From NCBI RefSeq assembly GCF_025949695.1, contig NZ_JAPDFL010000001.1, positions 1,098,001-1,162,000 on the forward strand: a stretch of DNA of 64,000 bases, given 5' to 3'. This DNA is from Pararhodobacter zhoushanensis. GTDB lineage: Bacteria; Pseudomonadota; Alphaproteobacteria; Rhodobacterales; Rhodobacteraceae. Of the stretch, positions 1 to 64,000 are shown in pieces. Position numbers and translations under genes: made by a program. Below the pieces are notes generated by a model that saw only the letters and a list, made by a program, of their open reading frames with translations, was not told the DNA's origin and searched no databases. Numbering within the stretch: the first letter of the stretch is position 1; the number at the start of each line of letters is the position of its first letter.

Positions 1-532
1 CTTGCAACAGATCCTCGGGGATATTCTCCAGCACGCCGACCAGCACCAGCACCATCAGCGGCACAAAGATATAGACCATGGCGACGATCACCGCGCCGGG
101 GGTGTAGAGCATGCTCAGGGGGGCCTCGATAGCCCCCATCCACAGCAGGAATTCGTTGATCATGCCCTGACGGCCCAGCAGCACCAGCCACGCGAACGAG
201 CGCACGACAACCCCGGTCAGCAGCGGGAATACCGCCAGCACCACCAGCGTGGATTTCATCCACGGCGGGCAGCGCGCGACGACATAGGCGGTCACCAGAC
301 CGGCAGCGAGCGAGATCACGGTAACCCAGCCGGCCACCTCGAAGGTGCGCCACAGGACGCGGCGCTGAAAGGCCGAGTCAAAGAAATTGGCGTAGGGTTG
401 GACGATGCCCCAGGGCCCGCCGTCGCTGGGACCAAAGGTCATGCCGATGGTCGCGGCAACCGGGAGCACCAGCAACAGGGTGATCGCCAAGGTCGCGGGG
501 CTGGCCAGCATCCATCCGGCTATTCGTTTCAT
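1..532 (-). CDS. ABC transporter permease, polyamine-type (partial, 3' end outside window)
   Basis: Reading the minus strand from the ATG at 532 gives an open frame to the window edge (177 codons, incomplete). It starts MKRIAGWMLASPATLAITLL and has an N-terminal membrane helix, a loop with PYANFFDSAFQRR, and further hydrophobic helices (about residues 65-85, 95-115 and 145-170). This is the arrangement of the first permease (PotB type) of spermidine/putrescine-family ABC importers. It lies 111 bp downstream of the substrate-binding protein on the same strand, so the two are probably one operon. The substrate is not set by the sequence. The family call is fairly sure; the C-terminal half with the EAA loop is not in the window. 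Confidence 0.85.
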   Translation of the reverse strand, partial: MKRIAGWMLASPATLAITLLLVLPVAATIGMTFGPSDGGPWGIVQPYANFFDSAFQRRVLWRTFEVAGWVTVISLAAGLVTAYVVARCPPWMKSTLVVLAVFPLLTGVVVRSFAWLVLLGRQGMINEFLLWMGAIEAPLSMLYTPGAVIVAMVYIFVPLMVLVLVGVLENIPEDLLQ

Positions 533-643
533 AAGCGTATCCAGCGATGCGGCCCTGACCGGGCCGCCTTGGTCAGAAAAGGCCGGTCCCGGGGTCTGCG
601 GGACCGGCCAAGGGGCTCAAAGCCCAGCGTAGGTGTCGTTCGG

Positions 644-1678
644 TTACATGCCGAAGGTTTCGTTCCAGCGGTCCAGCCACTGGGTGCGGGCCGGGTTCAG
701 CTGGCTGTAGTCGATGCGGTGCAGACTGGCAATCTGATCGGCGCCATAGGTCCAGGCGGACGCCTGCTCCGGGGTCAGATCAACCATCGTGTTGACCGGG
801 GCATCGACGCCCTGCTCGGCCAGCTGCTGCTGGATCTCAGCCGACAGCACGAAATTGATGAACTGATGCGCCAGCTCGACGTTCTCGGACCCCACGGGGA
901 TGTTGAGCGTGTTCAGCACGGCGATTTCGCCATCTTCCAGCTGTGCCCATTCGATGGTCGGCACGGCGGCGCGCAGCGGGTTCAGGGTGAAATCCTGGGT
1001 CATCGACACGGCAATCTCGCCGGTCGAGAACAGGTTGATCATTTCCGAGCCGGTGTTGTAGTTCGTCACCACATTCGGCACCAGTTCGGCCAGCGCACCA
1101 AAGGCCGCATCGGCATCCTCGAACGCGTTGACGCCCGCATGGGCACCGGCGCGCAGCACAACCATCGGGCCCGAGGTGGTGGTGATGTTCGGCAACGAGA
1201 TCATCCCGGCCAGATCTTCACGCCACAGGTCGTTCCACGAGGTGATCGGCGGGCTGACGCGGGCTGCATCGTACACCAGACCGATACGGCCGACGGTATA
1301 AGCCGGGCCGAATTCGCCCTGCGGTGCCTGCGCCAGATCATAAAGCTGGTCGATGTTGGGGATCTGGGCGCGGTCGATGGGCTGGAACAGGCCCTGTTCG
1401 ATGGCGGCTTGGCTGTAGCTGTCGGTCAGATAGATCACGTCCACCCCGGCACCGCTGCGCATCTGCAGCCGGTTCACGCGGTCGCCGTTGTTGCCGGTTT
1501 CAAACACGACTTCACAGCCGCACATTTCCTGAAACGGATTGACGATGATGTCTTGCAGCTTGTCGCCGTTGAAGCCCCACCAGGAAATGGTGAACGTGGT
1601 GGCACCGGCGGGCGCGGCGGCCAGCAGGGCGAGGGTCGAGAGCGACGACAGGGTGAGGCTTTTCAAACGGGGCATCAT
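644..1678 (-). CDS. ABC transporter periplasmic substrate-binding protein (PotD-like)
   Basis: The 344-residue protein has a Sec signal peptide (MMPRLKSLTLSSLSTLALLA, cleavage near AGA at about 26) and then a mature domain starting TTFTISWWGFNGDKLQDII. That opening and the later NYNTGSEMINLFSTGEIAVS segment are typical of extracellular binding proteins of the spermidine/putrescine class. It would bind ligand in the periplasm and deliver it to the permease encoded at 1-532. Upstream on the same strand lie adenine deaminase and nucleoside hydrolase genes, which hints at, but does not prove, a nitrogenous or purine-derived ligand. The ATG pair at its start allows a one-residue uncertainty. Confidence 0.88.
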   Translation of the reverse strand: MMPRLKSLTLSSLSTLALLAAAPAGATTFTISWWGFNGDKLQDIIVNPFQEMCGCEVVFETGNNGDRVNRLQMRSGAGVDVIYLTDSYSQAAIEQGLFQPIDRAQIPNIDQLYDLAQAPQGEFGPAYTVGRIGLVYDAARVSPPITSWNDLWREDLAGMISLPNITTTSGPMVVLRAGAHAGVNAFEDADAAFGALAELVPNVVTNYNTGSEMINLFSTGEIAVSMTQDFTLNPLRAAVPTIEWAQLEDGEIAVLNTLNIPVGSENVELAHQFINFVLSAEIQQQLAEQGVDAPVNTMVDLTPEQASAWTYGADQIASLHRIDYSQLNPARTQWLDRWNETFGM

Positions 1679-1792
1679 GGGTATCCACGGGCTGGGGGTG
1701 ATTGGGCTCCGGCCAGGATGCCGGAGCGGTTTGCCCAGAGACGCTAAGGGCGCAAAAACGGCAATGCAAGGGATCGCGTCACCAAGCCGTGA

Positions 1793-3655
1793 TCACCAGA
1801 CGACCGGATGCGTCTGGCCGGTGGCGACATTGACGAACCCCTCGGGCGCCAGCGGCGACGGTGCCACAAGCACCCAGCGCCACGGTGCGCACGTGAGGGT
1901 TGCAAAGGCCAGCCGCTCGGGAAAGCCGGGATACCACCGGGGGCTGAATGTCGGCTCGTACATCCAGTCAATTTTCGCGCCTTCCGTGTAGAGGCGCTGC
2001 ATTTCGGCATCCAGTTCCTCGGGCGGGCGGCAGGTCATCAGCCCGGCGATCTCGTAGCGCACGGTCGCCACCAGCTGCCCCTCGCGCACCAGCGCCCAGC
2101 CGCCCTGGAGGTCGTTCAGCGCGTTGACGGCAAGAGCCATTGCCTCATCTGACGACCCAACTGCCCAAATATTGTGCTTGTCGTGGCCCATCGAACAGGC
2201 CAATGCCGAATCAGGCGTCTTTGGCCCCGTGCCCAGCCAGAACATCGCCGAGGTTTTCCCCGCGCCCGAAAACCGATCCACGATGGCGAATTTGGTCACG
2301 TTGCGTGACGCGTCGCGTTGGACGTGGCCGTTTTCGACCGGCAGCGCCATCGTCAGGAAGTCATCGGCCCAGTGGAACGGCCTGAGCAGCGCCGCCTGCA
2401 TCGTCTCGCGCCCCGGTTCGGCGGGGATGGCGAAGTCGGCGGCGGTTATCGTGCGGTCGATCTTGACCGTCTTGGTCGCCCATTCCGGCCAGTCCATCTG
2501 CGGCACGGGTTTGAGATAGCGCGCACCGTCCGACACCTGCGCGCCATCCGCCCAGACCTGCGCAATCGACAGCGTGTCCAGATCATCCAGCAGCACCACA
2601 TCGGCAAACCGCCCCGGCGCGATCGAGCCGACCCAGGGCGTCAGCCGCATGTGCCGCGCGGGGTTGATCGTGACCATCTGGATGGCGATTTCGGGCGTCA
2701 GCCCCGCCTCGATCGCCAGCCGCACGTTGTAATCCGTCGCCCCCAGTTTCATCGTGTCCGAGCACGAGCGGTCATCGGTGGTCAGCGCAAACTGGCTCCA
2801 GTCGCTCAGCCCCGCCTCCAGCAGCCCGGCGATCATCTCTTTCACCGAATGCGGGCGCAGCTCCATGAACAACCCGCGCCGCAGCTTGTCCAACACCTCC
2901 TCTGCCGTCCACGCCTCGTGGTCCGACGCCAGCCCGGCGGCGGCAAAGGCGTTGATGTTGGGCAGATCGCGCATCCCCGCCGCGTGCCCCTCGACCACGC
3001 CGCGCGCGGCGAAGGTCGCCTCGATCATCCCCCACAGCCGGTCATACGAGGGGTTCTCGGGCGACCAGACGGCGGGCCAGTCCATCACCTCGTCCAGCCC
3101 CGCCACCATCAGGCTTTCGGCCATGAACGCCGCCTGTTCGTCGCGGCCAAACCAGCCACCGCCCCATTCATAGGCGGTCGGCGGCACGGCCGAGCCGGGC
3201 AGCGGGAAGATCTTTTGCGGGCTGCCCGCCAGCCGCGCGGCCAGCCAGAATTCCAGCGTGCGCGCGCCGTTGACGTTGGAAAACTCGTGGCTTGCCTCGC
3301 AGGTCCAGGTGTTGCCATGCGGCAGGACAAGGGCTGCCTCCCATTCGGGCGAGACATGGCTCGACTCGATGTGCTTGTGCACCTCGCCGAAGCCCGGCAC
3401 GGCCATCAGGGTTGAGCGGTCCACCGTTTGCGCCGCCTCGCCCGGCCAGCTGCCGGCGGGGCCGACATAAGCGATGCGCTTGCCGGCGATGATGATCTCC
3501 TGATCGCTCAGCCACATCCGCGAATGCACATCCAGCAGCCGACCGACCCTGAGCCGGGTGTCGGCAGGCAAATCGCCACGCGCCACGCGGGTCAGGCGCT
3601 GGCGGATTTTCACTTCATCGGGGGCGTTGATCAGCAGGTCGGCAGGAAAAGTCAT
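1793..3655 (-). CDS. ade: adenine deaminase family amidohydrolase
   Basis: The 620-residue protein has adenine deaminase layout: an N-terminal beta-sandwich segment, a metal-binding HKHIESS motif (canonical HxHIESS) after PGFGEV, EGHAAGMRDLPNINAF with ASDHEA (residues about 220-245), a TTDDR segment, NPARHM, and GRFADVVLLDDL closing the amidohydrolase domain. A C-terminal domain follows, as in Ade proteins. Predicted reaction is adenine to hypoxanthine plus ammonia. Its ATG overlaps the stop of the upstream nucleoside hydrolase (ATGA), so the two are translationally coupled, which fits nucleoside to base to deaminated base. The motif GFGEVHKH departs from the usual GFIDxHxH, so a related substrate such as a modified adenine is possible. 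Confidence 0.85.
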   Translation of the reverse strand: MTFPADLLINAPDEVKIRQRLTRVARGDLPADTRLRVGRLLDVHSRMWLSDQEIIIAGKRIAYVGPAGSWPGEAAQTVDRSTLMAVPGFGEVHKHIESSHVSPEWEAALVLPHGNTWTCEASHEFSNVNGARTLEFWLAARLAGSPQKIFPLPGSAVPPTAYEWGGGWFGRDEQAAFMAESLMVAGLDEVMDWPAVWSPENPSYDRLWGMIEATFAARGVVEGHAAGMRDLPNINAFAAAGLASDHEAWTAEEVLDKLRRGLFMELRPHSVKEMIAGLLEAGLSDWSQFALTTDDRSCSDTMKLGATDYNVRLAIEAGLTPEIAIQMVTINPARHMRLTPWVGSIAPGRFADVVLLDDLDTLSIAQVWADGAQVSDGARYLKPVPQMDWPEWATKTVKIDRTITAADFAIPAEPGRETMQAALLRPFHWADDFLTMALPVENGHVQRDASRNVTKFAIVDRFSGAGKTSAMFWLGTGPKTPDSALACSMGHDKHNIWAVGSSDEAMALAVNALNDLQGGWALVREGQLVATVRYEIAGLMTCRPPEELDAEMQRLYTEGAKIDWMYEPTFSPRWYPGFPERLAFATLTCAPWRWVLVAPSPLAPEGFVNVATGQTHPVVW

Positions 3656-4593
3656 GCAGAAACCGAGGCCGCGTAGAGAGCAATCACGCGCGCGATATCG
3701 GCCTTGCGCAGCAGCGTGACGGGCGGCGTTCCCAGCCGCCCGGAAGGGTCCACCACGACCATGCCGCGCGTCAGCCCGGGGGCGAGCGCAACATCGAGCG
3801 AGGCGGTGAGGGTTTCGGTGGCAATCGCGGGGTCGATCAGCACGGCGGCAGCCAGGGGATCAACGAAGCGGAAATAATCCTCGCCAGTAAAGCCTTTGAT
3901 GACCTTCATCGCATGGGTCGACAGGGCTGCCGAGAAGCGGGTTTGTGCGGTTTCGGGCGTATCGTCAAACAGCGCCGCGACCTGAGCGCCGCTCATCCGG
4001 TGATCGGCGCAGGTCTCCCACGGGACCAGCAGCGTTTCCAGCCCCGCAGTCAGCACGATCTGCGCGGCTTCGGGGTCGGCGTAGATGTTGAATTCGGCGG
4101 CGGGCGTCACGTTGCCGCGCCCGTCGATGGTGCCGCCCATGATCACCAGCTGCCCCACCCCGGCGGCGCAATCGGGCGCGCAGCGCAGGGCCAGCGCGAG
4201 GTTGGTCAGCGGGCCGATCATCAGCAGATCGACCTTCCAGCCCCCGGCGATTGCCGCGCGCAGTTCGGCCACCAGGAAACCTACGGCATCATCGCCTGCG
4301 GCTTCGGGCTGGCTTTCAGGGCGCGGCGCCCCTCCCAGCCCATCCGCGCCATGGATCTCGCGCGCGGCAATCGGCGGATTGACCAGCGCTGCGGGTGCGC
4401 CCTTGTGCACCGGCACGTCACCGGCCCCTGCGACGGCAAGCACCGACAAGATGTTACGGGTCGCGGCGTCGAGATCGACATTGCCAAAGACCGTGGTCAC
4501 CGCATCGGGCGTGCGCCCGGCTGCAATGAGCATCAACAGCGCCTGTGCGTCATCGACGCCGCCGTCAGTATCGAGAATGAGTTTGCTGTGCAT
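3652..4593 (-). CDS. ribonucleoside hydrolase (inosine/uridine-preferring family)
   Basis: The 313-residue protein begins MHSKLILDTDGGVDDAQALL, the Asp-rich Ca2+-binding N-terminus of the nucleoside hydrolase family (DTDxGxDD). It continues with VFGNVDLDAATRN, LMIGPLTNLALAL and IMGGTIDGRGN, all in family order. It should cleave the N-glycosidic bond of ribonucleosides. I chose the ATG at 4593 because the 44 codons upstream are not family sequence. The stop overlaps the adenine deaminase start by 4 nt. The tRNA at 4736-4811 lies immediately upstream on the same strand. Confidence 0.9.
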   Translation of the reverse strand: MHSKLILDTDGGVDDAQALLMLIAAGRTPDAVTTVFGNVDLDAATRNILSVLAVAGAGDVPVHKGAPAALVNPPIAAREIHGADGLGGAPRPESQPEAAGDDAVGFLVAELRAAIAGGWKVDLLMIGPLTNLALALRCAPDCAAGVGQLVIMGGTIDGRGNVTPAAEFNIYADPEAAQIVLTAGLETLLVPWETCADHRMSGAQVAALFDDTPETAQTRFSAALSTHAMKVIKGFTGEDYFRFVDPLAAAVLIDPAIATETLTASLDVALAPGLTRGMVVVDPSGRLGTPPVTLLRKADIARVIALYAASVSA

Positions 4594-4735
4594 GCCGCCG
4601 ATCAAAACCGTCAAGACGCGCGTCGGCGCCACAGTCCCCAGTGTTCTCCCAAGGCCGGGAGGTTGTCCAGACCGAACCCGGCGTCGCCGATGCCTATGCG
4701 CGCTGCCGCTGTGCTGCGCGATCAACGGGTTGGGT

Positions 4736-4811
4736 TGGTAGGCCCGGAGGGACTCGAACCCCCAACCAAGGCGTTATGAGCGCCCTGCTCTAACCATTGA
4801 GCTACAGGCCC
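4736..4811 (-). tRNA. tRNA with CAU anticodon, probably tRNA-Ile2 (lysidine type), alternatively tRNA-Met
   Basis: The minus strand folds as a 76-nt cloverleaf. The acceptor GGGCCTG pairs with CGGGCCT (with G-U pairs), the anticodon loop is CTCATAA on a GGGCG/CGCC stem, the T arm contains GGTTCGAGTCC, and the 3' CCA is encoded. The D arm GCTCAATGGTTAGAGC and the CTTGGTT region resemble bacterial tRNA-Ile(CAU), whose wobble C is converted to lysidine, more than elongator tRNA-Met. Identity rests on comparison from memory, so it stays provisional; the tRNA itself is clear. Confidence 0.92.
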
Positions 4812-4985
4812 AGTCGCCAACTGCGTACCCATGTTGGGGGCGGGGGTCAAGATTGGCGCGGCGGGTCGGATCAACGCTCTGTGACCGGCGCGCAGGCACC
4901 ATCGGGCGCAAGCGCCTTGACCCGATGATTGCATCGTTCGTATCGTCACATTTATTTTGCAAAAGTCTTAACATCGGTCACGTTA

Positions 4986-6299
4986 ATGCGCAGGGTTGCA
5001 CTGGCAGCGGTTTTTGGCGTCTTGTCTGCCTTGCGCGCCGGGGCCGATGTGCCTGTGGAAGATCCTGTTCTGTATCGTCACACCGGCCCCGATACCGGGC
5101 GTCCTGCGGGGGTTCTGGCTGATGGCCGAACCGGCGCGATTGCGGATTTTCAGCACGCGGTCAATCTGATCCTGCTGGCCTGTGGCGAGGATCTGCGGCT
5201 CGAGCCGGACGGGCGCTTCGGGGTGCAGACCCGCACGGCGATTGCTCTTGCCGCCACCTGCCCGCCGATTGCTGCGCGCTTGCCAGAAGGCTCCGCTGCG
5301 CATGAGGGCGCGATCACGCAGGCGTTCTGGGAATTGCTGCTGCCGGACCGCCCGGTGCCCGATGCGCGCACGCGCGCAAGGGCATTGTTGCTGGCGTTTG
5401 AGGGCACCGAGATTGCCAGCCCGGCCGAATGGAATTTCTGCCAGAACAACAGCGAGATTTACGACCCTCTGGCCGAGGACCCTACCTGCTATACCAACGA
5501 CCGCGCGTCCTATCTGACCTGGGGTCCGAATGGGGCGACGGCGGGGCACGGGCACGAGATCCTTGCCATTCTGGCCCGGGTCGAGCGGCTGGACCGGGCG
5601 CTGGTGGACACCGCCTTTGGCGCCGAGGCCGGGGCGCTGCGCCGTATGTTCGATCTGCAGATCACGCCAGAAAGTGACGACGAACTGCGGCGCTATCTGT
5701 GCGGGATCTACGTCGATTTCCCGCGCCGGCAGGCATGGTCGCAGGGTTTTGCCGCGCTGGGGTCGCGGGCCGAAGTGCGGGCGATTTACGCGGCGCTCTA
5801 TGAGTCGGCCAGTTTCGACGGTGGCAAGATCCGCACCTTCATGGACGCGTGGCGCGATGCCGGGCTGGAACCGACCGAGATCGATTTCGCATTCTTCGCC
5901 GACCGCGCCGCGCATACCCGCGTGCGCAATGTCGAGGTGCGGCGTATCTTGCGCCGGGTCCTGTCGGCGGGCGACGCGCTCACCCCCGCCGAGATCCGCC
6001 GCCGGTTTTCGCGGCTTGCGCGGGTGTCGAACCTGTCGCAGCGCGGGCCCCGGCTGGGCCGCGATGTCGCGTTTTTTGTTGATGCGTTCGAGCCCGTCCT
6101 CAGCCGTGCCGAACGTCACAACTGGCGCAGCCGTGGCGCACGGCGCGCAGCGGCGGCGGGGTTGAGCGACGAGCGCCCGGCGCCCCCTTTTGTTGCCGGG
6201 CCGCGCGATGACTGGCAGGCGACGGGCCTGCGCCCGCTGACCCCCGACGAAGCCGCCCTGTGCCCGGCCCCCGTTTTGAATCCGCGCAGACCCGCATAA
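4986..6299 (+). CDS. exported protein of unknown function with peptidoglycan-binding-like N-terminus
   Basis: The predicted protein is 437 residues from the ATG at 4986, which places a signal peptide ([20 protein letters not shown]) directly at the N-terminus; an ATG 57 nt upstream would put 19 extra residues before it. The mature start, [16 protein letters not shown] followed by [12 protein letters not shown], looks like one peptidoglycan-binding-1 repeat. The central segment has [15 protein letters not shown] and [17 protein letters not shown], which suggests a glycan-active or lysozyme-like fold, but I cannot name the family. The C-terminal part is Arg-rich with no recognised motif. It stands alone between the CAU tRNA and purM. 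Confidence 0.75.
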
Positions 6300-6439
6300 G
6301 TGCGGTCTCTGCCCGGCGCTGCTGGTGGCTGGCGCGGACAAACCGGCTCTGTCGCCTAAAACCCCCGGTCCCCAAGGGAAGCGCATTGAACCCCATCCCG
6401 GGATGCGGTAACGCGGCGCAAACCACCTCGGGGGATGTG

Positions 6440-7486
6440 ATGACCGGGACCAAGGGACTGACCTATGCTCAAGCGGGCGTCGATATCGACGCGGGCAACG
6501 CTTTGGTGGAACGCATCAAGCCAGCCGCCAAGCGCACGGCGCGGCCCGGCACCATGTCGGGGCTCGGCGGCTTTGGCGCGCTGTTTGATCTGAAGGGCGC
6601 GGGCTATTCGGATCCGGTCCTCGTGGCCGCAACGGATGGCGTCGGCACCAAGCTGCGCATCGCCATCGACACGGGCAACGTGGACACCATCGGCATTGAT
6701 CTGGTGGCGATGTGCGTCAACGATCTGGTCTGTCAGGGCGCGGAGCCGCTGTTCTTTCTGGACTACTTTGCCACCGGCAAGCTGGACGTCAATCAGGCCG
6801 CCCGCATCATCGAGGGCATCGCCGAGGGCTGCGCGTTGTCGGGCTGCGCGCTGATCGGCGGCGAGACGGCGGAAATGCCGGGCATGTATCACGCGGGCGA
6901 CTTTGATCTGGCGGGCTTTGCCGTCGGCGCGATGGAGCGCGGCTCGGATCTGCCCGCCGGCGTGGCGGCGGGGGACGTGCTGCTGGGCCTCGGCTCGAAC
7001 GGGGTGCATTCCAACGGCTATTCGCTGGTGCGCAAGATCGTCGAGGCATCGAGCCTGACCTGGGACTCGCCCGCGCCGTTTGGCGAAGAGGGCACGCTGG
7101 GCGAGGCGCTGCTGGCGCCGACCCGGCTGTATGTGAAACAGGCGCTGGCGGCGATCAAGGCGGGCGGCGTGCACGCGCTGGCGCATATCACCGGCGGTGG
7201 TCTGACCGAGAATCTGCCGCGTGTCCTGCCTGAGGGTCTGGGCGCTCAGATCGACCTGACCTCGTGGGAACTGCCGCCGGTGTTCAAATGGATGGCGGGC
7301 GTGGCCGAGCTGTCCGAGCCGGAACTGCTCAAGACCTTCAACAGCGGCATCGGCATGATCGTTGTGGTCAGCCCTGAACAGGCCGACTCGATCGAGGCCC
7401 TGCTGCTGGCGGCGGGCGAGACCGTCTCGCGCATCGGGTCGGTGGTCGAGGGCGAGGGCGTCGCCTATTCCGGCCACATCCTTTGA
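6440..7486 (+). CDS. purM: phosphoribosylformylglycinamidine cyclo-ligase
   Basis: The 348-residue protein starts [20 protein letters not shown] and contains the PurM hallmarks: [47 protein letters not shown] and the glycine-rich [13 protein letters not shown]. It is AIR synthetase, the fifth step of de novo purine synthesis (FGAM plus ATP to AIR). I chose the ATG at 6440 because homologues begin at this point; the open frame further upstream is not conserved in character. Its TGA overlaps the purN start. Confidence 0.97.
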
Positions 7487-8082
7487 GCCAGACGCGCAAA
7501 CGGGTGGCGCTGCTGATCTCGGGCGGCGGGTCGAACATGGTGGCGCTGGCGCAGTCGATGACCGGGGATCACCCGGCGCGGCCGGTGCTGGTGCTGTCCA
7601 ACGATCCCGCCGCCAAGGGTCTGGCGCGCGCCGCCGAGATGGGTATTCCCACCGCCGTCGCCGAGCATCGCCCGTTCAAGGGCGACCGCGCGGCGTTCGA
7701 GGCGGCGCTGCTGGAGCCGCTCTTGGCGGCTGAGCCCGACGTGATCTGTCTGGCCGGGTTCATGCGCATCCTCACGCCCGATTTCACCGGGCGTTTTGCC
7801 GGGCGGATGCTGAACATCCACCCGTCCTTGCTGCCGAAATACCCCGGCCTGCACACCCACCAGCGCGCGCTGGATGCCGGCGATACCGAGGCGGGCTGCT
7901 CGGTCCATGAGGTGATCGCCGATCTGGATGCCGGGCCGCTCTTGGGTCAGGCGCGGGTGCCGGTGCTGCCGGGCGATGACGCCGACAGCCTTGCCGCGCG
8001 GGTGCTGGTGCAGGAGCACCGGCTGTATCCTGCCGTGCTGCGCCGGTTTGTGACCGGCGACCGCACGCCGGTTATCCTTTAA
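7483..8082 (+). CDS. purN: phosphoribosylglycinamide formyltransferase
   Basis: The 199-residue protein has the GART fold: [15 protein letters not shown] for GAR binding, [24 protein letters not shown] with the catalytic Asn-His, and the conserved Asp region [15 protein letters not shown]. It formylates GAR using 10-formyl-THF in purine synthesis. The start is unusual: TTG at 7483 overlaps the purM stop as TTGA, and no better ATG lies near, so translational coupling to purM is inferred. Its last 11 nt overlap the convergent MFS gene. Confidence 0.96.
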
Positions 8083-9292
8083 CCCGCCACGGTACCGCGG
8101 CCAGAACGGCCAGCGACACGGCGGCCAGCAAGGCCGCCAGCCCCAGCGTGACGGACGCCCCCCAATACGCCAGCGATCCGGCCATGGCGAAGGGGGCGAC
8201 CGCCGCCACCAGCCCACGCAGGCTGGCCAGTTTGCCCAACCGCGCCGCATAGCCCGCCAGTCCGAACAGCACCAAGGGCACGGTGCCGCGCACCATCGTC
8301 GCCAGCCCTTGCCCGATGCCGAACAGCACCGCAAAGGCCGAGGCCGACACGATCCCCACGGGGGCCACCAGCAGCACCAGCGCGGCGGTGCACAGGCAGC
8401 CCATGGCGAAGACCGCGGTGATCATCGGATGACGGTGCGCGGCAAAGCGCATCTCGGCCAGCCGCGCCAGCACCTGCGCCGGTCCCATCAGCGCCCCCGC
8501 CGCCACGGCCGTCGCCTGCGACACCCCGACCGCTGCCATCACCGGCACCCATTGCGCGCTGAACGCCGACATCATCGCCCAGCTCAACGACAGGCCAAGC
8601 GCCAGCAGGGCCATGGCGCGCCCGTGCAGATGCGGGGGCAGAGGCGGGAAGGCCGGGGCGGACGAGGGGGCGGCGGTGCCCTTTGCCGCCAGTTTGGGCA
8701 GCGACAGGTGCAGCGGCAGGCAGACCAGCAGATGCAGCGCGGCAAAGGTCAGGAACGCGCCGCGCCAGCCGACGGCATCCTGCAAGAACAGCGTCAGCGG
8801 CCAGAACACGGTCGACGCAAAGCCGCCCAGCAGCGTCATCAGCGTGATCGCCCGGCGTGCCCGCGCCTCGCCCACCGCCTGCGCCAAGGCGGCGAAGGCG
8901 GCGTCATACAGCACCAGCGGCGCGATCAGTTCGATCAGCACCAGCGTCGCGGCCAGGGTCCATGCCCCCGCACTTTGCGACAGCAGCGCAAAGCCCACCG
9001 CCGCCGCCACCGATCCCGCCGCCATCATCCCGCGCGCGCCGCGCAGGTCGATCAAGCGGCCTGCAAGCGGGACGGTCAGGCTGCCTGCCAGCAAGGCGGC
9101 GGAAAGCAGCCCATAGGCAAGGGTCGGCGTGATGCCCAGATCCGCGCTCATATGCGTGACCAGCACGCCAAAGGCGTAGTAGATCGAGCCAAAACCGACG
9201 ATTTGCGTCAGTCCGAGCGTCAGCACGGGTCGTAGCAGCCCGGCGGGCTGCGACCCGGCGCCGGGTGTTGTCGCGTTTTGGTGGTCTGCCAT
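8072..9292 (-). CDS. major facilitator superfamily transporter
   Basis: The 406-residue protein starts MADHQNATTPGAG and has about 12 hydrophobic helices. The first is VLTLGLTQIVGFGSIYYAFG, and a loop after helix 2 reads GRLIDLRGARG, close to the MFS A-motif position. It is a proton-driven or facilitated small-molecule exporter or importer; the substrate is not indicated. I chose the ATG at 9292 because 26 further upstream residues look non-coding and overlap the operator-like repeats. It is divergent from sucC and overlaps purN tail to tail by 11 nt. Confidence 0.88.
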   Translation of the reverse strand: MADHQNATTPGAGSQPAGLLRPVLTLGLTQIVGFGSIYYAFGVLVTHMSADLGITPTLAYGLLSAALLAGSLTVPLAGRLIDLRGARGMMAAGSVAAAVGFALLSQSAGAWTLAATLVLIELIAPLVLYDAAFAALAQAVGEARARRAITLMTLLGGFASTVFWPLTLFLQDAVGWRGAFLTFAALHLLVCLPLHLSLPKLAAKGTAAPSSAPAFPPLPPHLHGRAMALLALGLSLSWAMMSAFSAQWVPVMAAVGVSQATAVAAGALMGPAQVLARLAEMRFAAHRHPMITAVFAMGCLCTAALVLLVAPVGIVSASAFAVLFGIGQGLATMVRGTVPLVLFGLAGYAARLGKLASLRGLVAAVAPFAMAGSLAYWGASVTLGLAALLAAVSLAVLAAVPWRVKG

Positions 9293-9339
9293 ACCGTTGT
9301 CGCCTGTGCGAGTCGTTGCGCCGTGAGTCTGTCTGCCCG

Positions 9340-9394
9340 AGGCGATCACGTCCTCTCTCGTTGTGATCACACATTTTCAGGCTGTGATCACAAA
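9340..9394. promoter_or_regulatory. three operator-like palindromes at 21-bp spacing between the MFS gene and sucC
   Basis: Two perfect palindromes TGTGATCACA lie at 9362-9371 and 9383-9392. A third, weaker site GCGATCACG lies at 9343-9350. The central GATC of the three sites begins at 9344, 9365 and 9386, exactly 21 bp apart, which is two helical turns. The set sits 50-100 bp from the MFS start and 110-160 bp from the sucC start. Cooperative binding of a dimeric regulator on one DNA face is inferred; the regulator is unknown. Confidence 0.6.
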
Positions 9395-9500
9395 CCAGAG
9401 AAAAACCCCACATCGCGCAGATTTGCACGAATATTCCATTTGTGCCACGCTGCACATGTGCCATTACACGGCCAAATTCGCAGCAGACGGGGACAGTTCC

Positions 9501-10694
<1,194 letters not shown>

Positions 10695-10699
10695 TTTGA

Positions 10700-11584
10700 A
10701 TGGCCATTCTCATTGACGAAAACACCCGGGTCATCTGCCAGGGTATCACCGGGTCGCAGGGCACGTTCCACTCGGAACAGGCCATTGCCTACGGCACCAA
10801 GATGGTCGGCGGCGTCACGCCCGGCAAAGGCGGCGGCACCCATCTGGATCTGCCGATCTTCAACTCGGTCCACGAAGCCAAGGCTGTGACCGAAGCGAAC
10901 GCCAGCGTGATCTACGTCCCGCCGCCCTTCGCTGCGGACTCGATCCTCGAGGCTATCGACGCCGAGATGGAGCTGATCATCTGCATCACCGAGGGTATCC
11001 CGGTGCTGGACATGATGCGGGTCAAGCGCGCGCTGCTGAACTCGAAATCGCGTCTGATCGGGCCGAACTGCCCGGGCGTGATGACGCCGGATGCCTGCAA
11101 GATCGGCATCATGCCGGGGTCGATCTTCAAGCGCGGCTCGGTCGGCGTTGTGTCGCGCTCGGGCACCCTGACCTATGAGGCGGTCAAGCAGACCACCGAC
11201 GTCGGCCTGGGCCAGTCGACGGCTGTCGGCATCGGCGGCGATCCGATCAAAGGGACCGAGCACATCGACGTGCTGGAAATGTTCCTGGCCGATCCCGAAA
11301 CCCAGTCGATCATCATGATCGGTGAAATCGGTGGCTCGGCGGAAGAAGAAGCCGCGCAGTTCCTGGCCGATGAGAAGAAAAAAGGCCGCTGGAAACCGAC
11401 AGCTGGCTTTATCGCGGGCCGCACCGCGCCTCCGGGCCGTCGCATGGGTCACGCCGGGGCGATCGTCTCGGGGGGCAAGGGCGATGCCGAGTCCAAGATC
11501 GAGGCCATGAAATCGGCCGGGATCATCGTGGCTGACAGCCCGGCGACGCTGGGCGAAGCCGTGATGAAAGCGATCAAGGCCTGA
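10700..11584 (+). CDS. sucD: succinyl-CoA synthetase alpha subunit
   Basis: The 294-residue protein begins [20 protein letters not shown] and contains the CoA-binding Rossmann segment, [20 protein letters not shown], the [11 protein letters not shown] motif, and [16 protein letters not shown] with the phosphorylated His. The length is normal for the family. It pairs with SucC in substrate-level phosphorylation. The gene starts 6 nt after the sucC stop and is followed 6 nt later by a gene for an exported unknown protein. Confidence 0.98.
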
Positions 11585-11589
11585 ACGCA

Positions 11590-12333
11590 ATGATGGTGTC
11601 GGCCACTCTTGTGTCCCGGTTCGTCGCCCCTGCCATACTGGCGGGGGCGTTGGCCGGTTCGTGTCTGGCCGACACCACCCCTGCCGCCGACGCGGTGGTC
11701 GCGCAATGCGCGCGGCTGTTCTTTCCGGCGTCCTCGCTGGCTGAAAGCCTCGATGCGATCCCCGGTCTGACCCGGCTGCCGCTGGACAGCTTCGCCCCTG
11801 AGGCCGAGCACGGTCGTGCGCTGCGCATGGCGCTGGCGTATAACCGGGCGCTTCAGGGCATCATGGCCACGGCGCTGATCGCGCCCGAAAACCAGCTGAT
11901 GCGGGAATTCGACGTGGTCGCCGCGGACACGCCCTGGCTCTACTCGACCCCCGGTCAGGGCGGCGGCGTTGCGGCCTATGCCGATGCGGCGGGAACGCTG
12001 TTCATCATCGACCGTTCGATCACCACGGGACGTCAGGGCCGTCGCGAGACGCGCTGCCTGTTCATCGCCCCGCCTGATACGGCCCCTCTGGTGCCTGTGC
12101 TGCCTGAAAATGTGACGATCACCGACACGCCGTCTGCCTCGTCACGAGGTTTTAACGTCAGTGCAAGACAAGGGCGTATACCGTTCGATGACGATGCGGC
12201 GGTGTCCACTGCCAGCGCCGGGTTCTCGATGGTGACGATGCCCGTCCCGCCTGGTACGCGCGTTGCCGATCTCGCCGGGATCGGTGGCGTGACGATCTTC
12301 CGGCAGAGCACCTCGAACCGATCTTCTCAGTAA
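11590..12333 (+). CDS. exported protein of unknown function inside the suc operon
   Basis: The 247-residue protein has a Sec signal peptide (MMVSATLVSRFVAPAILAGA, cleavage near CLA-DTT) and no family I recognise. Two Cys occur in the mature part (AQCARLF and ETRCLFIA), which could form a disulfide. The gene begins 6 nt after sucD, and sucA begins 32 nt after it, so it is co-transcribed with TCA genes. Its presence between sucD and sucA is unusual for the sucCDAB order. Codon use matches its neighbours, so recent transfer is not indicated. Confidence 0.75.
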   Translation: MMVSATLVSRFVAPAILAGALAGSCLADTTPAADAVVAQCARLFFPASSLAESLDAIPGLTRLPLDSFAPEAEHGRALRMALAYNRALQGIMATALIAPENQLMREFDVVAADTPWLYSTPGQGGGVAAYADAAGTLFIIDRSITTGRQGRRETRCLFIAPPDTAPLVPVLPENVTITDTPSASSRGFNVSARQGRIPFDDDAAVSTASAGFSMVTMPVPPGTRVADLAGIGGVTIFRQSTSNRSSQ

Positions 12334-12364
12334 CATCCCTTCCCTCACCCCGAGGACCAGACCC

Positions 12365-15331
12365 ATGAACGACCAAAGCCCCAACGACGCCCTGCATGCC
12401 ACGTCCTTTCTGGATGGGGCGAATGCCGATTACATCGACCAGATGCAGGCGCGGTTTGCAAAGGATCCGTCCAGCGTAGACGCTGCATGGGCGCAGTTCT
12501 TTGAGGCGAATGGCGACGATGTCGCCACTGCCACCCGTCAGGCCGAAGGCCCCAGCTGGGCACGCGCCGACTGGCCGCCGCAGCCGCAGGACGAGCTGAC
12601 CTCGGCCCTGACCGGCATGTGGCCCGCCGCCGCGCAGGAAAGCAAAGCCGCCGGCGACAAGATCCGCGCCAAGGCCGCCGAAAAGGGCGTCGAGATCACC
12701 GACACGCAGGTGCAGCGCGCTGTTCTGGACAGCCTGCGCGCTCTGATGATCATCCGCGCCTACCGCATCCGGGGCCACCTGATCGCCGATCTGGACCCGC
12801 TGAAAATGCGCGACGACTCGCTGCACAGCGAGCTGGACCCGGTGGCTTACGGCTTTGCCGAAAGCGACATGGACCGCCCGATCTTCATCGACAACGTGCT
12901 GGGGCTGCAGGTTGCCTCGATGCGGCAGATCATGGAGATCCTCAAGCGCACCTATTGCGGCACCTTCGCGCTGCAGTTCATGCATATCTCGAACCCGACC
13001 GAAGCCGGTTGGCTGAAAGAGCGCATCGAAGGTTATGGCAAGGAGATCACCTTCACCAAGATGGGCCGCAAGGCGATCCTGAACAAACTGGTCGAGGCTG
13101 AGGGCTTTGAAAAGTTCTGCCACGTCAAGTTCATGGGCACCAAGCGCTTTGGTCTGGACGGGGCCGAGGCCCTGATCCCCGCGATGGAGCAGATCATCAA
13201 GCGCGGCGGCAATCTGGGCGTGAAGGAAATCGTCATCGGCATGCCCCACCGCGGCCGTCTGTCGGTGCTGGCCAACGTGATGGCCAAGCCCTACCGCGCG
13301 ATCTTCAACGAATTTCAGGGCGGCAGCTTCAAGCCGGATGAAGTCGACGGCTCGGGCGACGTGAAGTATCACCTCGGCGCCTCGTCGGACCGTGAGTTCG
13401 ACGGCAATGTCGTGCACCTGTCGCTGACCGCCAACCCCTCGCACCTTGAGGCGGTGAACCCGGTGGTTCTGGGCAAGGTCCGCGCCAAGCAGGACCAGCA
13501 CAACGACCCCGAGCGTCGCTCGGTGATGCCGATCCTGCTGCACGGCGATGCCGCGTTTGCGGGGCAGGGCGTCGTGGCCGAATGTCTGCAATTGTCGGGG
13601 ATCAAGGGGCACCGCACTGGCGGTTGTATCCACGTCATCGTCAACAACCAGATCGGCTTCACCACCGCGCCGCATTTCTCGCGCACCTCGCCCTATCCGA
13701 CGGATATCGCGCTGATGGTTGAAGCGCCGATCTTCCACGTCAACGGCGACGATCCCGAGGCTGTGGTTCACGCCGCCAAGGTCGCGACCGAGTTCCGCCA
13801 GCAGTTCGGCAAGGATGTCGTCATCGACATCTTCTGCTACCGCCGCTTTGGTCACAACGAGGGCGACGAGCCCATGTTCACCAACCCGGCGATGTACAAG
13901 TCGATCAAGCGTCACAAGACGACGCTGCAACTGTACACCGAGCGTCTGGTCGAAGACGGCCTGATCCCCGAGGGCGAGATCGAGGATATGAAAGCGGCGT
14001 TCCAGTCGCATCTGAACACCGAGTTCGAGACCGCCAAGGAATACCGCCCGAACAAGGCCGACTGGCTCGACGGACGCTGGAAAACGGTCAAGACCAAAGA
14101 TCGCGATCAGTATCAGGCCGGTCACACCGGGCTGAAGCCGGAAACCTTTGCCGAGATCGGCGTCGGCCTGACCACGCCCCCGACCGACTTCGACATCCAC
14201 AAGACCGTCACGCGCCAGCTGGACGGCAAGAAGAAGATGTTCGAAACCGGCGAGGGCTTTGACTGGGCCACGGCCGAGGCCATCGCCTTTGGCTCGCTGC
14301 TGGTCGAAGGGTTCCCGGTGCGCCTGTCGGGCCAGGATTGCTCGCGCGGGACGTTCTCGCAGCGCCACTCGGCGCTGGTCGATCAGACCACCGAAGAGCG
14401 GTACTATCCGCTGAACCATATCCGGTCCGGTCAGGCCCGCTACGAGGTCATCGACTCGATGCTTTCGGAATACGCGGTGCTGGGCTTTGAGTACGGCTAT
14501 TCGCTGTCCGAACCCAACGCGCTGACCCTGTGGGAAGCCCAGTTCGGCGATTTCGCCAACGGCGCGCAGATCATGTTCGACCAGTTCATCAGCTCGGGCG
14601 AAAGCAAATGGCTGCGCATGTCGGGGCTGGTCCTGCTGCTGCCGCACGGGTTCGAAGGGCAGGGCCCCGAGCACTCGTCGGCCCGGCTTGAGCGCTTCCT
14701 GCAGAACTCGGCCGAGGAAAACTGGATCGTCGCCAACTGCTCGACCCCGGCGAACTATTTCCACATCCTGCGCCGCCAGTTGCACCGCGATTTTCGCAAG
14801 CCGCTGATCCTGATGACGCCGAAATCCCTGCTGCGCCACCCGATGTGCGTCAGCAAGGCGGCCGATTTCACCGATGGCTCGACCTTCCACCGCGTGCTGT
14901 GGGATGATGCGCAATACGGCACCTCGACCGTGACGCTGAAACCCGATGCCGAGATCAAGCGCGTGGTGCTGTGCTCGGGCAAGGTCTATTTCGACCTGCT
15001 GGCCGAGCGCGACGCACGCGGGCTGGACGACGTGTATCTGCTGCGTGTCGAACAGCTGTACCCGATGCCGAACAAGTCCCTGCGTCAGGAGCTGCAACGC
15101 TTCCCGACCGCCGAGATGGTCTGGTGTCAGGAAGAGCCCAAGAACCAGGGCGCCTGGTCGTATATCGAGCCCAACCTCGAAGCCGTGCTGACCGAGCTCG
15201 GCGCCACCCACAAACGTGCCCGCTATGCCGGGCGCACCGCTTCGGCCTCGCCCGCCACGGGTCTGGCCAGCAAGCACAAGTCGCAACAAGAGGCGCTGGT
15301 GATCGAAGCGCTGACGTCGGAAGGGAACTGA
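12365..15331 (+). CDS. sucA: 2-oxoglutarate dehydrogenase E1 component
   Basis: The 988-residue protein has E1o features: an N-terminal ATSFLDGANADYIDQMQARF segment that tethers to E2, IGMPHRGRLSVLANVM, HGDAAFAGQGVVAE, a ThDP site spanning NNQIGFTT, and a pyrimidine-binding domain with LSGQDCSRGTFSQRH and LPHGFEGQGPEHSSAR. It decarboxylates 2-oxoglutarate and transfers succinyl to the E2 lipoyl group. The length is typical. sucB starts 3 nt downstream of its stop, and lpd (E3) is about 2.7 kb further on. Confidence 0.98.
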   Translation: MNDQSPNDALHATSFLDGANADYIDQMQARFAKDPSSVDAAWAQFFEANGDDVATATRQAEGPSWARADWPPQPQDELTSALTGMWPAAAQESKAAGDKIRAKAAEKGVEITDTQVQRAVLDSLRALMIIRAYRIRGHLIADLDPLKMRDDSLHSELDPVAYGFAESDMDRPIFIDNVLGLQVASMRQIMEILKRTYCGTFALQFMHISNPTEAGWLKERIEGYGKEITFTKMGRKAILNKLVEAEGFEKFCHVKFMGTKRFGLDGAEALIPAMEQIIKRGGNLGVKEIVIGMPHRGRLSVLANVMAKPYRAIFNEFQGGSFKPDEVDGSGDVKYHLGASSDREFDGNVVHLSLTANPSHLEAVNPVVLGKVRAKQDQHNDPERRSVMPILLHGDAAFAGQGVVAECLQLSGIKGHRTGGCIHVIVNNQIGFTTAPHFSRTSPYPTDIALMVEAPIFHVNGDDPEAVVHAAKVATEFRQQFGKDVVIDIFCYRRFGHNEGDEPMFTNPAMYKSIKRHKTTLQLYTERLVEDGLIPEGEIEDMKAAFQSHLNTEFETAKEYRPNKADWLDGRWKTVKTKDRDQYQAGHTGLKPETFAEIGVGLTTPPTDFDIHKTVTRQLDGKKKMFETGEGFDWATAEAIAFGSLLVEGFPVRLSGQDCSRGTFSQRHSALVDQTTEERYYPLNHIRSGQARYEVIDSMLSEYAVLGFEYGYSLSEPNALTLWEAQFGDFANGAQIMFDQFISSGESKWLRMSGLVLLLPHGFEGQGPEHSSARLERFLQNSAEENWIVANCSTPANYFHILRRQLHRDFRKPLILMTPKSLLRHPMCVSKAADFTDGSTFHRVLWDDAQYGTSTVTLKPDAEIKRVVLCSGKVYFDLLAERDARGLDDVYLLRVEQLYPMPNKSLRQELQRFPTAEMVWCQEEPKNQGAWSYIEPNLEAVLTELGATHKRARYAGRTASASPATGLASKHKSQQEALVIEALTSEGN

Positions 15332-15334
15332 ACA

Positions 15335-16546
15335 ATGAGCATCGAAGTCCGCGTCCCCACGCTGGGTGAGAGTGTCTCGGAAGCGACCATCGCCACCTGG
15401 TTCAAGAAACCCGGTGACACCGTCGCAGCCGACGAAATGCTGTGCGAGCTGGAAACCGACAAGGTCACGGTCGAGGTTCCGGCCCCGTCCGCCGGCGTGC
15501 TGTCGGAAATCATCGCGCCCGAGGGTGAGACGGTCGGCGTGAATGCCCTGCTGGCGATCATCACCGAAGGCGACGGCGCAGCCGCTGCCCCGGCCAAGGC
15601 CGAGAAGCCCGCCGCCGAAGCGCCCAAGGCCGAAGCCGCCAAGACCGAAAAATCGGTCGAGGATGCACCGTCGGCGAAAAAGGCGATGGCCGAAGCAGGC
15701 CTGACGTCGGATGACGTCAAGGGCACGGGCCGCGACGGCCGCGTGATGAAAGAGGACGTGCAGCGCACGGTCGCCTCGGGTGGTGCTGCCGCTCCGGCCC
15801 CCGCGCCGGTCGCTGTCAGCCGTGGCCCGGTGGCCGCCGATGACGCGGTGCGCGAAGAGCGCGTGAAGATGACGCGCCTGCGCGCCACCATCGCCCGCCG
15901 CCTGAAAGACGCGCAGAACACCGCCGCGATGCTGACCACCTATAACGAGGTGGACATGTCCGGCATCATGGACCTGCGCAACGAGTACAAGACGCAGTTC
16001 GAAAAGAAACATGGCGTCAAGCTGGGCTTCATGTCGTTCTTCGTGAAGGCCTGCTGCCACGCGCTGAAAGAAGTGCCCGAGGTCAACGCCGAGATCGACG
16101 GTCAGGACGTCGTCTACAAGAACTACGTCCATATGGGCGTGGCCGTGGGCACGCCCTCGGGTCTGGTGGTGCCGGTTGTCCGGGATGCTGACCAGATGGG
16201 CTTTGCCGCGATCGAGAAGAAGATCGCCGAAATGGGCCTGCGCGCCCGCGACGGCAAGCTGTCGATGGCGGAAATGCAGGGCGGCTCGTTCACCATCTCG
16301 AACGGCGGCGTCTATGGCTCGCTGATGTCCTCGCCGATCCTGAATCCCCCGCAATCGGGCATTCTGGGCATGCACAAGATCCAGGACCGTCCGGTCGTGG
16401 TGAACGGCCAGATCGTCATCCGCCCGATGATGTATCTTGCGCTGTCGTATGACCACCGGATCGTTGACGGCAAAGGCGCCGTGACCTTCCTGGTCCGCGT
16501 CAAGGAAGCGCTGGAAGACCCGCGCCGCCTGTTGATGGACCTGTAA
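15335..16546 (+). CDS. sucB: 2-oxoglutarate dehydrogenase E2 component (dihydrolipoamide succinyltransferase)
   Basis: The 403-residue protein has one N-terminal lipoyl domain (lipoyl-Lys in [11 protein letters not shown], about residues 40-46) and an Ala/Pro/Lys-rich linker (about 80-110). A peripheral E1/E3-binding domain follows ([20 protein letters not shown]), then a catalytic domain ending in [18 protein letters not shown] with the active His and Asp. It transfers succinyl from lipoate to CoA. It is followed by paired hairpins at 16549-16609 that may end or attenuate the sucC-sucB transcript. Confidence 0.98.
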
Positions 16547-16548
16547 AA

Positions 16549-16609
16549 GGTGGGTTGAAAACCCACCCTACGCTGGCGCGCCCGGTGTAGGGTGGGGCTT
16601 CGCCCCACC
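16549..16609 (+). terminator. two hairpins with a mutually exclusive middle pairing, downstream of sucB
   Basis: GGTGGGTT (16549-16556) pairs with AACCCACC (16560-16567). GGTGGGGC (16591-16598) pairs with GCCCCACC (16602-16609). The inner arms also pair with each other: CCCACCCTAC (16562-16571) with GTAGGGTGGG (16587-16596). No T tract follows, so this is not a standard intrinsic terminator; it could be an attenuator, an mRNA-stabilising element or a dispersed palindromic repeat. Confidence 0.5.
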
Positions 16610-16647
16610 GCCGTTTCGCCTGCGTTCCCAGCACCGGACCTGCCGCC

Positions 16648-17190
16648 ATGCATCGCCGTTTCGTCCTTCAGACCCTCGCCGCCGTCGCCGTGATCGGTGG
16701 TGCTGACAGCGCCTCGGCCCAGTCACGCGGCCACACGCCGCCGCCGATGGCCGCACCGCATGAACAGGCGGATTTCGTGCTGGTGTTGAAGGCCGCACGC
16801 CGTCTGACCCTGTACCGGCAGGGCCAGCCGATCCGCGAATACCGCATTTCCATGGGCGATGGGGCCAACGATGGCCCCAAACGGTTCGAGGGCGATGGGC
16901 GCACGCCCGAGGGGCGCTATATCATCGACTGGCGCAACCCCAATTCGCTGGCCTATCTCAGCCTGCACATCTCGTACCCCAACGAGGCAGACGTGGCCTA
17001 TGCGGAATCGCAGGGCCGTCGCGCCGGGGGCGATATCATGATCCACGGGATCAACAACGGTTGGGGCTTTCTGGGCGTGCTGCAACGCTCGCGCGACTGG
17101 ACGGCTGGGTGCATTGCCGTCACCAACCGCGAGATGCGGCAGATCTGGTCGCTGGTGCCCGACGGAACGCCGATCGAGTTGCGCCCATGA
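16648..17190 (+). CDS. L,D-transpeptidase family protein (YkuD-type, periplasmic)
   Basis: The 180-residue protein has a signal peptide (MHRRFVLQTLAAVAVIGGAD) and then a YkuD domain. KAARRLTLYRQGQPIREY and GRTPEGRYIIDWRNP precede the active-site motif, with His133 in MIHGINNGWG and catalytic Cys155 in DWTAGCIAVTN. It would form 3-3 or protein-peptidoglycan cross-links in the periplasm. The stop overlaps the next gene by 4 nt (ATGA). It sits between sucB and lpd, away from other cell-wall genes. Confidence 0.88.
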   Translation: MHRRFVLQTLAAVAVIGGADSASAQSRGHTPPPMAAPHEQADFVLVLKAARRLTLYRQGQPIREYRISMGDGANDGPKRFEGDGRTPEGRYIIDWRNPNSLAYLSLHISYPNEADVAYAESQGRRAGGDIMIHGINNGWGFLGVLQRSRDWTAGCIAVTNREMRQIWSLVPDGTPIELRP

Positions 17191-17579
17191 CGCCCGAACT
17201 CGCTGCCCTTTCCGCCACCGCGCTGATCCATTTCGCCACGATCTTTACCGCGCAACGGTTCCTGACCCGTGACGTCGGCAAGTCCGGCAATTGGGGCACG
17301 CGCGAAGGGGTCGAGGACGATCTGTCCCCCCTTACCCTGCGCCTGCGCCGGGCGACCGCGAATTTCACCGAGAATGTCGGCCCTTTCATCATCGCCGTGC
17401 TGGTGGTGGTGCTGGCAGGCAAGACCTCGGGCCTGACCGCCGCCCTGGCCTGGATCTTTGTCGCCGCCCGCGCGCTCTATGTCCCGGCATATGCGCTGTG
17501 TTGGGTGCCCTGGCGTACGGTGATCTGGGCAATTAGCGCGCTGGCGACATTGGCGTTGCTGGTCCTCGGCCTTATCTGA
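17187..17579 (+). CDS. MAPEG family membrane protein (copy 1)
   Basis: The 130-residue protein begins MTPELAALSATALIHFATIF and has four predicted membrane helices. NFTENVGPFIIAVLVVVLAG and AARALYVPAYALCWVPWRT are typical of bacterial MAPEG proteins, a family that includes glutathione-dependent eicosanoid enzymes; bacterial functions are mostly unknown. I chose the ATG at 17187, which overlaps the L,D-transpeptidase stop. It is followed 5 nt later by a second, paralogous MAPEG gene of identical length. Confidence 0.85.
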   Translation: MTPELAALSATALIHFATIFTAQRFLTRDVGKSGNWGTREGVEDDLSPLTLRLRRATANFTENVGPFIIAVLVVVLAGKTSGLTAALAWIFVAARALYVPAYALCWVPWRTVIWAISALATLALLVLGLI

Positions 17580-17584
17580 GAGAG

Positions 17585-17977
17585 ATGATGACCCCCGAAC
17601 TCCTCACCCTCGCGCTCGCCATCCTGCTGCAGGTCGCGCAATTTGCCAGCTACTCGGTGTTGGCGCAGCAACAGGTCGGCCCCCGATACGCCGCCTCGCC
17701 GCGCGATACCCCGCGCGAGCTGTCCGGCCTCGCGGGGCGTGCCCAACGCGCGCTCAACAACCATTTCGAAGGGCTGATCCTGTTCACCGCCGCCGTGGTC
17801 GTGGTTACGCTCTCGGGTCAGTCCACCGGCGTTACGCAGGCAGCCGCCTGGGTCTACCTCGCCATGCGCGCCCTGTATGTGCCCGCCTACCTCTTTGGCT
17901 GGGCACCGTGGCGCTCGCTGATCTGGTTCGTCGGGTTGCTCGCCACCGTTACAATGATCATCGCATCGCTGATCTGA
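17585..17977 (+). CDS. MAPEG family membrane protein (copy 2)
   Basis: The 130-residue, four-helix protein contains RAQRALNNHFEGLILFTAAV and AMRALYVPAYLFGWAPWRS, aligning end to end with copy 1 although the helices have diverged. The tandem pair probably arose by duplication and may form mixed trimers, the usual MAPEG assembly. It is followed by a 103-bp gap holding a dispersed intergenic repeat, then lpd. Enzymatic activity is not shown by the sequence. Confidence 0.85.
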   Translation: MMTPELLTLALAILLQVAQFASYSVLAQQQVGPRYAASPRDTPRELSGLAGRAQRALNNHFEGLILFTAAVVVVTLSGQSTGVTQAAAWVYLAMRALYVPAYLFGWAPWRSLIWFVGLLATVTMIIASLI

Positions 17978-17993
17978 TGCGGCATCATCTGTC

Positions 17994-18056
17994 CCTAAAT
18001 ATCCTCGGGGGTGAATTCGGCGGATGCCGAAGAGGGGGTCCGAGGACCCCCTGACC
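17994..18056. repeat. dispersed intergenic repeat, copy 1
   Basis: AATATCCTCGGGGGTGAA (about 17998-18015) is followed, after 16 bp, by an inverted repeat GAGGGGGTCC...GGACCCCC. A second copy with AATATCCCCGGGGGTGAA and an analogous G/C hairpin lies at 61850-61916. Both are in non-coding gaps next to genes, which suggests a mobile or regulatory intergenic family rather than chance. Confidence 0.5.
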
Positions 18057-18080
18057 CCCGCTACCATGGAGACCATAGCA

Positions 18081-19469
18081 ATGGCTGACTTCGATCTCAT
18101 CGTCATCGGCGCCGGACCCGGCGGATACGTCTGCGCGATCCGCGCCGCGCAACTGGGCCTCAAGGTCGCCTGTGTCGAAGGCCGCGAGACGCTGGGCGGA
18201 ACGTGCCTGAACGTCGGCTGCATCCCGTCCAAGGCACTACTCAACGCCACGCACCAGTTGCACGAGGTTCACGAGAACTTCGAGAAGATGGGCTTGATGG
18301 GCGCTGCGCCGACGGTCGACTGGGACAAGATGCAGGCCTACAAACAGGACGTGGTGAACGGCAACACCAAGGGCATCGAGTTCCTGTTCAAGAAGAACAA
18401 GGTGACCTGGCTCAAAGGCTGGGCCTCGATCCCCGCCGCCGGTCAGGTCAAGGTTGGTGACGAAATCCACAACGCCAAAAACATCGTTGTGGCCTCGGGC
18501 TCGGTTCCGGCCAGCCTGCCGGGCGTCGAGGTCGATGAAGAGGTCATCGTCACCTCGACGGGCGCGCTCAGCCTGCCCAAGATCCCCAAATCGGTCGTGG
18601 TGATCGGCGCAGGCGTGATCGGGCTGGAGATGGGCTCGGTCTATGCCCGTCTGGGGGCCACCGTCACGGTGATCGAATACCTCGACGCCATCACGCCCGG
18701 CATGGACGCCGAGATCGCCAAGAGCTTCCAGAAGCTGCTGACCAAGCAGGGTTTCAAGTTCACGCTGGGCGCTGCCGTCCAGAAGGCCGAGCGCACCGAG
18801 ACCGGCGCGACGGTCACCTACACGCTGCGCAAGGATGACAGCGAGCATTCGGTGGACGCCGATGTGGTTCTGGTCGCCACCGGCCGCAAGGCCTATACCG
18901 ATGGTCTGGGTCTGGACGCGCTAGGGGTTGAGCTGCTGCCGCGCGGTCAGGTCAAGACCGATGCGCATTGGGCAACCAATGTCAAAGGCATCTACGCCAT
19001 CGGCGACGCCGTGGTCGGCCCGATGCTGGCCCACAAGGCCGAGGACGAGGGCATGGCGGTCGCCGAGGTGATCGCGGGCAAGCATGGCCACGTGAATTAC
19101 GACGTCATCCCCGGCGTGATCTACACCACGCCCGAGGTATCCTCGGTCGGCAAGACCGAAGAGCAGCTCAAAGAGGCGGGCGTCGACTACAAGGTCGGCA
19201 AATTCCCCTTCATGGGCAACGCCCGCGCCAAGGCGGTGTTTCAGGCCGAGGGTTTTGTGAAGATCCTGGCCGACAAGACCACCGACCGGGTTCTGGGCTG
19301 CCACATCATCGGGCCGGGCGCGGGCGATCTGATCCATGAGATCTGCGTCGCGATGGAGTTCGGTGCCTCGGCGCAGGATGTCGCGCTGACCTGCCATGCG
19401 CACCCGACCTATTCGGAAGCCGTGCGCGAGGCGGCGCTGGCTTGCGGCGACGGCGCGATCCACGCCTGA
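18081..19469 (+). CDS. lpdA: dihydrolipoyl dehydrogenase (E3)
   Basis: The 462-residue flavoprotein has the FAD dinucleotide motif [15 protein letters not shown] and redox disulfide Cys42/Cys47 in [16 protein letters not shown]. It also has the NAD motif [18 protein letters not shown], an [18 protein letters not shown] flavin segment, and the C-terminal catalytic His-Glu in [15 protein letters not shown]. It reoxidises lipoate on 2-oxoglutarate dehydrogenase, and possibly on other 2-oxo acid complexes. I chose the ATG at 18081, where homology begins. It lies in the sucAB region but is separated from sucB by three other genes. Confidence 0.97.
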
Positions 19470-19601
19470 CGGCGGGGCGCGGCGCTCGGGGGGCATCGAG
19501 CCCCCTCGCGCCGGCCGCGCCTGCGCGCGGCGTCAGCGCTCAGGGCCTGCCGGGCCGCTTGGCGGTGAGCCGGGTGTGTGTATTTGTGACAAGGTGATGA
19601 G

Positions 19602-19634
19602 AGGCGGTACTCAGGCGGGTGCCGCCTTTTTTTG
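19602..19634 (+). terminator. rho-independent terminator after lpdA
   Basis: AGGCGGTAC (19602-19610) pairs with GTGCCGCCT (19619-19627), including one G-U pair, with an 8-nt loop. A run of seven T follows. It ends the lpdA transcript. The 235-bp gap 19470-19704 holds this terminator and a GGGGGC/GCCCCC hairpin near 19483-19505; no gene is seen in it. Confidence 0.85.
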
Positions 19635-19704
19635 CGTCTGGAAAGGGTTTCGCTTTCGCTGGCTGCCGCGTTAAGCTTAACAGGCGAAACAACGGGGGTG
19701 TGGC

Positions 19705-20730
19705 ATGCAGGTTTTTGACGGGCACAATGATGTTCTGAGCCGCTTGTGGAGCGCAGGCGGTGATCCTGTGGCCCGGTTCTCGCGGCTTGAAGGTCATATC
19801 AATGCGCCTGCCGCAGAGGCGGGTGGCTTTGCCGGTGGCTTGTTCGCCTTGTATTCGCCACAGGTCCGGCGGAGCTTTGACTTCAGCAATTTCAAGGGTG
19901 GCGAGTTGCCGTTGTCGGCACCGATGGAGCAGGCGCCGGCCCTGCAATCGGTGATGGCCGAAGTGGGCATTGCCCAACGCTTGCAGGCGGCGGGGTTGCT
20001 GCGCTTGTGTACCGATGTCGCCGGGATCGAAGAGGCGATGGCGGCCGGAAGGATTGCCGCAGTGCTGCATCTTGAGGGTGCCGAGTGCATCGATCCCGAG
20101 CTGTTGGTCCTGGATGCACTGCATGCCTTGGGTCTGCGCTCGCTGGGGCCGGTGTGGTCGCGCCCGACGATCTGGGGCGACGGGGTGCCGTTCGGCTTTG
20201 GCGGCGACGGGGATACCGGGCAGGGCCTGACCGCGGATGGCAAGCGTTTGGTGGCGCGCTGCGCCGAGTTGGGCATCGTCGTCGACACCAGCCATCTGAC
20301 GATGAAGGGTTTTTGGGACATCGCCGGGATGGGGCACCCCCTGCTCGCCACGCATTCAAACGCCTGGAATGTCTGCCGGACGACGCGCAACCTGACCACG
20401 ACGCAGTTGAGCGCGATCGGCGAGACGGGGGGGATGGTCGGGTTGAACTTTGCGACGGTCTTTCTGTCCGAGAATGGCTGGAGCACCGGGCGCGCGACAC
20501 TGGATGATTGCCTGCGCCAGCTTGATGCGCTGATCGAGGGTGCGGGTGAGGATCACGTGGGCCTGGGGTCGGATTTCGACGGGGCGCCCCTGCCGCAGGG
20601 GATGGCCAGCTGCGCCGATCTGCCCGCGCTGGTGGCGGCGATGGAGGCGCATGGGTATGGCGACGCGCTGATTGCCAAGCTGTGCCACGGCAACTGGCTG
20701 GCGTTTTTGCGCCGGGCATGGGGCAGGTGA
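19705..20730 (+). CDS. membrane dipeptidase, peptidase family M19
   Basis: The 341-residue protein has renal-dipeptidase-family signatures in order: metal ligands His7 and Asp9 in FDGHNDVLSRL, the bridging Glu in LHLEGAECID, VDTSHLTMKGFWDIA, ATHSNAWNVCRTTRNL and GLGSDFDGAPLP. It is a Zn-dependent dipeptidase acting on dipeptides, often including D-residues. No signal peptide is seen, so it is probably cytoplasmic here. It stands alone between the lpdA terminator and tRNA-Cys. Confidence 0.92.
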   Translation: MQVFDGHNDVLSRLWSAGGDPVARFSRLEGHINAPAAEAGGFAGGLFALYSPQVRRSFDFSNFKGGELPLSAPMEQAPALQSVMAEVGIAQRLQAAGLLRLCTDVAGIEEAMAAGRIAAVLHLEGAECIDPELLVLDALHALGLRSLGPVWSRPTIWGDGVPFGFGGDGDTGQGLTADGKRLVARCAELGIVVDTSHLTMKGFWDIAGMGHPLLATHSNAWNVCRTTRNLTTTQLSAIGETGGMVGLNFATVFLSENGWSTGRATLDDCLRQLDALIEGAGEDHVGLGSDFDGAPLPQGMASCADLPALVAAMEAHGYGDALIAKLCHGNWLAFLRRAWGR

Positions 20731-20788
20731 CCGCGCCCTCTTGCACCCGTGCGGCGGAGCGGCTAAAGCAGTCGCAGTCTCGGACAAC

Positions 20789-20862
20789 GGTGGGTTGGCG
20801 GAGAGGTTACGCACCGGATTGCAAATCCGTGAAGACCGGTTCGATTCCGGTACCCACCTCCA
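20789..20862 (+). tRNA. tRNA-Cys (GCA), integration target of the adjacent element
   Basis: The 74-nt cloverleaf has acceptor GGTGGGT paired with ACCCACC, anticodon loop TTGCAAA (anticodon GCA) on a CCGGA/TCCG stem, T arm CCGGTTCGATTCCGG, discriminator T and encoded CCA. From position 20814 to its end and 7 nt beyond, the sequence is repeated perfectly at 29576-29631, so the element integrated into the 3' half and restored an intact gene on this side. Confidence 0.97.
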
Positions 20863-20869
20863 AGACTTT
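20814..20869 (+). repeat. attachment-site repeat, integrase-proximal end
   Basis: The 56-bp sequence is identical to 29576-29631 and runs from the anticodon stem of tRNA-Cys through CCA into CAAGACTTT. Identity breaks at 20870 (T versus C) and at 20813 (A versus G). It is the inferred product of site-specific recombination at the tRNA 3' end. Confidence 0.95.
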
Positions 20870-20908
20870 TCAAGCACTTGCGCTCCTTTGAGGTTTTCGC
20901 CGGTCCCG

Positions 20909-20934
20909 GCGTTTACAGTTGCGTTTACAGTTGC
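20909..20934 (+). repeat. candidate arm-type integrase sites (left end)
   Basis: GTTTACAGTTGC occurs twice in direct tandem (20911-20922, 20923-20934), giving GCGTTTACAG at 20909-20918 and 20921-20930. The same 10-mer in the same orientation lies at 29538-29547, 28 bp before the other attachment repeat. Paired placement near both ends is what arm-type sites of a tyrosine integrase would show; binding is inferred. Confidence 0.5.
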
Positions 20935-20936
20935 AC

Positions 20937-22004
20937 TCACGATGCACCACCTTTCGCTTGTGCCAATTTCACAAGGATCGCGTCCGACTCGTCGGGCGAG
21001 ACGCGAGCGTAGTGCTCGATCACAGCCGCCGCGTACCGCACAGACCAACCCATGAATGAGGCGATTTCGCCCAGTGATAGGCCCGAGTTGAGTAGCCGCG
21101 TTGCAGCCGTGCCGCGCGTGTCCTGCAACCGCAGGTCATAGCCCAATGCTTCGGGCGTCAGCCCAGCCTTGTTGCGCCAGTAGCGCAGGGCGTCAGACGC
21201 CGCCCGCGCTGCCAAGGGCGTACCCTTGGGATTTGTGAGAATAAGGAACTGCCCGTCTGCCGTTGCGTCGAGCAACGCGCTCATCGTGGGTGTCACCGGA
21301 ATATAGGCGGTCCGCTTGCGCTTGTTCGTCCGGATGCGGATGCGGCGCCCGGTCGAGGTCGCTTCGATTTGACCACGGCTCAGGGTGACGAGATCGGCAG
21401 GGCGCAGGCCTGTTTCGCAACCGGCGGTCAGGATGCGCGATACCCAAGGCGGCGCGACCGCATAGACCTTTTCCCGATGATCCGGCGTCCAGACGATTTC
21501 CGCGCGGTCGGCTTCATAAACCTTGCGGAAGTCTCCGCAGTAGTGTGCCCGCAGCTTTCCGGCGTCCTTCCATGCCCAATTCAGAATGCGCGTAACCACG
21601 GTTCCGGCATAGTCGTACTGGCGCGGGGAATGCGCCCACTGCTTACGCCATTCATTCACTTCGCCGCGGGACTCGGGTTCTTCGAACAGACGCGCGGGAT
21701 CGTCCTTGAATGCTTGTGCGAAGCGCAGCGCCCAAAGCCGATAGTCTTGCCGTGTCCGCTCGCCCTTGGGCATTTCAGCGCTGGACAGGAAATCATCGAC
21801 CATTTGCGGGGTCATATAGTCAGAAGGTTTGGGCGTCTCGATCGCGGCAGCCAAGGCCGCAAAGAATTCCGGCGCAGTCGGGTGTCGCTCGGTCCCTTCC
21901 CAAAATTTCGGGCCACCGCGCCAGCCGTAGAAGTGAAATTTTATTCCGGTTTTGGTCAGTCGCTTGACGCGATGCACACCGGTGGGCAGATCAAAGCGAG
22001 CCAT
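20937..22004 (-). CDS. int: tyrosine recombinase/integrase of the tRNA-Cys element
   Basis: The 355-residue protein (ATG at 22004) has an N-terminal SAM-like core-binding region (about 60-150) and a C-terminal catalytic domain. Arg201 is in the ETGLRPADLVTLSR box, a Lys-rich beta-hairpin (NKRKRT, about 227-232) follows, then Arg297 in QDTRGTAATRL and the nucleophile Tyr332 in VIEHYARV. Two usual His positions differ: Gln294 replaces the first, and Trp320 (MGWS) the second. Trp is tolerated there in some family members. It lies next to tRNA-Cys and reads towards it, the usual arrangement. Its start overlaps the excisionase-like gene by 14 nt. Confidence 0.93.
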   Translation of the reverse strand: MARFDLPTGVHRVKRLTKTGIKFHFYGWRGGPKFWEGTERHPTAPEFFAALAAAIETPKPSDYMTPQMVDDFLSSAEMPKGERTRQDYRLWALRFAQAFKDDPARLFEEPESRGEVNEWRKQWAHSPRQYDYAGTVVTRILNWAWKDAGKLRAHYCGDFRKVYEADRAEIVWTPDHREKVYAVAPPWVSRILTAGCETGLRPADLVTLSRGQIEATSTGRRIRIRTNKRKRTAYIPVTPTMSALLDATADGQFLILTNPKGTPLAARAASDALRYWRNKAGLTPEALGYDLRLQDTRGTAATRLLNSGLSLGEIASFMGWSVRYAAAVIEHYARVSPDESDAILVKLAQAKGGAS

Positions 22005-22272
22005 TGCGCGCCCTTCTTTGTTCGACAAGTGAAAGTGGGGGCGAAGTGCTATCGGCAGCGGTGCGGCAGAGGCCCTGAGCGAGGTCGAGACGATGCCGGA
22101 CGTGCTTCGGATCATACCAGCCCGCACGGCCGGGGACCGGGCGAATACCCAAGGTGGCGCAGAATTTCCGAAAGGAATCGTTCGCTCCCGAATAGCCGAG
22201 GCAGGCCGCTACCTCGGCAGCGGGAACCAGTCGGATCATTTCGTGCAGGAAGTCTTGCGGATGATGCGTCAT
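21991..22272 (-). CDS. small DNA-binding, excisionase-like protein
   Basis: The 93-residue protein contains LVPAAEVAACLGYSGANDSF followed by RKFCATLGIRPVPGRAGWYD, a winged-helix layout like excisionase and MerR-type DNA-binding domains: a helix-turn-helix and then a WYD wing end. It is encoded just upstream of int and overlaps its start by 14 nt, so coupled expression and a role in directing excision are likely. The family was judged by pattern only. A repressor role is the main alternative. Confidence 0.7.
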   Translation of the reverse strand: MTHHPQDFLHEMIRLVPAAEVAACLGYSGANDSFRKFCATLGIRPVPGRAGWYDPKHVRHRLDLAQGLCRTAADSTSPPLSLVEQRRARNGSL

Positions 22273-22352
22273 CGGGGCCGTGACAGATTGATTTCAGGAA
22301 CAGCGCAGCGAGCCGGGGGCGCGGGCTGCGCCCCCGGCTTTGGTGCCCGGCG

Positions 22353-23810
22353 TTACGCGCCGGGGTTCTTGAACCACGACGCCCAGGACACGAACCGGGC
22401 GTCCAGTGCCCAGACAAGGCGGAACTCGGTCCCGAGGGTCTCCCAGCCCGGCTTGGACTCGACACGGGGGGCGGACTGGCCGTCCAAGAAGGAATAGGCC
22501 AGACCGTCCGAGGTGGCGGGGTTGCCGATCAGATACCAAGCCTTCGCATCGGTCAGCCCGACCTCAACGATGATTTCCAGCGAACCGGCGAAGGGGTTGG
22601 TGTCGCTGGATTTGGTCGCGTTGATTTGAGCAAGGACTTGCTGCGCTGCCGTCTCCAGCGCGGGCGGGACCACCAGTGCCCACGGCTCGATCGCGAAGTA
22701 TTCACCCTGTTTGCCGCGCTGGGTGCGCAGCGCCAGACGCGCCGCCGACAGGCTGGCGACGGACAGCGCAGCCCCCGAGCTGGCGAGGTTGCCGTGGGCG
22801 GCGTGGAACACCGTTTTGCCGTCCGACATGGTGTTGCCAAGCCCAGCATTCGCCAACAGCGGTTCCAGCAAGACGTGACGCTGGCGCTCGATCGCGCCCG
22901 CAACCATCTTCTTGGCAATCTGGCCGAAAAGCCCCAGATCATCGTTGATGAGCGCCTTTTGCGAAATCCGGAACAGCGCCGCGAAATCACGGGGGGCGGG
23001 CTTGGCTTCACCGCTTTCATCAATGGTCACATGCTTGATCTCGCCGCCCTCGCCGACTTCCTGAGGCATCCCCGAGGCAGACAGACCCAGCATGTTTCCG
23101 AGGCGGTAGTCGGTCGCTTCAACCTCATGCGCGGCGCGCATCAATGCGGGCTTTGCGGCCAGAACATCGCGGGCAACGAGATTGCCGAGCGCGCCGCTCA
23201 GAACGCTGGGGAAGTCGCTGGTGGCGTGCGTCGCCATGCGGACCGCTTCGTGCATGTTGAACGGTCGATTCCCGTTCGCCCGCTCGAAAGCCATCGCCAT
23301 TTCGGCTAAGGAATGGCTGGCGAACCGCCGCCCGGTCGTCGGGGTATGGTTACGGTCGAGCCGGGCTTGCAGAGCGTCCGTGAACATCGCGACATTCTGG
23401 TGGAGCGGCGACTGCCAGCGAGTGATGCATGGTCCAGTCGCTCCCCCCATTTTGGGGCCCTTCGAGCGGAGCCGCGCGATCGCGTGCCGCAGCAACAGAG
23501 ACGCCGACATTTCCGTTTTCTCGGCATCAGGGTCGCCGCCACTGTCTCCACGGTCGGCTTGGTTGTCCTCGATCGCTTGCAGCAGTGCGGCTTTCATTTC
23601 TTCCAGCGTCATGTTGTGCATCGAGAACAGGGCAATGAGCGCCTGCAACTCTTCAATCAGTTTCGCGTCCAAGTCGTCGGCGGTGCTCATGTAGGGCGTG
23701 AGCTGACGGGCAACCCATTTCGGGATCTCGGCCTTGCCAAGCAACATCTGCACTTGTGCCAGCAGCTGGGCCGGCGGCTCACCTTCGTGTTTCATCTGAA
23801 AATCAAGCAT
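22353..23810 (-). CDS. phage major capsid protein (gpT/prohead-fusion type)
   Basis: The 485-residue protein has an N-terminal delta/scaffold-like region (about 1-130, acidic, with the helix LDAKLIEELQALIALFSMHN). The capsid domain follows, with HATSDFPSVLSGALGN, FAALFRISQKALINDDLG, GLGNTMSDGKTVFHAAHGNL and PPALETAAQQVLAQINATKS. These are the hallmarks of major head proteins that occur fused to or beside ClpP-type prohead proteases in proteobacterial phages. Product: the HK97-fold shell subunit. It overlaps the protease gene by 8 nt, so the two are coupled. No portal, connector or terminase gene accompanies it in the element. Confidence 0.9.
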   Translation of the reverse strand: MLDFQMKHEGEPPAQLLAQVQMLLGKAEIPKWVARQLTPYMSTADDLDAKLIEELQALIALFSMHNMTLEEMKAALLQAIEDNQADRGDSGGDPDAEKTEMSASLLLRHAIARLRSKGPKMGGATGPCITRWQSPLHQNVAMFTDALQARLDRNHTPTTGRRFASHSLAEMAMAFERANGNRPFNMHEAVRMATHATSDFPSVLSGALGNLVARDVLAAKPALMRAAHEVEATDYRLGNMLGLSASGMPQEVGEGGEIKHVTIDESGEAKPAPRDFAALFRISQKALINDDLGLFGQIAKKMVAGAIERQRHVLLEPLLANAGLGNTMSDGKTVFHAAHGNLASSGAALSVASLSAARLALRTQRGKQGEYFAIEPWALVVPPALETAAQQVLAQINATKSSDTNPFAGSLEIIVEVGLTDAKAWYLIGNPATSDGLAYSFLDGQSAPRVESKPGWETLGTEFRLVWALDARFVSWASWFKNPGA

Positions 23811-24426
23811 TCTGTTTCTCCGTGCTTTGATGATTGGGCGATCCGGTCCCCCAGCCGTTTTCTCGGGCGAGCCTCAGCAGGTGCCTGGGTGCGCCCCGGA
23901 ATTTCGAATAGTCGAACGCCGCGACCATCTGCGGCCCTGTTTCCAAGGCTTCGATCCGGTCGCAGAAGTTCAGTTCAAGAGCCTCATCGGCGGTCAGCCA
24001 CGTTTCCTGCTTCATCCAGGCGGCAATGGTTTTGACCGGGTGGCCAGTGTGGCGCGCATAGGCGGCGGCATAGGTCCCGCTCATCTTTTCGAGGGCATCG
24101 GCAGCGGAACGGTGCTGATCCGCCGTGCCCTCGGCCATCGCGTAGGGTTCATGGATCATGAACATTGCGGCGGGATGCATGATGATCGTGCGCCCCGCGA
24201 CAGCGGGCAACGTGGCGGCAGAGGCGCAGATCCCCTGAATGTACGTCGTCACTTTGCCGTGCCGCTCAACCTCGGCCATCATCGCCGCGCCTTCGGCGGC
24301 GCTGCCGCCGCCGGAGTTGATGCAGATGGTCACCGATCCGAGGTTTTGAGCGAAAAACTCGGCCAGATCCGTAGCGCAGGCGTTGCCCGAGCCAATGTTG
24401 CCGGAAATGTCAAAGCGCGGCTTCAT
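23803..24426 (-). CDS. ClpP-like phage head maturation protease
   Basis: The 207-residue protein has the Clp protease fold: ITICINSGGGSAAEGAAM-like oxyanion strand (about 33-49), catalytic Ser69 in GICASAATLPAVAG, His92 in FMIHEPYAMAEG and Asp156 in ELNFCDRIEAL. In phages this protease removes the capsid delta domain after shell assembly. I chose the ATG at 24426, 1 nt after the preceding stop. It is coupled to the capsid gene by an 8-nt overlap. All three catalytic residues are present, so it should be active. Confidence 0.92.
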   Translation of the reverse strand: MKPRFDISGNIGSGNACATDLAEFFAQNLGSVTICINSGGGSAAEGAAMMAEVERHGKVTTYIQGICASAATLPAVAGRTIIMHPAAMFMIHEPYAMAEGTADQHRSAADALEKMSGTYAAAYARHTGHPVKTIAAWMKQETWLTADEALELNFCDRIEALETGPQMVAAFDYSKFRGAPRHLLRLARENGWGTGSPNHQSTEKQNA

Positions 24427-24427
24427 C

Positions 24428-24664
24428 CTAGTCCGCCGCCGGGTTGGTCGTCTGCGTGCCCGGCACAAATTTCGGAACAGCGTATTCCGGCGACTGCTTG
24501 ATCAGCACCTTGCCACCTTCGGCGCAGGCGCTTTTCAGATAGAGACGGTGCCGAAAGAAATACTCCGTTTCGGTCTCGCGCTCGGGTTCAATCAGGCTGA
24601 AAAAGTCCAGCCGCCCAAAGGGTAAGGGCAGCGGGACAGACTGGTGAAAGGTGGCATGGCGCAT
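24428..24664 (-). CDS. small protein of unknown function in the capsid operon
   Basis: The protein is 78 residues from the ATG at 24664, chosen because GAGGGG lies 8 nt upstream; an in-frame ATG at 24724 would overlap the previous gene. It contains SVPLPLPFGRLDFFSLIEPE and a Pro-rich tail (KFVPGTQTTNPAAD). It ends 1 nt before the protease start, so it belongs to the same transcript as protease and capsid. No family is recognised. A head-completion or decoration role is possible from position only. Confidence 0.55.
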   Translation of the reverse strand: MRHATFHQSVPLPLPFGRLDFFSLIEPERETETEYFFRHRLYLKSACAEGGKVLIKQSPEYAVPKFVPGTQTTNPAAD

Positions 24665-24677
24665 TGTCAGAACCCCC

Positions 24678-25211
24678 TCAAAATGCGTCATCAAGCAACC
24701 AAGCGGGCCGCTGATCCTCATCACTGATCACGCCAAAATGCTTCAAGCTCGAAACCACGAACCGCGATGCTTCGCTGGCGTTCACCAAGACAATGCGTTG
24801 CACGGCCTCTGCGGCGGTATTTTCTGCGATCAGCGCCGGAACCTCGTCCAGCGTTCCCGCAAACAGTTGCCGAGGCTGAAAGCCTTCGACGGGACGTTCC
24901 TGCACAAGGACAAGGTAAAGATCGGAAGTCGGCGCGCGCTCAGAGGCTGTCAAAAGTTTCCGCCAAGCATTGCTCGCAGCATATTTGGCCGAGTTGACAT
25001 CGACTCCACCATTGTCTGTGAATTCCATCATCATCCGCAGGTCGAAAGCATCGCGAGCGCTATAGTCAGCGCGGCGCTTGCTGCCGTCCGAGTTCACGCT
25101 AACGAAGCTAGAAGGCTCCGGCGCAATGAACGGGAGGTTCTTGTGGAAATGGTAGTTGTCAAAACGCTTCTCTGCGCATTGAGTGACTTCGAGGACGAGG
25201 CGACGCTTCAT
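24678..25211 (-). CDS. protein of unknown function, first gene of the capsid operon
   Basis: The 177-residue protein begins MKRRLVLEVTQCAEKRFDNY with an AAAGGG ribosome site upstream; an upstream in-frame ATG lacks one. It is soluble, with mixed charge, and contains DAFDLRMMMEFTDNGGVDVN and AEAVQRIVLVNASEASRFVV. I recognise no family. It leads the four-gene minus-strand unit ending with capsid. The 242-bp gap upstream (25212-25453) holds no gene but has a CTCGCC/GGCGAAG hairpin near 25410-25430. Confidence 0.6.
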   Translation of the reverse strand: MKRRLVLEVTQCAEKRFDNYHFHKNLPFIAPEPSSFVSVNSDGSKRRADYSARDAFDLRMMMEFTDNGGVDVNSAKYAASNAWRKLLTASERAPTSDLYLVLVQERPVEGFQPRQLFAGTLDEVPALIAENTAAEAVQRIVLVNASEASRFVVSSLKHFGVISDEDQRPAWLLDDAF

Positions 25212-25453
25212 GAGGGAACCCTTTCGAGGAAAATTCACTTTAGGCAAAGTGTTTTATTGGTGCTGAAGCATTGGGTCAACGCCCCCTGCGCATCTTGGGC
25301 GCTTTTCTCACGCCCAACTGTCGCGCTTATTGGCCTGACCATCAGAGCTTGCGGCAAAGCCCACACGAACAGTTCAGTCCCGATATCGCGTTGCCGATTG
25401 TGACCACTCACTCGCCTTTCGGCGAAGTTAGAGAGTGGCAGGACTGAGTATCG

Positions 25454-25837
25454 TCACCAATCCGCCAGCCGGTGCCATCCCGCCGAGTCCTGCCGATGGA
25501 TCGAGGCAACCCTACCAATCACATCGCTATCCAGAGAGCCGGTCGGAATTTCGAGCCATCCCGCCCCATCGTTCATGTTCACGCGCGTTCCGGCACACCG
25601 CTCGCCGCGAATGAGCACACCACCTGACAACATGTATTGGTTGCCGTGGCTAATCTGGTCGCAGGGATAGCAGCATGCGAAGGTGCCGGGACTGCCCAGC
25701 ACCTCGATCACGAACGGAATCACCGGGCGCGGAGGATCTTCGACAAGCTCACCGGTGACGGCCTCAACCCCCGTGGCAGCGGTGGCCGATCCAGCGGCGA
25801 CGATCGCGCCAGAGCGCAGAAACTCACGCCGGTTCAT
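25454..25837 (-). CDS. small Tat-exported protein of unknown function (element gene)
   Basis: The 127-residue protein has a twin-arginine leader, MNRREFLRSGAIVAAGSATA (RRxFL). Its mature part has three Cys (FACCYPCDQISHG and GERCAGTRV), suggesting a metal or disulfide site. It overlaps the upstream gene by 4 nt (ATGA). Its neighbour has the same kind of leader, so the two may be exported together, or the leader-like start may be a shared relic. The function is unknown. Confidence 0.6.
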   Translation of the reverse strand: MNRREFLRSGAIVAAGSATAATGVEAVTGELVEDPPRPVIPFVIEVLGSPGTFACCYPCDQISHGNQYMLSGGVLIRGERCAGTRVNMNDGAGWLEIPTGSLDSDVIGRVASIHRQDSAGWHRLADW

Positions 25838-26259
25838 GGTTGCACCCCCGCCAGTGCCTCTTGAGCGGCGTGCATGACGGTGTTGGGGGCTGGCAGGCGC
25901 TCAGCAGGGACCAACCCGCCGAGCAGCGCGCGCGCTTCATTCCAGACCGGCGAACAGTCATAAAGACAGGAAAAGTCCCCAAAATTATGAGCCACCAGCA
26001 TCTTCGCCGCCAAATCCGCCGCGCAGGTGCTGGGTATGGATATGAGCCTGTCTTCGATCGCGTCACGCTCGAAGTAAAACAGCCGATCCAGTTCGTCGTC
26101 GTCCAACGACGGGTGCGTATCCGCAGCATCGGTCAAAGCGATATAGGCCCGATACAGCCGCAAGATTTCTGACTCACCCGGCTTTGCGTCAGCGCCAGCC
26201 GGAAAGAAAGCGAGCGCGGCGCCGCTGGTCCATGTTGCAAGCATCGCACGCCGGTTCAT
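25834..26259 (-). CDS. small exported protein with Tat-like leader (element gene)
   Basis: The 141-residue protein begins MNRRAMLATWTSGAALAFFP, a leader with paired Arg and an Ala-rich cleavage region (GADA-KPG). The mature helical part contains RAYIALTDAADTHPSLDDDE and ends in a Leu/Ala-rich helix. Genes of this look occur in alphaproteobacterial prophages, in my recollection, with no assigned role. It is coupled by ATGA overlaps to genes on both sides (25837/25834 and 26259/26256). Confidence 0.6.
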   Translation of the reverse strand: MNRRAMLATWTSGAALAFFPAGADAKPGESEILRLYRAYIALTDAADTHPSLDDDELDRLFYFERDAIEDRLISIPSTCAADLAAKMLVAHNFGDFSCLYDCSPVWNEARALLGGLVPAERLPAPNTVMHAAQEALAGVQP

Positions 26260-26444
26260 GCTTGTACCCCCATCAGCTTGACGGTTTGGCGCAGGGCGGT
26301 GCGCATGTAGCTACGGGCCTCACGCAAGGGCTGCGGATAGCCGCGCGGGCTTTCCGTGGCGTCCAGCGCCAGAGCGAGCATGTCGTGGATTTCGTGAAGT
26401 CTTGCGGCAGGCAATGCCTGTCCGCTATGGCTGGTGTTAGCCAT
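26256..26444 (-). CDS. 62-residue helical protein (element gene)
   Basis: The sequence MANTSHSGQALPAARLHEIH continues with DMLALALDATESPRG and EARSYMRTALRQTVKLMG, which suggests two amphipathic helices. It is the first gene of a three-gene coupled unit; its stop overlaps the next start by 4 nt. It is divergent from the RHH regulator gene, so the 111-bp gap 26445-26555 is a likely regulated promoter region. No family is recognised. Confidence 0.55.
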   Translation of the reverse strand: MANTSHSGQALPAARLHEIHDMLALALDATESPRGYPQPLREARSYMRTALRQTVKLMGVQA

Positions 26445-26555
26445 TCGCGTTCTCCTTACAGAACGAGTTTCGGTTAGGGCGGCAGGGTGTTAGCGCACCT
26501 TGTTCGCCCGTCAACTTTCTGCCATCGTTTAGTTGGCGCAGTCAAGGACTTTGTA

Positions 26556-26726
26556 ATGTCAGAAAGTAAGAAGCGGATGGGGCGACCGCCGGTGAACTCT
26601 ACGCCGGTAACAGTCCGCATCCCGCCTAGCCTTCTCGACTGGATCGACACTGAACGCGCCAAGTTAGACCCGGAGCCGAGCCGACCGGAGTTCATCCGCA
26701 AGTTGTTGGAGGAACGGCGGCGCTGA
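26556..26726 (+). CDS. ribbon-helix-helix (CopG/Arc-type) regulator
   Basis: The protein is 56 residues from the ATG at 26556, with AAGGA upstream. MSESKKRMGRPPVNSTPVTV is a basic tail with a GRPP AT-hook-like motif. The strand VTVRIPPSLL and helices DWIDTERAKL and SRPEFIRKLLEERR make a complete RHH fold. It would dimerise and bind DNA, and it most likely controls the divergent element promoter. It could alternatively be an antitoxin without its toxin. Confidence 0.75.
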   Translation: MSESKKRMGRPPVNSTPVTVRIPPSLLDWIDTERAKLDPEPSRPEFIRKLLEERRR

Positions 26727-26901
26727 GGCAGTTTTCGGCACCGCACTTCACGGCATATTTACTGTTTTGGCGACATACTGCCGCGTGATAGCGAAAACAG
26801 GCACAAGGACTCTAGCCAAATCACTTTGGCTTGTGGTTACCTTTACTCATACAAATTCGACGCCAGATTCAACTGGTGCCCCTTCTTGAAAGGATGGAAC
26901 C

Positions 26902-27102
26902 ATGCTTATGAACCCGACGCATACGTCCGACGCAGGGCTGCTGCAGCGCCTGCGCGCGGCTGCCAGCAAAGGCGTGTCCGCTGCCGAGCTGCGCGCTCAA
27001 CGTGTGTCCTTCATCGTGTCATCAGTGAGTGACGGGAAGACCGTAGTGACACGCGAGATGGTCGAAGCTGAGCTCAAAAAACTGAACGGTGAAGCTGCCT
27101 GA
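26902..27102 (+). CDS. 66-residue protein preceding the Fic gene
   Basis: The start MLMNPTHTSDAGLLQRLRAA has a strong ribosome site (AAAGGATGGA) 5 nt upstream. It continues with SKGVSAAELRAQRVSFIVSS and a charged helix at the C-terminus (REMVEAELKKLNGEA). It ends 12 nt before the Fic gene. Position suggests a partner or antitoxin, but the Fic-inhibitory motif (S/T)xxxE(G/N) is not seen here. The 175-bp gap 26727-26901 before it contains no gene and should hold the promoter. Confidence 0.6.
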   Translation: MLMNPTHTSDAGLLQRLRAAASKGVSAAELRAQRVSFIVSSVSDGKTVVTREMVEAELKKLNGEAA

Positions 27103-27114
27103 GGTTGCTTTTGT

Positions 27115-27747
27115 ATGATACTTTTTGACCTGAGCAACTCCGAAGCTCACCCGGCATATCAAGCACTGGCGATCTCCAACGGGGATCGCCAGTTTAGTTT
27201 TCTACAGTCTGTTGTGAACGCTGCGCTGGAAGCTCAGCAGCTCTTTTTGTCGCAGGCCGTTTTGAAAGCCCTGAATTTCCACGCGATCGCCTGCCTGCAC
27301 ACCAACGCTGGAGAGTTCCGCCCCTGCAACGTCCATGTTGCCTATCCAGACCCAGCGGATAACTACAACGCGCCGGAGCACTTTCGTGTGCACGCCCTCA
27401 TGGACAACTTCATCAATTGGGTGAACTCTAACTGGAAAGAAGCCGATCCAGTCGCGCTAGCGGCGTATGTGCTCTGGCGGCTGTGTGCGATTCACCCGTT
27501 TATCAACGGCAACGGGCGGACTGCTCGAGCGGCGGCTTACTTCACGATCTGCGTCAAAGCGGGCGGTTGGCTTCCCGGCACGGAAAACATGATTACCCTA
27601 CTCAAGCGGCATGCCAACTACAACACTGCGTTGAAGCATGCCGATCAGTCTCTCGTCACTGGCAAGTTAGACATTGCTCCGCTTATCACAGTGGTCGGGG
27701 AGTGCCTCCAGCAGCAACTGAACTCCGCCGCAGCTCCAGCGTCATGA
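27115..27747 (+). CDS. Fic/Doc domain protein (putative AMP transferase)
   Basis: The 210-residue protein has the Fic core motif HPFINGNGRTAR at residues 127-138 (HPFx(D/N)GNGRxxR, complete) and a flap-like segment FRPCNVHVAYPDPADNYNAP (about 68-87). Fic proteins transfer AMP, or other phosphate-containing groups, to target hydroxyls and often act as toxins or effectors. I see no inhibitory (S/T)xxxE(G/N) helix within the protein, so it may depend on a partner, perhaps the 66-residue protein. In the element it may serve stabilisation, host takeover or phage defence. Confidence 0.88.
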   Translation: MILFDLSNSEAHPAYQALAISNGDRQFSFLQSVVNAALEAQQLFLSQAVLKALNFHAIACLHTNAGEFRPCNVHVAYPDPADNYNAPEHFRVHALMDNFINWVNSNWKEADPVALAAYVLWRLCAIHPFINGNGRTARAAAYFTICVKAGGWLPGTENMITLLKRHANYNTALKHADQSLVTGKLDIAPLITVVGECLQQQLNSAAAPAS

Positions 27748-28509
27748 GCAACCGCTGAAAGCAACCACCTTCGGGGAAAGCCATCCTCTGGTGACGTTGC
27801 TCTGACGATCGAGATGCGAGACGCGGCAACTTGCGCTCGTGTACCTTGCGTTTGTCTCAGTAGTTGTCACTTTGGGTCGGGTAGAACATCGCTTCGGCCA
27901 CTTGAAAAATGCACTGCCAGTGCATTCCCAGCTTCGCATGCGAGGAGCGCAGGGTGCCAAAATAGGGCGTCCTGCCGTTCTGGGGGCCTCTGCGCGCGCC
28001 AACGGGGTATCGCAAGCCCTTTCCCACGGTGGGGCGTCCAGCCGGGTACAGGGACAAAAAGTACCTTGGCGACATGGAGCGAGTGGCGGTGCTCGGAGAC
28101 GCCCTGTGGGCCTTACAGGAGCGGGCGTCGGGGTTTCAGCGCTATTGGGCGGCGAAACCCGAGGCCCGCTTGGCGCGCCCGTTGCCGCGCCTGCCGGGCC
28201 GAACCCTCGCCCGATTTTCCGCAGGGTTTGATTTGCGCGCCGCGCTGCATGGACTACAGCCGCGCGCTGACGGGGTTTCCGCACTCGCCGTCTTACCGGG
28301 ACATTTCGGGGGAAGAAAACTAAGGCCCGCACGCATGTCCTGCGCTATCTCGTATCGCCCAACCAGATCGGGGTATTTAGATACCCCAACCACAACCTCT
28401 TTTCACCCTCTCGCGAACCGCCCAGCCCCCACCCGAACCGGGGCGCGAATTACCCGCGTGCAAGGGTTCTCGGCGAAGGACCCAGATAGGGGGGGGCGGC
28501 GGGCGAACA
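27748..28509. other. 762-bp gap without a convincing gene; two palindromes
   Basis: Open frames on both strands here have poor composition, rich in Arg, Pro and Ala. A perfect interrupted palindrome AATGCACTG-C-CAGTGCATT (27908-27926) and TCGCATGCGA (27934-27943) lie close together. A GTG-started frame at 28029-28526 and a minus frame at 27857-28075 remain possible small genes but have no support. It may be control DNA between the Fic unit and the initiator gene. Confidence 0.5.
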
Positions 28510-29427
28510 TCAGAACTGGACCTTGAGGCGTCGGAGCTCGTCCTTCGACACTGCCCCCGAACTGATCAGGACCGCAGCAACGTCGGGGGAAATCCCGTTT
28601 GCGGGCACATGCCGCCCCTCCTTGATGGTTTTCGCCCAGAAGGCTGCCATTCCCTGCAAGCTGCGACCACGATCAGCAGTTGCGCGGTCATCCGGGAAAT
28701 CCTCCCAGCGGCGTTTCTCAAGCCAGTTGTCTGCATAGGCCAGGTACATCGCCGTGTTGCCCTTGTTCTCTGCCCTGTAACGCTCAGCCGCTCGGATCAA
28801 CCGTTCTGAAGGCGTGCCATCGCTCACAGCTTGGGCAAACAGTTTCTCAGCCCTGTTCCGATCTCGCGGTCTGGGATGCGCCTTCCAAAACTTTTCGAAG
28901 TGTTCGCGAATGTGTGCGGAGCCTGCTCCGCCAACACAAGGTTCCATTACAGGTTCCTTTACAAGGTTAGTGTCGGGTTTTCCGACACGGCTTTCCGGGT
29001 TTTTCCGACACGGCTCTGCCGGAATTTCCGACACGGCTTTTTGGGTTTTGGGCGTGGTCGTCGTGGCAGGTTTCGAGGCGGTTCCGGCCTTGGGACCGCC
29101 GACAGGCGCGGGCCGAACAGGAGAGGCGGCACCTTCATCCGGATCGCCAAAGTCATCTTCGAAGGCCAGCTTGTAGCGCGTCGGTCGCTGGCGCTTTGTG
29201 CGCGGGTCGATCGAGCGGAAACGCCGGATCAGCCCGCGCTCTTCCAAGAGTGCAAGCTGGACGTTCACCGTGTCCCTGTTCAATTCGCAGGTGCTGGCGA
29301 GGAATGCTTGGGTCGGAAAGCAGCCGTGGGCGGGGTTGTGGCAGTCGGCCAGTGTCAGCAGCACCAGCTTTGCCGAAGGTTTAAGACCGCGTTGTCCAAA
29401 GGCCCAACTGGTGGCGACGTGGCTCAT
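28510..29427 (-). CDS. HTH replication-initiator-like protein of the element
   Basis: The protein is 305 residues from ATG 29427. The N-terminal winged-helix domain (MSHVATSWAFGQRGLKPSAK through CFPTQAFLASTCELNRDTVN, HTH_36-like) is followed by a low-complexity linker (about 95-155, rich in Pro, Thr and Lys). A C-terminal helical domain has EHFEKFWKAHPRPRDRNRAE and MYLAYADNWLEKRRWEDFPD, as in phage replication proteins that recruit or load helicase. The linker DNA contains three 23-bp iterons in three different frames (28978-29046), as in lambda O-type initiators whose origin lies within the gene. It lies next to the integrase-distal attachment site. Confidence 0.75.
   Translation of the reverse strand: MSHVATSWAFGQRGLKPSAKLVLLTLADCHNPAHGCFPTQAFLASTCELNRDTVNVQLALLEERGLIRRFRSIDPRTKRQRPTRYKLAFEDDFGDPDEGAASPVRPAPVGGPKAGTASKPATTTTPKTQKAVSEIPAEPCRKNPESRVGKPDTNLVKEPVMEPCVGGAGSAHIREHFEKFWKAHPRPRDRNRAEKLFAQAVSDGTPSERLIRAAERYRAENKGNTAMYLAYADNWLEKRRWEDFPDDRATADRGRSLQGMAAFWAKTIKEGRHVPANGISPDVAAVLISSGAVSKDELRRLKVQF
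28970..29046. other. candidate replication origin: three 23-bp iterons inside the initiator gene
   Basis: CCGACACGGCT occurs at 28982, 29005 and 29028, each within a 23-bp unit (TTTTCCGACACGGCTTTCCG and variants). An inverted partial copy GTGTCGG lies at 28970-28976. Since 23 is not a multiple of three, the copies are read in three frames (AVSEI, PCRKN, SRVGK), so conservation is at DNA level. Directly beside them at 28938-28970 are A/T-richer repeats AGGTTCC(A/T)TTAC, a possible unwinding element. Confidence 0.65.
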
Positions 29428-29537
29428 GCTACACCCCGCAGGGCCTTGTGCGCGCCGACGCAAGCACGCATTGCCGCGCGCAATTGGTTTACGCGCGGGT
29501 CGTAACCCGTTGATACTTGGCCGTGAACAAACAGGGG

Positions 29538-29547
29538 GCGTTTACAG
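29538..29547 (+). repeat. candidate arm-type integrase site (right end)
   Basis: GCGTTTACAG, identical to the two copies near the integrase (20909-20918, 20921-20930), lies 28 bp inside the right attachment repeat in the same orientation. Confidence 0.45.
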
Positions 29548-29575
29548 GTCAGCCCTTTGAATTCAGTAGGGAAAG

Positions 29576-29631
29576 CCGGATTGCAAATCCGTGAAGACCG
29601 GTTCGATTCCGGTACCCACCTCCAAGACTTT
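29576..29631 (+). repeat. attachment-site repeat, distal end (tRNA-Cys 3' fragment)
   Basis: A perfect 56-bp copy of 20814-20869. It lacks the acceptor 5' strand and D arm, so it is not a functional tRNA. It marks the right end of the element. Chromosomal sequence resumes after 29631, and 29632-29830 holds no gene. Confidence 0.95.
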
Positions 29632-29830
29632 CCCGACAGATACGTTTGCCCTTGTTCGCACGCTGCCGCTTTGGCCGTGCGAGGGTCTCTGTGTCGGGTA
29701 GGCGCCGGCAGGTCTCTGGCTTTGGCGGGCGTGCTTCGGGTTGGTGGACCGTCACGCCTCATGCCTCACGCCGCTCTGCCCGCAGTGATCGTCAGCGACA
29801 GGACCGACGGATTCAGGCGGTTCGTCCGGG

Positions 29831-31702
29831 CTACCAGAACAAATGCACCACGGTGCCGCTGCCCGAAGACCGGACGTCCAGCTGTATCCCGATGTCCGCC
29901 GCCCGCTGCCGCATGCCTCGCAGGCCGAGGCCGCTGTCGGATGGCAGGGCCTCAGAGGCCTTGCTGGTGTCAAAGCCGCAGCCATTGTCGGTGATGCGGA
30001 TCGCCCGGTCTTCTGACTGGACAGTGATCACCGTGGCCGACGAATGTTTCACCGCATTGCTGATGGCTTCCTGCACGATGCGCATCAGCGCCAGCACGTC
30101 AGAGGGGGTCTGGTTGTCCAGACGGGTCGTCGCGTCGACCTGCCACGCGAACTGCGCCTTGTGGCGATGCAGCAGGGGCTCCAGCCGGTTTCGGATCATG
30201 CCGAGCATGACCGGAATGTCGTCCTCGAGGTGGAGGCTGTCGATCATCAGACCCATATCACGCAGCGCATCTTCGATTGCGTTCTGCAAGACCGGGTCCT
30301 GATGGCCTGAATTCTCCATGTAGGCGAGCGTGTTGACCAGCTGACCGCCGATGCCGTCGTGCAGATCCAGCATGATGCGTTGCCGCTCCTGCGTGATCAG
30401 CCGACGCTGGGATTGTTGTGCCAAGGCCGCATAGGTGGCTTCCAGCTCGGCCGATTTCTGTTCGACCTGTTCGGCGAGCGAGGCGTGCAGCCTGTCACGC
30501 TGGCGCCGCAACTCATCAAACCGTTGCAGAAGTGACCAGCTCAAGCCGATGATGAGGATCGTCATCGCCTGCGGACCAAGCGGTGCCAGCACGGTGCCCG
30601 GCGGCCAGAAGGCGTCGATCCAGACCGTGGCGGCCAGCGCCGACGCAAGGCTGAACATGAAGAACAGGGTCATATGCGGCTGCTTGCCGCCCCGCCGTGG
30701 CAAGGACAGCAGCCAGCCGAGGGTCAAGAGCGCCAGCACGGCAACGCCTGCAAAGAAGATCGCGCCGGGCGCAAAACCCAGCATCGGCCGGTTCACGATC
30801 AGGACCAGTGTGTTGAGCACGATCACCCCGTGCATCAGCCTGAGATACATCCGTGACGGGTCGCCGAAGAACCCCAGCAAGAAGCGAAAGATGAAATAGA
30901 CCATCGCCTGGATCGAGAAACACCACACGGCGACCCAGAGGGGATGCTGCGGCGCAAGGTTCGGAAAGGCCCATTCCGACCCGAAGACAAGCGCGGCCCC
31001 CATCGTCAGGGCCAGCCAGCCGAAGCCCAGCGAACGCGGGGACATCCGCCACAGCGCCAGCGAAGCCAGGACCTGGATCAGTGTCGTCGCCCAGTTCATC
31101 CGGATGGTCCCCGGTCCGGTGGCGAACTGCTCAAGCCATTCTGCCTGAAGCACGGCGGCATTGCCGACGTAAAAGGGATAGAGCGCCAGCCTTCCCTCGT
31201 TCGCCCGCCGCAGTGCGATCTCGATCGTGGTGTCGCCGTCGCGCAGGACTGGTGCGGGCAGACCGATAAAAGTCGGCTTGTTCCAGTCATGCCAAAGCGG
31301 CTCGCTTGCGTCGCGCGTGGGGGTCAGGACGGTGCCGTTGACCGTAACCTGCAGGCTGTCGGATGCCCGCGGGATCAAAAGGGCCTGCAGATGCGTCCGG
31401 TCATCGACCGTCAGGTTTATGCGATAGGTCGCGACGGTGTCGGAATCGGCGGAAATTGGATCGGGAAGCGTGGACCTGCGGGTGACCGCGCAGGCACCGT
31501 CCTGCGCCTCCGACTGCCGCAGGCAGAGCTCGGCTGCGTCAATACGCTGCGTGCCCGCGACCTCGGGGTAACGTTCCATGGGTAAAATCTGCAGGGCCAG
31601 TACCAGCACGACGATCCACAGCGCGACGCCCACATGGATCAACAGACGTTGCGCCACAAAGCGCAGGCGTCTGGCGGGCAGGGTGCCCGCTTGGCCCGCC
31701 AC
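29831..31702 (-). CDS. membrane sensor histidine kinase (NarX/DesK type)
   Basis: The 623-residue protein has TM1 at about 20-40, a periplasmic sensor domain at about 41-200 with ligand-binding beta-sandwich character, and about seven membrane helices at 203-393. A coiled coil follows (about 395-440), then a HisKA_3 domain with phospho-acceptor His448 in IMLDLHDGIGGQL and an HATPase domain with EAISNAVKHSS, TDNGCGF and GLGLRGMRQRA. It starts with GTG 2 nt after the response regulator stop, so the two form one operon. It would phosphorylate the adjacent regulator; the signal is unknown, but the layout recalls 7TM-DISM carbohydrate sensors. Confidence 0.9.
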   Translation of the reverse strand: MAGQAGTLPARRLRFVAQRLLIHVGVALWIVVLVLALQILPMERYPEVAGTQRIDAAELCLRQSEAQDGACAVTRRSTLPDPISADSDTVATYRINLTVDDRTHLQALLIPRASDSLQVTVNGTVLTPTRDASEPLWHDWNKPTFIGLPAPVLRDGDTTIEIALRRANEGRLALYPFYVGNAAVLQAEWLEQFATGPGTIRMNWATTLIQVLASLALWRMSPRSLGFGWLALTMGAALVFGSEWAFPNLAPQHPLWVAVWCFSIQAMVYFIFRFLLGFFGDPSRMYLRLMHGVIVLNTLVLIVNRPMLGFAPGAIFFAGVAVLALLTLGWLLSLPRRGGKQPHMTLFFMFSLASALAATVWIDAFWPPGTVLAPLGPQAMTILIIGLSWSLLQRFDELRRQRDRLHASLAEQVEQKSAELEATYAALAQQSQRRLITQERQRIMLDLHDGIGGQLVNTLAYMENSGHQDPVLQNAIEDALRDMGLMIDSLHLEDDIPVMLGMIRNRLEPLLHRHKAQFAWQVDATTRLDNQTPSDVLALMRIVQEAISNAVKHSSATVITVQSEDRAIRITDNGCGFDTSKASEALPSDSGLGLRGMRQRAADIGIQLDVRSSGSGTVVHLFW

Positions 31703-31704
31703 GG

Positions 31705-32418
31705 TCAGAACAGCCCGAGACGGTTTGCAACCGCGACGGCCTCGGTGTTCGAGCTGACCTCAAGCTTGCGATACACGTTGTTCACATGCGAGCCGACCGT
31801 GCCGAGGGTGATCTGCAGTTTATCCGCCACCTCCTGCCGCTTGAAACCCATCGCGATCAGCTTGAGGATATCGTGCTCGCGCGTGGTCAGGCTGATGACC
31901 GGTGCGGGCTCGTCGGGCGCGGCTTCCGGGTTCTGCTGGGGGACGAATTTCAGAAGAAACCGTGCGATCTGCGGACTGATCGGGCTTCCGCCCTCGAGCA
32001 CGGTGTGCAGCTTCTGGCTGATTTCTTCGAGCCGGTCATTCTTGAGGATATAGCCTTTGGCCCCCGCTCGGATTGCCTCGAATACCCGCCCTTCGTCGCC
32101 AAAGACCGTCACCACCAGACTGTCGCAATCCCAGTCGGCAGCCTCGGCGGCGCGAATGACGTCAACGCCGGAACCGTCGGGCAGACCCAGATCGACCAGA
32201 ACCGCGCGCGGGCGATGGCGGGCAAGATCGCGCAGCCCCTGTGCGCGCGTATGGGCGATGCTGCAGATCCGGAAACCCTGATCGCCGAGGACCGCGCGTT
32301 CCAGACGTTTGGCGATTTCCAGGCGGTCTTCAACGATCAGCACATCAACTGTCGGTTTGACGGCCCGATGCGCAGGATCCGGGCCTTTCTCCGGGCAGTC
32401 GACATCACTCATAGACAC
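31705..32418 (-). CDS. NarL/FixJ-type response regulator
   Basis: The 237-residue protein has a receiver domain (VDVLIVEDRLEIAKRL; phospho-acceptor Asp76 in AVLVDLGLPDGSG; Lys in AKGYILKNDR) and a C-terminal LuxR HTH (LTTREHDILKLIAMGFKRQE through TVGSHVNNVYRKLEV). The GTG at 32418 has AAGG 12-13 nt upstream; an ATG two codons later is the alternative. It is transcribed away from the giant repeat protein gene, with a 248-bp shared intergenic region, so control of that gene is likely but inferred. Confidence 0.92.
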   Translation of the reverse strand: MSMSDVDCPEKGPDPAHRAVKPTVDVLIVEDRLEIAKRLERAVLGDQGFRICSIAHTRAQGLRDLARHRPRAVLVDLGLPDGSGVDVIRAAEAADWDCDSLVVTVFGDEGRVFEAIRAGAKGYILKNDRLEEISQKLHTVLEGGSPISPQIARFLLKFVPQQNPEAAPDEPAPVISLTTREHDILKLIAMGFKRQEVADKLQITLGTVGSHVNNVYRKLEVSSNTEAVAVANRLGLF

Positions 32419-32666
32419 TTTTCATTCACCTTGGCCGCGCCAGCGCGCCGTCAATTATCAAGCTTTTTTGCTGTGGCTTTTGAATAACACAGATTAATTG
32501 AGTCGGGCCAGACTCTGGTTTTCTCAGGAAACTCTATGGATCCGTAGATGGGCAGCTGTCCTGACCTGCGGTAAATCCCGGCAGGAAATCGCCACCCGTG
32601 CGCAGTTTTCACCGATCCCGTACTGCGGGACGGCGGAGCATGGCACAAAGCCGTCAGGACCGTATC

Positions 32667-35600
32667 ATGTACCGTTTCGCCGACCGTCTTATGTCGGGCA
32701 TTTTCAACGCCCTCTGCAGATTTCTTGCTATGGTGGCGCTGGTCGTGTCTGGGGCAACGGCGGCAGTTGCAGGCCAAAGCAACGGGTCGATCATCCTGAC
32801 CCATGTTGTGGATGGACAATGTCTGGCCGGGCCTTACGCCAATGCCACTGTGGCAGATGTTAGGGTGAATTGGTCCGCAACAACCAGCGGTCCGGGAGAG
32901 GCCACGTCCATAAACAGTTGGGAGACTACCAGCCCGAGCTGGACGCTTCGTGCAACCAGCGTGACTCCGGGCGGCTCGACCTTGACAGGCGGCGTTAGCA
33001 ACTACGAGTTTGGGCAGGCCAATTTGATTGGCACGAATGCCTGGTTTGCCATGTACGGGTCTTTCACCGATGCAGGCATGGGACGTTCCAGCAACGTTTC
33101 TCCGCTCAGCCCACCGGATATCGCTTCCGGTTTTGGCGCCTTTTACGTCCCGGTTTCAATCAACATGGCCGCCGACCCCGATTGCGTGCCGGCACCGGCT
33201 CAGATCGAGATCCTTGGCACCGACAGTTCCGTCATCGCCAATGGTGAAACTACCACAAGCACGATTGATGGCACCGATTTCGGCGACGTTGCAACGGAAG
33301 GGGCGTCGGTAACCCGCACGTTCCAGATTCGCAACGCCGGCGCAATGAACCTCAACATCAACTCTGTCGGCGTCACCGGCCCGTTCTTTGTCGGCATCTC
33401 CTCGGCCACTGCCGCCCCGGGCCTCACGGATTTCACCATCCGCTTCGACCCAAGCAGCGCCGGTGCCGCCTCTGGAACCGTGACATTCCAAACCGACGCC
33501 GGCACCGACCCGTCCTATACCTTTGCGGTCAGCGGCACCGGTATCGTCCCCAGCGAGCCCGAGCTTGCCGTCTATGGTTTGTCGGGCGGCGTCACGGTCC
33601 TGATCCCGGACGGGTCACCATCGGCAAGCAGTGCCTTGGGCACAGTTTACGATCAGCAGGATCACACGACCGGATCTGAGAACCGCACCTTCAGGCTGTT
33701 CAACAGCGGCACTGACACGCTGAACATATCCTCGGTCACCGTCACATCCGGATCGGGTTTCTCGGTTCTGAATTTTCCGTCTTCCGTTGGTGTCGGCGGC
33801 ATCGCGACCACTGGCATCCGGTTCGATCCGCCCAGCATCGGCGTGTTCAGCGCCATTGTGACCGTGGTAAGCGATGATCCCGACAGCCCCTATACCTTTG
33901 CCGTCGGAGGAGAGGGCGTCGATACGTCGCCGCCCACCGCGACGCTGAGCGCGCTGCAGAGCCCGGCTGGCAACGGAGTCTATACCTCGCAGGTGACCTT
34001 CTCCGAGCCGGTTACGGGTTTCACGGCCACCGACCTGACGCTGCTCAACGCCACCGCGACGGTGACGGCGGTGTCGACAACCGTCTACGGCGTCGTTCTG
34101 ACGGCGGTGGCGGCCGGTACGGTCAGCTACGCCATCCCTGCCGCCGCTGCCCAGGACGGTGCCAGCTTTGGCAATGTGGCGGCCGGTCCTGTCACGGCCA
34201 CCTTCGCCGGCGTGCCCGGAATCGAGATCCGCGGCAACGGCCAGTTGATCGCGCCCGGCGCCACGACGCCCGTGACCGCGAACGGCACCGATCTGGGCGC
34301 GATCGAGTCCCCCGGAAGCGCGACGCAGGATTTCGTCGTCACCAACCCTGGAACGCGCACGCTTACGATCTCGGGGATCGAAGATGGCAGCAGCTATTAT
34401 TCCGTCTCACCCCAAACCTTCACCGTCGCGCCCGGAGCCAGTGAAACCTTCACCGTGACCTATGAGCCTGTCCTGCTCGGAACGCATACCAGCGTGATTC
34501 AGGTCGCGTCCGACGCACCGGCCCAAAGCACCTACTATTTCTACATGCGCGCAAGAAGCGTCGACACCACCGCCCCCACCGCTGGGTTTTCGCCGCTGGT
34601 CGGGCCGGATAGCGGCGTGTTCACCACCACCCTCACCTTCAGCGAGCCGGTCATAGGCTTCAGCCTGTCGGATCTTACCCTGGTCAATGCTACGGCCACG
34701 ATGACCGGCACCGATGCCGTCTACGAGATCACCCTGACGCCCCAAGCCGACGGCACCGTCAGCGTCGCGCTGCCCGCAGCGGTCGCCAAGGATGCTGCCG
34801 GCAATGACAACACCGCCGCCGCCAGCGTCAGCGCAGACTATGACGCCACCGCCCCCTCGGTCACCATCACCGGCGTCCCGGCGCTGACCAGCGCGCCGTT
34901 CACCGCGACCTTTACCTTCAGCGAGGCGGTTACCGGCTTCGCGGCGGGCGATATCACGGTTACCAACGCGGCGGTCTCGGGTTTCTCGGCGAGCAGCAGC
35001 ACGGTCTATACCGCGCTGATCACGCCGACAGCGGATGGCCCGGTGACCCTGGACGTCGCGGCGGCTGTGGCCGAGGACGCGGGCGGCAACGGCAACACGG
35101 CTGCGGTGCAGGCGGTCTCGGAGTACGACGCGACGGCCCCTTCGGTCACCATCACCGGCGTGCCGACCCTGTCGAGCGCGCCGTTCACCGCGACGTTCAC
35201 CTTCAGCGAGGCGGTCACCGGCTTCGCGGCGGGCGATATCACGGTTACCAACGCGGCGGTCTCGGGCTTTGCAGCCAGCAGCAGCACGGTCTACACCGCG
35301 CTGATCACGCCGACGGCGGACGGCCCGGTGACGCTGGACGTCGCGGCAGCTGTGGCCGAGGACGCGGGGGGTAATGGCAACACGGCGGCAACCCAAGCCA
35401 GCAGCCAATACGACGCCACCGCCCCCTCGATCACCATCACCGGCGTGCCGACCCTGTCGAGCGCGCCGTTCACCGCGACCTTTACCTTTAGCGAGGCGGT
35501 TACCGGCTTCGCGGCGGGCGATATCGTGGTTAGCAACGCGTCGGTCTCGGGCTTCGCGGCGAGCAGCAGCACGGTCTATACCGCGCTGATCACGCCGACG

Positions 35601-38600
35601 GCGGATGGCCCGGTGACGCTGGACGTCGCGGCGGACGTGGCCGAGGACGCAGGGGGCAACGGAAACACGGCTGCGGTGCAGGCGGTGTCGGATTACGACG
35701 CCACCGCGCCGTCGGTCACCATCACCGGCGTCCCGGCGCTGACCAGCGCGCCATTCACCGCGACCTTCACCTTCAGCGAGGCGGTTACCGGCTTCGCGGC
35801 GGGGGATATCGTGGTTACCAACGCGTCGGTCTCGGGCTTCGCGGCGAGCAGCAGCACGGTCTACACCGCGCTGATCACGCCGACGGCAGACGGCCCGGTG
35901 ACGCTGGACGTCGCGGCGGACGTGGCCGAGGACGCGGGGGGCAACGGGAACAGCGCTGCGGTGCAGGCGGTCTCGGAGTACGACGCCACCGCGCCGTCGG
36001 TCAGCATCACCGGCGTGCCGACCCTGTCGAGCGCACCGTTCACCGCGACCTTTACCTTCAGCGAGGCGGTCACCGGCTTTGCGGCGGGCGATATCACGGT
36101 TAGCAACGCGTCGGTCTCGGGCTTCGCGGCGAGCAGCAGCACGGTCTACACCGCGCTGATCAGCCCGACGGCGGACGGCCCGGTGACACTGGACGTCGCG
36201 GCGGACGTGGCCGAGGATTCAACCGGCAACGGCAACACGGCTGCGGTGCAGGCGGTCTCGGAGTACGACGCGACCGCCCCTTCGGTCACCATCACCGGCG
36301 TGCCGACCCTGTCGAGCGCGCCGTTCACCGCGACCTTTACCTTCAGCGAGGCGGTTACCGGCTTTGCGGCGGGGGACATCGTGGTTAGCAACGCGGCGGT
36401 CTCGGGCTTCGCGGCCAGCAGCAGCACGGTCTACACCGCGCTGATCACCCCGACGGCGGACGGCCCGGTGACGCTGGACGTCGCGGCGGACGTGGCCGAG
36501 GACGCGGGCGGCAACGGCAACACGGCTGCGGTGCAAGCCGGCAGCCAGTACGACGCGACCGCGCCGTCGGTCGCCATCACCGGCGTTCCGACCCTGTCGA
36601 GCGCACCGTTCACCGCGACCTTCACCTTCAGCGAGGCGGTTACCGGCTTCGCGGCGGGGGACATCACGGTTACCAACGCGGCGGTCTCGGGCTTCGCGGC
36701 GAGCAGCAGCACGGTCTATACCGCGCTGATCAGCCCGACGGCGGACGGCCCGGTGACGCTGGACGTCGCGGCGGCTGTGGCCGAGGACGCGGGGGGCAAC
36801 GGCAACACGGCTGCGGTGCAGGCGGTCTCGGAGTACGACGCCACGGCCCCTTCGGTCACCATCACCGGCGTGCCGGCGCTGTCGAGCGCAGCGTTCACCG
36901 CGACCTTTACCTTCAGCGAGGCGGTCACCGGCTTCGCGGCGGGCGATATCGTGGTTAGCAACGCGGCGGTCTCGGGCTTCGCGGCGAGCAGCAGCACGGT
37001 CTACACCGCGCTGATCACCCCGACGGCGGACGGCCCGGTGACACTGGACGTCGCGGCTGAAGTGGCCGAAGACGCAGGGGGTAATGGCAACACGGCGGCA
37101 ACCCAAGCCAGCAGCCAATACGACGCGACGGCCCCCTCGGTCACCATCACAGGCGTCCCGGCGCTGTCGAGCGCGCCGTTCACCGCGACGTTCACCTTCA
37201 GCGAGGCGGTTACCGGCTTCGTGGCGGGGGATATCGTGGTTAGCAACGCGTCGGTCTCGGGCTTCGCGGCCAGCAGCAGCACGGTCTACACCGCGCTGAT
37301 CACGCCGACGGCGGACGGCCCGGTGACGCTGGACGTCGCGGCGGCTGTGGCCGAGGACGCAGGCGGCAACGGCAACACGGCTGCGGTGCAAGCCAGCAGC
37401 GAGTATGACGCCACCGCCCCCTCGGTCGCCATCACCGGCGTGCCGGCGCTGTCGAGCGCAGCGTTCACCGCGACCTTTACGTTCAGCGAGGCGGTTACCG
37501 GCTTCGCGGCGGGGGATATCACGGTTACCAACGCGGCGGTCTCGGGCTTCGCGGCGAGCAGCAGCACGGTCTATACCGCGCTGATCACGCCGGCGGCGGA
37601 CGGCCCGGTGACACTGGACGTCGCGGCGGCTGCGGCCGAGGACGCAGGGGGCAACGGCAACACGGCTGCGGTGCAGGCGGTCTCGGAGTACGACGCCACC
37701 GCGCCCTCGGTCACCATCACCGGCGTGCCGACCCTGTCGAGCGCGCCGTTCACCGCGACCTTCACCTTCAGTGAGGCGGTTACCGGCTTCGCAGCGGGGG
37801 ATATCATGGTTGCCAACGCGTCGGTCTCGGGCTTCGCGGCGAGCAGCAGCACGGTCTACACCGCGCTGATCAGCCCGACGGCAGACGGCACGGTGACGCT
37901 GGACGTCGCGGCGGCTGTGGCCGAGGACGCAGGGGGTAATGGCAACACGGCGGCAACCCAAGCCAGCAGCCAATACGACGCCACCGCCCCCTCGATCACC
38001 ATCACCGGCGTGCCGACCCTGTCGAGCGCACCGTTCACCGCGACGTTCACCTTCAGCGAGGCGGTTACCGGCTTCGCGGCGGGGGATATCATGGTTGCCA
38101 ACGCGTCGGTCTCGGGCTTCGCGGCGAGTAGCAGCACGGTCTATACCGCGCTGATCAGCCCGACGGCGGACGGCCCGGTGACACTGGACGTCGCGGCGGC
38201 TGCGGCCGAGGACGCAGGGGGCAACGGCAACACGGCTGCGGTGCAGGCGGTCTCGGAGTACGACGCCACGGCCCCTTCGGTCACGATCACCGGCGTCCCG
38301 GCGCTGACCAGCGCGCCGTTCACCGCGACCTTCACCTTCAGCGAGGCGGTTACCGGCTTCGTGGCGGGGGATATCATGGTTAGCAACGCGTCGGTCTCGG
38401 GCTTCGCGGCGAGCAGCAGCACGGTCTACACCGCGCTGATCACGCCGACGGCGGATGGCCCGGTGACGCTGGACGTCGCGGCGGACGTGGCCGAGGACGC
38501 GGGGGGCAACGGGAACACGGCTGCAACCCAAGCCAGCAGCCAATACGACGCCACCGCGCCGTCGGTCGCCATCACCGGCGTCCCGGCGCTGACCAGCGCG

Positions 38601-40094
38601 CCGTTCACCGCGACCTTCACCTTCAGCGAGGCGGTTACCGGCTTCGCGGCGGGGGATATCGTGGTTAGCAACGCGTCGGTCTCGGGCTTCTCGGCCAGCA
38701 GCAGCACGGTCTACACCGCGCTGATCACGCCGACGGCGGACGGCCCGGTCACGCTGGATGTTGCGGCGGCTGTGGCCGAGGACGCGGGGGGCAACGGCAA
38801 TACGGCGGCCGTGCAGGCCAGCAGCCAGTACGACGCGACGGCCCCCTCGGTCACCATCACCGGCGTCCCAGCGCTGTCGAGCGCGCCGTTCACCGCGACC
38901 TTTACCTTTAGCGAGGCGGTTACCGGCTTTGCGGCGGGGGACATCACGGTTACCAACGCGGCGGTTTCGGGCTTCTCGGCCAGCAGCAGCACGGTCTACA
39001 CCGCGCTGATCACGCCGACGGCGGATGGCCCGGTGACGCTGGACGTCGCGGCGGCTGTGGCCGAGGACGCGGGGGGCAACGGGAACACGGCTGCGGTGCA
39101 GGCGGTCTCGGAGTACGATGCCACCGCGCCGTCGGTCAGCATCACCGGCGTGCCAGCGCTGTCGAGCGCGCCATTCACCGCGACGTTTACCTTCAGCGAG
39201 GCGGTTACCGGCTTTGCGGCGGGCGATATCATGGTTAGCAACGCGGCGGTCTCGGGCTTCGCGGCGAGCAGCAGCACGGTCTATACCGCGCTGATCACGC
39301 CGACGGCGGACGGCCCGGTGACGCTGGACGTCGCGGCGGCTGTGGCCGAGGACGCAGGGGGTAATGGCAACACGGCTGCGGTGCAGGCCAGCAGCGAGTA
39401 TGACGCCACCGCCCCCTCGGTCACGATCTCGGATTTCACCGGACCCCAGGGCGGTACGTTCAGCGCCGAGATCACGCTCAGCGAGGCGGCCGATGACTTT
39501 GCCCTCGGGGACATCGCGCTTGAAAACGCGACGGGTGTGCTCAGCGGCACGGGCACCGGCTACACGCTGGTCGTCACGCCGCTGGCAGCGGGCACCGTCT
39601 CGGCACAGGTCACGGCGGGAAGCTTCACGGATGCGGCGGGCAACGCCAATGCTGCGGCCTCGAACCGTGTGTCCTTTACCCATGACCCGGTGGCGCCGAC
39701 GGTGGCCATTGTCGATCTGCCGGACGAGTTTGCCGGCGCGGCGAGCTTTTCGGTAACCATCCTCTTCTCGGAGGACGTCACCGGTTTTGCCCCTGAGGGG
39801 ATCATCGCGCAAAACGCCAGCATCACTGCCCTCAGCGGGTCCGGCACGCGGTATGCTGCCACGATCCGTGCCACGGGGGCCGGGGATGTGGTGCTGCGGA
39901 TTGCTGCGGGGGCTGCCCGGGACGCGGCGGGGAATGCCAGCCTTGCGTCGGATGCGGTGCGGATCACCAACCGGACGGTCGCCGAAACTCAGGGCCAGAT
40001 CACGCGGTTCATGCTGCACCGGGCAGTGCAGCTGGTGTCCAATCAGCCCGGCCTTATCTGCCTGATGCAGGGAACCTGTGCCGGGGGGTGCTGA
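32667..40094 (+). CDS. giant exported Ig-like repeat protein (autotransporter passenger), separated from its barrel
   Basis: The protein is 2,475 residues from ATG 32667 (AGGA 7 nt upstream; earlier in-frame starts lack spacing). A signal peptide ends near AVAGQ. Choice-of-anchor-D-like domains (about 170-290, 290-420 and 530-640) alternate with divergent Ig-like units. Residues 726-2245 are 16 consecutive 95-residue Ig-like repeats starting DATAPSVTITGVP and containing FTFSEAVTGFAAGDI. Two diverged units and the linker helix QGQITRFMLHRAVQL follow. In homologues this linker runs into a beta-barrel; here a TGA at 40092 ends the frame, 4 nt after six G. It is predicted to be a surface adhesin or biofilm protein, exported through its own barrel if the frame is restored. 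Confidence 0.88.
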   Translation: MYRFADRLMSGIFNALCRFLAMVALVVSGATAAVAGQSNGSIILTHVVDGQCLAGPYANATVADVRVNWSATTSGPGEATSINSWETTSPSWTLRATSVTPGGSTLTGGVSNYEFGQANLIGTNAWFAMYGSFTDAGMGRSSNVSPLSPPDIASGFGAFYVPVSINMAADPDCVPAPAQIEILGTDSSVIANGETTTSTIDGTDFGDVATEGASVTRTFQIRNAGAMNLNINSVGVTGPFFVGISSATAAPGLTDFTIRFDPSSAGAASGTVTFQTDAGTDPSYTFAVSGTGIVPSEPELAVYGLSGGVTVLIPDGSPSASSALGTVYDQQDHTTGSENRTFRLFNSGTDTLNISSVTVTSGSGFSVLNFPSSVGVGGIATTGIRFDPPSIGVFSAIVTVVSDDPDSPYTFAVGGEGVDTSPPTATLSALQSPAGNGVYTSQVTFSEPVTGFTATDLTLLNATATVTAVSTTVYGVVLTAVAAGTVSYAIPAAAAQDGASFGNVAAGPVTATFAGVPGIEIRGNGQLIAPGATTPVTANGTDLGAIESPGSATQDFVVTNPGTRTLTISGIEDGSSYYSVSPQTFTVAPGASETFTVTYEPVLLGTHTSVIQVASDAPAQSTYYFYMRARSVDTTAPTAGFSPLVGPDSGVFTTTLTFSEPVIGFSLSDLTLVNATATMTGTDAVYEITLTPQADGTVSVALPAAVAKDAAGNDNTAAASVSADYDATAPSVTITGVPALTSAPFTATFTFSEAVTGFAAGDITVTNAAVSGFSASSSTVYTALITPTADGPVTLDVAAAVAEDAGGNGNTAAVQAVSEYDATAPSVTITGVPTLSSAPFTATFTFSEAVTGFAAGDITVTNAAVSGFAASSSTVYTALITPTADGPVTLDVAAAVAEDAGGNGNTAATQASSQYDATAPSITITGVPTLSSAPFTATFTFSEAVTGFAAGDIVVSNASVSGFAASSSTVYTALITPTADGPVTLDVAADVAEDAGGNGNTAAVQAVSDYDATAPSVTITGVPALTSAPFTATFTFSEAVTGFAAGDIVVTNASVSGFAASSSTVYTALITPTADGPVTLDVAADVAEDAGGNGNSAAVQAVSEYDATAPSVSITGVPTLSSAPFTATFTFSEAVTGFAAGDITVSNASVSGFAASSSTVYTALISPTADGPVTLDVAADVAEDSTGNGNTAAVQAVSEYDATAPSVTITGVPTLSSAPFTATFTFSEAVTGFAAGDIVVSNAAVSGFAASSSTVYTALITPTADGPVTLDVAADVAEDAGGNGNTAAVQAGSQYDATAPSVAITGVPTLSSAPFTATFTFSEAVTGFAAGDITVTNAAVSGFAASSSTVYTALISPTADGPVTLDVAAAVAEDAGGNGNTAAVQAVSEYDATAPSVTITGVPALSSAAFTATFTFSEAVTGFAAGDIVVSNAAVSGFAASSSTVYTALITPTADGPVTLDVAAEVAEDAGGNGNTAATQASSQYDATAPSVTITGVPALSSAPFTATFTFSEAVTGFVAGDIVVSNASVSGFAASSSTVYTALITPTADGPVTLDVAAAVAEDAGGNGNTAAVQASSEYDATAPSVAITGVPALSSAAFTATFTFSEAVTGFAAGDITVTNAAVSGFAASSSTVYTALITPAADGPVTLDVAAAAAEDAGGNGNTAAVQAVSEYDATAPSVTITGVPTLSSAPFTATFTFSEAVTGFAAGDIMVANASVSGFAASSSTVYTALISPTADGTVTLDVAAAVAEDAGGNGNTAATQASSQYDATAPSITITGVPTLSSAPFTATFTFSEAVTGFAAGDIMVANASVSGFAASSSTVYTALISPTADGPVTLDVAAAAAEDAGGNGNTAAVQAVSEYDATAPSVTITGVPALTSAPFTATFTFSEAVTGFVAGDIMVSNASVSGFAASSSTVYTALITPTADGPVTLDVAADVAEDAGGNGNTAATQASSQYDATAPSVAITGVPALTSAPFTATFTFSEAVTGFAAGDIVVSNASVSGFSASSSTVYTALITPTADGPVTLDVAAAVAEDAGGNGNTAAVQASSQYDATAPSVTITGVPALSSAPFTATFTFSEAVTGFAAGDITVTNAAVSGFSASSSTVYTALITPTADGPVTLDVAAAVAEDAGGNGNTAAVQAVSEYDATAPSVSITGVPALSSAPFTATFTFSEAVTGFAAGDIMVSNAAVSGFAASSSTVYTALITPTADGPVTLDVAAAVAEDAGGNGNTAAVQASSEYDATAPSVTISDFTGPQGGTFSAEITLSEAADDFALGDIALENATGVLSGTGTGYTLVVTPLAAGTVSAQVTAGSFTDAAGNANAAASNRVSFTHDPVAPTVAIVDLPDEFAGAASFSVTILFSEDVTGFAPEGIIAQNASITALSGSGTRYAATIRATGAGDVVLRIAAGAARDAAGNASLASDAVRITNRTVAETQGQITRFMLHRAVQLVSNQPGLICLMQGTCAGGC
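34842..39401 (+). repeat. 16 tandem 285-bp coding repeats
   Basis: Sixteen units of exactly 285 bp (95 codons) run without a single length change and are nearly identical at DNA level. Variation is concentrated at a few codons: TGVPA/T, L(S/T)S, DI(T/V/M)V(T/S/A)NA(A/S)V, LI(T/S)P, AVQAVSEY/ATQASSQY. The mosaic of the same alternatives among units suggests recombination and gene conversion rather than simple duplication. Confidence 0.97.
40083..40088 (+). other. run of six G at the passenger/barrel junction
   Basis: The passenger frame reads GCC GGG GGG TGC TGA. Adding one G gives GCC GGG GGG GTG CTG AAC and joins the beta-barrel frame directly. The tract could be a phase-variable switch, a ribosomal slip site or a homopolymer sequencing error. 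Confidence 0.8.
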
Positions 40095-40909
40095 ACGTCA
40101 ACGCCAACGAGGACGGGCTGCGGTTCAGTGTGAGCACGATGTCCGGCGCGCTGACGGCGGACTGGCCGCTGTGGGTGCAGGTTCAGGGTTCGCGCAGCGC
40201 TGATCCAAACGGCGATACGGACTATCTGATCGGCACCATCGGCGCGCATCACCGGCTCAGCGACACGCTGTATCTGGGCGCGATGCTGCAGGTCGACCAT
40301 GTCGCGCGCAATGACGGTATCGGCCGGATCGAGGGCAGCGGCTGGCTGGCCGGACCTTATGTGGTGGGGCGGCTGCCGGACCATCCGCTCTATTTCGAAG
40401 GCCGGTTGCTATGGGGTGAAAGCCGCAACACGATCAGCCCGTTCGGCAGCTATAGCGACCGCTTCAATACCGAGCGGATGCTGGCGATGGCGCGGATCAC
40501 CGGCGAGGTGGCGCTTGGCGACGTGACGCTGATGCCGACCTTCGCGGCCTCGCATACAACCGACCGGCAGCGGGCTTATACCGACAGCCTTGGCAACGCG
40601 ATCGGCGCGCAGGATATCGCGCTGACGCGGGTAGAGCTGGGGCTGGACGTTCAATGGCCGGTCTTGCTGGGCGTGTCGGAATGGATCGTTGAAGGCGGTG
40701 TCCGGGCGCTGCATTCGCGCAGTTCGGGCAGCGGGTTGACGGTGGCCGATTCTGCGCCGGTGGATGGCACGCGCGGTCGGCTGGATCTGGGGCTCAGGCA
40801 CGTGACCGGGTCAGGCGGCGAGTTTTCGATGAGCGGCTATTACGACGGGATCGGCCAGCGGGACTATGAAGGCTACGGGCTGGCAATCGGCTACCGGCGG
40901 AGTTTCTGA
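40088..40909 (+). CDS. autotransporter beta-barrel domain (frame-separated C-terminus of the repeat protein)
   Basis: The 273 residues alternate hydrophobic and polar positions in beta-strands and end in an aromatic residue (GYGLAIGYRRSF), as outer-membrane barrels do. Segments GAMLQVDHVARNDG, EGSGWLAGPYVVGRLPDHPL and YFEGRLLWGESRNTISPFGS match barrels fused to the QGQITRFMLHRA linker in related adhesins. There is no independent signal peptide, so it is useful only when fused to the passenger by one extra G at 40083-40088. The GTG at 40088 is not taken as a real start. Confidence 0.85.
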   Translation: MLNVNANEDGLRFSVSTMSGALTADWPLWVQVQGSRSADPNGDTDYLIGTIGAHHRLSDTLYLGAMLQVDHVARNDGIGRIEGSGWLAGPYVVGRLPDHPLYFEGRLLWGESRNTISPFGSYSDRFNTERMLAMARITGEVALGDVTLMPTFAASHTTDRQRAYTDSLGNAIGAQDIALTRVELGLDVQWPVLLGVSEWIVEGGVRALHSRSSGSGLTVADSAPVDGTRGRLDLGLRHVTGSGGEFSMSGYYDGIGQRDYEGYGLAIGYRRSF

Positions 40910-40933
40910 CACCGGTCTCGGGTGACAAGGAAA

Positions 40934-40960
40934 CGGGGCGCTCAGGCGCCCCGTTCGCTT
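40934..40960 (+). terminator. terminator after the autotransporter
   Basis: ACGGGGCGC pairs with GCGCCCCGT around a TCAG-containing loop (about 40932-40952), followed by TCGCTTT. The remaining gap to 41262 (about 300 bp) has a small TGTCCCA-CGA-TGGGACA hairpin at 41070-41086 and no gene that I can see. Confidence 0.7.
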
Positions 40961-41262
40961 TCAGACCCTTCGCCCGATTGACGCCGGGGTCGCCGCGCTG
41001 ACCGGATGCTGGGAAGCTGCGCCAACGGCGAAGCGGGCCATGCGTCTGCCGTTTGTGAGGATGGCGGCGTGTCCCACGATGGGACAGGGAGGTGAGGTGA
41101 GGAATTTCAGGGGTTTAGGGAGGGGCGTTAAGGATTTGGCAAGGTGTCCCTGGTCAACCCCTGCGACCCTTCGCGCCTGCCGCCGCTGAGCCCTGCGGAA
41201 GGGGCCGACGCCAGCCCCCTCCCTCAGTCATCCCCCTGCGGGCGGTCAGCCTGTGCAGGGCC

Positions 41263-42672
41263 TCAGGCGAATGACCGGCGGCGAGCGATCAGATGAGCGG
41301 CCACTTCGATCACCGCCAGCAGCAACATCGACAGCCCGACAAGGGGAAAGAAGATCCCCGCCGCGATCGCCATCACCAACAAGGTCCGCGGGATGCGCCA
41401 GTCGGTCGGAACGCTCGGGATGCCCAGCGCGCCCGAGGGGCGGCGCTTCCACCACATCGTTGCCGCCGACACGCACAGCATCACCATGGCGAGGCAGGCC
41501 AGCAGCAGGACGATCTGGTTTGCCAGACCCCATTCCTGACCCATGTGGACCGAGATCCCCCATTCCGCAAAGCGCCCCAGCGCGCCAAGATCCTCGAACC
41601 CGGCGTCGTACAGAACCGCGCCGGTATAGCGATCAAGGTGGATCGTCCGTTCAAAGCTGATGTCATCGGGATAGACCGAGGCGGTGAAGACACCGGTCGG
41701 ACCGCTGGGCAGGCTCAGCGCGTAGCCGGGAACGATGCCAAGGCCTTCGACCGTGGCCACCACCGCGTCCAGCACCTGCGGCGCAACCAGATCCGGCTGA
41801 TCCGATGCCATCGCGGCGGCGGTGTGGCCTGCGTGCTCTCCGGCAGCGGGGAGGGGCGAGGCGGGGATCGGCTGGCGCTCCATGATCCAGGGGGCGCGGT
41901 CAACCACCGCTTCGGTGGGGACGCTCGACAGCGGCAGACCCGACCAGTAGCCATCCGGCATCCCCAGCCCCAGATCATAGGCGGTGTCGTAGAATTTCGC
42001 TCCCCAGACGCCGGACCACGGCAGGCCGGTCAGCGCAAGGAACACGATGAAGACACCGGTATAGATCCCGGTGACCGCGTGCAGATCGCGCCACCATGGA
42101 CGGCCCCGCGTGGCTTTGATGCGCAGCGTGCCGACGGTTTTGCGTCCGCGCGGCAGCCACAGGTAGATGCCGCTGGCAACGAGCAGGATCATCCAGCCCG
42201 CCGCCGCCTCGATCAGCCGGTTGCCGAACCAGCCGACGTATTCCAGCGAATGCAGCTTGCGCACCACATGCATCGCCGGGCTGCCCGCCGCGCCGCCGTC
42301 CCACAACGTGCCCAGAACGCGGGCGTCATACGGGTCGACATAGACCGTGTTGCGCAACCCGTCTTCGCCGGTGATATCAACCTCGGCGCTGCGGTCGGGG
42401 GCCGGTGCGGGCGAATAGGCCCGCAGCGTGCCGGGATGGGCAGCAAGGGCGGCGGCGGTGATCTGAGAGGCCGACAAGGCATCGGTCCGGGGTTCGACGA
42501 AGCGCATCTGGTGATGCGCGGTGTTGTTGATTTCATCCTTGAACAAGTAGATCCCGCCGGTCACGGACAGGATCAGGACGAAGGGCAGGACGATCAGTCC
42601 CGCGATGAAATGCCAGCGCCAGACAGCGCGGTAGAGCGCGGCCGTGGCCGTGCGGTTTGTCTCTTGGGTCAT
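41263..42672 (-). CDS. PepSY-associated transmembrane protein (iron/siderophore-reductase type)
   Basis: The 469-residue protein begins MTQETNRTATAALYRAVWRW, and its first TM helix is LIVLPFVLILSVTGGIYLF. It has PepSY-like periplasmic segments, the conserved KLHSLEYVGWFGNRLIEAAA, further TM helices (WMILLVASGIYLWLP, GVFIVFLALTGLPWSG) and three C-terminal helices. Proteins of this family commonly accompany TonB-dependent receptors and may reduce ferric siderophores or handle metals at the inner membrane. It is followed on the same strand by no partner; a small Cys/His protein gene lies 91 bp upstream. Confidence 0.85.
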   Translation of the reverse strand: MTQETNRTATAALYRAVWRWHFIAGLIVLPFVLILSVTGGIYLFKDEINNTAHHQMRFVEPRTDALSASQITAAALAAHPGTLRAYSPAPAPDRSAEVDITGEDGLRNTVYVDPYDARVLGTLWDGGAAGSPAMHVVRKLHSLEYVGWFGNRLIEAAAGWMILLVASGIYLWLPRGRKTVGTLRIKATRGRPWWRDLHAVTGIYTGVFIVFLALTGLPWSGVWGAKFYDTAYDLGLGMPDGYWSGLPLSSVPTEAVVDRAPWIMERQPIPASPLPAAGEHAGHTAAAMASDQPDLVAPQVLDAVVATVEGLGIVPGYALSLPSGPTGVFTASVYPDDISFERTIHLDRYTGAVLYDAGFEDLGALGRFAEWGISVHMGQEWGLANQIVLLLACLAMVMLCVSAATMWWKRRPSGALGIPSVPTDWRIPRTLLVMAIAAGIFFPLVGLSMLLLAVIEVAAHLIARRRSFA

Positions 42673-42763
42673 GGGTACATTCCAGCAGCCCGTCTGCGGG
42701 ACGGGCGGGTCAAAGGGCGGTCCTGCGCGCGGTCAGCGCTGTGGCCATCGGATCTTTTGCCGG

Positions 42764-43120
42764 TCAGGCGATCCGCGGGGGTGCCCGTGTGGAATGGTTG
42801 ATGTTTCGTCCCTGCGCCGCGCGGCGCAATGCCTCACCCTGCCGCCACAGATCGTGCGGGCGGAAGGCAAGGCTTACAGCGGGCGAGGTGACATGGGGGG
42901 GCTGCGAGAGGGTATGACAGAAGGGGCAATGGTATTCATGCCCGCCGTGCCCCGAATGATCGCTACAGATATCGCTCTGCGAGGCCCCAAGGATCATCGC
43001 ATAGACCGCCCGGGCATGGCTGGTCTTGTCGGGTGCCATGAGTGCCGCCGAGACAACGTTCGTCACCGCAAGGCAAACGCCGAGCGCGAGAGCGAAAATC
43101 AGGGGGAACCGGACCGTCAT
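42764..43120 (-). CDS. small Cys/His-rich protein (DUF2946-like)
   Basis: The protein is 118 residues from ATG 43120. An N-terminal hydrophobic segment (LIFALALGVCLAVTNVVSAA) acts as signal or anchor. A metal-ligand-rich centre SDHSGHGGHEYHCPFCHTL and a tail ending NINHSTRAPPRIA follow, as in DUF2946 proteins, often found near copper genes. Together with the downstream PepSY gene on the same strand it suggests periplasmic metal handling. An upstream ATG at 43171 is less likely. Confidence 0.7.
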   Translation of the reverse strand: MTVRFPLIFALALGVCLAVTNVVSAALMAPDKTSHARAVYAMILGASQSDICSDHSGHGGHEYHCPFCHTLSQPPHVTSPAVSLAFRPHDLWRQGEALRRAAQGRNINHSTRAPPRIA

Positions 43121-43234
43121 GCTGCCGATATGCCAGCATCGCACGGCAAGGTGAAGACGGTGATTTGCCACGGCAGTCTTTTGCGCGTTGCGATGCGGCG
43201 TTGACGTTCGTCGTATCCGCCAACCCCGCTGGGG

Positions 43235-44146
43235 TTAACGCCTGCCCATGGCGGCGAATGCGCCGGGCGACTGGCCCTCGTGCCGGGCAAAGGCCAGTCC
43301 GAAGGCGCTGGCGGACCCGTAGCCGACCTTCAGCGCGATTTCGGCATTGGTCAGCCCGCCCTGCCGCAGCAGGGTCTTGGCCACGGCCATGCGCCAGTCG
43401 ATGACATATTCCATTGGCGCGCGGCCGACCTCTTTGCGGAACCGCGCGTAGAAGCCCGAGCGCGACATCCCGGCCTCTTTCGCCATGCCGGTCACGGAAA
43501 GGCTGCTGTCGGTGTCGTCGTGGATACGCCGCAGGGCGCTGGCCAGATGCGGATCCGAAAGGCCGCGCAGCAGTCCCGGCGGCAGGCGTGCCGCAGGGCC
43601 CGAGCGCAGGGATTCGATCAGCAGCACCTCCAGCAAGCGCTCAAGGATCATCTCGCGCCCCGGACGGTGGGCGCGGGTTTCTTCGTGGATCATCGGCACA
43701 AGGGCGGTCAGGCGGCCCGGGCCGGAAATATGGATCATCGCGGGCAGCAGCGACACAAGCAGGTCACTGGCAGGCGTGTCAAAGCGGCAGTGGCCGACAA
43801 GGGCGCGCACATCGACCGGGGCGTCGCACTGGCCAAGACGAAAGCGACCGGGGCCGGTTTCCAGCGGCAGGCGCGGGACATGTGGCGGTGGCGGCACCGC
43901 GCTGGACATGGTGAAGCCCTGCAGGTGCGGGATCAGGACGAAATCCCCGGCAACCAGCGTGACGGGGGCACGCCCGGCGACGTGCAACTGGCAGCGCCCC
44001 TCGACCATCGCGCAGTAGAAGGGGCTGGCCAGATCGCGCCGCTCGACCAGCCACTGGCCCCCGGCCTCGACCATCTTCGAGATCGAGACCGAGGGTTTGA
44101 GCAGCGAGACGACGCTGGAAAGGGGGTCTGCGGGACTGTCGGGCAT
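43235..44146 (-). CDS. AraC-family transcriptional regulator
   Basis: The 303-residue protein has an N-terminal cupin-type sensing domain (about 20-190; CQLHVAGRAPVTLVAGDFVL) and a C-terminal AraC domain with both HTH units (LSVTGMAKEAGMSRSGFYAR and GLTNAEIALKVGYGSASAFG, then FARHEGQSPGAF). It is divergent from the short-chain dehydrogenase gene with a 97-bp gap holding TTCG-TATAT-CGAA at 44179-44191. It probably controls that gene and the following hydrolase. Confidence 0.92.
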   Translation of the reverse strand: MPDSPADPLSSVVSLLKPSVSISKMVEAGGQWLVERRDLASPFYCAMVEGRCQLHVAGRAPVTLVAGDFVLIPHLQGFTMSSAVPPPPHVPRLPLETGPGRFRLGQCDAPVDVRALVGHCRFDTPASDLLVSLLPAMIHISGPGRLTALVPMIHEETRAHRPGREMILERLLEVLLIESLRSGPAARLPPGLLRGLSDPHLASALRRIHDDTDSSLSVTGMAKEAGMSRSGFYARFRKEVGRAPMEYVIDWRMAVAKTLLRQGGLTNAEIALKVGYGSASAFGLAFARHEGQSPGAFAAMGRR

Positions 44147-44243
44147 GTTTCTGGACGATCAATGGATGATTGCGGACATTCGTATATCGAACGAACGGAT
44201 CTTGGCGCGTATTTCTCGATCTCACAAGACAAGGATCGTTCCT

Positions 44244-45002
44244 ATGCCCCGAATTCTTATCACTGGCTGTTCCTCGGGTTTCGGTCAGGCCATCGCCGCG
44301 CAGTTTCTCGATCAGGGGTGGGAGGTCGTCGCGACGATGCGCAGCCCCTCGGCTGAAGGGTTGCCGGTGTCCGACCGCCTGCAGGTGCTGGCGCTGGATG
44401 TGACCGACCCCGACAGCATTGCCGCCGCGCTGGCTGCGGCGGGGCCGATCGACGCGCTGGTGAACAACGCCGGTGTCGGCATGCTCAACGTGCTGGAAGG
44501 CGCGGATATCGCGCGGGCCCGTGAGCTGTTCGAAACCAATGTGCTGGGTGCGATGGCGATGACCCGCGCCGTGATGCCGGCGATGCGCGCCCGGCGCAGC
44601 GGCGTCATCGTCAACGTCAGTTCCAGCGTGACGCTGCGCCCGTTGCCCGCGTTGTCGATCTACAGCGCCAGCAAGGCCGCGCTGAACGCCTTTACTGAAA
44701 GCTTTGCGCTGGAGGCGGCTGAATTCGGCGTCCGGGCGCGTCTGGTGCTGCCCGGCAGTGCGCCGGGAACGTCCTTTGGGCGTAACGCCGTGGCGCGGAT
44801 GGGCATGGCGGTGCCCGAGCCGTACGCGCCCTTCGTGCAGGCCTATTTCCAGAGCCTTCAGTCCGCGACGCAGAAGACCGAGGCGCGGGAGGTCGCGCGG
44901 GCCGTCTGGCGTGCAGTCACGGATGAGACCGCGCCGATGAAGCTGCCCGCCGGTGCGGACGCGGAAAGCTGGTTCCGCGAAGACGGTCTGGCCACGGCCT
45001 GA
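44244..45002 (+). CDS. short-chain dehydrogenase/reductase
   Basis: The 252-residue classical SDR has cofactor motif TGCSSGFG (residues 7-14), NNAGVGML, the catalytic Ser of NVSSSVT and Tyr140-x3-Lys144 in SIYSASKAAL. It would catalyse NAD(P)-dependent reduction or oxidation of an unidentified alcohol or ketone. I chose the ATG at 44244 (AAGGA upstream). The gene for an alpha/beta hydrolase follows 38 nt later on the same strand, and an AraC regulator is divergent. Confidence 0.92.
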   Translation: MPRILITGCSSGFGQAIAAQFLDQGWEVVATMRSPSAEGLPVSDRLQVLALDVTDPDSIAAALAAAGPIDALVNNAGVGMLNVLEGADIARARELFETNVLGAMAMTRAVMPAMRARRSGVIVNVSSSVTLRPLPALSIYSASKAALNAFTESFALEAAEFGVRARLVLPGSAPGTSFGRNAVARMGMAVPEPYAPFVQAYFQSLQSATQKTEAREVARAVWRAVTDETAPMKLPAGADAESWFREDGLATA

Positions 45003-45040
45003 GACCGGCGACCCAATCAACCCTGCAAAAGGAAAACACC

Positions 45041-45997
45041 ATGAACCGACTGATCACCCTGTCCCGCGCCCTGCCAACGCCCGCGCCAGAGATTACCGTA
45101 GCCTATACGCCGATCCGGCTGCCGATGCCGGGACGCCAGCCGCTTGAGCTGCGCCTCACCGCGCCGGCGGTGGGCAATGACCTGCCCGTCGTGATTCTGC
45201 TGCACGGCTTCGGTCCGTCGAACTATATCCCGTCAAAGGACGGCTACGCGCCCTTGGCGCAGTTCTGGGCCGAACGCGGTGTGGCGGTGATCCAGCCGAC
45301 GCAAGCCAGTTCGCGGGTTGGCGGACTGGATCCCGATCAGCCCGGCGGGCCGTTCTTCTGGCGTGAACGGGTGGCGGAAGTTCATGCCATCCTCGACCAG
45401 CTGGCCGAGATCGTGCGACAGGCACCCGCCGTGGCCGGGCGGCTGGACCCTGATCGGATCGCCGTGGCCGGGCATTCCTTTGGCGGCTTTACCGGCGGTC
45501 TTCTGCTGGGCGCGCGCTTGCAGGGCGAGAGCTTCGCGCATCCGCGGATCCGTGCCGGGATCCTGCTGGCCGCGCCGGGGCGCGGTGGTGCGGATCTGAC
45601 ACCGGAAAGCGCCGCTCGCTTTCCCTTTTTCGATGTGGATTTCAGCGCGATCACCATCCCGACGCTGGTGGTCATCGGCGCACAGGACGCCCCGCGTTTC
45701 ACGCCCCGGGGTGCCGAGTGGCACGCCGACGCCTTCCACGACGCACCGGGGGCCGAGGCGCTGCTGACGATCCACGGTGTCGGCCATGGTCTGGGGGGTA
45801 TCGCCGGGTGGGACGCTCGCGAGACCGAGGTCGAAGACCCCGACGCTTTGGAAGCGACGCGTCGGTTGACGCTGGCCTGGCTGCGGAGTGCCTTGGCCGT
45901 GGCCCCGGACGCCTGGACAGAAAGCCAGTCTGCGCTTGCAGAGCACGCGGCATCGATCGCGGAGATTGCGGTGCGATCGACAGCCAGCGCGGCGTGA
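45041..45997 (+). CDS. alpha/beta hydrolase (chlorophyllase/dienelactone-hydrolase-like)
   Basis: The 318-residue protein has the oxyanion segment VILLHGFGPSNY, the nucleophile elbow GHSFGG (Ser146), an acid near TLVVIGAQDAP and a late His in IHGVGHGLGG. It has no clear signal peptide. It is probably co-transcribed with the SDR gene (38-nt gap, AAAGGAAAA ribosome site). The substrate is unknown; an ester or lactone is likely. Confidence 0.85.
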   Translation: MNRLITLSRALPTPAPEITVAYTPIRLPMPGRQPLELRLTAPAVGNDLPVVILLHGFGPSNYIPSKDGYAPLAQFWAERGVAVIQPTQASSRVGGLDPDQPGGPFFWRERVAEVHAILDQLAEIVRQAPAVAGRLDPDRIAVAGHSFGGFTGGLLLGARLQGESFAHPRIRAGILLAAPGRGGADLTPESAARFPFFDVDFSAITIPTLVVIGAQDAPRFTPRGAEWHADAFHDAPGAEALLTIHGVGHGLGGIAGWDARETEVEDPDALEATRRLTLAWLRSALAVAPDAWTESQSALAEHAASIAEIAVRSTASAA

Positions 45998-46076
45998 TCG
46001 GCATCGCGTCATGACAGCCTGTCGCGTTCTCGCCGCGTCCAAAGGCTTGCAGCCTGCGCCCTGAGCCGGGCAGAAT

Positions 46077-46110
46077 GAGGGGCGCTGCCGCTCAAAGCGC
46101 AGCGCCCCTC
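46077..46110. terminator. bidirectional hairpin between convergent genes
   Basis: GAGGGGCGCTGC (46077-46088) pairs perfectly with GCAGCGCCCCTC (46099-46110) around a 10-nt loop, followed by TTGT. It lies between the convergent hydrolase and FAH genes and can serve both. A second hairpin, GCCGCCGCT/AGCGGCGGC, lies at about 46142-46164. Confidence 0.8.
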
Positions 46111-46172
46111 TTGTGCTGGACCCTCAGACGGCCCGTGTGTCGCCGCCGCTCAGCAAGCGGCGGCTGTCAGCA

Positions 46173-47144
46173 TCAGGGCCGCACAAGCCGGTTGCGCAGG
46201 ATGCCGATGCCGTCGACCTCAAGCTCGATCACGTCGCCGGGGTTGAGAAAGCGCATCTGCTCCAGCCCGCAGCCATTGCCGACGGTGCCCGAGCCAATGA
46301 ACTCGCCGCTGTGCAGGGTTTCCGAGGCCGAGACATGCGCGATCACATCCTCGAACTTCCAGTGCATCGTGCTGGAATTCCCCCGGCCCCATTCCTCGCC
46401 GTTGACGCGGCAGATCATGGTCAGGTTGTAGGGATCGGTCATTTCATCCGCCGTGACCAGACAGGGGCCCATCGGGTTTGCGGTGTCGAAATCCTTGCCC
46501 TTGGCCGGTCCCAGCTGGCCGCCCATTTCGGCGGTCTGCGCGTCGCGGGCGGTCATGTCGTTGAAGATCGTGTAGCCGAAGATGTGGCTGCGCGCGTCTT
46601 CCTTGCAGATGTCCTTGCCGGGTTTGCCGATGTAGCAGCCAAATTCCAGTTCAAAATCCATGAAGTTGGAATAGTGCGGCCAGAGCACGTCCTGCTCGGT
46701 GCCGATCACCGAGAAACGGTTGGCTTTGTAGTAGATCGGCTGGTCGTAGAAGGTCTGCGGAATCGACAGGATGCCTTTGGCCTCCATGTCCTTGAGCGCG
46801 GCCTCGGGGTCATCAAACGCCTGCGCGCGCAGTTTGCGGGCGTTGGCGAAGGCCTGCTTGAGATGGGTCTCGAAGCACAGCGCGTCGCGCATCTGCGGCG
46901 GCGGCTGGATCGGTGCCAGCAGCGTGACCGCCGTGCGGCCATGCCCGTGGTTCGCCGCGCCACGCTGCTCGGCGTCTTGCGCGGCGGCCAGCGCGTCGGG
47001 CCCGCCTTCGGCGATGGCCAGCACCGAGGCCACGCGCGCGTCACCGCCCGACGCGGCCAGCAGGTCGATCACGCGCGTGCCGCCCTCGACCAGCGCGCCT
47101 GCGCGTTTCACGCCGTCGCCGGCGTCATAGGTCACCAGTTTCAT
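46173..47144 (-). CDS. fumarylacetoacetate hydrolase family protein
   Basis: The 323-residue protein begins MKLVTYDAGDGVKRAGALVE. It has the FAH catalytic core with metal ligands in FMDFELEFGCYIGKPG, then GYTIFNDMTARDAQ, KGKDFDTANPMGPCLVTADE and the closing GSGTVGNGCGLEQMRFLNPG. Family members hydrolyse C-C bonds in beta-diketo acids or hydrate/decarboxylate dienoates in aromatic and sugar-acid pathways. It sits 29 bp downstream of the TetR gene, same strand, next to a TRAP/thiolase/ligase cluster, so a role in that catabolic path is likely. Confidence 0.9.
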   Translation of the reverse strand: MKLVTYDAGDGVKRAGALVEGGTRVIDLLAASGGDARVASVLAIAEGGPDALAAAQDAEQRGAANHGHGRTAVTLLAPIQPPPQMRDALCFETHLKQAFANARKLRAQAFDDPEAALKDMEAKGILSIPQTFYDQPIYYKANRFSVIGTEQDVLWPHYSNFMDFELEFGCYIGKPGKDICKEDARSHIFGYTIFNDMTARDAQTAEMGGQLGPAKGKDFDTANPMGPCLVTADEMTDPYNLTMICRVNGEEWGRGNSSTMHWKFEDVIAHVSASETLHSGEFIGSGTVGNGCGLEQMRFLNPGDVIELEVDGIGILRNRLVRP

Positions 47145-47173
47145 CCTGTTCCTCCTGTCCAGAAATCTTTGGG

Positions 47174-47846
47174 TCAGCGGGCGCGGTGGCGCAACCCGGC
47201 AACCAGAATCGCGACCAGATGCTGCGAGGCTTCCTCGTTGCGGTCAGGGTCGGCGGCACCGTCGCTCAGGCGCGCGATACGGCCAGTGTCGGCCATGAAG
47301 AACATCATCGAGCCGAGCATGGTGCTATAGGCGTAATGGACTTCGGCCTTGGTCCAGTCGGGCAGGCATTCGTGCAGCGCCGTCAGGATCATTCGGGCCA
47401 CCGGGTCGAACATCTCGGTGAAGATCCCGCGCTCGACATTGGCGGGTTCGGTGATCTCGCGCGCCAGGATCGCGCCGAAATGGCCTGAATTGCGCAGGCC
47501 CAGCATCGGCACGATCAGCGCGCGGACCACCAGTTCAAGCCGGCGATCCAGATCGCTTTCCATGCGCGCGATTTCCAGCCCGATCTGCCGCTGGCCGACA
47601 ATGGTCGGCACCCGCAGGCGGAAGATCGAGCGGTAAAGCTCAAGCTTGGAAACGAAGTGATACGAGATCAGCGCCACCGGCACATCGGCGCGTGTGGCGA
47701 TGGTGCGCAGGCTTGTTCCGGCGAGATCCCTGTTCGGCAAAGACCTCTTCGGCCACCGCAAGAATGCGGTCGCGGGCCTTTTCCGACTTCGGTTCGGTGC
47801 CGGGCGCGTCGGCGTCCTGAGAAAGCGGCGAGGGGGTCTTGGGCAT
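47174..47846 (-). pseudogene. TetR-family regulator, frameshifted
   Basis: The N-terminus (MPKTPSPLSQDADAPGTEPK, then RDRILAVAEEVFAEQG) and the rest of the HTH (AGTSLRTIATRADVPVALIS, YHFVSKLELYRSIF) lie in different frames. The break is near 47722-47730. Removing one base there gives the canonical EQG-x-AGTSLR spacing. The C-terminal ligand domain to 47174 is intact. Either it is inactive or this is an error; unlike the three other breaks in the window, a single added G does not repair it. It is divergent from the TRAP genes, with clear palindromes in between. Confidence 0.8.
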
Positions 47847-47887
47847 TGGTCTTCGAGGCTCCGGGGCTTCAATATGATCATGGTATA

Positions 47888-47931
47888 AATATTATTGACA
47901 GGTAGGTCAATAATATTGAACACCTGTTCAA
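47888..47931. promoter_or_regulatory. two adjacent palindromes, likely TetR operator
   Basis: AATATTATTGAC (47888-47899) and GTCAATAATATT (47906-47917) form a perfect 12-bp inverted repeat with a 6-bp spacer. TTGAACA-CC-TGTTCAA (47916-47931) is a second perfect palindrome that overlaps its edge by 2 bp. Both lie in the unusually A/T-rich divergent region between the TetR gene and dctP, where promoters are expected. Confidence 0.7.
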
Positions 47932-47990
47932 GACGCGGAACGAAGAGGGTTGGAGCGATTCGACGCCGCGCCTGATTCAGGGAGAGAGAC

Positions 47991-49061
47991 ATGATGACCA
48001 AGACTTTCGGGGCGCTTGCCCTGACCGCCTCGACGCTGGCGCTGACCGCGCCCGCCTCGGCGACCGACACGCTGCGCCTGACCATCGCCATGGGGCACCC
48101 CGAGGTGTTCTTGTGGGTCAAGCACATCCACGAAACCTTCATCCCCGCGTTGGAACGCGAACTGGCGCGCACGGGTGAGGTGCAGGTCGAGTGGACCGAA
48201 GCCTATGGTGGCACGCTGGTGCGGCTGGGGTCCGAGATCGAATCCTTCCAGACCGGCATCATGGACGTCGGGCAGGTCTCGGGCGTGTTCAACCCGGCCG
48301 AGGCGGGGATCCTGAACGTGACCTATGCCATGCCCTTTGGCCCGACCGACCCGGCGCAGGTTACCGCCGCTGCGGAAGAAGCGTTGCGGGCCTCCGGCGC
48401 GCAGGACTTGCTGCAAGAGGCGACGGGCGTCGTCTATATCGGCGGCGGCGTGGCGATTGACGGCTATAACATCGGCGCCAACCGCGAAATCCGCAGCCTG
48501 TCGGACATGAACGGCCTGCGCATTGGCGGTGCGCCGTCGAACCATGCGTGGCTGGATGGCAGCGGGGCGGTTGCGGTCGGGGGCTCGTACACCAGCTTTT
48601 ACAACGACATTCAGACCGGCGTTTACAGCGGCCATATCGGCTGGATCACCGCCTCGACCCCGGCCCGGCTGTACGAGGTTGCGCCCTATTGGAACCAGGT
48701 TGATTTCGGCTCGATGTATATCGGTGGCCTGGGCGTGTCGCAGGCGCGCTGGGACAGTTTTTCGGACGACACGCGCCAGGCGTTCCTGACCGCCGCTGCC
48801 GAGTATACCGAGGCCTATCACGCCGAACAGGCCGCCCGCTATGACGCCGCGCGCGAGGCGTATGTGGCCGGGGGCGGGGAGTTCGTCGAGATGGAGCCGG
48901 GCGAACGCCAGCACTGGATCGACGCGATGACCAACCCGACCACCGCTTTCATCGCCGCCGCCGAGGCGCGCGGCGAGCCGGGGCGCGGGGTGCTGGAAGC
49001 CTACCGCGATCTGCTGGGGGCGCAGGGCTTCACCTTCCCGCGCGACTATCTGGCGCCGTGA
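47991..49061 (+). CDS. dctP: TRAP transporter periplasmic substrate-binding protein
   Basis: The 356-residue protein has a signal peptide (MMTKTFGALALTASTLALTA, cleavage ASA-TDT) and the DctP fold: EAYGGTLVRLGSEIESFQTG, GLRIGGAPSNHAWLDGSGAV, VGGSYTSFYNDIQTGVYSGH and the late YWNQVDFGSMYIGG. It would bind an organic acid anion in the periplasm. It heads dctP-dctQ-dctM and then the MBL, thiolase and ligase genes; the TetR operator-like sites lie 60-100 bp upstream. Confidence 0.93.
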   Translation: MMTKTFGALALTASTLALTAPASATDTLRLTIAMGHPEVFLWVKHIHETFIPALERELARTGEVQVEWTEAYGGTLVRLGSEIESFQTGIMDVGQVSGVFNPAEAGILNVTYAMPFGPTDPAQVTAAAEEALRASGAQDLLQEATGVVYIGGGVAIDGYNIGANREIRSLSDMNGLRIGGAPSNHAWLDGSGAVAVGGSYTSFYNDIQTGVYSGHIGWITASTPARLYEVAPYWNQVDFGSMYIGGLGVSQARWDSFSDDTRQAFLTAAAEYTEAYHAEQAARYDAAREAYVAGGGEFVEMEPGERQHWIDAMTNPTTAFIAAAEARGEPGRGVLEAYRDLLGAQGFTFPRDYLAP

Positions 49062-49124
49062 TCAACCAGCGCGGCGCGGGGGCTTCCCGCGCCTCCCTTC
49101 CACCAATGAACGGTGATTTTTCCC

Positions 49125-49663
49125 ATGGTTGGCACTGACCCTGCACTTCCTGAGGCCGCGACGGATCGCGGCCCCGTTTCAGCGATCACGGCGGTGCTCA
49201 ACGCTGTCGGTACGGTCTGGATCGTGGCGCTGATGCTGCTGATCGTGTCCGACATCGCGATGCGCAACATCGCCAACGCGCCGATTGCGGGCGTGCCCGA
49301 GATGGTGTCGTTTTCCATCGTCGGCATCGTCTTTCTGCAATTGTCGCACGCGCTGCGGGCCGGGGGCTGACCCGCTCGGACATCCTGCTCGACGCGCTGG
49401 CCGAGCGCGCGCCGATGGCGCGGCGGCTGTTGCTGGCGCTGTTCAACCTGACCGGCGCGGGCATTCTGGCCATCGCGTTGTGGTGGTTTGTGCCGTCGCT
49501 GTCGTCGGCGTGGAACAACCCGGCGCGGCATTTCATGGGCTCGCCCGGCGTGTTCACCCTGCCGCGCTGGCCGCTTTATGCGCTGATGTGCATCGGCATG
49601 GCGGCGACGATCCTGCAATTCCTGACCTTCGCCTGGTCAGCCCTGAAAGGAGGCAAGGCATGA
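49125..49663 (+). pseudogene. dctQ: TRAP transporter small permease, frameshifted
   Basis: The first half (MVGTDPALPEAATDRGPVSA, TM VWIVALMLLIVSDIAMRNIA, EMVSFSIVGIVFLQLSHALR) ends at a TGA at 49368. The rest (LTRSDILLDALAERAPMARR, TM helices, ALKGGKA) continues in another frame. The sequence at the junction is GCC GGG GGC TGA with five G at 49362-49366; one more G gives GCC GGG GGG CTG ACC CGC and restores the whole four-helix protein. The stop overlaps dctM by 4 nt. The gene is probably functional if the missing G is a read error. Confidence 0.85.
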
Positions 49664-50973
49664 GTGGCATCGCCGTTGCCCTGATCACCATCGCCCTGAT
49701 GCTGGTGTTGATCTACGCCGGGCTGCACGTGGCCATCGCGCTGTTGGTGCTGTCCTTTGCCGGTGTCTGGATGCTGCGCGACAGTTTCGACATTGCCGCC
49801 AACATGATGGTGCTGGCGTTCAAGGATTCGATCTCGGACTATCTGTTCGGCGTCGTACCGCTGTTCGTGTTGATGGGGCTGGTCGTGGCCGCCGCCGGGA
49901 TTGGCCGCGATGCCTTTGACGTGGCGCATCAGGCCTTTCGCCGGGTGCGCGGCGGGCTGGGCATCGGCACGGTGGTTGCCAATGCGATCTTTGCCGCGAT
50001 CACCGGGATCTCGATCGCCTCGGCGGCGGTGTTCAGCAAACTGGCCGTGCCCGAGATGCGCCGCCGGGGTTATACCAAATCCTTCTCCGTTGGCGTGGTG
50101 GCCGGGTCGTCGGTGCTGGGCATGCTGCTGCCCCCCTCGCTGCTGTTCATCCTGTACGGTGTGCTGACCGAGCAATCGGTGGGCGCGCTGTTTGTCGCCG
50201 GGATCCTGCCGGGGCTGTTGCTGACCGTGATCTACAGTCTGGGCATTCTGGTGGCCGCGCGGGTCACGCCAAACTGGGTGGGCGGCACGCTACCCGATGA
50301 CGATGACACGCCGCTGATGAGCGGGGCCGAGATCGCCCGCAAGATGGGGCCGATCATCCTGCTGGTCGCGCTGGTGATGGGCGGCATCTATGGCGGGATC
50401 TTCACCCCGACCGAAGCCGGTGCCGCCGGTGCCTTCGCCGCCACGCTGATCGCCATCGCCAAGCGGCGCATCACCTGGCGCGTGTTTCGCGATGTGCTGA
50501 TCCAGACCGGCCATACCACGGCGGCGGTGTGTTTCCTGATCCTGTCGGCCTCGCTCTATTCGCGGATGCTGGCGATGTCGGGCCTGCCCAGCTGGCTGGG
50601 CGCGCAGGTGATGGGCGCCGGGCTGGATGCCTCGAGTGTGGTGCTGCTGGTGGCGCTGGTGATGATCGTGCTGGGCACGATTCTGGACAGCTCGTCGATC
50701 ATGCTGCTGGTTATTCCCATCGCCTATCCGGTGCTGGCCGCGTTGCAGGTCGATCTGATCTGGTTCGGCGTGCTGGTCATTCTGGCGGTCGAGATCGGGC
50801 TCTTGACCCCGCCCTTCGGCATCGCCGTCTTTGTCGTCAAGGCCGCGCTTGGGCCGACCAGCGACATCACCCTGTGGCAGATCTTCAAAGGGGCCGCTCC
50901 CTTCGCGCTGGCGATGGTCGGTCTGCTGCTGCTGGTTTTCTTCTTCCCCTCTCTCGCGACTGCGCTTCTGTAA
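49660..50973 (+). CDS. dctM: TRAP transporter large permease
   Basis: The 437-residue protein begins MSGIAVALITIALMLVLIYA and has 12 or more membrane helices. The family segments are VPLFVLMGLVVAAAGIGRDA, AITGISIASAAVFSKLAVPE, GSSVLGMLLPPSLLFILYG and FTPTEAGAAGAFAATLIA. It is the cation-coupled translocation subunit. It overlaps dctQ by 4 nt and is followed 10 nt later by the MBL gene. Confidence 0.95.
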   Translation: MSGIAVALITIALMLVLIYAGLHVAIALLVLSFAGVWMLRDSFDIAANMMVLAFKDSISDYLFGVVPLFVLMGLVVAAAGIGRDAFDVAHQAFRRVRGGLGIGTVVANAIFAAITGISIASAAVFSKLAVPEMRRRGYTKSFSVGVVAGSSVLGMLLPPSLLFILYGVLTEQSVGALFVAGILPGLLLTVIYSLGILVAARVTPNWVGGTLPDDDDTPLMSGAEIARKMGPIILLVALVMGGIYGGIFTPTEAGAAGAFAATLIAIAKRRITWRVFRDVLIQTGHTTAAVCFLILSASLYSRMLAMSGLPSWLGAQVMGAGLDASSVVLLVALVMIVLGTILDSSSIMLLVIPIAYPVLAALQVDLIWFGVLVILAVEIGLLTPPFGIAVFVVKAALGPTSDITLWQIFKGAAPFALAMVGLLLLVFFFPSLATALL

Positions 50974-50983
50974 GGAGAACCCC

Positions 50984-51997
50984 ATGTCCAAATGGACCTT
51001 CACCAAAGGCCTGCACGAGGTCGGCAACGGCGTCTGGGCTTACCTGCAACCCGATGGATCGTGGGGCTGGTCGAACGCCGGTGTGATCGTGGACGGCGAT
51101 CAGTCGCTGTTGGTCGATACGCTGTTTGATCTCAAGCTGACCGGCGAGATGCTGGACGACATGCGCCGCTCGATCCCGGCCACGCGGCAGATCGACGTGC
51201 TGGTCAACACCCATGCCGATGGCGACCACACGTTCGGCAATCAGCTGGTCGAGGGCGCGCGGATCATCACCTCGCAGGGCACGGCGGATGAATTTTCGGT
51301 CATCCAGCCCGCGGTCTGGCAGAACCTTGCGGACAACGCCGAACAGTTCGGCGCGGCGGGCGCGTTCATCCGCGAATGCTTCCGTCCGTTCAACTTTTCG
51401 GACGTGGTGCTGACCCCGCCGACCGAAACCTTCTCGGGGCACAAGGAGATCAGGGTCGGTGACAAGATCGTCGAGCTGATCGAAGTCGGCCCGGCGCATT
51501 CGCTGGGCGATACGCTGATCCACGTGCCCGCCGACGGGGTCGTTTATACCGGCGATATCCTGTTCAACGGCGGCACCCCGATTGCGTGGTACGGCCCGGT
51601 GCATCGCTGGGTGCGTGCCTGTGACGTGCTGCTGGATCTGGACGCCGAGGTGATCGTGGCCGGGCATGGCCCGATTGCCACCAAGGGCGACGTGCGCCGC
51701 ATGAAGCAGTACCTTGTCGACATCACCGGCGAGGCGCGGCGGTTCTATGACGCGGGCGTCGCTTGGGACGAGGCGGTGCGCGAGATCAATCTGGGCGCTT
51801 ATGCCGATTGGGACGATGCCGAGCGCGTCGCCGTGACGTTGCAGACCCTCTACGACGATTTCTCGGTCGGTGATCAGCGCCCGGTGCGCGACAAGATGCC
51901 TTACTTCGCGGTCATGAAGGCGATGCGCGAGAAGCTGGGCAAACCGCCGGTCCATGCGCATCTCTATGGCACCTGCAGCTGCGGCAAAGATCACTGA
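50984..51997 (+). CDS. MBL-fold metallo-hydrolase
   Basis: The 337-residue protein has the metal-site motif HADGDH (His77 to His82, with Asp in place of the usual second His), His in VGPAHSLGDTLIH, Asp in VYTGDILFNGG and VAGHGPIATKG. The C-terminus is Cys/His-rich (LYGTCSCGKDH). It is likely a thioester or lactone hydrolase of the catabolic cluster; the exact reaction is unknown. Ribosome site TAAGGAGA is 7 nt upstream. It is followed 10 nt later by the thiolase gene. Confidence 0.85.
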   Translation: MSKWTFTKGLHEVGNGVWAYLQPDGSWGWSNAGVIVDGDQSLLVDTLFDLKLTGEMLDDMRRSIPATRQIDVLVNTHADGDHTFGNQLVEGARIITSQGTADEFSVIQPAVWQNLADNAEQFGAAGAFIRECFRPFNFSDVVLTPPTETFSGHKEIRVGDKIVELIEVGPAHSLGDTLIHVPADGVVYTGDILFNGGTPIAWYGPVHRWVRACDVLLDLDAEVIVAGHGPIATKGDVRRMKQYLVDITGEARRFYDAGVAWDEAVREINLGAYADWDDAERVAVTLQTLYDDFSVGDQRPVRDKMPYFAVMKAMREKLGKPPVHAHLYGTCSCGKDH

Positions 51998-52007
51998 GGG
52001 GGCTTCC

Positions 52008-53180
52008 ATGCCAATCCAGACCTATATCACCGGCACCGGCCACAGCCGGTTCGGCAAACTGTCGGCCACGCTTGAAGAGCTGATCACCGAGGTCACCCGC
52101 GAGGCGCTGGCGGATGCCGGGTTGCAGGGTTCGGATATCGACGCGGTGTATCTGGGCCATTTCAACAGCGGTCTGGTGCCGGATGGCTTTGCGTCGTCGC
52201 TGGCGATGCAGGCGGATGCCGGGCTGCGCTTTGCCCCGGCGACGCGGTGCGAGAACGCCTGCGCCTCGGGTGCGGCGGCGTTTCACGGCGCGCTCAACCT
52301 GATCCGGGCGGGCGGGGCGCGCAACGTGCTGGTGATCGGCGCGGAAAAGATGACCCACCGCACGACGGCGGATGTCACCCGCGCGCTGGCGGGGGCGGGC
52401 TACCAGAATGACCCGGCCGAGGCAGGCTTGAGCTTTCCGCAAGCTTTTGCCCTGCTCGCGCAGGGTTACGGCGAGCGCTATGGCGATCCGACCGAAACGC
52501 TGGCCCGCATCGCGGTCAAGAACCACGCCAACGCGCTGAACAACCCCTTGGCGCAGATGCACAAACCGCTGGATCTGGCCGTCGCGCTTACCGTCTCGGA
52601 TCGCAACCCGCTGATCGCGCCGCCGCTCAAGCTCAGCGATTGCTCGCTGATTACCGACGGGGCGGCGGCGGTGGTGCTCAGTTCTGCCGACGCGGCTGCC
52701 AGTGCCTCCCGCAGGGTGCACATCGTCGCCGCCAGCCACGTGTCCGACCTGCTGCCGATGGCCGCACGCGACGTTCTGGCCTTTGAAGGGCCGCGCCGGG
52801 CGATCGAGGCCGCCTATGCGCAGGCCGGGATCACCGTGCAGGATCTGGATTTCGCCGAGGTCCACGATTGCTTCACCATCGCCGAATTGCTGATCTACGA
52901 GGCGATGGGGCTGGCCGCGCCCGGTCAGGGCGGCAGAGTTATTGCCGACGGGACAGTGCTGGCCGATGGCGCGCTGCCAGTGAACCTGTCGGGCGGGCTC
53001 AAGGCCAAGGGGCACCCGGTGGGGGCCACGGGTGTATCGATGCTGGCGCTGGCGGCGCGGCAGTTGACGGGCGGGGCCGGGGCGATGCAGCTGACCACGC
53101 CGGAATGGGCGCTGGCCTTCAACATGGGCGGGGCGGCGGTGGCGAATTACGCGACCGTCCTGCACGCCGACCGGGCCTGA
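52008..53180 (+). CDS. thiolase family protein (SCP-x type acetyl-CoA acyltransferase)
   Basis: The 390-residue protein has nucleophile Cys85 in ENACASGAAAFHGALN, the HDCFTIAELL segment and catalytic GGLKAKGHPVGATG. The lack of the NRFC box and the VHDCF motif place it in the SCP-x/non-classical thiolase group. It would cleave a 3-oxoacyl-CoA or perform a condensation, acting after the downstream acyl-CoA ligase. It begins 10 nt after the MBL gene and ends 17 nt before the ligase gene. Confidence 0.9.
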   Translation: MPIQTYITGTGHSRFGKLSATLEELITEVTREALADAGLQGSDIDAVYLGHFNSGLVPDGFASSLAMQADAGLRFAPATRCENACASGAAAFHGALNLIRAGGARNVLVIGAEKMTHRTTADVTRALAGAGYQNDPAEAGLSFPQAFALLAQGYGERYGDPTETLARIAVKNHANALNNPLAQMHKPLDLAVALTVSDRNPLIAPPLKLSDCSLITDGAAAVVLSSADAAASASRRVHIVAASHVSDLLPMAARDVLAFEGPRRAIEAAYAQAGITVQDLDFAEVHDCFTIAELLIYEAMGLAAPGQGGRVIADGTVLADGALPVNLSGGLKAKGHPVGATGVSMLALAARQLTGGAGAMQLTTPEWALAFNMGGAAVANYATVLHADRA

Positions 53181-53197
53181 ACGCAGGGAGAGTGACG

Positions 53198-54700
<1,503 letters not shown>

Positions 54701-54862
54701 CCCTTGGGGCGGGCCGGTCAGGGCTGCGCGCGTTTTCAGGGCGATCACCGGCCCGTCGCAGCCTGCGGGCACTATTTTGCGCAGAGCACGCAACCGAACG
54801 CTGCGGCGGGCGTTGGTACAGGCGACATGTGCTCGCACACCCCCCGGACTGGAGTTCAGATC

Positions 54863-55168
54863 ATGATTGACGACACCCCGCAAAACGACACCGCCGCCGA
54901 GGTCGAAGAGATCAGCCAGCAACTGGCGTCCTTGCGTGAAGATCTGTCGGCGCTGGCCAAATCCATCACCGGAATCATCGGGCGCGGCGGCGAGAGCATG
55001 GCCGAAGAGCTTGCCGCCGGGCTGAACGACGCACGGCGCCAGGCCGAACACTCTGGCCGCTCGGTCGAGGCACGGCTGGAACGCTCGGTGCTTGCGCATC
55101 CGCTGCTGGCGGTGGGGCTGGCGGCTGCGGCTGGCGTGCTGCTCGGCGGATCGATGGCGCGGCGCTAA
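54863..55168 (+). CDS. YqjD/ElaB-like membrane-anchored protein
   Basis: The protein is 101 residues from ATG 54863. It has an acidic coiled-coil N-terminal part (EVEEISQQLASLREDLSALA), a helical middle, and one C-terminal TM helix (HPLLAVGLAAAAGVLLGGSM) followed by Arg-Arg. This matches the YqjD/ElaB family of inner-membrane, ribosome-associated stationary-phase proteins. It stands alone before the cbpA region. Confidence 0.8.
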   Translation: MIDDTPQNDTAAEVEEISQQLASLREDLSALAKSITGIIGRGGESMAEELAAGLNDARRQAEHSGRSVEARLERSVLAHPLLAVGLAAAAGVLLGGSMARR

Positions 55169-55202
55169 GGCGTTCGCCCGCCGCCTTCGCTGGCCTGACG
55201 CC

Positions 55203-55287
55203 GACACTGGCCCTTGATACGCTGGCCCCTGGTGACACTGGCCCCAGACGACACTGGCCCACAGTGGTTTCATCATGGGCCAGTGTC
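55203..55287. repeat. short direct repeats with an inverted copy upstream of cbpA
   Basis: GACACTGGCCC occurs at 55203-55213, 55234-55244 and 55250-55260, with a weaker version at about 55216-55228. An inverted copy TGGGCCAGTGTC (55276-55287) pairs perfectly with 55250-55261 across a 14-nt loop. It lies 150-230 bp before cbpA. It could be an operator array or a transcript hairpin. Confidence 0.55.
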
Positions 55288-55436
55288 AGGACTTTCGTGC
55301 CTTCCTCGCGGTCCCTTTGCGCAATCAGGCCCTGTGGTTGCAGGGCCTTGACCTGGATCAGTGACGGCAGGCCCCCAGCCGTGGCATCCAGACGCAGGCA
55401 GCCCCCGGGATGCGGGGCGGACGCAAAGGAGCGGCG

Positions 55437-56387
55437 ATGCTCAACGACCCCTATAAAGCGCTTGGCCTGAGCAAAACGGCCACGGCGGACGAGATCAAGA
55501 AGGCCTACCGCAAACTGGTGCGCACCAGCCATCCCGACCTGCACCCCGACGATCCGCAGGCGGAGGCGCGTTTCAAGGCGATTTCAGCGGCTTACGATGT
55601 GCTCAAAGACCCTGAGACCCGCGCGCGCTATGATGCCGGTGAGATCGACGGGCTGGGTGCCGAACAACCCAGACGGCAGTATTACCGCGACTTCGCCGGG
55701 GATGCCGAGAACCGCTACCAGCAGCGGCGCGGGGCAGGGCCTGAAGCCGACCCCGCCGATATCTTCGCCGAGATCCTGCGCAACCGCGCGCGGGGCGGGC
55801 AGGGGTTCGGCGGCGGCTTTGGCGAGCAGGGTTTCTCAGCCGCCGGGCAGGACGCGCGCTATGCGCTGGAGGTGCCGTTTCTGGACGCCGTACGCGGGGC
55901 GGAAACGCCGATCACCCTGCCGGATGGCAATGCGCTGTCCGTCAAGATCCCGGCGGGGACCGAGGATGGCCAGACCCTGCGCCTGCGCGGCAAGGGCATG
56001 CCCGGCTTTGGCGGCGGTCCCGCAGGCGACGCGCTGATCACCATTCGCGTACAGCCCCATGCCGTGTTCCGGCGCGAGGGTGACGATATCCTGCTGACCC
56101 TGCCGATCACGCTGGACGAGGCGATTCTGGGCGGCAAGGTCACCGCCCCCACCATCGCCGGGCCGGTCGGGCTGACCATCCCGCCCGGTGCCAGCTCGGG
56201 CCGGATCCTGCGCTTGCGGGGCCGGGGCGTGGCGCGCGCCGGGGGTAAGGCGGGCGACCAGAAGGTCGAGCTGAAGATCGTCGTGCCCACCGAGCCTGAC
56301 GCCAGCCTGCGCGACTTCCTGAGCGAATGGCGCAAGACGCACAGCAGCGATCCCCGCGCCGATCTGATGAAAGGGGCCGGATCATGA
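55437..56387 (+). CDS. cbpA: DnaJ-family co-chaperone CbpA-like
   Basis: The 316-residue protein has an N-terminal J domain with the HPD motif at His32-Asp34, an RYDAG end, a Gly-rich linker (GQGFGGGFGEQGF, about 120-140) and no zinc-finger. Two DnaJ C-terminal substrate domains follow (VPFLDAVRGAETPITLPDGN, LRLRGKGMPGFGGG, LDEAILGGKVTAPTIAG). It is a DnaK co-chaperone of the CbpA/type II class. The stop overlaps cbpM by 4 nt, as expected for a chaperone-modulator pair. Confidence 0.93.
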   Translation: MLNDPYKALGLSKTATADEIKKAYRKLVRTSHPDLHPDDPQAEARFKAISAAYDVLKDPETRARYDAGEIDGLGAEQPRRQYYRDFAGDAENRYQQRRGAGPEADPADIFAEILRNRARGGQGFGGGFGEQGFSAAGQDARYALEVPFLDAVRGAETPITLPDGNALSVKIPAGTEDGQTLRLRGKGMPGFGGGPAGDALITIRVQPHAVFRREGDDILLTLPITLDEAILGGKVTAPTIAGPVGLTIPPGASSGRILRLRGRGVARAGGKAGDQKVELKIVVPTEPDASLRDFLSEWRKTHSSDPRADLMKGAGS

Positions 56388-56713
56388 GCGAGCGTTTTTC
56401 CGAAGGCGACGTGGTGATGAGCGTCACCCGCCTGACCCGACGCCAGCTGGTGCAGTTCATCGACACCGAACTGGTCAAACCCCAGCGCGACGGTGGGCGC
56501 TATGTGTTCCACCGCATCGACATCGCGCGGCTGGAGTTGTTGTGCGATCTGTCACAGGATCTGGATCTGGACGAGGCGGCGCTGGGCGTGGTGATCTCGC
56601 TGATCGACCAGCTGCACGCGGCGCGCGAGGATCTGGCCAAGATCGCCGGCGCGCTGGACGCCCTGCCGCCCGATGTGCGCGCCAGCATCGACGGTGCGCT
56701 CAAGCAGCGGTAA
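56384..56713 (+). CDS. cbpM: chaperone modulatory protein CbpM-like
   Basis: The 109-residue protein has a MerR-like HTH (RLTRRQLVQFIDTELVKPQR), YVFHRIDIARLELLCDLSQD, and a helical C-terminus (VVISLIDQLHAAREDLAKIA). This is the CbpM fold, which binds the CbpA J domain and inhibits its co-chaperone action. It is translationally coupled to cbpA. Its 3' end overlaps the convergent panE-like gene by 14 nt. Confidence 0.88.
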   Translation: MSERFSEGDVVMSVTRLTRRQLVQFIDTELVKPQRDGGRYVFHRIDIARLELLCDLSQDLDLDEAALGVVISLIDQLHAAREDLAKIAGALDALPPDVRASIDGALKQR

Positions 56714-57683
56714 TCGCCCTCAGCAGTTCGGTTGCTTCCCAGCGCCGGGGCGTCACCGCCGCATCGCGCACCAGCGCGGTCAGGCAGGCGTTGACCGGGG
56801 CCTCGCGGCACATCTGTGTGGCCAGCCGCCCCACCTCGCCGTTGATCGCGTCCAGCTCGGGCGCACGGCCCAGCGCCAGATCATCGGCCATGGACGAGCG
56901 TGCCAGCGGGTCGATCCTGAGCATGCTGCCTGCAATCGCGCGGAACATCGGATCGGGCAGGCGCAGGACTGACGGTATCCACGCGGCGGGCAGGGGCGAG
57001 AGTTTCGCCAGTGGTTGCCCGGCCTGCGCGCAGAGCGCCAGCAGTTCCGATTGCGCCAGCGCCAGACAGCGGCGGAAATCGCGCTGGGCCAGTTGGTCGC
57101 GCAGCGGAATGCCGGACAGCGCGTTGATGGCGTTGTTGAGGTTCAGCATCAGCTTGGCCCATAGCACCGGCCCGATATCGGCGTGGGTCTTCAGTGGCAG
57201 ACCGGCACGGGCGAACAGATCCAGCGGCAGGCCGGGCGTGGCTTCCACATGCAGATCGCCCTGCGTGCCCTGATGGAACCGCCCCTCACCCTGCGCCGCG
57301 ACGTTGAAGCCGACCATCCCCGCCAGCACCGGACGCTCCAGCCCGTCCGCCAGCACCCCGGCGTTGCGGATGCCGTTCTGAAAGCTGATCACCTGCGCAC
57401 CCGTCGCCAGATGGGGCCGCAGCGCCCGGGCGGCGGCCTCGCTCCCCGGCGACTTGACGCAGACCAGCACCAGACCCGCCCCTGCCGCGCCCTCAGCCCC
57501 TTGGGCAAACGGCAGCGGATCACAGCGCACCGACCCGCCGCGATAGTCGCTCAACACCAGCCCCTGCGCCAGTTCGGCCCCGATCCGCGCGCGGCCGATC
57601 AGCACCACATCGCCCCCCGCCGCCGCCAGCCTGCCGCCGATATAGCAACCGACCGCCCCCGCTCCGAATACCGCAATCCTCAT
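56700..57683 (-). CDS. panE: 2-dehydropantoate 2-reductase
   Basis: The 327-residue protein has an N-terminal NADPH motif [14 protein letters not shown] and [14 protein letters not shown]. It continues with [27 protein letters not shown] with catalytic Lys and Asn, and a C-terminal helical domain including [11 protein letters not shown]. It reduces ketopantoate to pantoate in pantothenate synthesis, although related ketopantoate-reductase paralogues with other substrates exist. It is convergent with cbpM and divergent from dapF. Confidence 0.88.
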
Positions 57684-57757
57684 GCAAAAATCCCCTTTGC
57701 ACGCACAGTATCAGGCCCCACTGGCAACGTCGCCCGTTTCCGCCTATATGCCCGCGC

Positions 57758-58588
57758 ATGGATATGGCGACTCCCCCCAACCTGACGTTCCGTAAAATGC
57801 ACGGGGCGGGCAATGATTTCGTGGTGATCGACTCGCGCGGGCGCGAGCCGGTGACGACGCCTGCGCTGGCGCGCGCCCTGGGCGACCGGCATCGCGGCGT
57901 GGGGTTTGACCAGTTGGCCGAGCTGCGCACCGGCGACGATGCCGATTTCATCCTCGATTTCTGGAACGCCGACGGCACAATGGCCGGGGCCTGCGGCAAC
58001 GCGACCCGCTGCGTGGCGTGGCTGGTGATGGAAGAGACCGGGCGCGACGCGCTGACCATCCGCACCGCGCGCGGGTTGTTGCAGGCGCAGCGCCTTGACG
58101 GTCAGGTCTGGGTCAACATGGGCCTGCCGATGTTCGACTGGCAGTCGATCCCGCTGAATGCCCCGCAGGACGCCCTGCATCTGCCGCTGGCGGGCGATCC
58201 CGTCGGCGTCGGCATGGGCAACCCGCATTGCGTGTTTGTCGTGCCCGATGCCGAGGCCGTGGCGCTGGACAGCCTCGGCCCGCAGGTCGAGCATGACCCG
58301 ATCTTCCCCGAACGCACAAATGTCGAATATATCAGCCTCCTCGGCCCCGACCGCCTGCGCATGCGGGTGTGGGAGCGCGGCACAGGCATCACGCTGGCCT
58401 GCGGCTCGGGCGCTTGCGCGGCGGCTGTGGCGGCGGTGGAGCGGGGGCTTACGGCCCGTCGCGTCGTGCTGGAACTGGACGGCGGCATCCTTGAGGCCGA
58501 CTGGCGCGCGGATGGCGTCTGGCTGACCGGCCCCGTCGCCGATGTCTTCACCGCGACCCTGACCCCCGCCTTTCTGGCCGCCCTATGA
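57758..58588 (+). CDS. dapF: diaminopimelate epimerase
   Basis: The 276-residue protein has [15 protein letters not shown], catalytic Cys motif [33 protein letters not shown] and the second Cys in [14 protein letters not shown]. It interconverts LL- and meso-diaminopimelate for lysine and peptidoglycan. The stop overlaps mtaB by 4 nt. An in-frame ATG two codons later is an alternative start. Confidence 0.97.
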
Positions 58589-59841
58589 ACGCGCCGGTTT
58601 TCACCACGCTTGGCTGCCGTCTCAACGCGTACGAGACCGAGGCGATGAAAGACCTTGCCCAGCAGGCGGGCGTGGCGAATGCGCATGTGGTCAATACCTG
58701 CGCGGTGACGGCGGAAGCGGTGCGCAAGGCCCGGCAGGAAATCCGCAAGATCGCGCGCGAGAACCCCGGGGCCGCGATCATCGTCACCGGCTGCGCCGCG
58801 CAGACCGAGCCCGAGACCTTCGCCGCCATGCCCGAAGTGACGCGGGTGATCGGCAACCATGAGAAAATGCAGCCCGAGACCTGGGCGGGCCTTGCCCCCG
58901 ATCTGATCGGGACGACCGAGCGCGTGCAGGTCGATGACATCCTGTCGGTGCAGGAAACGGCGGGCCATCTGATCGACGGTTTCGGCACCCGCGCGCGCGC
59001 CTATGTGCAGGTACAAAACGGGTGCGATCACCGCTGCACCTTCTGCATCATCCCCTACGGGCGCGGCAATTCCCGTTCGGTTCCGGCGGGCGTGGTGGTC
59101 GAGCAGATCAAACGGCTGGTCGGCGCGGGCTACAATGAGGTTGTGCTGACCGGGGTCGATCTGACCTCGTGGGGGGCCGATCTGCCCGCCACGCCAAAAC
59201 TGGGCGATCTGGTGCGCCGCATCCTGAAACTGGTCCCCGACCTGCCGCGCCTGCGCATCTCGTCCATCGATTCAATCGAGGCGGACCCCGCCCTGATCGA
59301 GGCCATCGCCGCCGAGCCGCGCCTGATGCCCCACCTGCATCTGTCCCTGCAGGCGGGCGATGACATGATCCTCAAACGCATGAAACGCCGCCATTTGCGC
59401 GATGACGCGATCCGGTTCTGCGAGGACATGCGCAAGGCCCGCCCCGATCTGATCTATGGGGCCGACATCATCGCCGGTTTCCCGACCGAGACGGATGAGA
59501 TGTTCGCCAACACGCTGGACATGGTGCGTGCCTGCGGGCTGACCTGGCTGCACGTCTTCCCCTACAGCCCGCGCAAGGGCACGCCCGCCGCGCGGATGCC
59601 GCAGGTGCTGAAGGCGGTGATCAAGGACCGCGCGGCGCAGCTGCGCGCCCTTGGCGATCAGCTGGCGCAGGCGCATCTGGCGCAGCAGGTGGGCCGCGAG
59701 CACCGCGTGCTGATGGAAAGCCCGCGCATGGGCCGGACCGAGCAGTTCACCGAAGTCAGCTTTGGAACCGACCAGCCCGTCGGGTCCATCGTGCCCGCGC
59801 GGATCGCCGGGCACGACGGGGCGCAGTTGCGCGCCGGTTAA
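58585..59841 (+). CDS. mtaB: tRNA t6A37 methylthiotransferase (MtaB)
   Basis: The 418-residue protein has the N-terminal MTTase domain ([41 protein letters not shown]) with three Cys for the auxiliary [4Fe-4S] cluster. The radical-SAM motif [20 protein letters not shown] follows, then a C-terminal TRAM-like region ending in [13 protein letters not shown]. It makes ms2t6A37 in tRNAs reading ANN codons. It is translationally coupled to dapF, and it is convergent with the following acyl-CoA synthetase. Confidence 0.95.
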
Positions 59842-59845
59842 GGGG

Positions 59846-61737
59846 TTACGCGCGGTCCCACGGGATCGTGTATTCGCCCATCAGGTTCGACAGCTTGTCC
59901 GCATCGACGCTGTCAGCGGCCCTGATCTTCGCCACCAGCCCGCGCTTCTTGTCCTCGACGACCTCAACGACCTCGGCCTCAAGCCCGGCGGTCTTCAAGG
60001 CCGCGTTGAACACCCGCGTGATCGCCATGCGCCGCAGATCGGGTTTGAACACCTTGCCCACGGCGGTCTTCGGCAACTCGTCCATCACCTCGACATGCTT
60101 GGGCACCGCCGCGCGCTCAGGGATGCGCTCGGCGGCGTGCTGCATCAGTTCCTTGGGGGTGACGGTCTTGCCACCAACCAGCTCGACATAGACGCAGGGC
60201 AGCTCGCCGGCCACCGCGTCCGGCTGACCGATCGCGCCCGCAAAGGCCACGGCGGGGTGGCTGAGCATGGCCTCTTCGATCATCGCCGGGTCGATGTTGT
60301 GCCCGCCGCGGATGATCAGATCCTTGGCCCGCCCGGTGATCCACAGATACCCGTCGGCGTCCAGCCGCCCCAGATCGCCGGTGCGCAGCCAGCTGCCATC
60401 GGCGTAAAGGCCCTTGTTCTTGTCGGTCTCGGTATAGGTCGAACCGGGGATCACGCCGGGGTTCGAAATGCAGATCTCGCCGACCTCATCCACCGCGCAT
60501 TCCTTGGACACGCCGCCATCGGCCCCGTGATGCAGGATGCGTACATTGGTATAGGGGAAGGGGATGCCGACCGAGCCGACCTTCTTGTCGCCCTTGGGCG
60601 GGTTGGCTGACACCAGACAGGTCGCCTCGGTCAGGCCGTAGCCTTCAAGGATCGACACGCCGGTCGCCTGCTCGAAGCGCTTGTACAGCTCTACCGGCAG
60701 CGCCGCCGAACCCGAGAACCCGCCCTGCAGCGACGAGATATCGGCATTCACCGGGCGCTGCATCAGCGCGGACACCGCCGTCGGTACGGTGAAGATGAAG
60801 GTGACCTTCCAACGCTCGACCAGCTTCCAGAAATTGTCGAACACCCCGTCGCCGCGATAGCCCGCAGGGGTGGGGAAGACCACATGCGCGCCCGAGGTGA
60901 TGGCGCTCATCATCACCGGATAGGCGGCAAAGACGTGGAACATCGGCAACGGACACAGGATGATGTCCTGCTCGGTAAACAGCAGCTCCCCCCGACCCAG
61001 CCGTTATAGATCAGGCCCGAGAACTTGTGCTGCGCCACCTTGGGCGTGCCGGTGGTGCCGCCGGTGTGGAAGTAGCAACACACCCGGTCGCCGCCCTTTT
61101 GCTCAAAACTCAGCGTGGCAGGCTGGCGGTCCAGCGAGGGGCCGAAACGGTGAATGCGGGCGGAATGGCGCACCGGATTCTTGGGCCGGATCAGCGGCAC
61201 AAGCAGCTTCTTGACGCCGGTCAGATAGCGGTTCAGGTCGATCTCGACCACATGCTTGACGTCGGGCGCATGCGCCACCGCCTCGGCCACCTTCTGCGCG
61301 ATATCCACCTTGGGAAAGGCGCGCAGGGTGACGACGACCTTGGCCTTGGTCTCGCGCAGGATGCCGGCGATCTTTTCGGGCTCCAAGAGCGGGTTGATCG
61401 GGTTGACGATCCCCGCCGTCATCGCGCCAAACAGCGTGATCGCGGATTCGTTGATGGTCGGCAGGATATAGGCAACCGTGTCGCCCTCACCCACGCCGAG
61501 GCTGCGAAAGAAATTCGCCGCCTGCGTCACGCGGGTGTGGAATTCGTTCCAGCTGAGCGTCTCGGCCTTCGCCCCGTCGTCGGAAAACATCTGAAACGAC
61601 AGCGCGTCGCGGCTGCCGAAAGACTGGCGGGTCTGGCTGAGCAGATCGTAGACGGTGACCGGCACATCCCGCTCGACCCACGGCATTTCGGCTTCAATAG
61701 CCTTGGTGTCGGCAACACTGGCAAAGGGGCGCGTCAT
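59846..61737 (-). pseudogene. fatty-acyl-CoA synthetase, frameshifted
   Basis: The N-terminal part (MTRPFASVADTKAIEAEMPW, YFHTGGTTGTPKVAQH P-loop, IYNGWVGG) and the C-terminal part (CPLPMFHVFAAYPVMMSAIT, LEGYGLTEATCLVSANPPKG, LRTGDLGRLDADGYLWITGR, PKTAVGKVFKPDLR) are in different frames. The junction holds six C on the plus strand (60988-60993), six G in the gene. One more G reads GTC GGG GGG GAG CTG CTG and restores a 630-residue AMP-dependent synthetase. It would activate fatty acids. It may be intact in the living cell if this is a homopolymer error. Confidence 0.85.
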
Positions 61738-61849
61738 GGTTTCCTCCCTGGCGCGAGTTCTTGGGTACTCTCTGAGAAGATGGGCATTTTTGCGCGCCGA
61801 TGCAATCGTGACGCCGCCCTGCCGTTGCGTCCCGCCTCTTTGCTCTGAA

Positions 61850-61916
61850 AATATCCCCGGGGGTGAAGACGGGCCCGACGCAGGAGGGGCCGGCGAGGGG
61901 GCTGGAAGCCCCCTGC
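61850..61916. repeat. dispersed intergenic repeat, copy 2
   Basis: AATATCCCCGGGGGTGAA (about 61850-61867) is followed by GGGGGCTGGAAGCCCCC. It is the same two-part design as at 17994-18056. The 315-bp gap 61738-62052 also holds a GGCGCGGGGCC-type hairpin and three 16-bp tandem repeats; no gene is seen. Confidence 0.5.
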
Positions 61917-62004
61917 CTGGCGGCGCGGGGCCGCAAGGCCGCGCGCCGCCGTGGGTCGCGTGAGGGCTAAAGCCTGCAGGGCTTTCGGCCGAGGGCGAAA
62001 CCCC

Positions 62005-62052
62005 TCACCCGTCGATGCCCTCACCCGTCGATGCCCTCACCCGTCGATGCCC
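62005..62052. repeat. three 16-bp tandem repeats abutting the ABC exporter stop
   Basis: TCACCCGTCGATGCCC is present three times (62005-62020, 62021-62036, 62037-62052), directly next to the stop codon at 62053-62055. The end of the gene (TCAGCCTTCGATGG) is a diverged fourth copy. Each unit begins with TCA, a TGA on the gene strand. Confidence 0.9.
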
Positions 62053-63855
62053 TCAGCCTTCGATGGTGGCGAAATCCGCAGCGCCGTCGGTGAACTGCAA
62101 TCGTGCCAGCCGGGCGTAAAGCCCGCCTTGGGCGACCAGCTCGGCATGGGTGCCCTCGGCCTCGATCTTGCCGTTCTGGAACACCACGATCCGGTCTGCC
62201 TTGCGTACCGTGGCCAACCGGTGCGCGACCACGATGGTCGTGCGCCCCTGCGACAGCCGCTCGACCGCGCTCTGCACCAGCCGCTCGCTTTCGGCGTCCA
62301 GCGCCGAGGTCGCCTCGTCCAGCAACAGCACCGGCGCGTCGCGCAGGATGGCGCGGGCGATGGCGATGCGTTGTTTCTGCCCACCCGACAGCATCACGCC
62401 GCGTTCGCCCAGCTGGGTGTCATACCCCTCGGGCAGCGCGGCGATGAAGTCATGCGCGGCGGCGGCTTTGGCGGCCTCGTCGATTTCGGCGTCGGTGGCG
62501 CTCAGGCGGCCAAAGCGGATGTTCTCGCGCGCCGAGGTGGCAAAGATCACCGGGTCCTGCGGCACCAGCGCCATCGCGCCGCGCAGATCGGCGCGGGTCA
62601 GGTCGCGCAGGTCGATGCCGTCCAGCGTGATCGCCCCCTGCTGCGGGTCATAAAACCGCATCATCATCTGGATGATCGTCGATTTCCCGGCACCTGAAGG
62701 ACCGACCAGCGCCACCGTCTCACCCGGCTTGACCGACAGCGAGATCCCGTCCAGCGCCGATTGCTTCGGGCGCGAGGGATAGTTGAAGCGCACGTTCTCG
62801 AAGGCCACGGCGCCGCGCACCGGCGCGGGCAGCGCGACCGGCTTCTCGGGGTCCAGCACCGTATCGATGACGCCCAGCAGCTCGACCAGCCGCTCGGTCG
62901 CCCCCGCCGCGCGTTGCAGCTCGCCCCAGATTTCCGACAGCGCGCCGACCGCACCTGCGACCAGCACCGAATAGATCACGAACTGCACCAGCTCGCCGAT
63001 CGACATCGTGCCCGCGCGCACGTCCAGCGCACCGATCCACAGCACGCCGACGATGCCCGAAAACACCAGCATGATGATCAGGAAGGTCATGATCGCGCGA
63101 GTCATCGTGCGCGTCATGGCGACGTCGAAGCTTTTCTCGGTGACCGTGTCGAAGCCTTGGATCGAGCGTGGCTCATGGGTAAAGGCCTGCACCGTCTGCG
63201 CCGCCCCCAGCGCCTCGGACGCGGTGCCCGACGACGCGGCGATCCAGTCCTGGTTTTGCCGCGACAGCGTGCGCATCCGGCGGCCCAGCACGATGATCGG
63301 CACCACCACCGCAGGCACCAGCAGCAGCACCAGACCGGTCAGCTTGGCCGATGTCAGCCCCAGCAGGGCAAGGCCGCCGACCAGCATCAACAGGTTGCGC
63401 AGGGCGATGGACATGGACGAGCCGACGATGGACTGGATCAGCGTCGTGTCGGTGGTGATGCGCGACAGCACCTCGCCCGACATGATCTTTTCAAAAAACG
63501 CCGGTGACATGCCGATCACGCGGGCGAACAGCGCCTTGCGCAGATCGGCCACCACGCGCTCGCCCAGCCGCGTCACCATGTAATAGCGCGCCGCACTGCC
63601 GGTCGCGAGCAGCGCCGCCAGCCCCAAGGCCGCCACGAAATACTCATTGAGCAGCACCAGATCGCCGCCGCTGAACCCGTCGACCACCCGGCGCACCGCC
63701 AGCGGCAGCGCCAGCGAGATCCCGGCGGTGATCACCAGCGCCAGAAACGCGCTGATCAGCAAGACACGGTAAGGTCTGAGATAGGGCCACAGCCCGGACA
63801 GCGCCCCGATCCGGCGCGACACCGCACGGGTCTCGGTCTGCGAAACGTCGGTCAT
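62053..63855 (-). CDS. ABC transporter, fused permease/ATPase (MsbA/LmrA-like exporter)
   Basis: The 600-residue protein from ATG 63855 has six TM helices (about 30-310) in the exporter ABC_membrane domain. The nucleotide-binding domain has Walker A GPSGAGKST, Q-loop VPQDPVIF, signature LSGGQKQR, Walker B VLLLDEAT and the H-loop VAHRLAT. It works as a homodimer, exporting lipid or drug-like substrates. The 145 bp upstream (63856-64000) shows no gene. The start of the longer frame at 63915 is less likely. Confidence 0.93.
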   Translation of the reverse strand: MTDVSQTETRAVSRRIGALSGLWPYLRPYRVLLISAFLALVITAGISLALPLAVRRVVDGFSGGDLVLLNEYFVAALGLAALLATGSAARYYMVTRLGERVVADLRKALFARVIGMSPAFFEKIMSGEVLSRITTDTTLIQSIVGSSMSIALRNLLMLVGGLALLGLTSAKLTGLVLLLVPAVVVPIIVLGRRMRTLSRQNQDWIAASSGTASEALGAAQTVQAFTHEPRSIQGFDTVTEKSFDVAMTRTMTRAIMTFLIIMLVFSGIVGVLWIGALDVRAGTMSIGELVQFVIYSVLVAGAVGALSEIWGELQRAAGATERLVELLGVIDTVLDPEKPVALPAPVRGAVAFENVRFNYPSRPKQSALDGISLSVKPGETVALVGPSGAGKSTIIQMMMRFYDPQQGAITLDGIDLRDLTRADLRGAMALVPQDPVIFATSARENIRFGRLSATDAEIDEAAKAAAAHDFIAALPEGYDTQLGERGVMLSGGQKQRIAIARAILRDAPVLLLDEATSALDAESERLVQSAVERLSQGRTTIVVAHRLATVRKADRIVVFQNGKIEAEGTHAELVAQGGLYARLARLQFTDGAADFATIEG

Positions 63856-64000
63856 GGCGTGCCTTTCCTGAAGCTGTGCGCCTTCGCATGTAGGCAACGC
63901 AGGCCCATTGAGCAAGCGACAGCCTGACGCGGGGTGTCTATGTGTGTCCCAAGGGCTGGGGCCAAGCGGTCGATCACGCGCCCGAGGGTGCCCGCCAGCA

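Follow-up and report, generated by a model that had tools for sequence, protein, structure and literature searches.

The window analysed here, a 64,000-nucleotide stretch of Pararhodobacter zhoushanensis DNA, contains a bounded 8.76-kb element with intact genes, enclosed by an exact 56-bp direct repeat that consists of the 3′ part of tRNA-Cys plus 7 bases (Table 1). These are the tRNA-Cys repeats around about 8.8 kb that the first-pass annotation had described. A genome of the same genus (G222) carries the M19 peptidase–tRNA-Cys stretch, with the match stopping at the 3′ end of the tRNA, and has no relative of the major capsid protein (MCP) at a threshold of E 1e-20.

Table 1. Features of the element, in window coordinates
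Feature	Position	Strand	Evidence or remark
tRNA-Cys(GCA), integration site	20789..20862	+	ARAGORN
att repeat, tRNA copy	20814..20869	+	exact 56 bp
Tyrosine integrase, 355 aa (longest frame to 22127)	20937..22004	-	PF00589, 5.9e-12
Excisionase-like gene, 93 aa	21991..22272	-	overlaps start of integrase gene
MCP, 485 aa, unfused to protease	22353..23810	-	PF25209, 7.2e-34; phrog_4523, 3.3e-77
ClpP-type head maturation protease, 207 aa	23803..24426	-	PF00574, 4.9e-21; phrog_94, 2.8e-50
g98, 87 aa (98-aa longest frame)	24428..24691	-	36–43% identity in 4 relatives
g189, 177 aa (189-aa longest frame), before head genes	24678..25211	-	predicted MerR-type DNA-binding N-terminus
127-aa gene, weak Tat-signal match	25454..25837	-	PF10518, E 0.002, below cut-off
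141-aa gene	25834..26259	-	similar genes in L036, L140, L142
g62, 62 aa	26256..26444	-	62–82% identity to L036, L140, L142 genes
Ribbon-helix-helix regulator, 79 aa	26487..26726	+	phrog_4738, E 7e-6; Pfam below cut-off
66-aa gene before Fic	26902..27102	+	open reading frame
Fic-domain protein, cargo	27115..27747	+	PF02661, 3e-15
cos-like site; core 19-mer 28440–28458, then GAAGGACCC block	28385..28494	+	own-prophage match, two-part pattern
O-like replication initiator	28510..29463	-	phrog_270, 2.1e-26
Three imperfect repeat copies, 23-bp spacing, within initiator gene; candidate origin	28971..29049	+	repeat search
att repeat, distal copy	29576..29631	+	exact 56 bp

Pfam and PHROG profiles agree with the first-pass annotation on the integrase, MCP, ClpP-type protease, Fic protein and initiator, and identify its regulator as a ribbon-helix-helix protein, 76% identical in the related locus L036; frames were also checked with tblastn and an ORF listing. 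PADLOC matches the Fic protein to part of its SoFic profile (E 4e-14). Less stands behind the excisionase-like gene: its overlap with the integrase start was found as described and is what chiefly supports the label, whereas Pfam and PHROG scans gave no profile match. It shares 33% identity over 51 aa with a gene adjoining the integrase in L045. The protease was said to have an intact triad, and Ser69, His92 and Asp156 (numbered in the 207-aa form), which we take to be the catalytic residues, are invariant in all nine aligned sequences, window included. The proposed comparison of substitution rates gave pN well below pS for both MCP and ClpP (for MCP, 0.25–0.31 versus 0.58–0.72 in four comparisons), a pattern that indicates purifying selection. 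Upstream of these head genes, g98 directly precedes ClpP in the window and in L140–L143, and a search of the PDB yielded no convincing match for it. The g189 profile matches MerR-family domains in the PDB (2jml, E 6e-5; CueR, 0.003), suggesting that g189 is likely a DNA-binding protein, perhaps with a role as a packaging or regulatory adaptor. As a candidate Nu1-like small terminase subunit (TerS), g189 is unsupported, since its profile matched the helper-type TerS profile with a probability of 1%; nor did a PHROG scan find a TerS match among the element proteins.

The absence of a recognisable portal, terminase or tail gene, reported by the first-pass annotation, was upheld by Pfam and PHROG scans of the element proteins, which found no portal, large terminase subunit (TerL) or tail match. 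The same scans gave no match to an HNH endonuclease or to head-tail connectors, although small divergent connectors are possible, and the element has no recognised lysis genes. In six-frame searches of the whole genome with one family each, the sole portal match (phrog_21) and the sole TerL match (phrog_15) both lay in a prophage 3 Mb away. The element thus combines an integrase, a replication module and cargo without recognised tail or lysis genes, the gene content of a phage satellite. Its largest frame without an assignment, at 196 aa and with no profile match, is short for a portal. An unrecognised vertex of the element's own, with g189 and/or g98 replacing the portal, might be suspected from the g189-like gene that most family members carry immediately ahead of the head genes. 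However, g189 has only 177 aa and a MerR-type DNA-binding N-terminus, portals known to us are larger, and L045 has a g189-like gene in front of its portal as well, so that we regard such a vertex as extremely unlikely.

The core of g189-like gene, ClpP and MCP is common to 12 portal-less loci in the Rhodobacter/Paracoccus/Roseovarius group, with g189 called in the relatives from position and weak similarity and left unrecognised in L053. Most of these loci have an integrase and occupy varied tRNA or tmRNA sites, and the eight with defined ends are 7.9–9.7 kb long. The first-pass annotation had suggested looking for the same gene order at tRNA-Cys; the compact layout does recur in the nearest relatives, but at other sites. 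In the MCP tree, which left out 12 of 18 rows of unknown portal status, 13 portal-less rows and four of unknown status form a clade (SH-aLRT 95), and all 94 portal-bearing rows fall elsewhere. Outside it, too, are four MCP rows for which no portal was recognised (L084, L092, L153 and L155), and missing portal calls may therefore also arise elsewhere or from divergent portals. Single-sequence MCP scans of the genome and viral contigs returned no relative, so that an alignment query was needed. The best plasmid MCP match (L270, 40%) was rejected; this locus has a portal and lacks both a ClpP match and the core.

Because 12 portal-less loci have the same core and form one MCP clade, the element is not a random prophage remnant; the tree-placed relatives that do carry a portal, which might have marked it as one, lie outside the clade. 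Remnants do occur, including L037, a 3.07-kb remnant with a primase–MCP chimera between 48-bp repeats, and L039, in which the integrase is split, and portal-bearing satellite clades are found in the same hosts. Nonetheless, the members form a single clade across many genera, repeat the same layout and size, have mostly intact frames and show purifying selection, which makes a decayed prophage or a degenerate capsid-forming satellite very unlikely.

Unnoticed in the first-pass annotation was a cos-like site, which lends support to its suggestion that the packaging motor is borrowed. The site is 85% identical over 112 bp (95/112 positions) to a region just upstream of TerS in the prophage of the same genome. 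Its exact core was found in 54 IMG/VR stretches, in 50 of which a TerS or TerL start faces the core (49 within 1.2 kb), and in two more of the 54 a TerS, matched with other references, lies alongside it. The site pattern has 20 matches in 248 genomes, seven of them adjoining no recognised terminase, versus none for the reversed pattern; the two-part site is present in nine of the 12 portal-less elements and has no match in 1.31 Mb of shuffled sequence. The remaining three (L034, L036 and L147) have no recognisable site of this kind, and when the genomes of these three were searched at the DNA level for a second cos type, only short matches or matches internal to the MCP or initiator genes turned up. 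Among cultured phages, Paracoccus phages Psul1 and Pben1 carry a cos variant upstream of TerS, the record of phage RcFrancesLouise contains no such variant, and the window's cos region had no blastn match in INPHARED.

An AAC-repeat block before the core distinguishes two kinds of site: with near-copies counted, it is present at 40 of the 41 sites whose TerS is of the own-prophage type versus 0 of the 11 whose TerS is of the type found in portal-bearing satellites, and it occurs at seven of the nine portal-less satellite sites. This tally excludes 14 sites without a TerS or TerL match (3 with the block) and keeps separate 12 that have a terminase of a different type (1 with the block). A previous tally with fewer loci gave 37/38 and 0/9. 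Two relatives, in Chachezhania (8,880 bp) and Falsigemmobacter (9,061 bp), look like circular replicons and have no recognised integrase, as might be expected of plasmid-like elements in which the shell had a non-viral use, such as a compartment or DNA store. We consider such a use highly improbable given that both have the cos-like site.

The relation between satellites and resident prophages was also examined. For co-residence, the count was 5 of 14 satellite genomes versus 5 of the 239 others; a Fisher test gave p 5e-5, or 4e-4 when the background was counted more loosely as 9 (counts entered manually). In the five genomes with both, the co-resident prophage site ranked 1, 1, 1, 7 and 8 among 77 sites. 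This set covers portal-bearing satellites as well as sites that lack a recognised terminase, and it excludes L213, a near-copy of the own prophage. A 5 × 5 permutation of the pairing gave 2/120, with a narrow margin in G250 (51.5 versus 50.5 for the next site). Similar sites in satellite and prophage may reflect recombination between neighbours instead of current use.

We think that the satellite probably builds its own shell, and that a helper terminase packages its DNA through a helper portal and onto a helper tail. The satellite would retain just two head genes, MCP and the ClpP-type protease, for making and maturing the shell. Upon induction it would be excised from tRNA-Cys by its integrase and putative excisionase and would replicate from its own initiator. 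Its shell, presumably small, would assemble around the portal of a lambda-like helper, whose terminase would cut the helper-type cos site in the satellite and package about 8.8 kb, and helper head-completion and tail proteins would complete the particle. Because the MCPs of the satellite and its own prophage are only about 34% identical, the helper portal would need to fit a foreign shell. The same divergence speaks against the idea that MCP and protease co-assemble with or poison the helper shell, shrinking it or interfering with it, with P4-like packaging in remodelled helper heads. Although a helper-type cos site would be equally expected in that case, and known satellites are described as remodelling helper capsids (PMC10945586, PMC12409344), a pure remodeller has no obvious need for a protease that retains its catalytic residues beside the MCP, and we find remodelling rather unlikely.

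Satellites with capsid genes are in themselves nothing new, because separate clades in these hosts keep TerS, TerL and portal (for example, L046). Like the element, these portal-bearing satellites (L046, L045, L052, L215, L223 and L197) have a protease–MCP pair and, where seen, an integrase by a tRNA; some have g62- and g189-like genes, and L052, L215, L223 and L197 have a similar cos core. Unlike the element, they possess portal and terminase and belong to a separate MCP clade, and the cos sites beside their type of TerS are without the AAC block. cf-PICIs likewise integrate and encode their own MCP and protease without tail genes, but as outlined in published overviews they also encode portal, head-tail connectors, TerS, TerL and HNH (PMC10690885) and average 14 kb (PMC10803314); none of these additional genes is recognised in the 8.8-kb element. 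In P4, as summarised in the same overview, the helper terminase recognises a cos site, and Sid redirects the helper shell protein (PMC10690885). The element shares with P4-like satellites a helper-type cos site without a recognised terminase of its own, at the level of sequence only, but it differs from P4 in encoding a shell protein and protease itself. The Streptomyces Mulch and Flayer satellites, by the same account, also encode their capsid genes, but together with both terminase subunits, portal, scaffold and adapter (PMC10690885). VEIMEs and tycheposons are sketched as chromosomal islands transduced by marine bacteria and possibly satellites (PMC10803314). Among the literature titles and opening lines of abstracts covered, none describes such elements in this host group, which is not proof of absence.

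On balance, we lean towards a clade whose members encode just shell and protease and fit a helper portal and terminase into that shell via a helper-matched cos site. If true, this would place the element between P4, which takes the helper shell, and cf-PICIs, which take only tails, and would set about 9 kb as the minimal size of a satellite with its own capsid. No IMG/VR row placed in the tree, from a scan that requires exact short patterns, falls inside the clade; packaging in nature is thus unseen, and viral catalogues may miss such elements. The cos-like signature can connect satellites to likely helpers by sequence alone. Portal and shell are usually regarded as a matched set, because assembly begins at the portal vertex. 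A lineage that keeps its shell without a portal would offer a natural test of how a shell accepts a foreign portal and, if our model is correct, would mean that the shell a satellite encodes need not be coupled to a portal of its own.

In the window, an element of 8,762 bp (start to start) lies between two identical 56-bp stretches, each a copy of the 3' part of tRNA-Cys. Its leftward genes are g62, a 141-aa gene, a 127-aa gene that weakly matches a Tat signal, g189, g98, the ClpP-type protease, the major capsid protein (MCP), a xis-like gene and int; RHH, a 66-aa gene and Fic run rightward, and an O-like initiator at the far end, again leftward, holds three imperfect repeat copies with 23-bp spacing. 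When the own genome was searched in six frames for portal (phrog_21) and TerL (phrog_15), the sole matches lay in a prophage 3 Mb away and none in the element. In G222, a genome of the same genus, the M19 peptidase–tRNA-Cys stretch is present and matches the window as far as the tRNA; a search there for MCP relatives at E 1e-20 found none.

The first-pass annotation had proposed a phage satellite of a new type, and the satellite reading is supported and sharpened by 12 portal-less loci of recurring gene order, a single MCP branch and a phage-type cos-like site. Of 248 family genomes, 60 have an MCP relative (E up to 1e-20). A portal lies 1.4-3.2 kb away (start to start) in 66 of the 82 hits and is absent within 15 kb in 16, some of which are on cut contigs; the top five hits by score all lack portal and TerL. 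A single alignment scan gave Fertoeibacter niger (L140), Paracoccus sp. IB05 (L141), Xinfangfangia pollutisoli (L142), Falsigemmobacter faecalis (L143), Chachezhania sediminis (L144, the same locus as L033) and Roseovarius autotrophicus (L147), which together with the window and L034, L035, L036, L039 and L053 make up the 12 loci (L035 is cut by a contig end, L053 starts near a contig start, and the L039 integrase is split). They adjoin tRNA-Cys, tRNA-Arg, tRNA-Pro, tRNA-Glu or tmRNA, with no tRNA called at L141. The recurring order is rep/primase, cargo, RHH, small genes, g189-like, (g98), ClpP, MCP, xis-like and int, with ClpP and MCP fused in L036, L039 and L053. Among these loci g98 is confined to the window and L140-L143, g189 was not recognised in L053, and RHH and xis-like genes were not called in every member. 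Defence-type genes occupy the cargo slot in L141 (SoFic), L143 (AbiJ-like) and L039 (GmrSD), and a capP/RmrA-like fragment does so in L142.

Elsewhere the repeat-bounded lengths are 8,778 bp in L142 (45-bp repeat), 7,901 in L147 (50 bp), 9,525 in L141 (24 bp), 9,664 in L036 (16 bp) and 9,682 in L039 (18 bp); no flanking repeat was found for L034 or L140. Two contigs have exact terminal overlaps (8,880 bp with a 123-bp overlap; 9,061 bp with a 45-bp overlap), and the initiator frame runs unbroken over the junction of the latter. The Chachezhania and Falsigemmobacter loci look circular, with no integrase recognised in either. The Chachezhania locus carries a Rep3-type initiator, a primase and BrnT/BrnA, so capsid satellites of a plasmid-like kind may exist.

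In an MCP tree of 117 rows, built by a quick method and with L036 flagged as a long branch, a single branch (SH-aLRT 95) holds 13 portal-less rows (the 12 loci and the apparently composite L151) and four of unknown status, but none of the 94 portal-bearing rows. Four more rows without a recognised portal fall outside it (L084 and L092 from IMG/VR; L153 and L155), and the satellites of these hosts that do have a portal group in separate clades. Substitution proportions show that MCP and ClpP are constrained (pN 0.24-0.31 vs pS 0.58-0.72 in eight comparisons), g98 (pN 0.37-0.43) and g189 (pN 0.52) less so. Among the best 120 of 215 matches, a protein search added at least 110 MCP clusters of 44-71% identity, some protease-fused. 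The longest contigs of the 111 clusters listed there, the window's own counted, include 19 at 8.5-9.5 kb, five at 7.0-8.5 kb, three at 9.5-10 kb and 16 short ones at 4-5 kb; the peak at 8.5-9.5 kb hints at stand-alone 9-kb molecules.

Features discussed and their coordinates
Feature	Location	Observation
Two neighbouring small genes	window 25454-26259	One matches Tat signal weakly, the other is Tat-like by eye; counterparts in some relatives
Cos-like site	window 28385-28494	
Initiator-gene repeat stretch	window 28947-29040	Own-genome C1:1718888-1718981 is 76% identical and may be a further phage origin
Open frame immediately beyond element	window 32961-40094	2,377 aa
Third MCP-like match, own genome (L003/L049)	C1:3640831	Partial; two in-frame stops
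Rhodobacter maris locus beside tRNA-Glu	L151:7000-16480	Apparently two satellites combined: one stretch with primase + MCP, a second with g189-like, ClpP and int; a pair of cos-like sites 129 bp apart
Remnant at tRNA-Cys (G051)	L037:8010-11124	3.07 kb; 48-bp repeats either side; int 67% identical to the window's; apparent primase-MCP chimera (primase part by eye)

The cos-like site was the one unexpected match in a DNA search of the own genome, agreeing at 95 of 112 positions with the stretch directly upstream of TerS in the own prophage. This TerS is 47 and 53% identical to those of two Paracoccus phages, the TerL and portal of the prophage are recognised by profile, and it further has a gene of gpW size and an MCP fused to the protease. 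In lambda, too, cos has its place upstream of TerS; the window site is cos-like by sequence. The extended site consists, in order, of an AAC-repeat block, the core GGGGYGCGAATTACCCGCG and GGAAGGACCC. The core is exact in 54 IMG/VR stretches, and 50 of these have the start of TerS or TerL facing it (49 at <=1.2 kb, one at 3.6 kb), with none in the opposite orientation; in two further stretches TerS lies alongside by other references. With one mismatch allowed, the 248 family genomes gave 20 core matches (10 at 0.5-0.8 kb from TerL, one by TerS at a contig end, two in portal-less satellites and seven unexplained) and none of the reversed pattern. The seven without a recognised terminase (L234-L240, in G091, G125, G019, G038, G036 and G077) are perhaps capsid-less satellites or other phages; the second block accompanies five of them and the AAC block three, and L236 lies near tRNA-Arg, its adjoining small gene excisionase-like by eye. 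The two-part pattern was found in nine of the 12 portal-less elements, not in L034, L036 or L147, and did not occur in 1.31 Mb of shuffled sequence. In the window, L141, L142 and L143, the site has the initiator on one side and the cargo on the other.

Near-copies counted, the AAC block is present at 40 of 41 sites adjoining the own-prophage type of TerS and at none of 11 adjoining the TerS type of portal-bearing satellites. It is present in seven of the nine portal-less satellites with a site, the exceptions being L142 and L035; the L142 genome has a prophage of another terminase type, likewise without the block, and a different-looking flank is common to both sites. Five genomes hold both partners; among 77 sites, that of the co-resident prophage ranked 1, 1, 1, 7 and 8 in them, the three first ranks leading the next site by 77 vs 66.5, 68 vs 49 and 51.5 vs 50.5. 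By block distribution and ranking, then, satellites that lack a terminase have the site of a type of phage, and it is often the resident prophage's.

By the features tested, the window element is neither cf-PICI nor P4-like: it differs from cf-PICIs in that portal, TerL and connectors were not recognised, and its own shell places it outside the definition of P4-like satellites. Alpha-proteobacteria are absent from the cf-PICI host list as quoted in PMC10803314. Capsid satellites with portal and terminase were also seen (L215, L223, L197, L046 and L052; the three IMG/VR contigs among them are 10.6-11.3 kb long).

In the working that we propose, the satellite would supply shell and protease; terminase, portal and tail, along with the completion proteins, would come from the helper. 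If a 40-kb helper shell is taken as T=7, volume scaling gives about 11 kb for a T=3 shell, so a small shell would hold the 8.8 kb of the element. The start of g189 is predicted by profile to be a MerR-type DNA-binding region, and g189 might guide packaging or regulation; it was not recognisable as a TerS. A satellite with its own shell probably uses the terminase, portal and tail of a helper, and the borrowing of the portal is the bold, testable part of the satellite reading.
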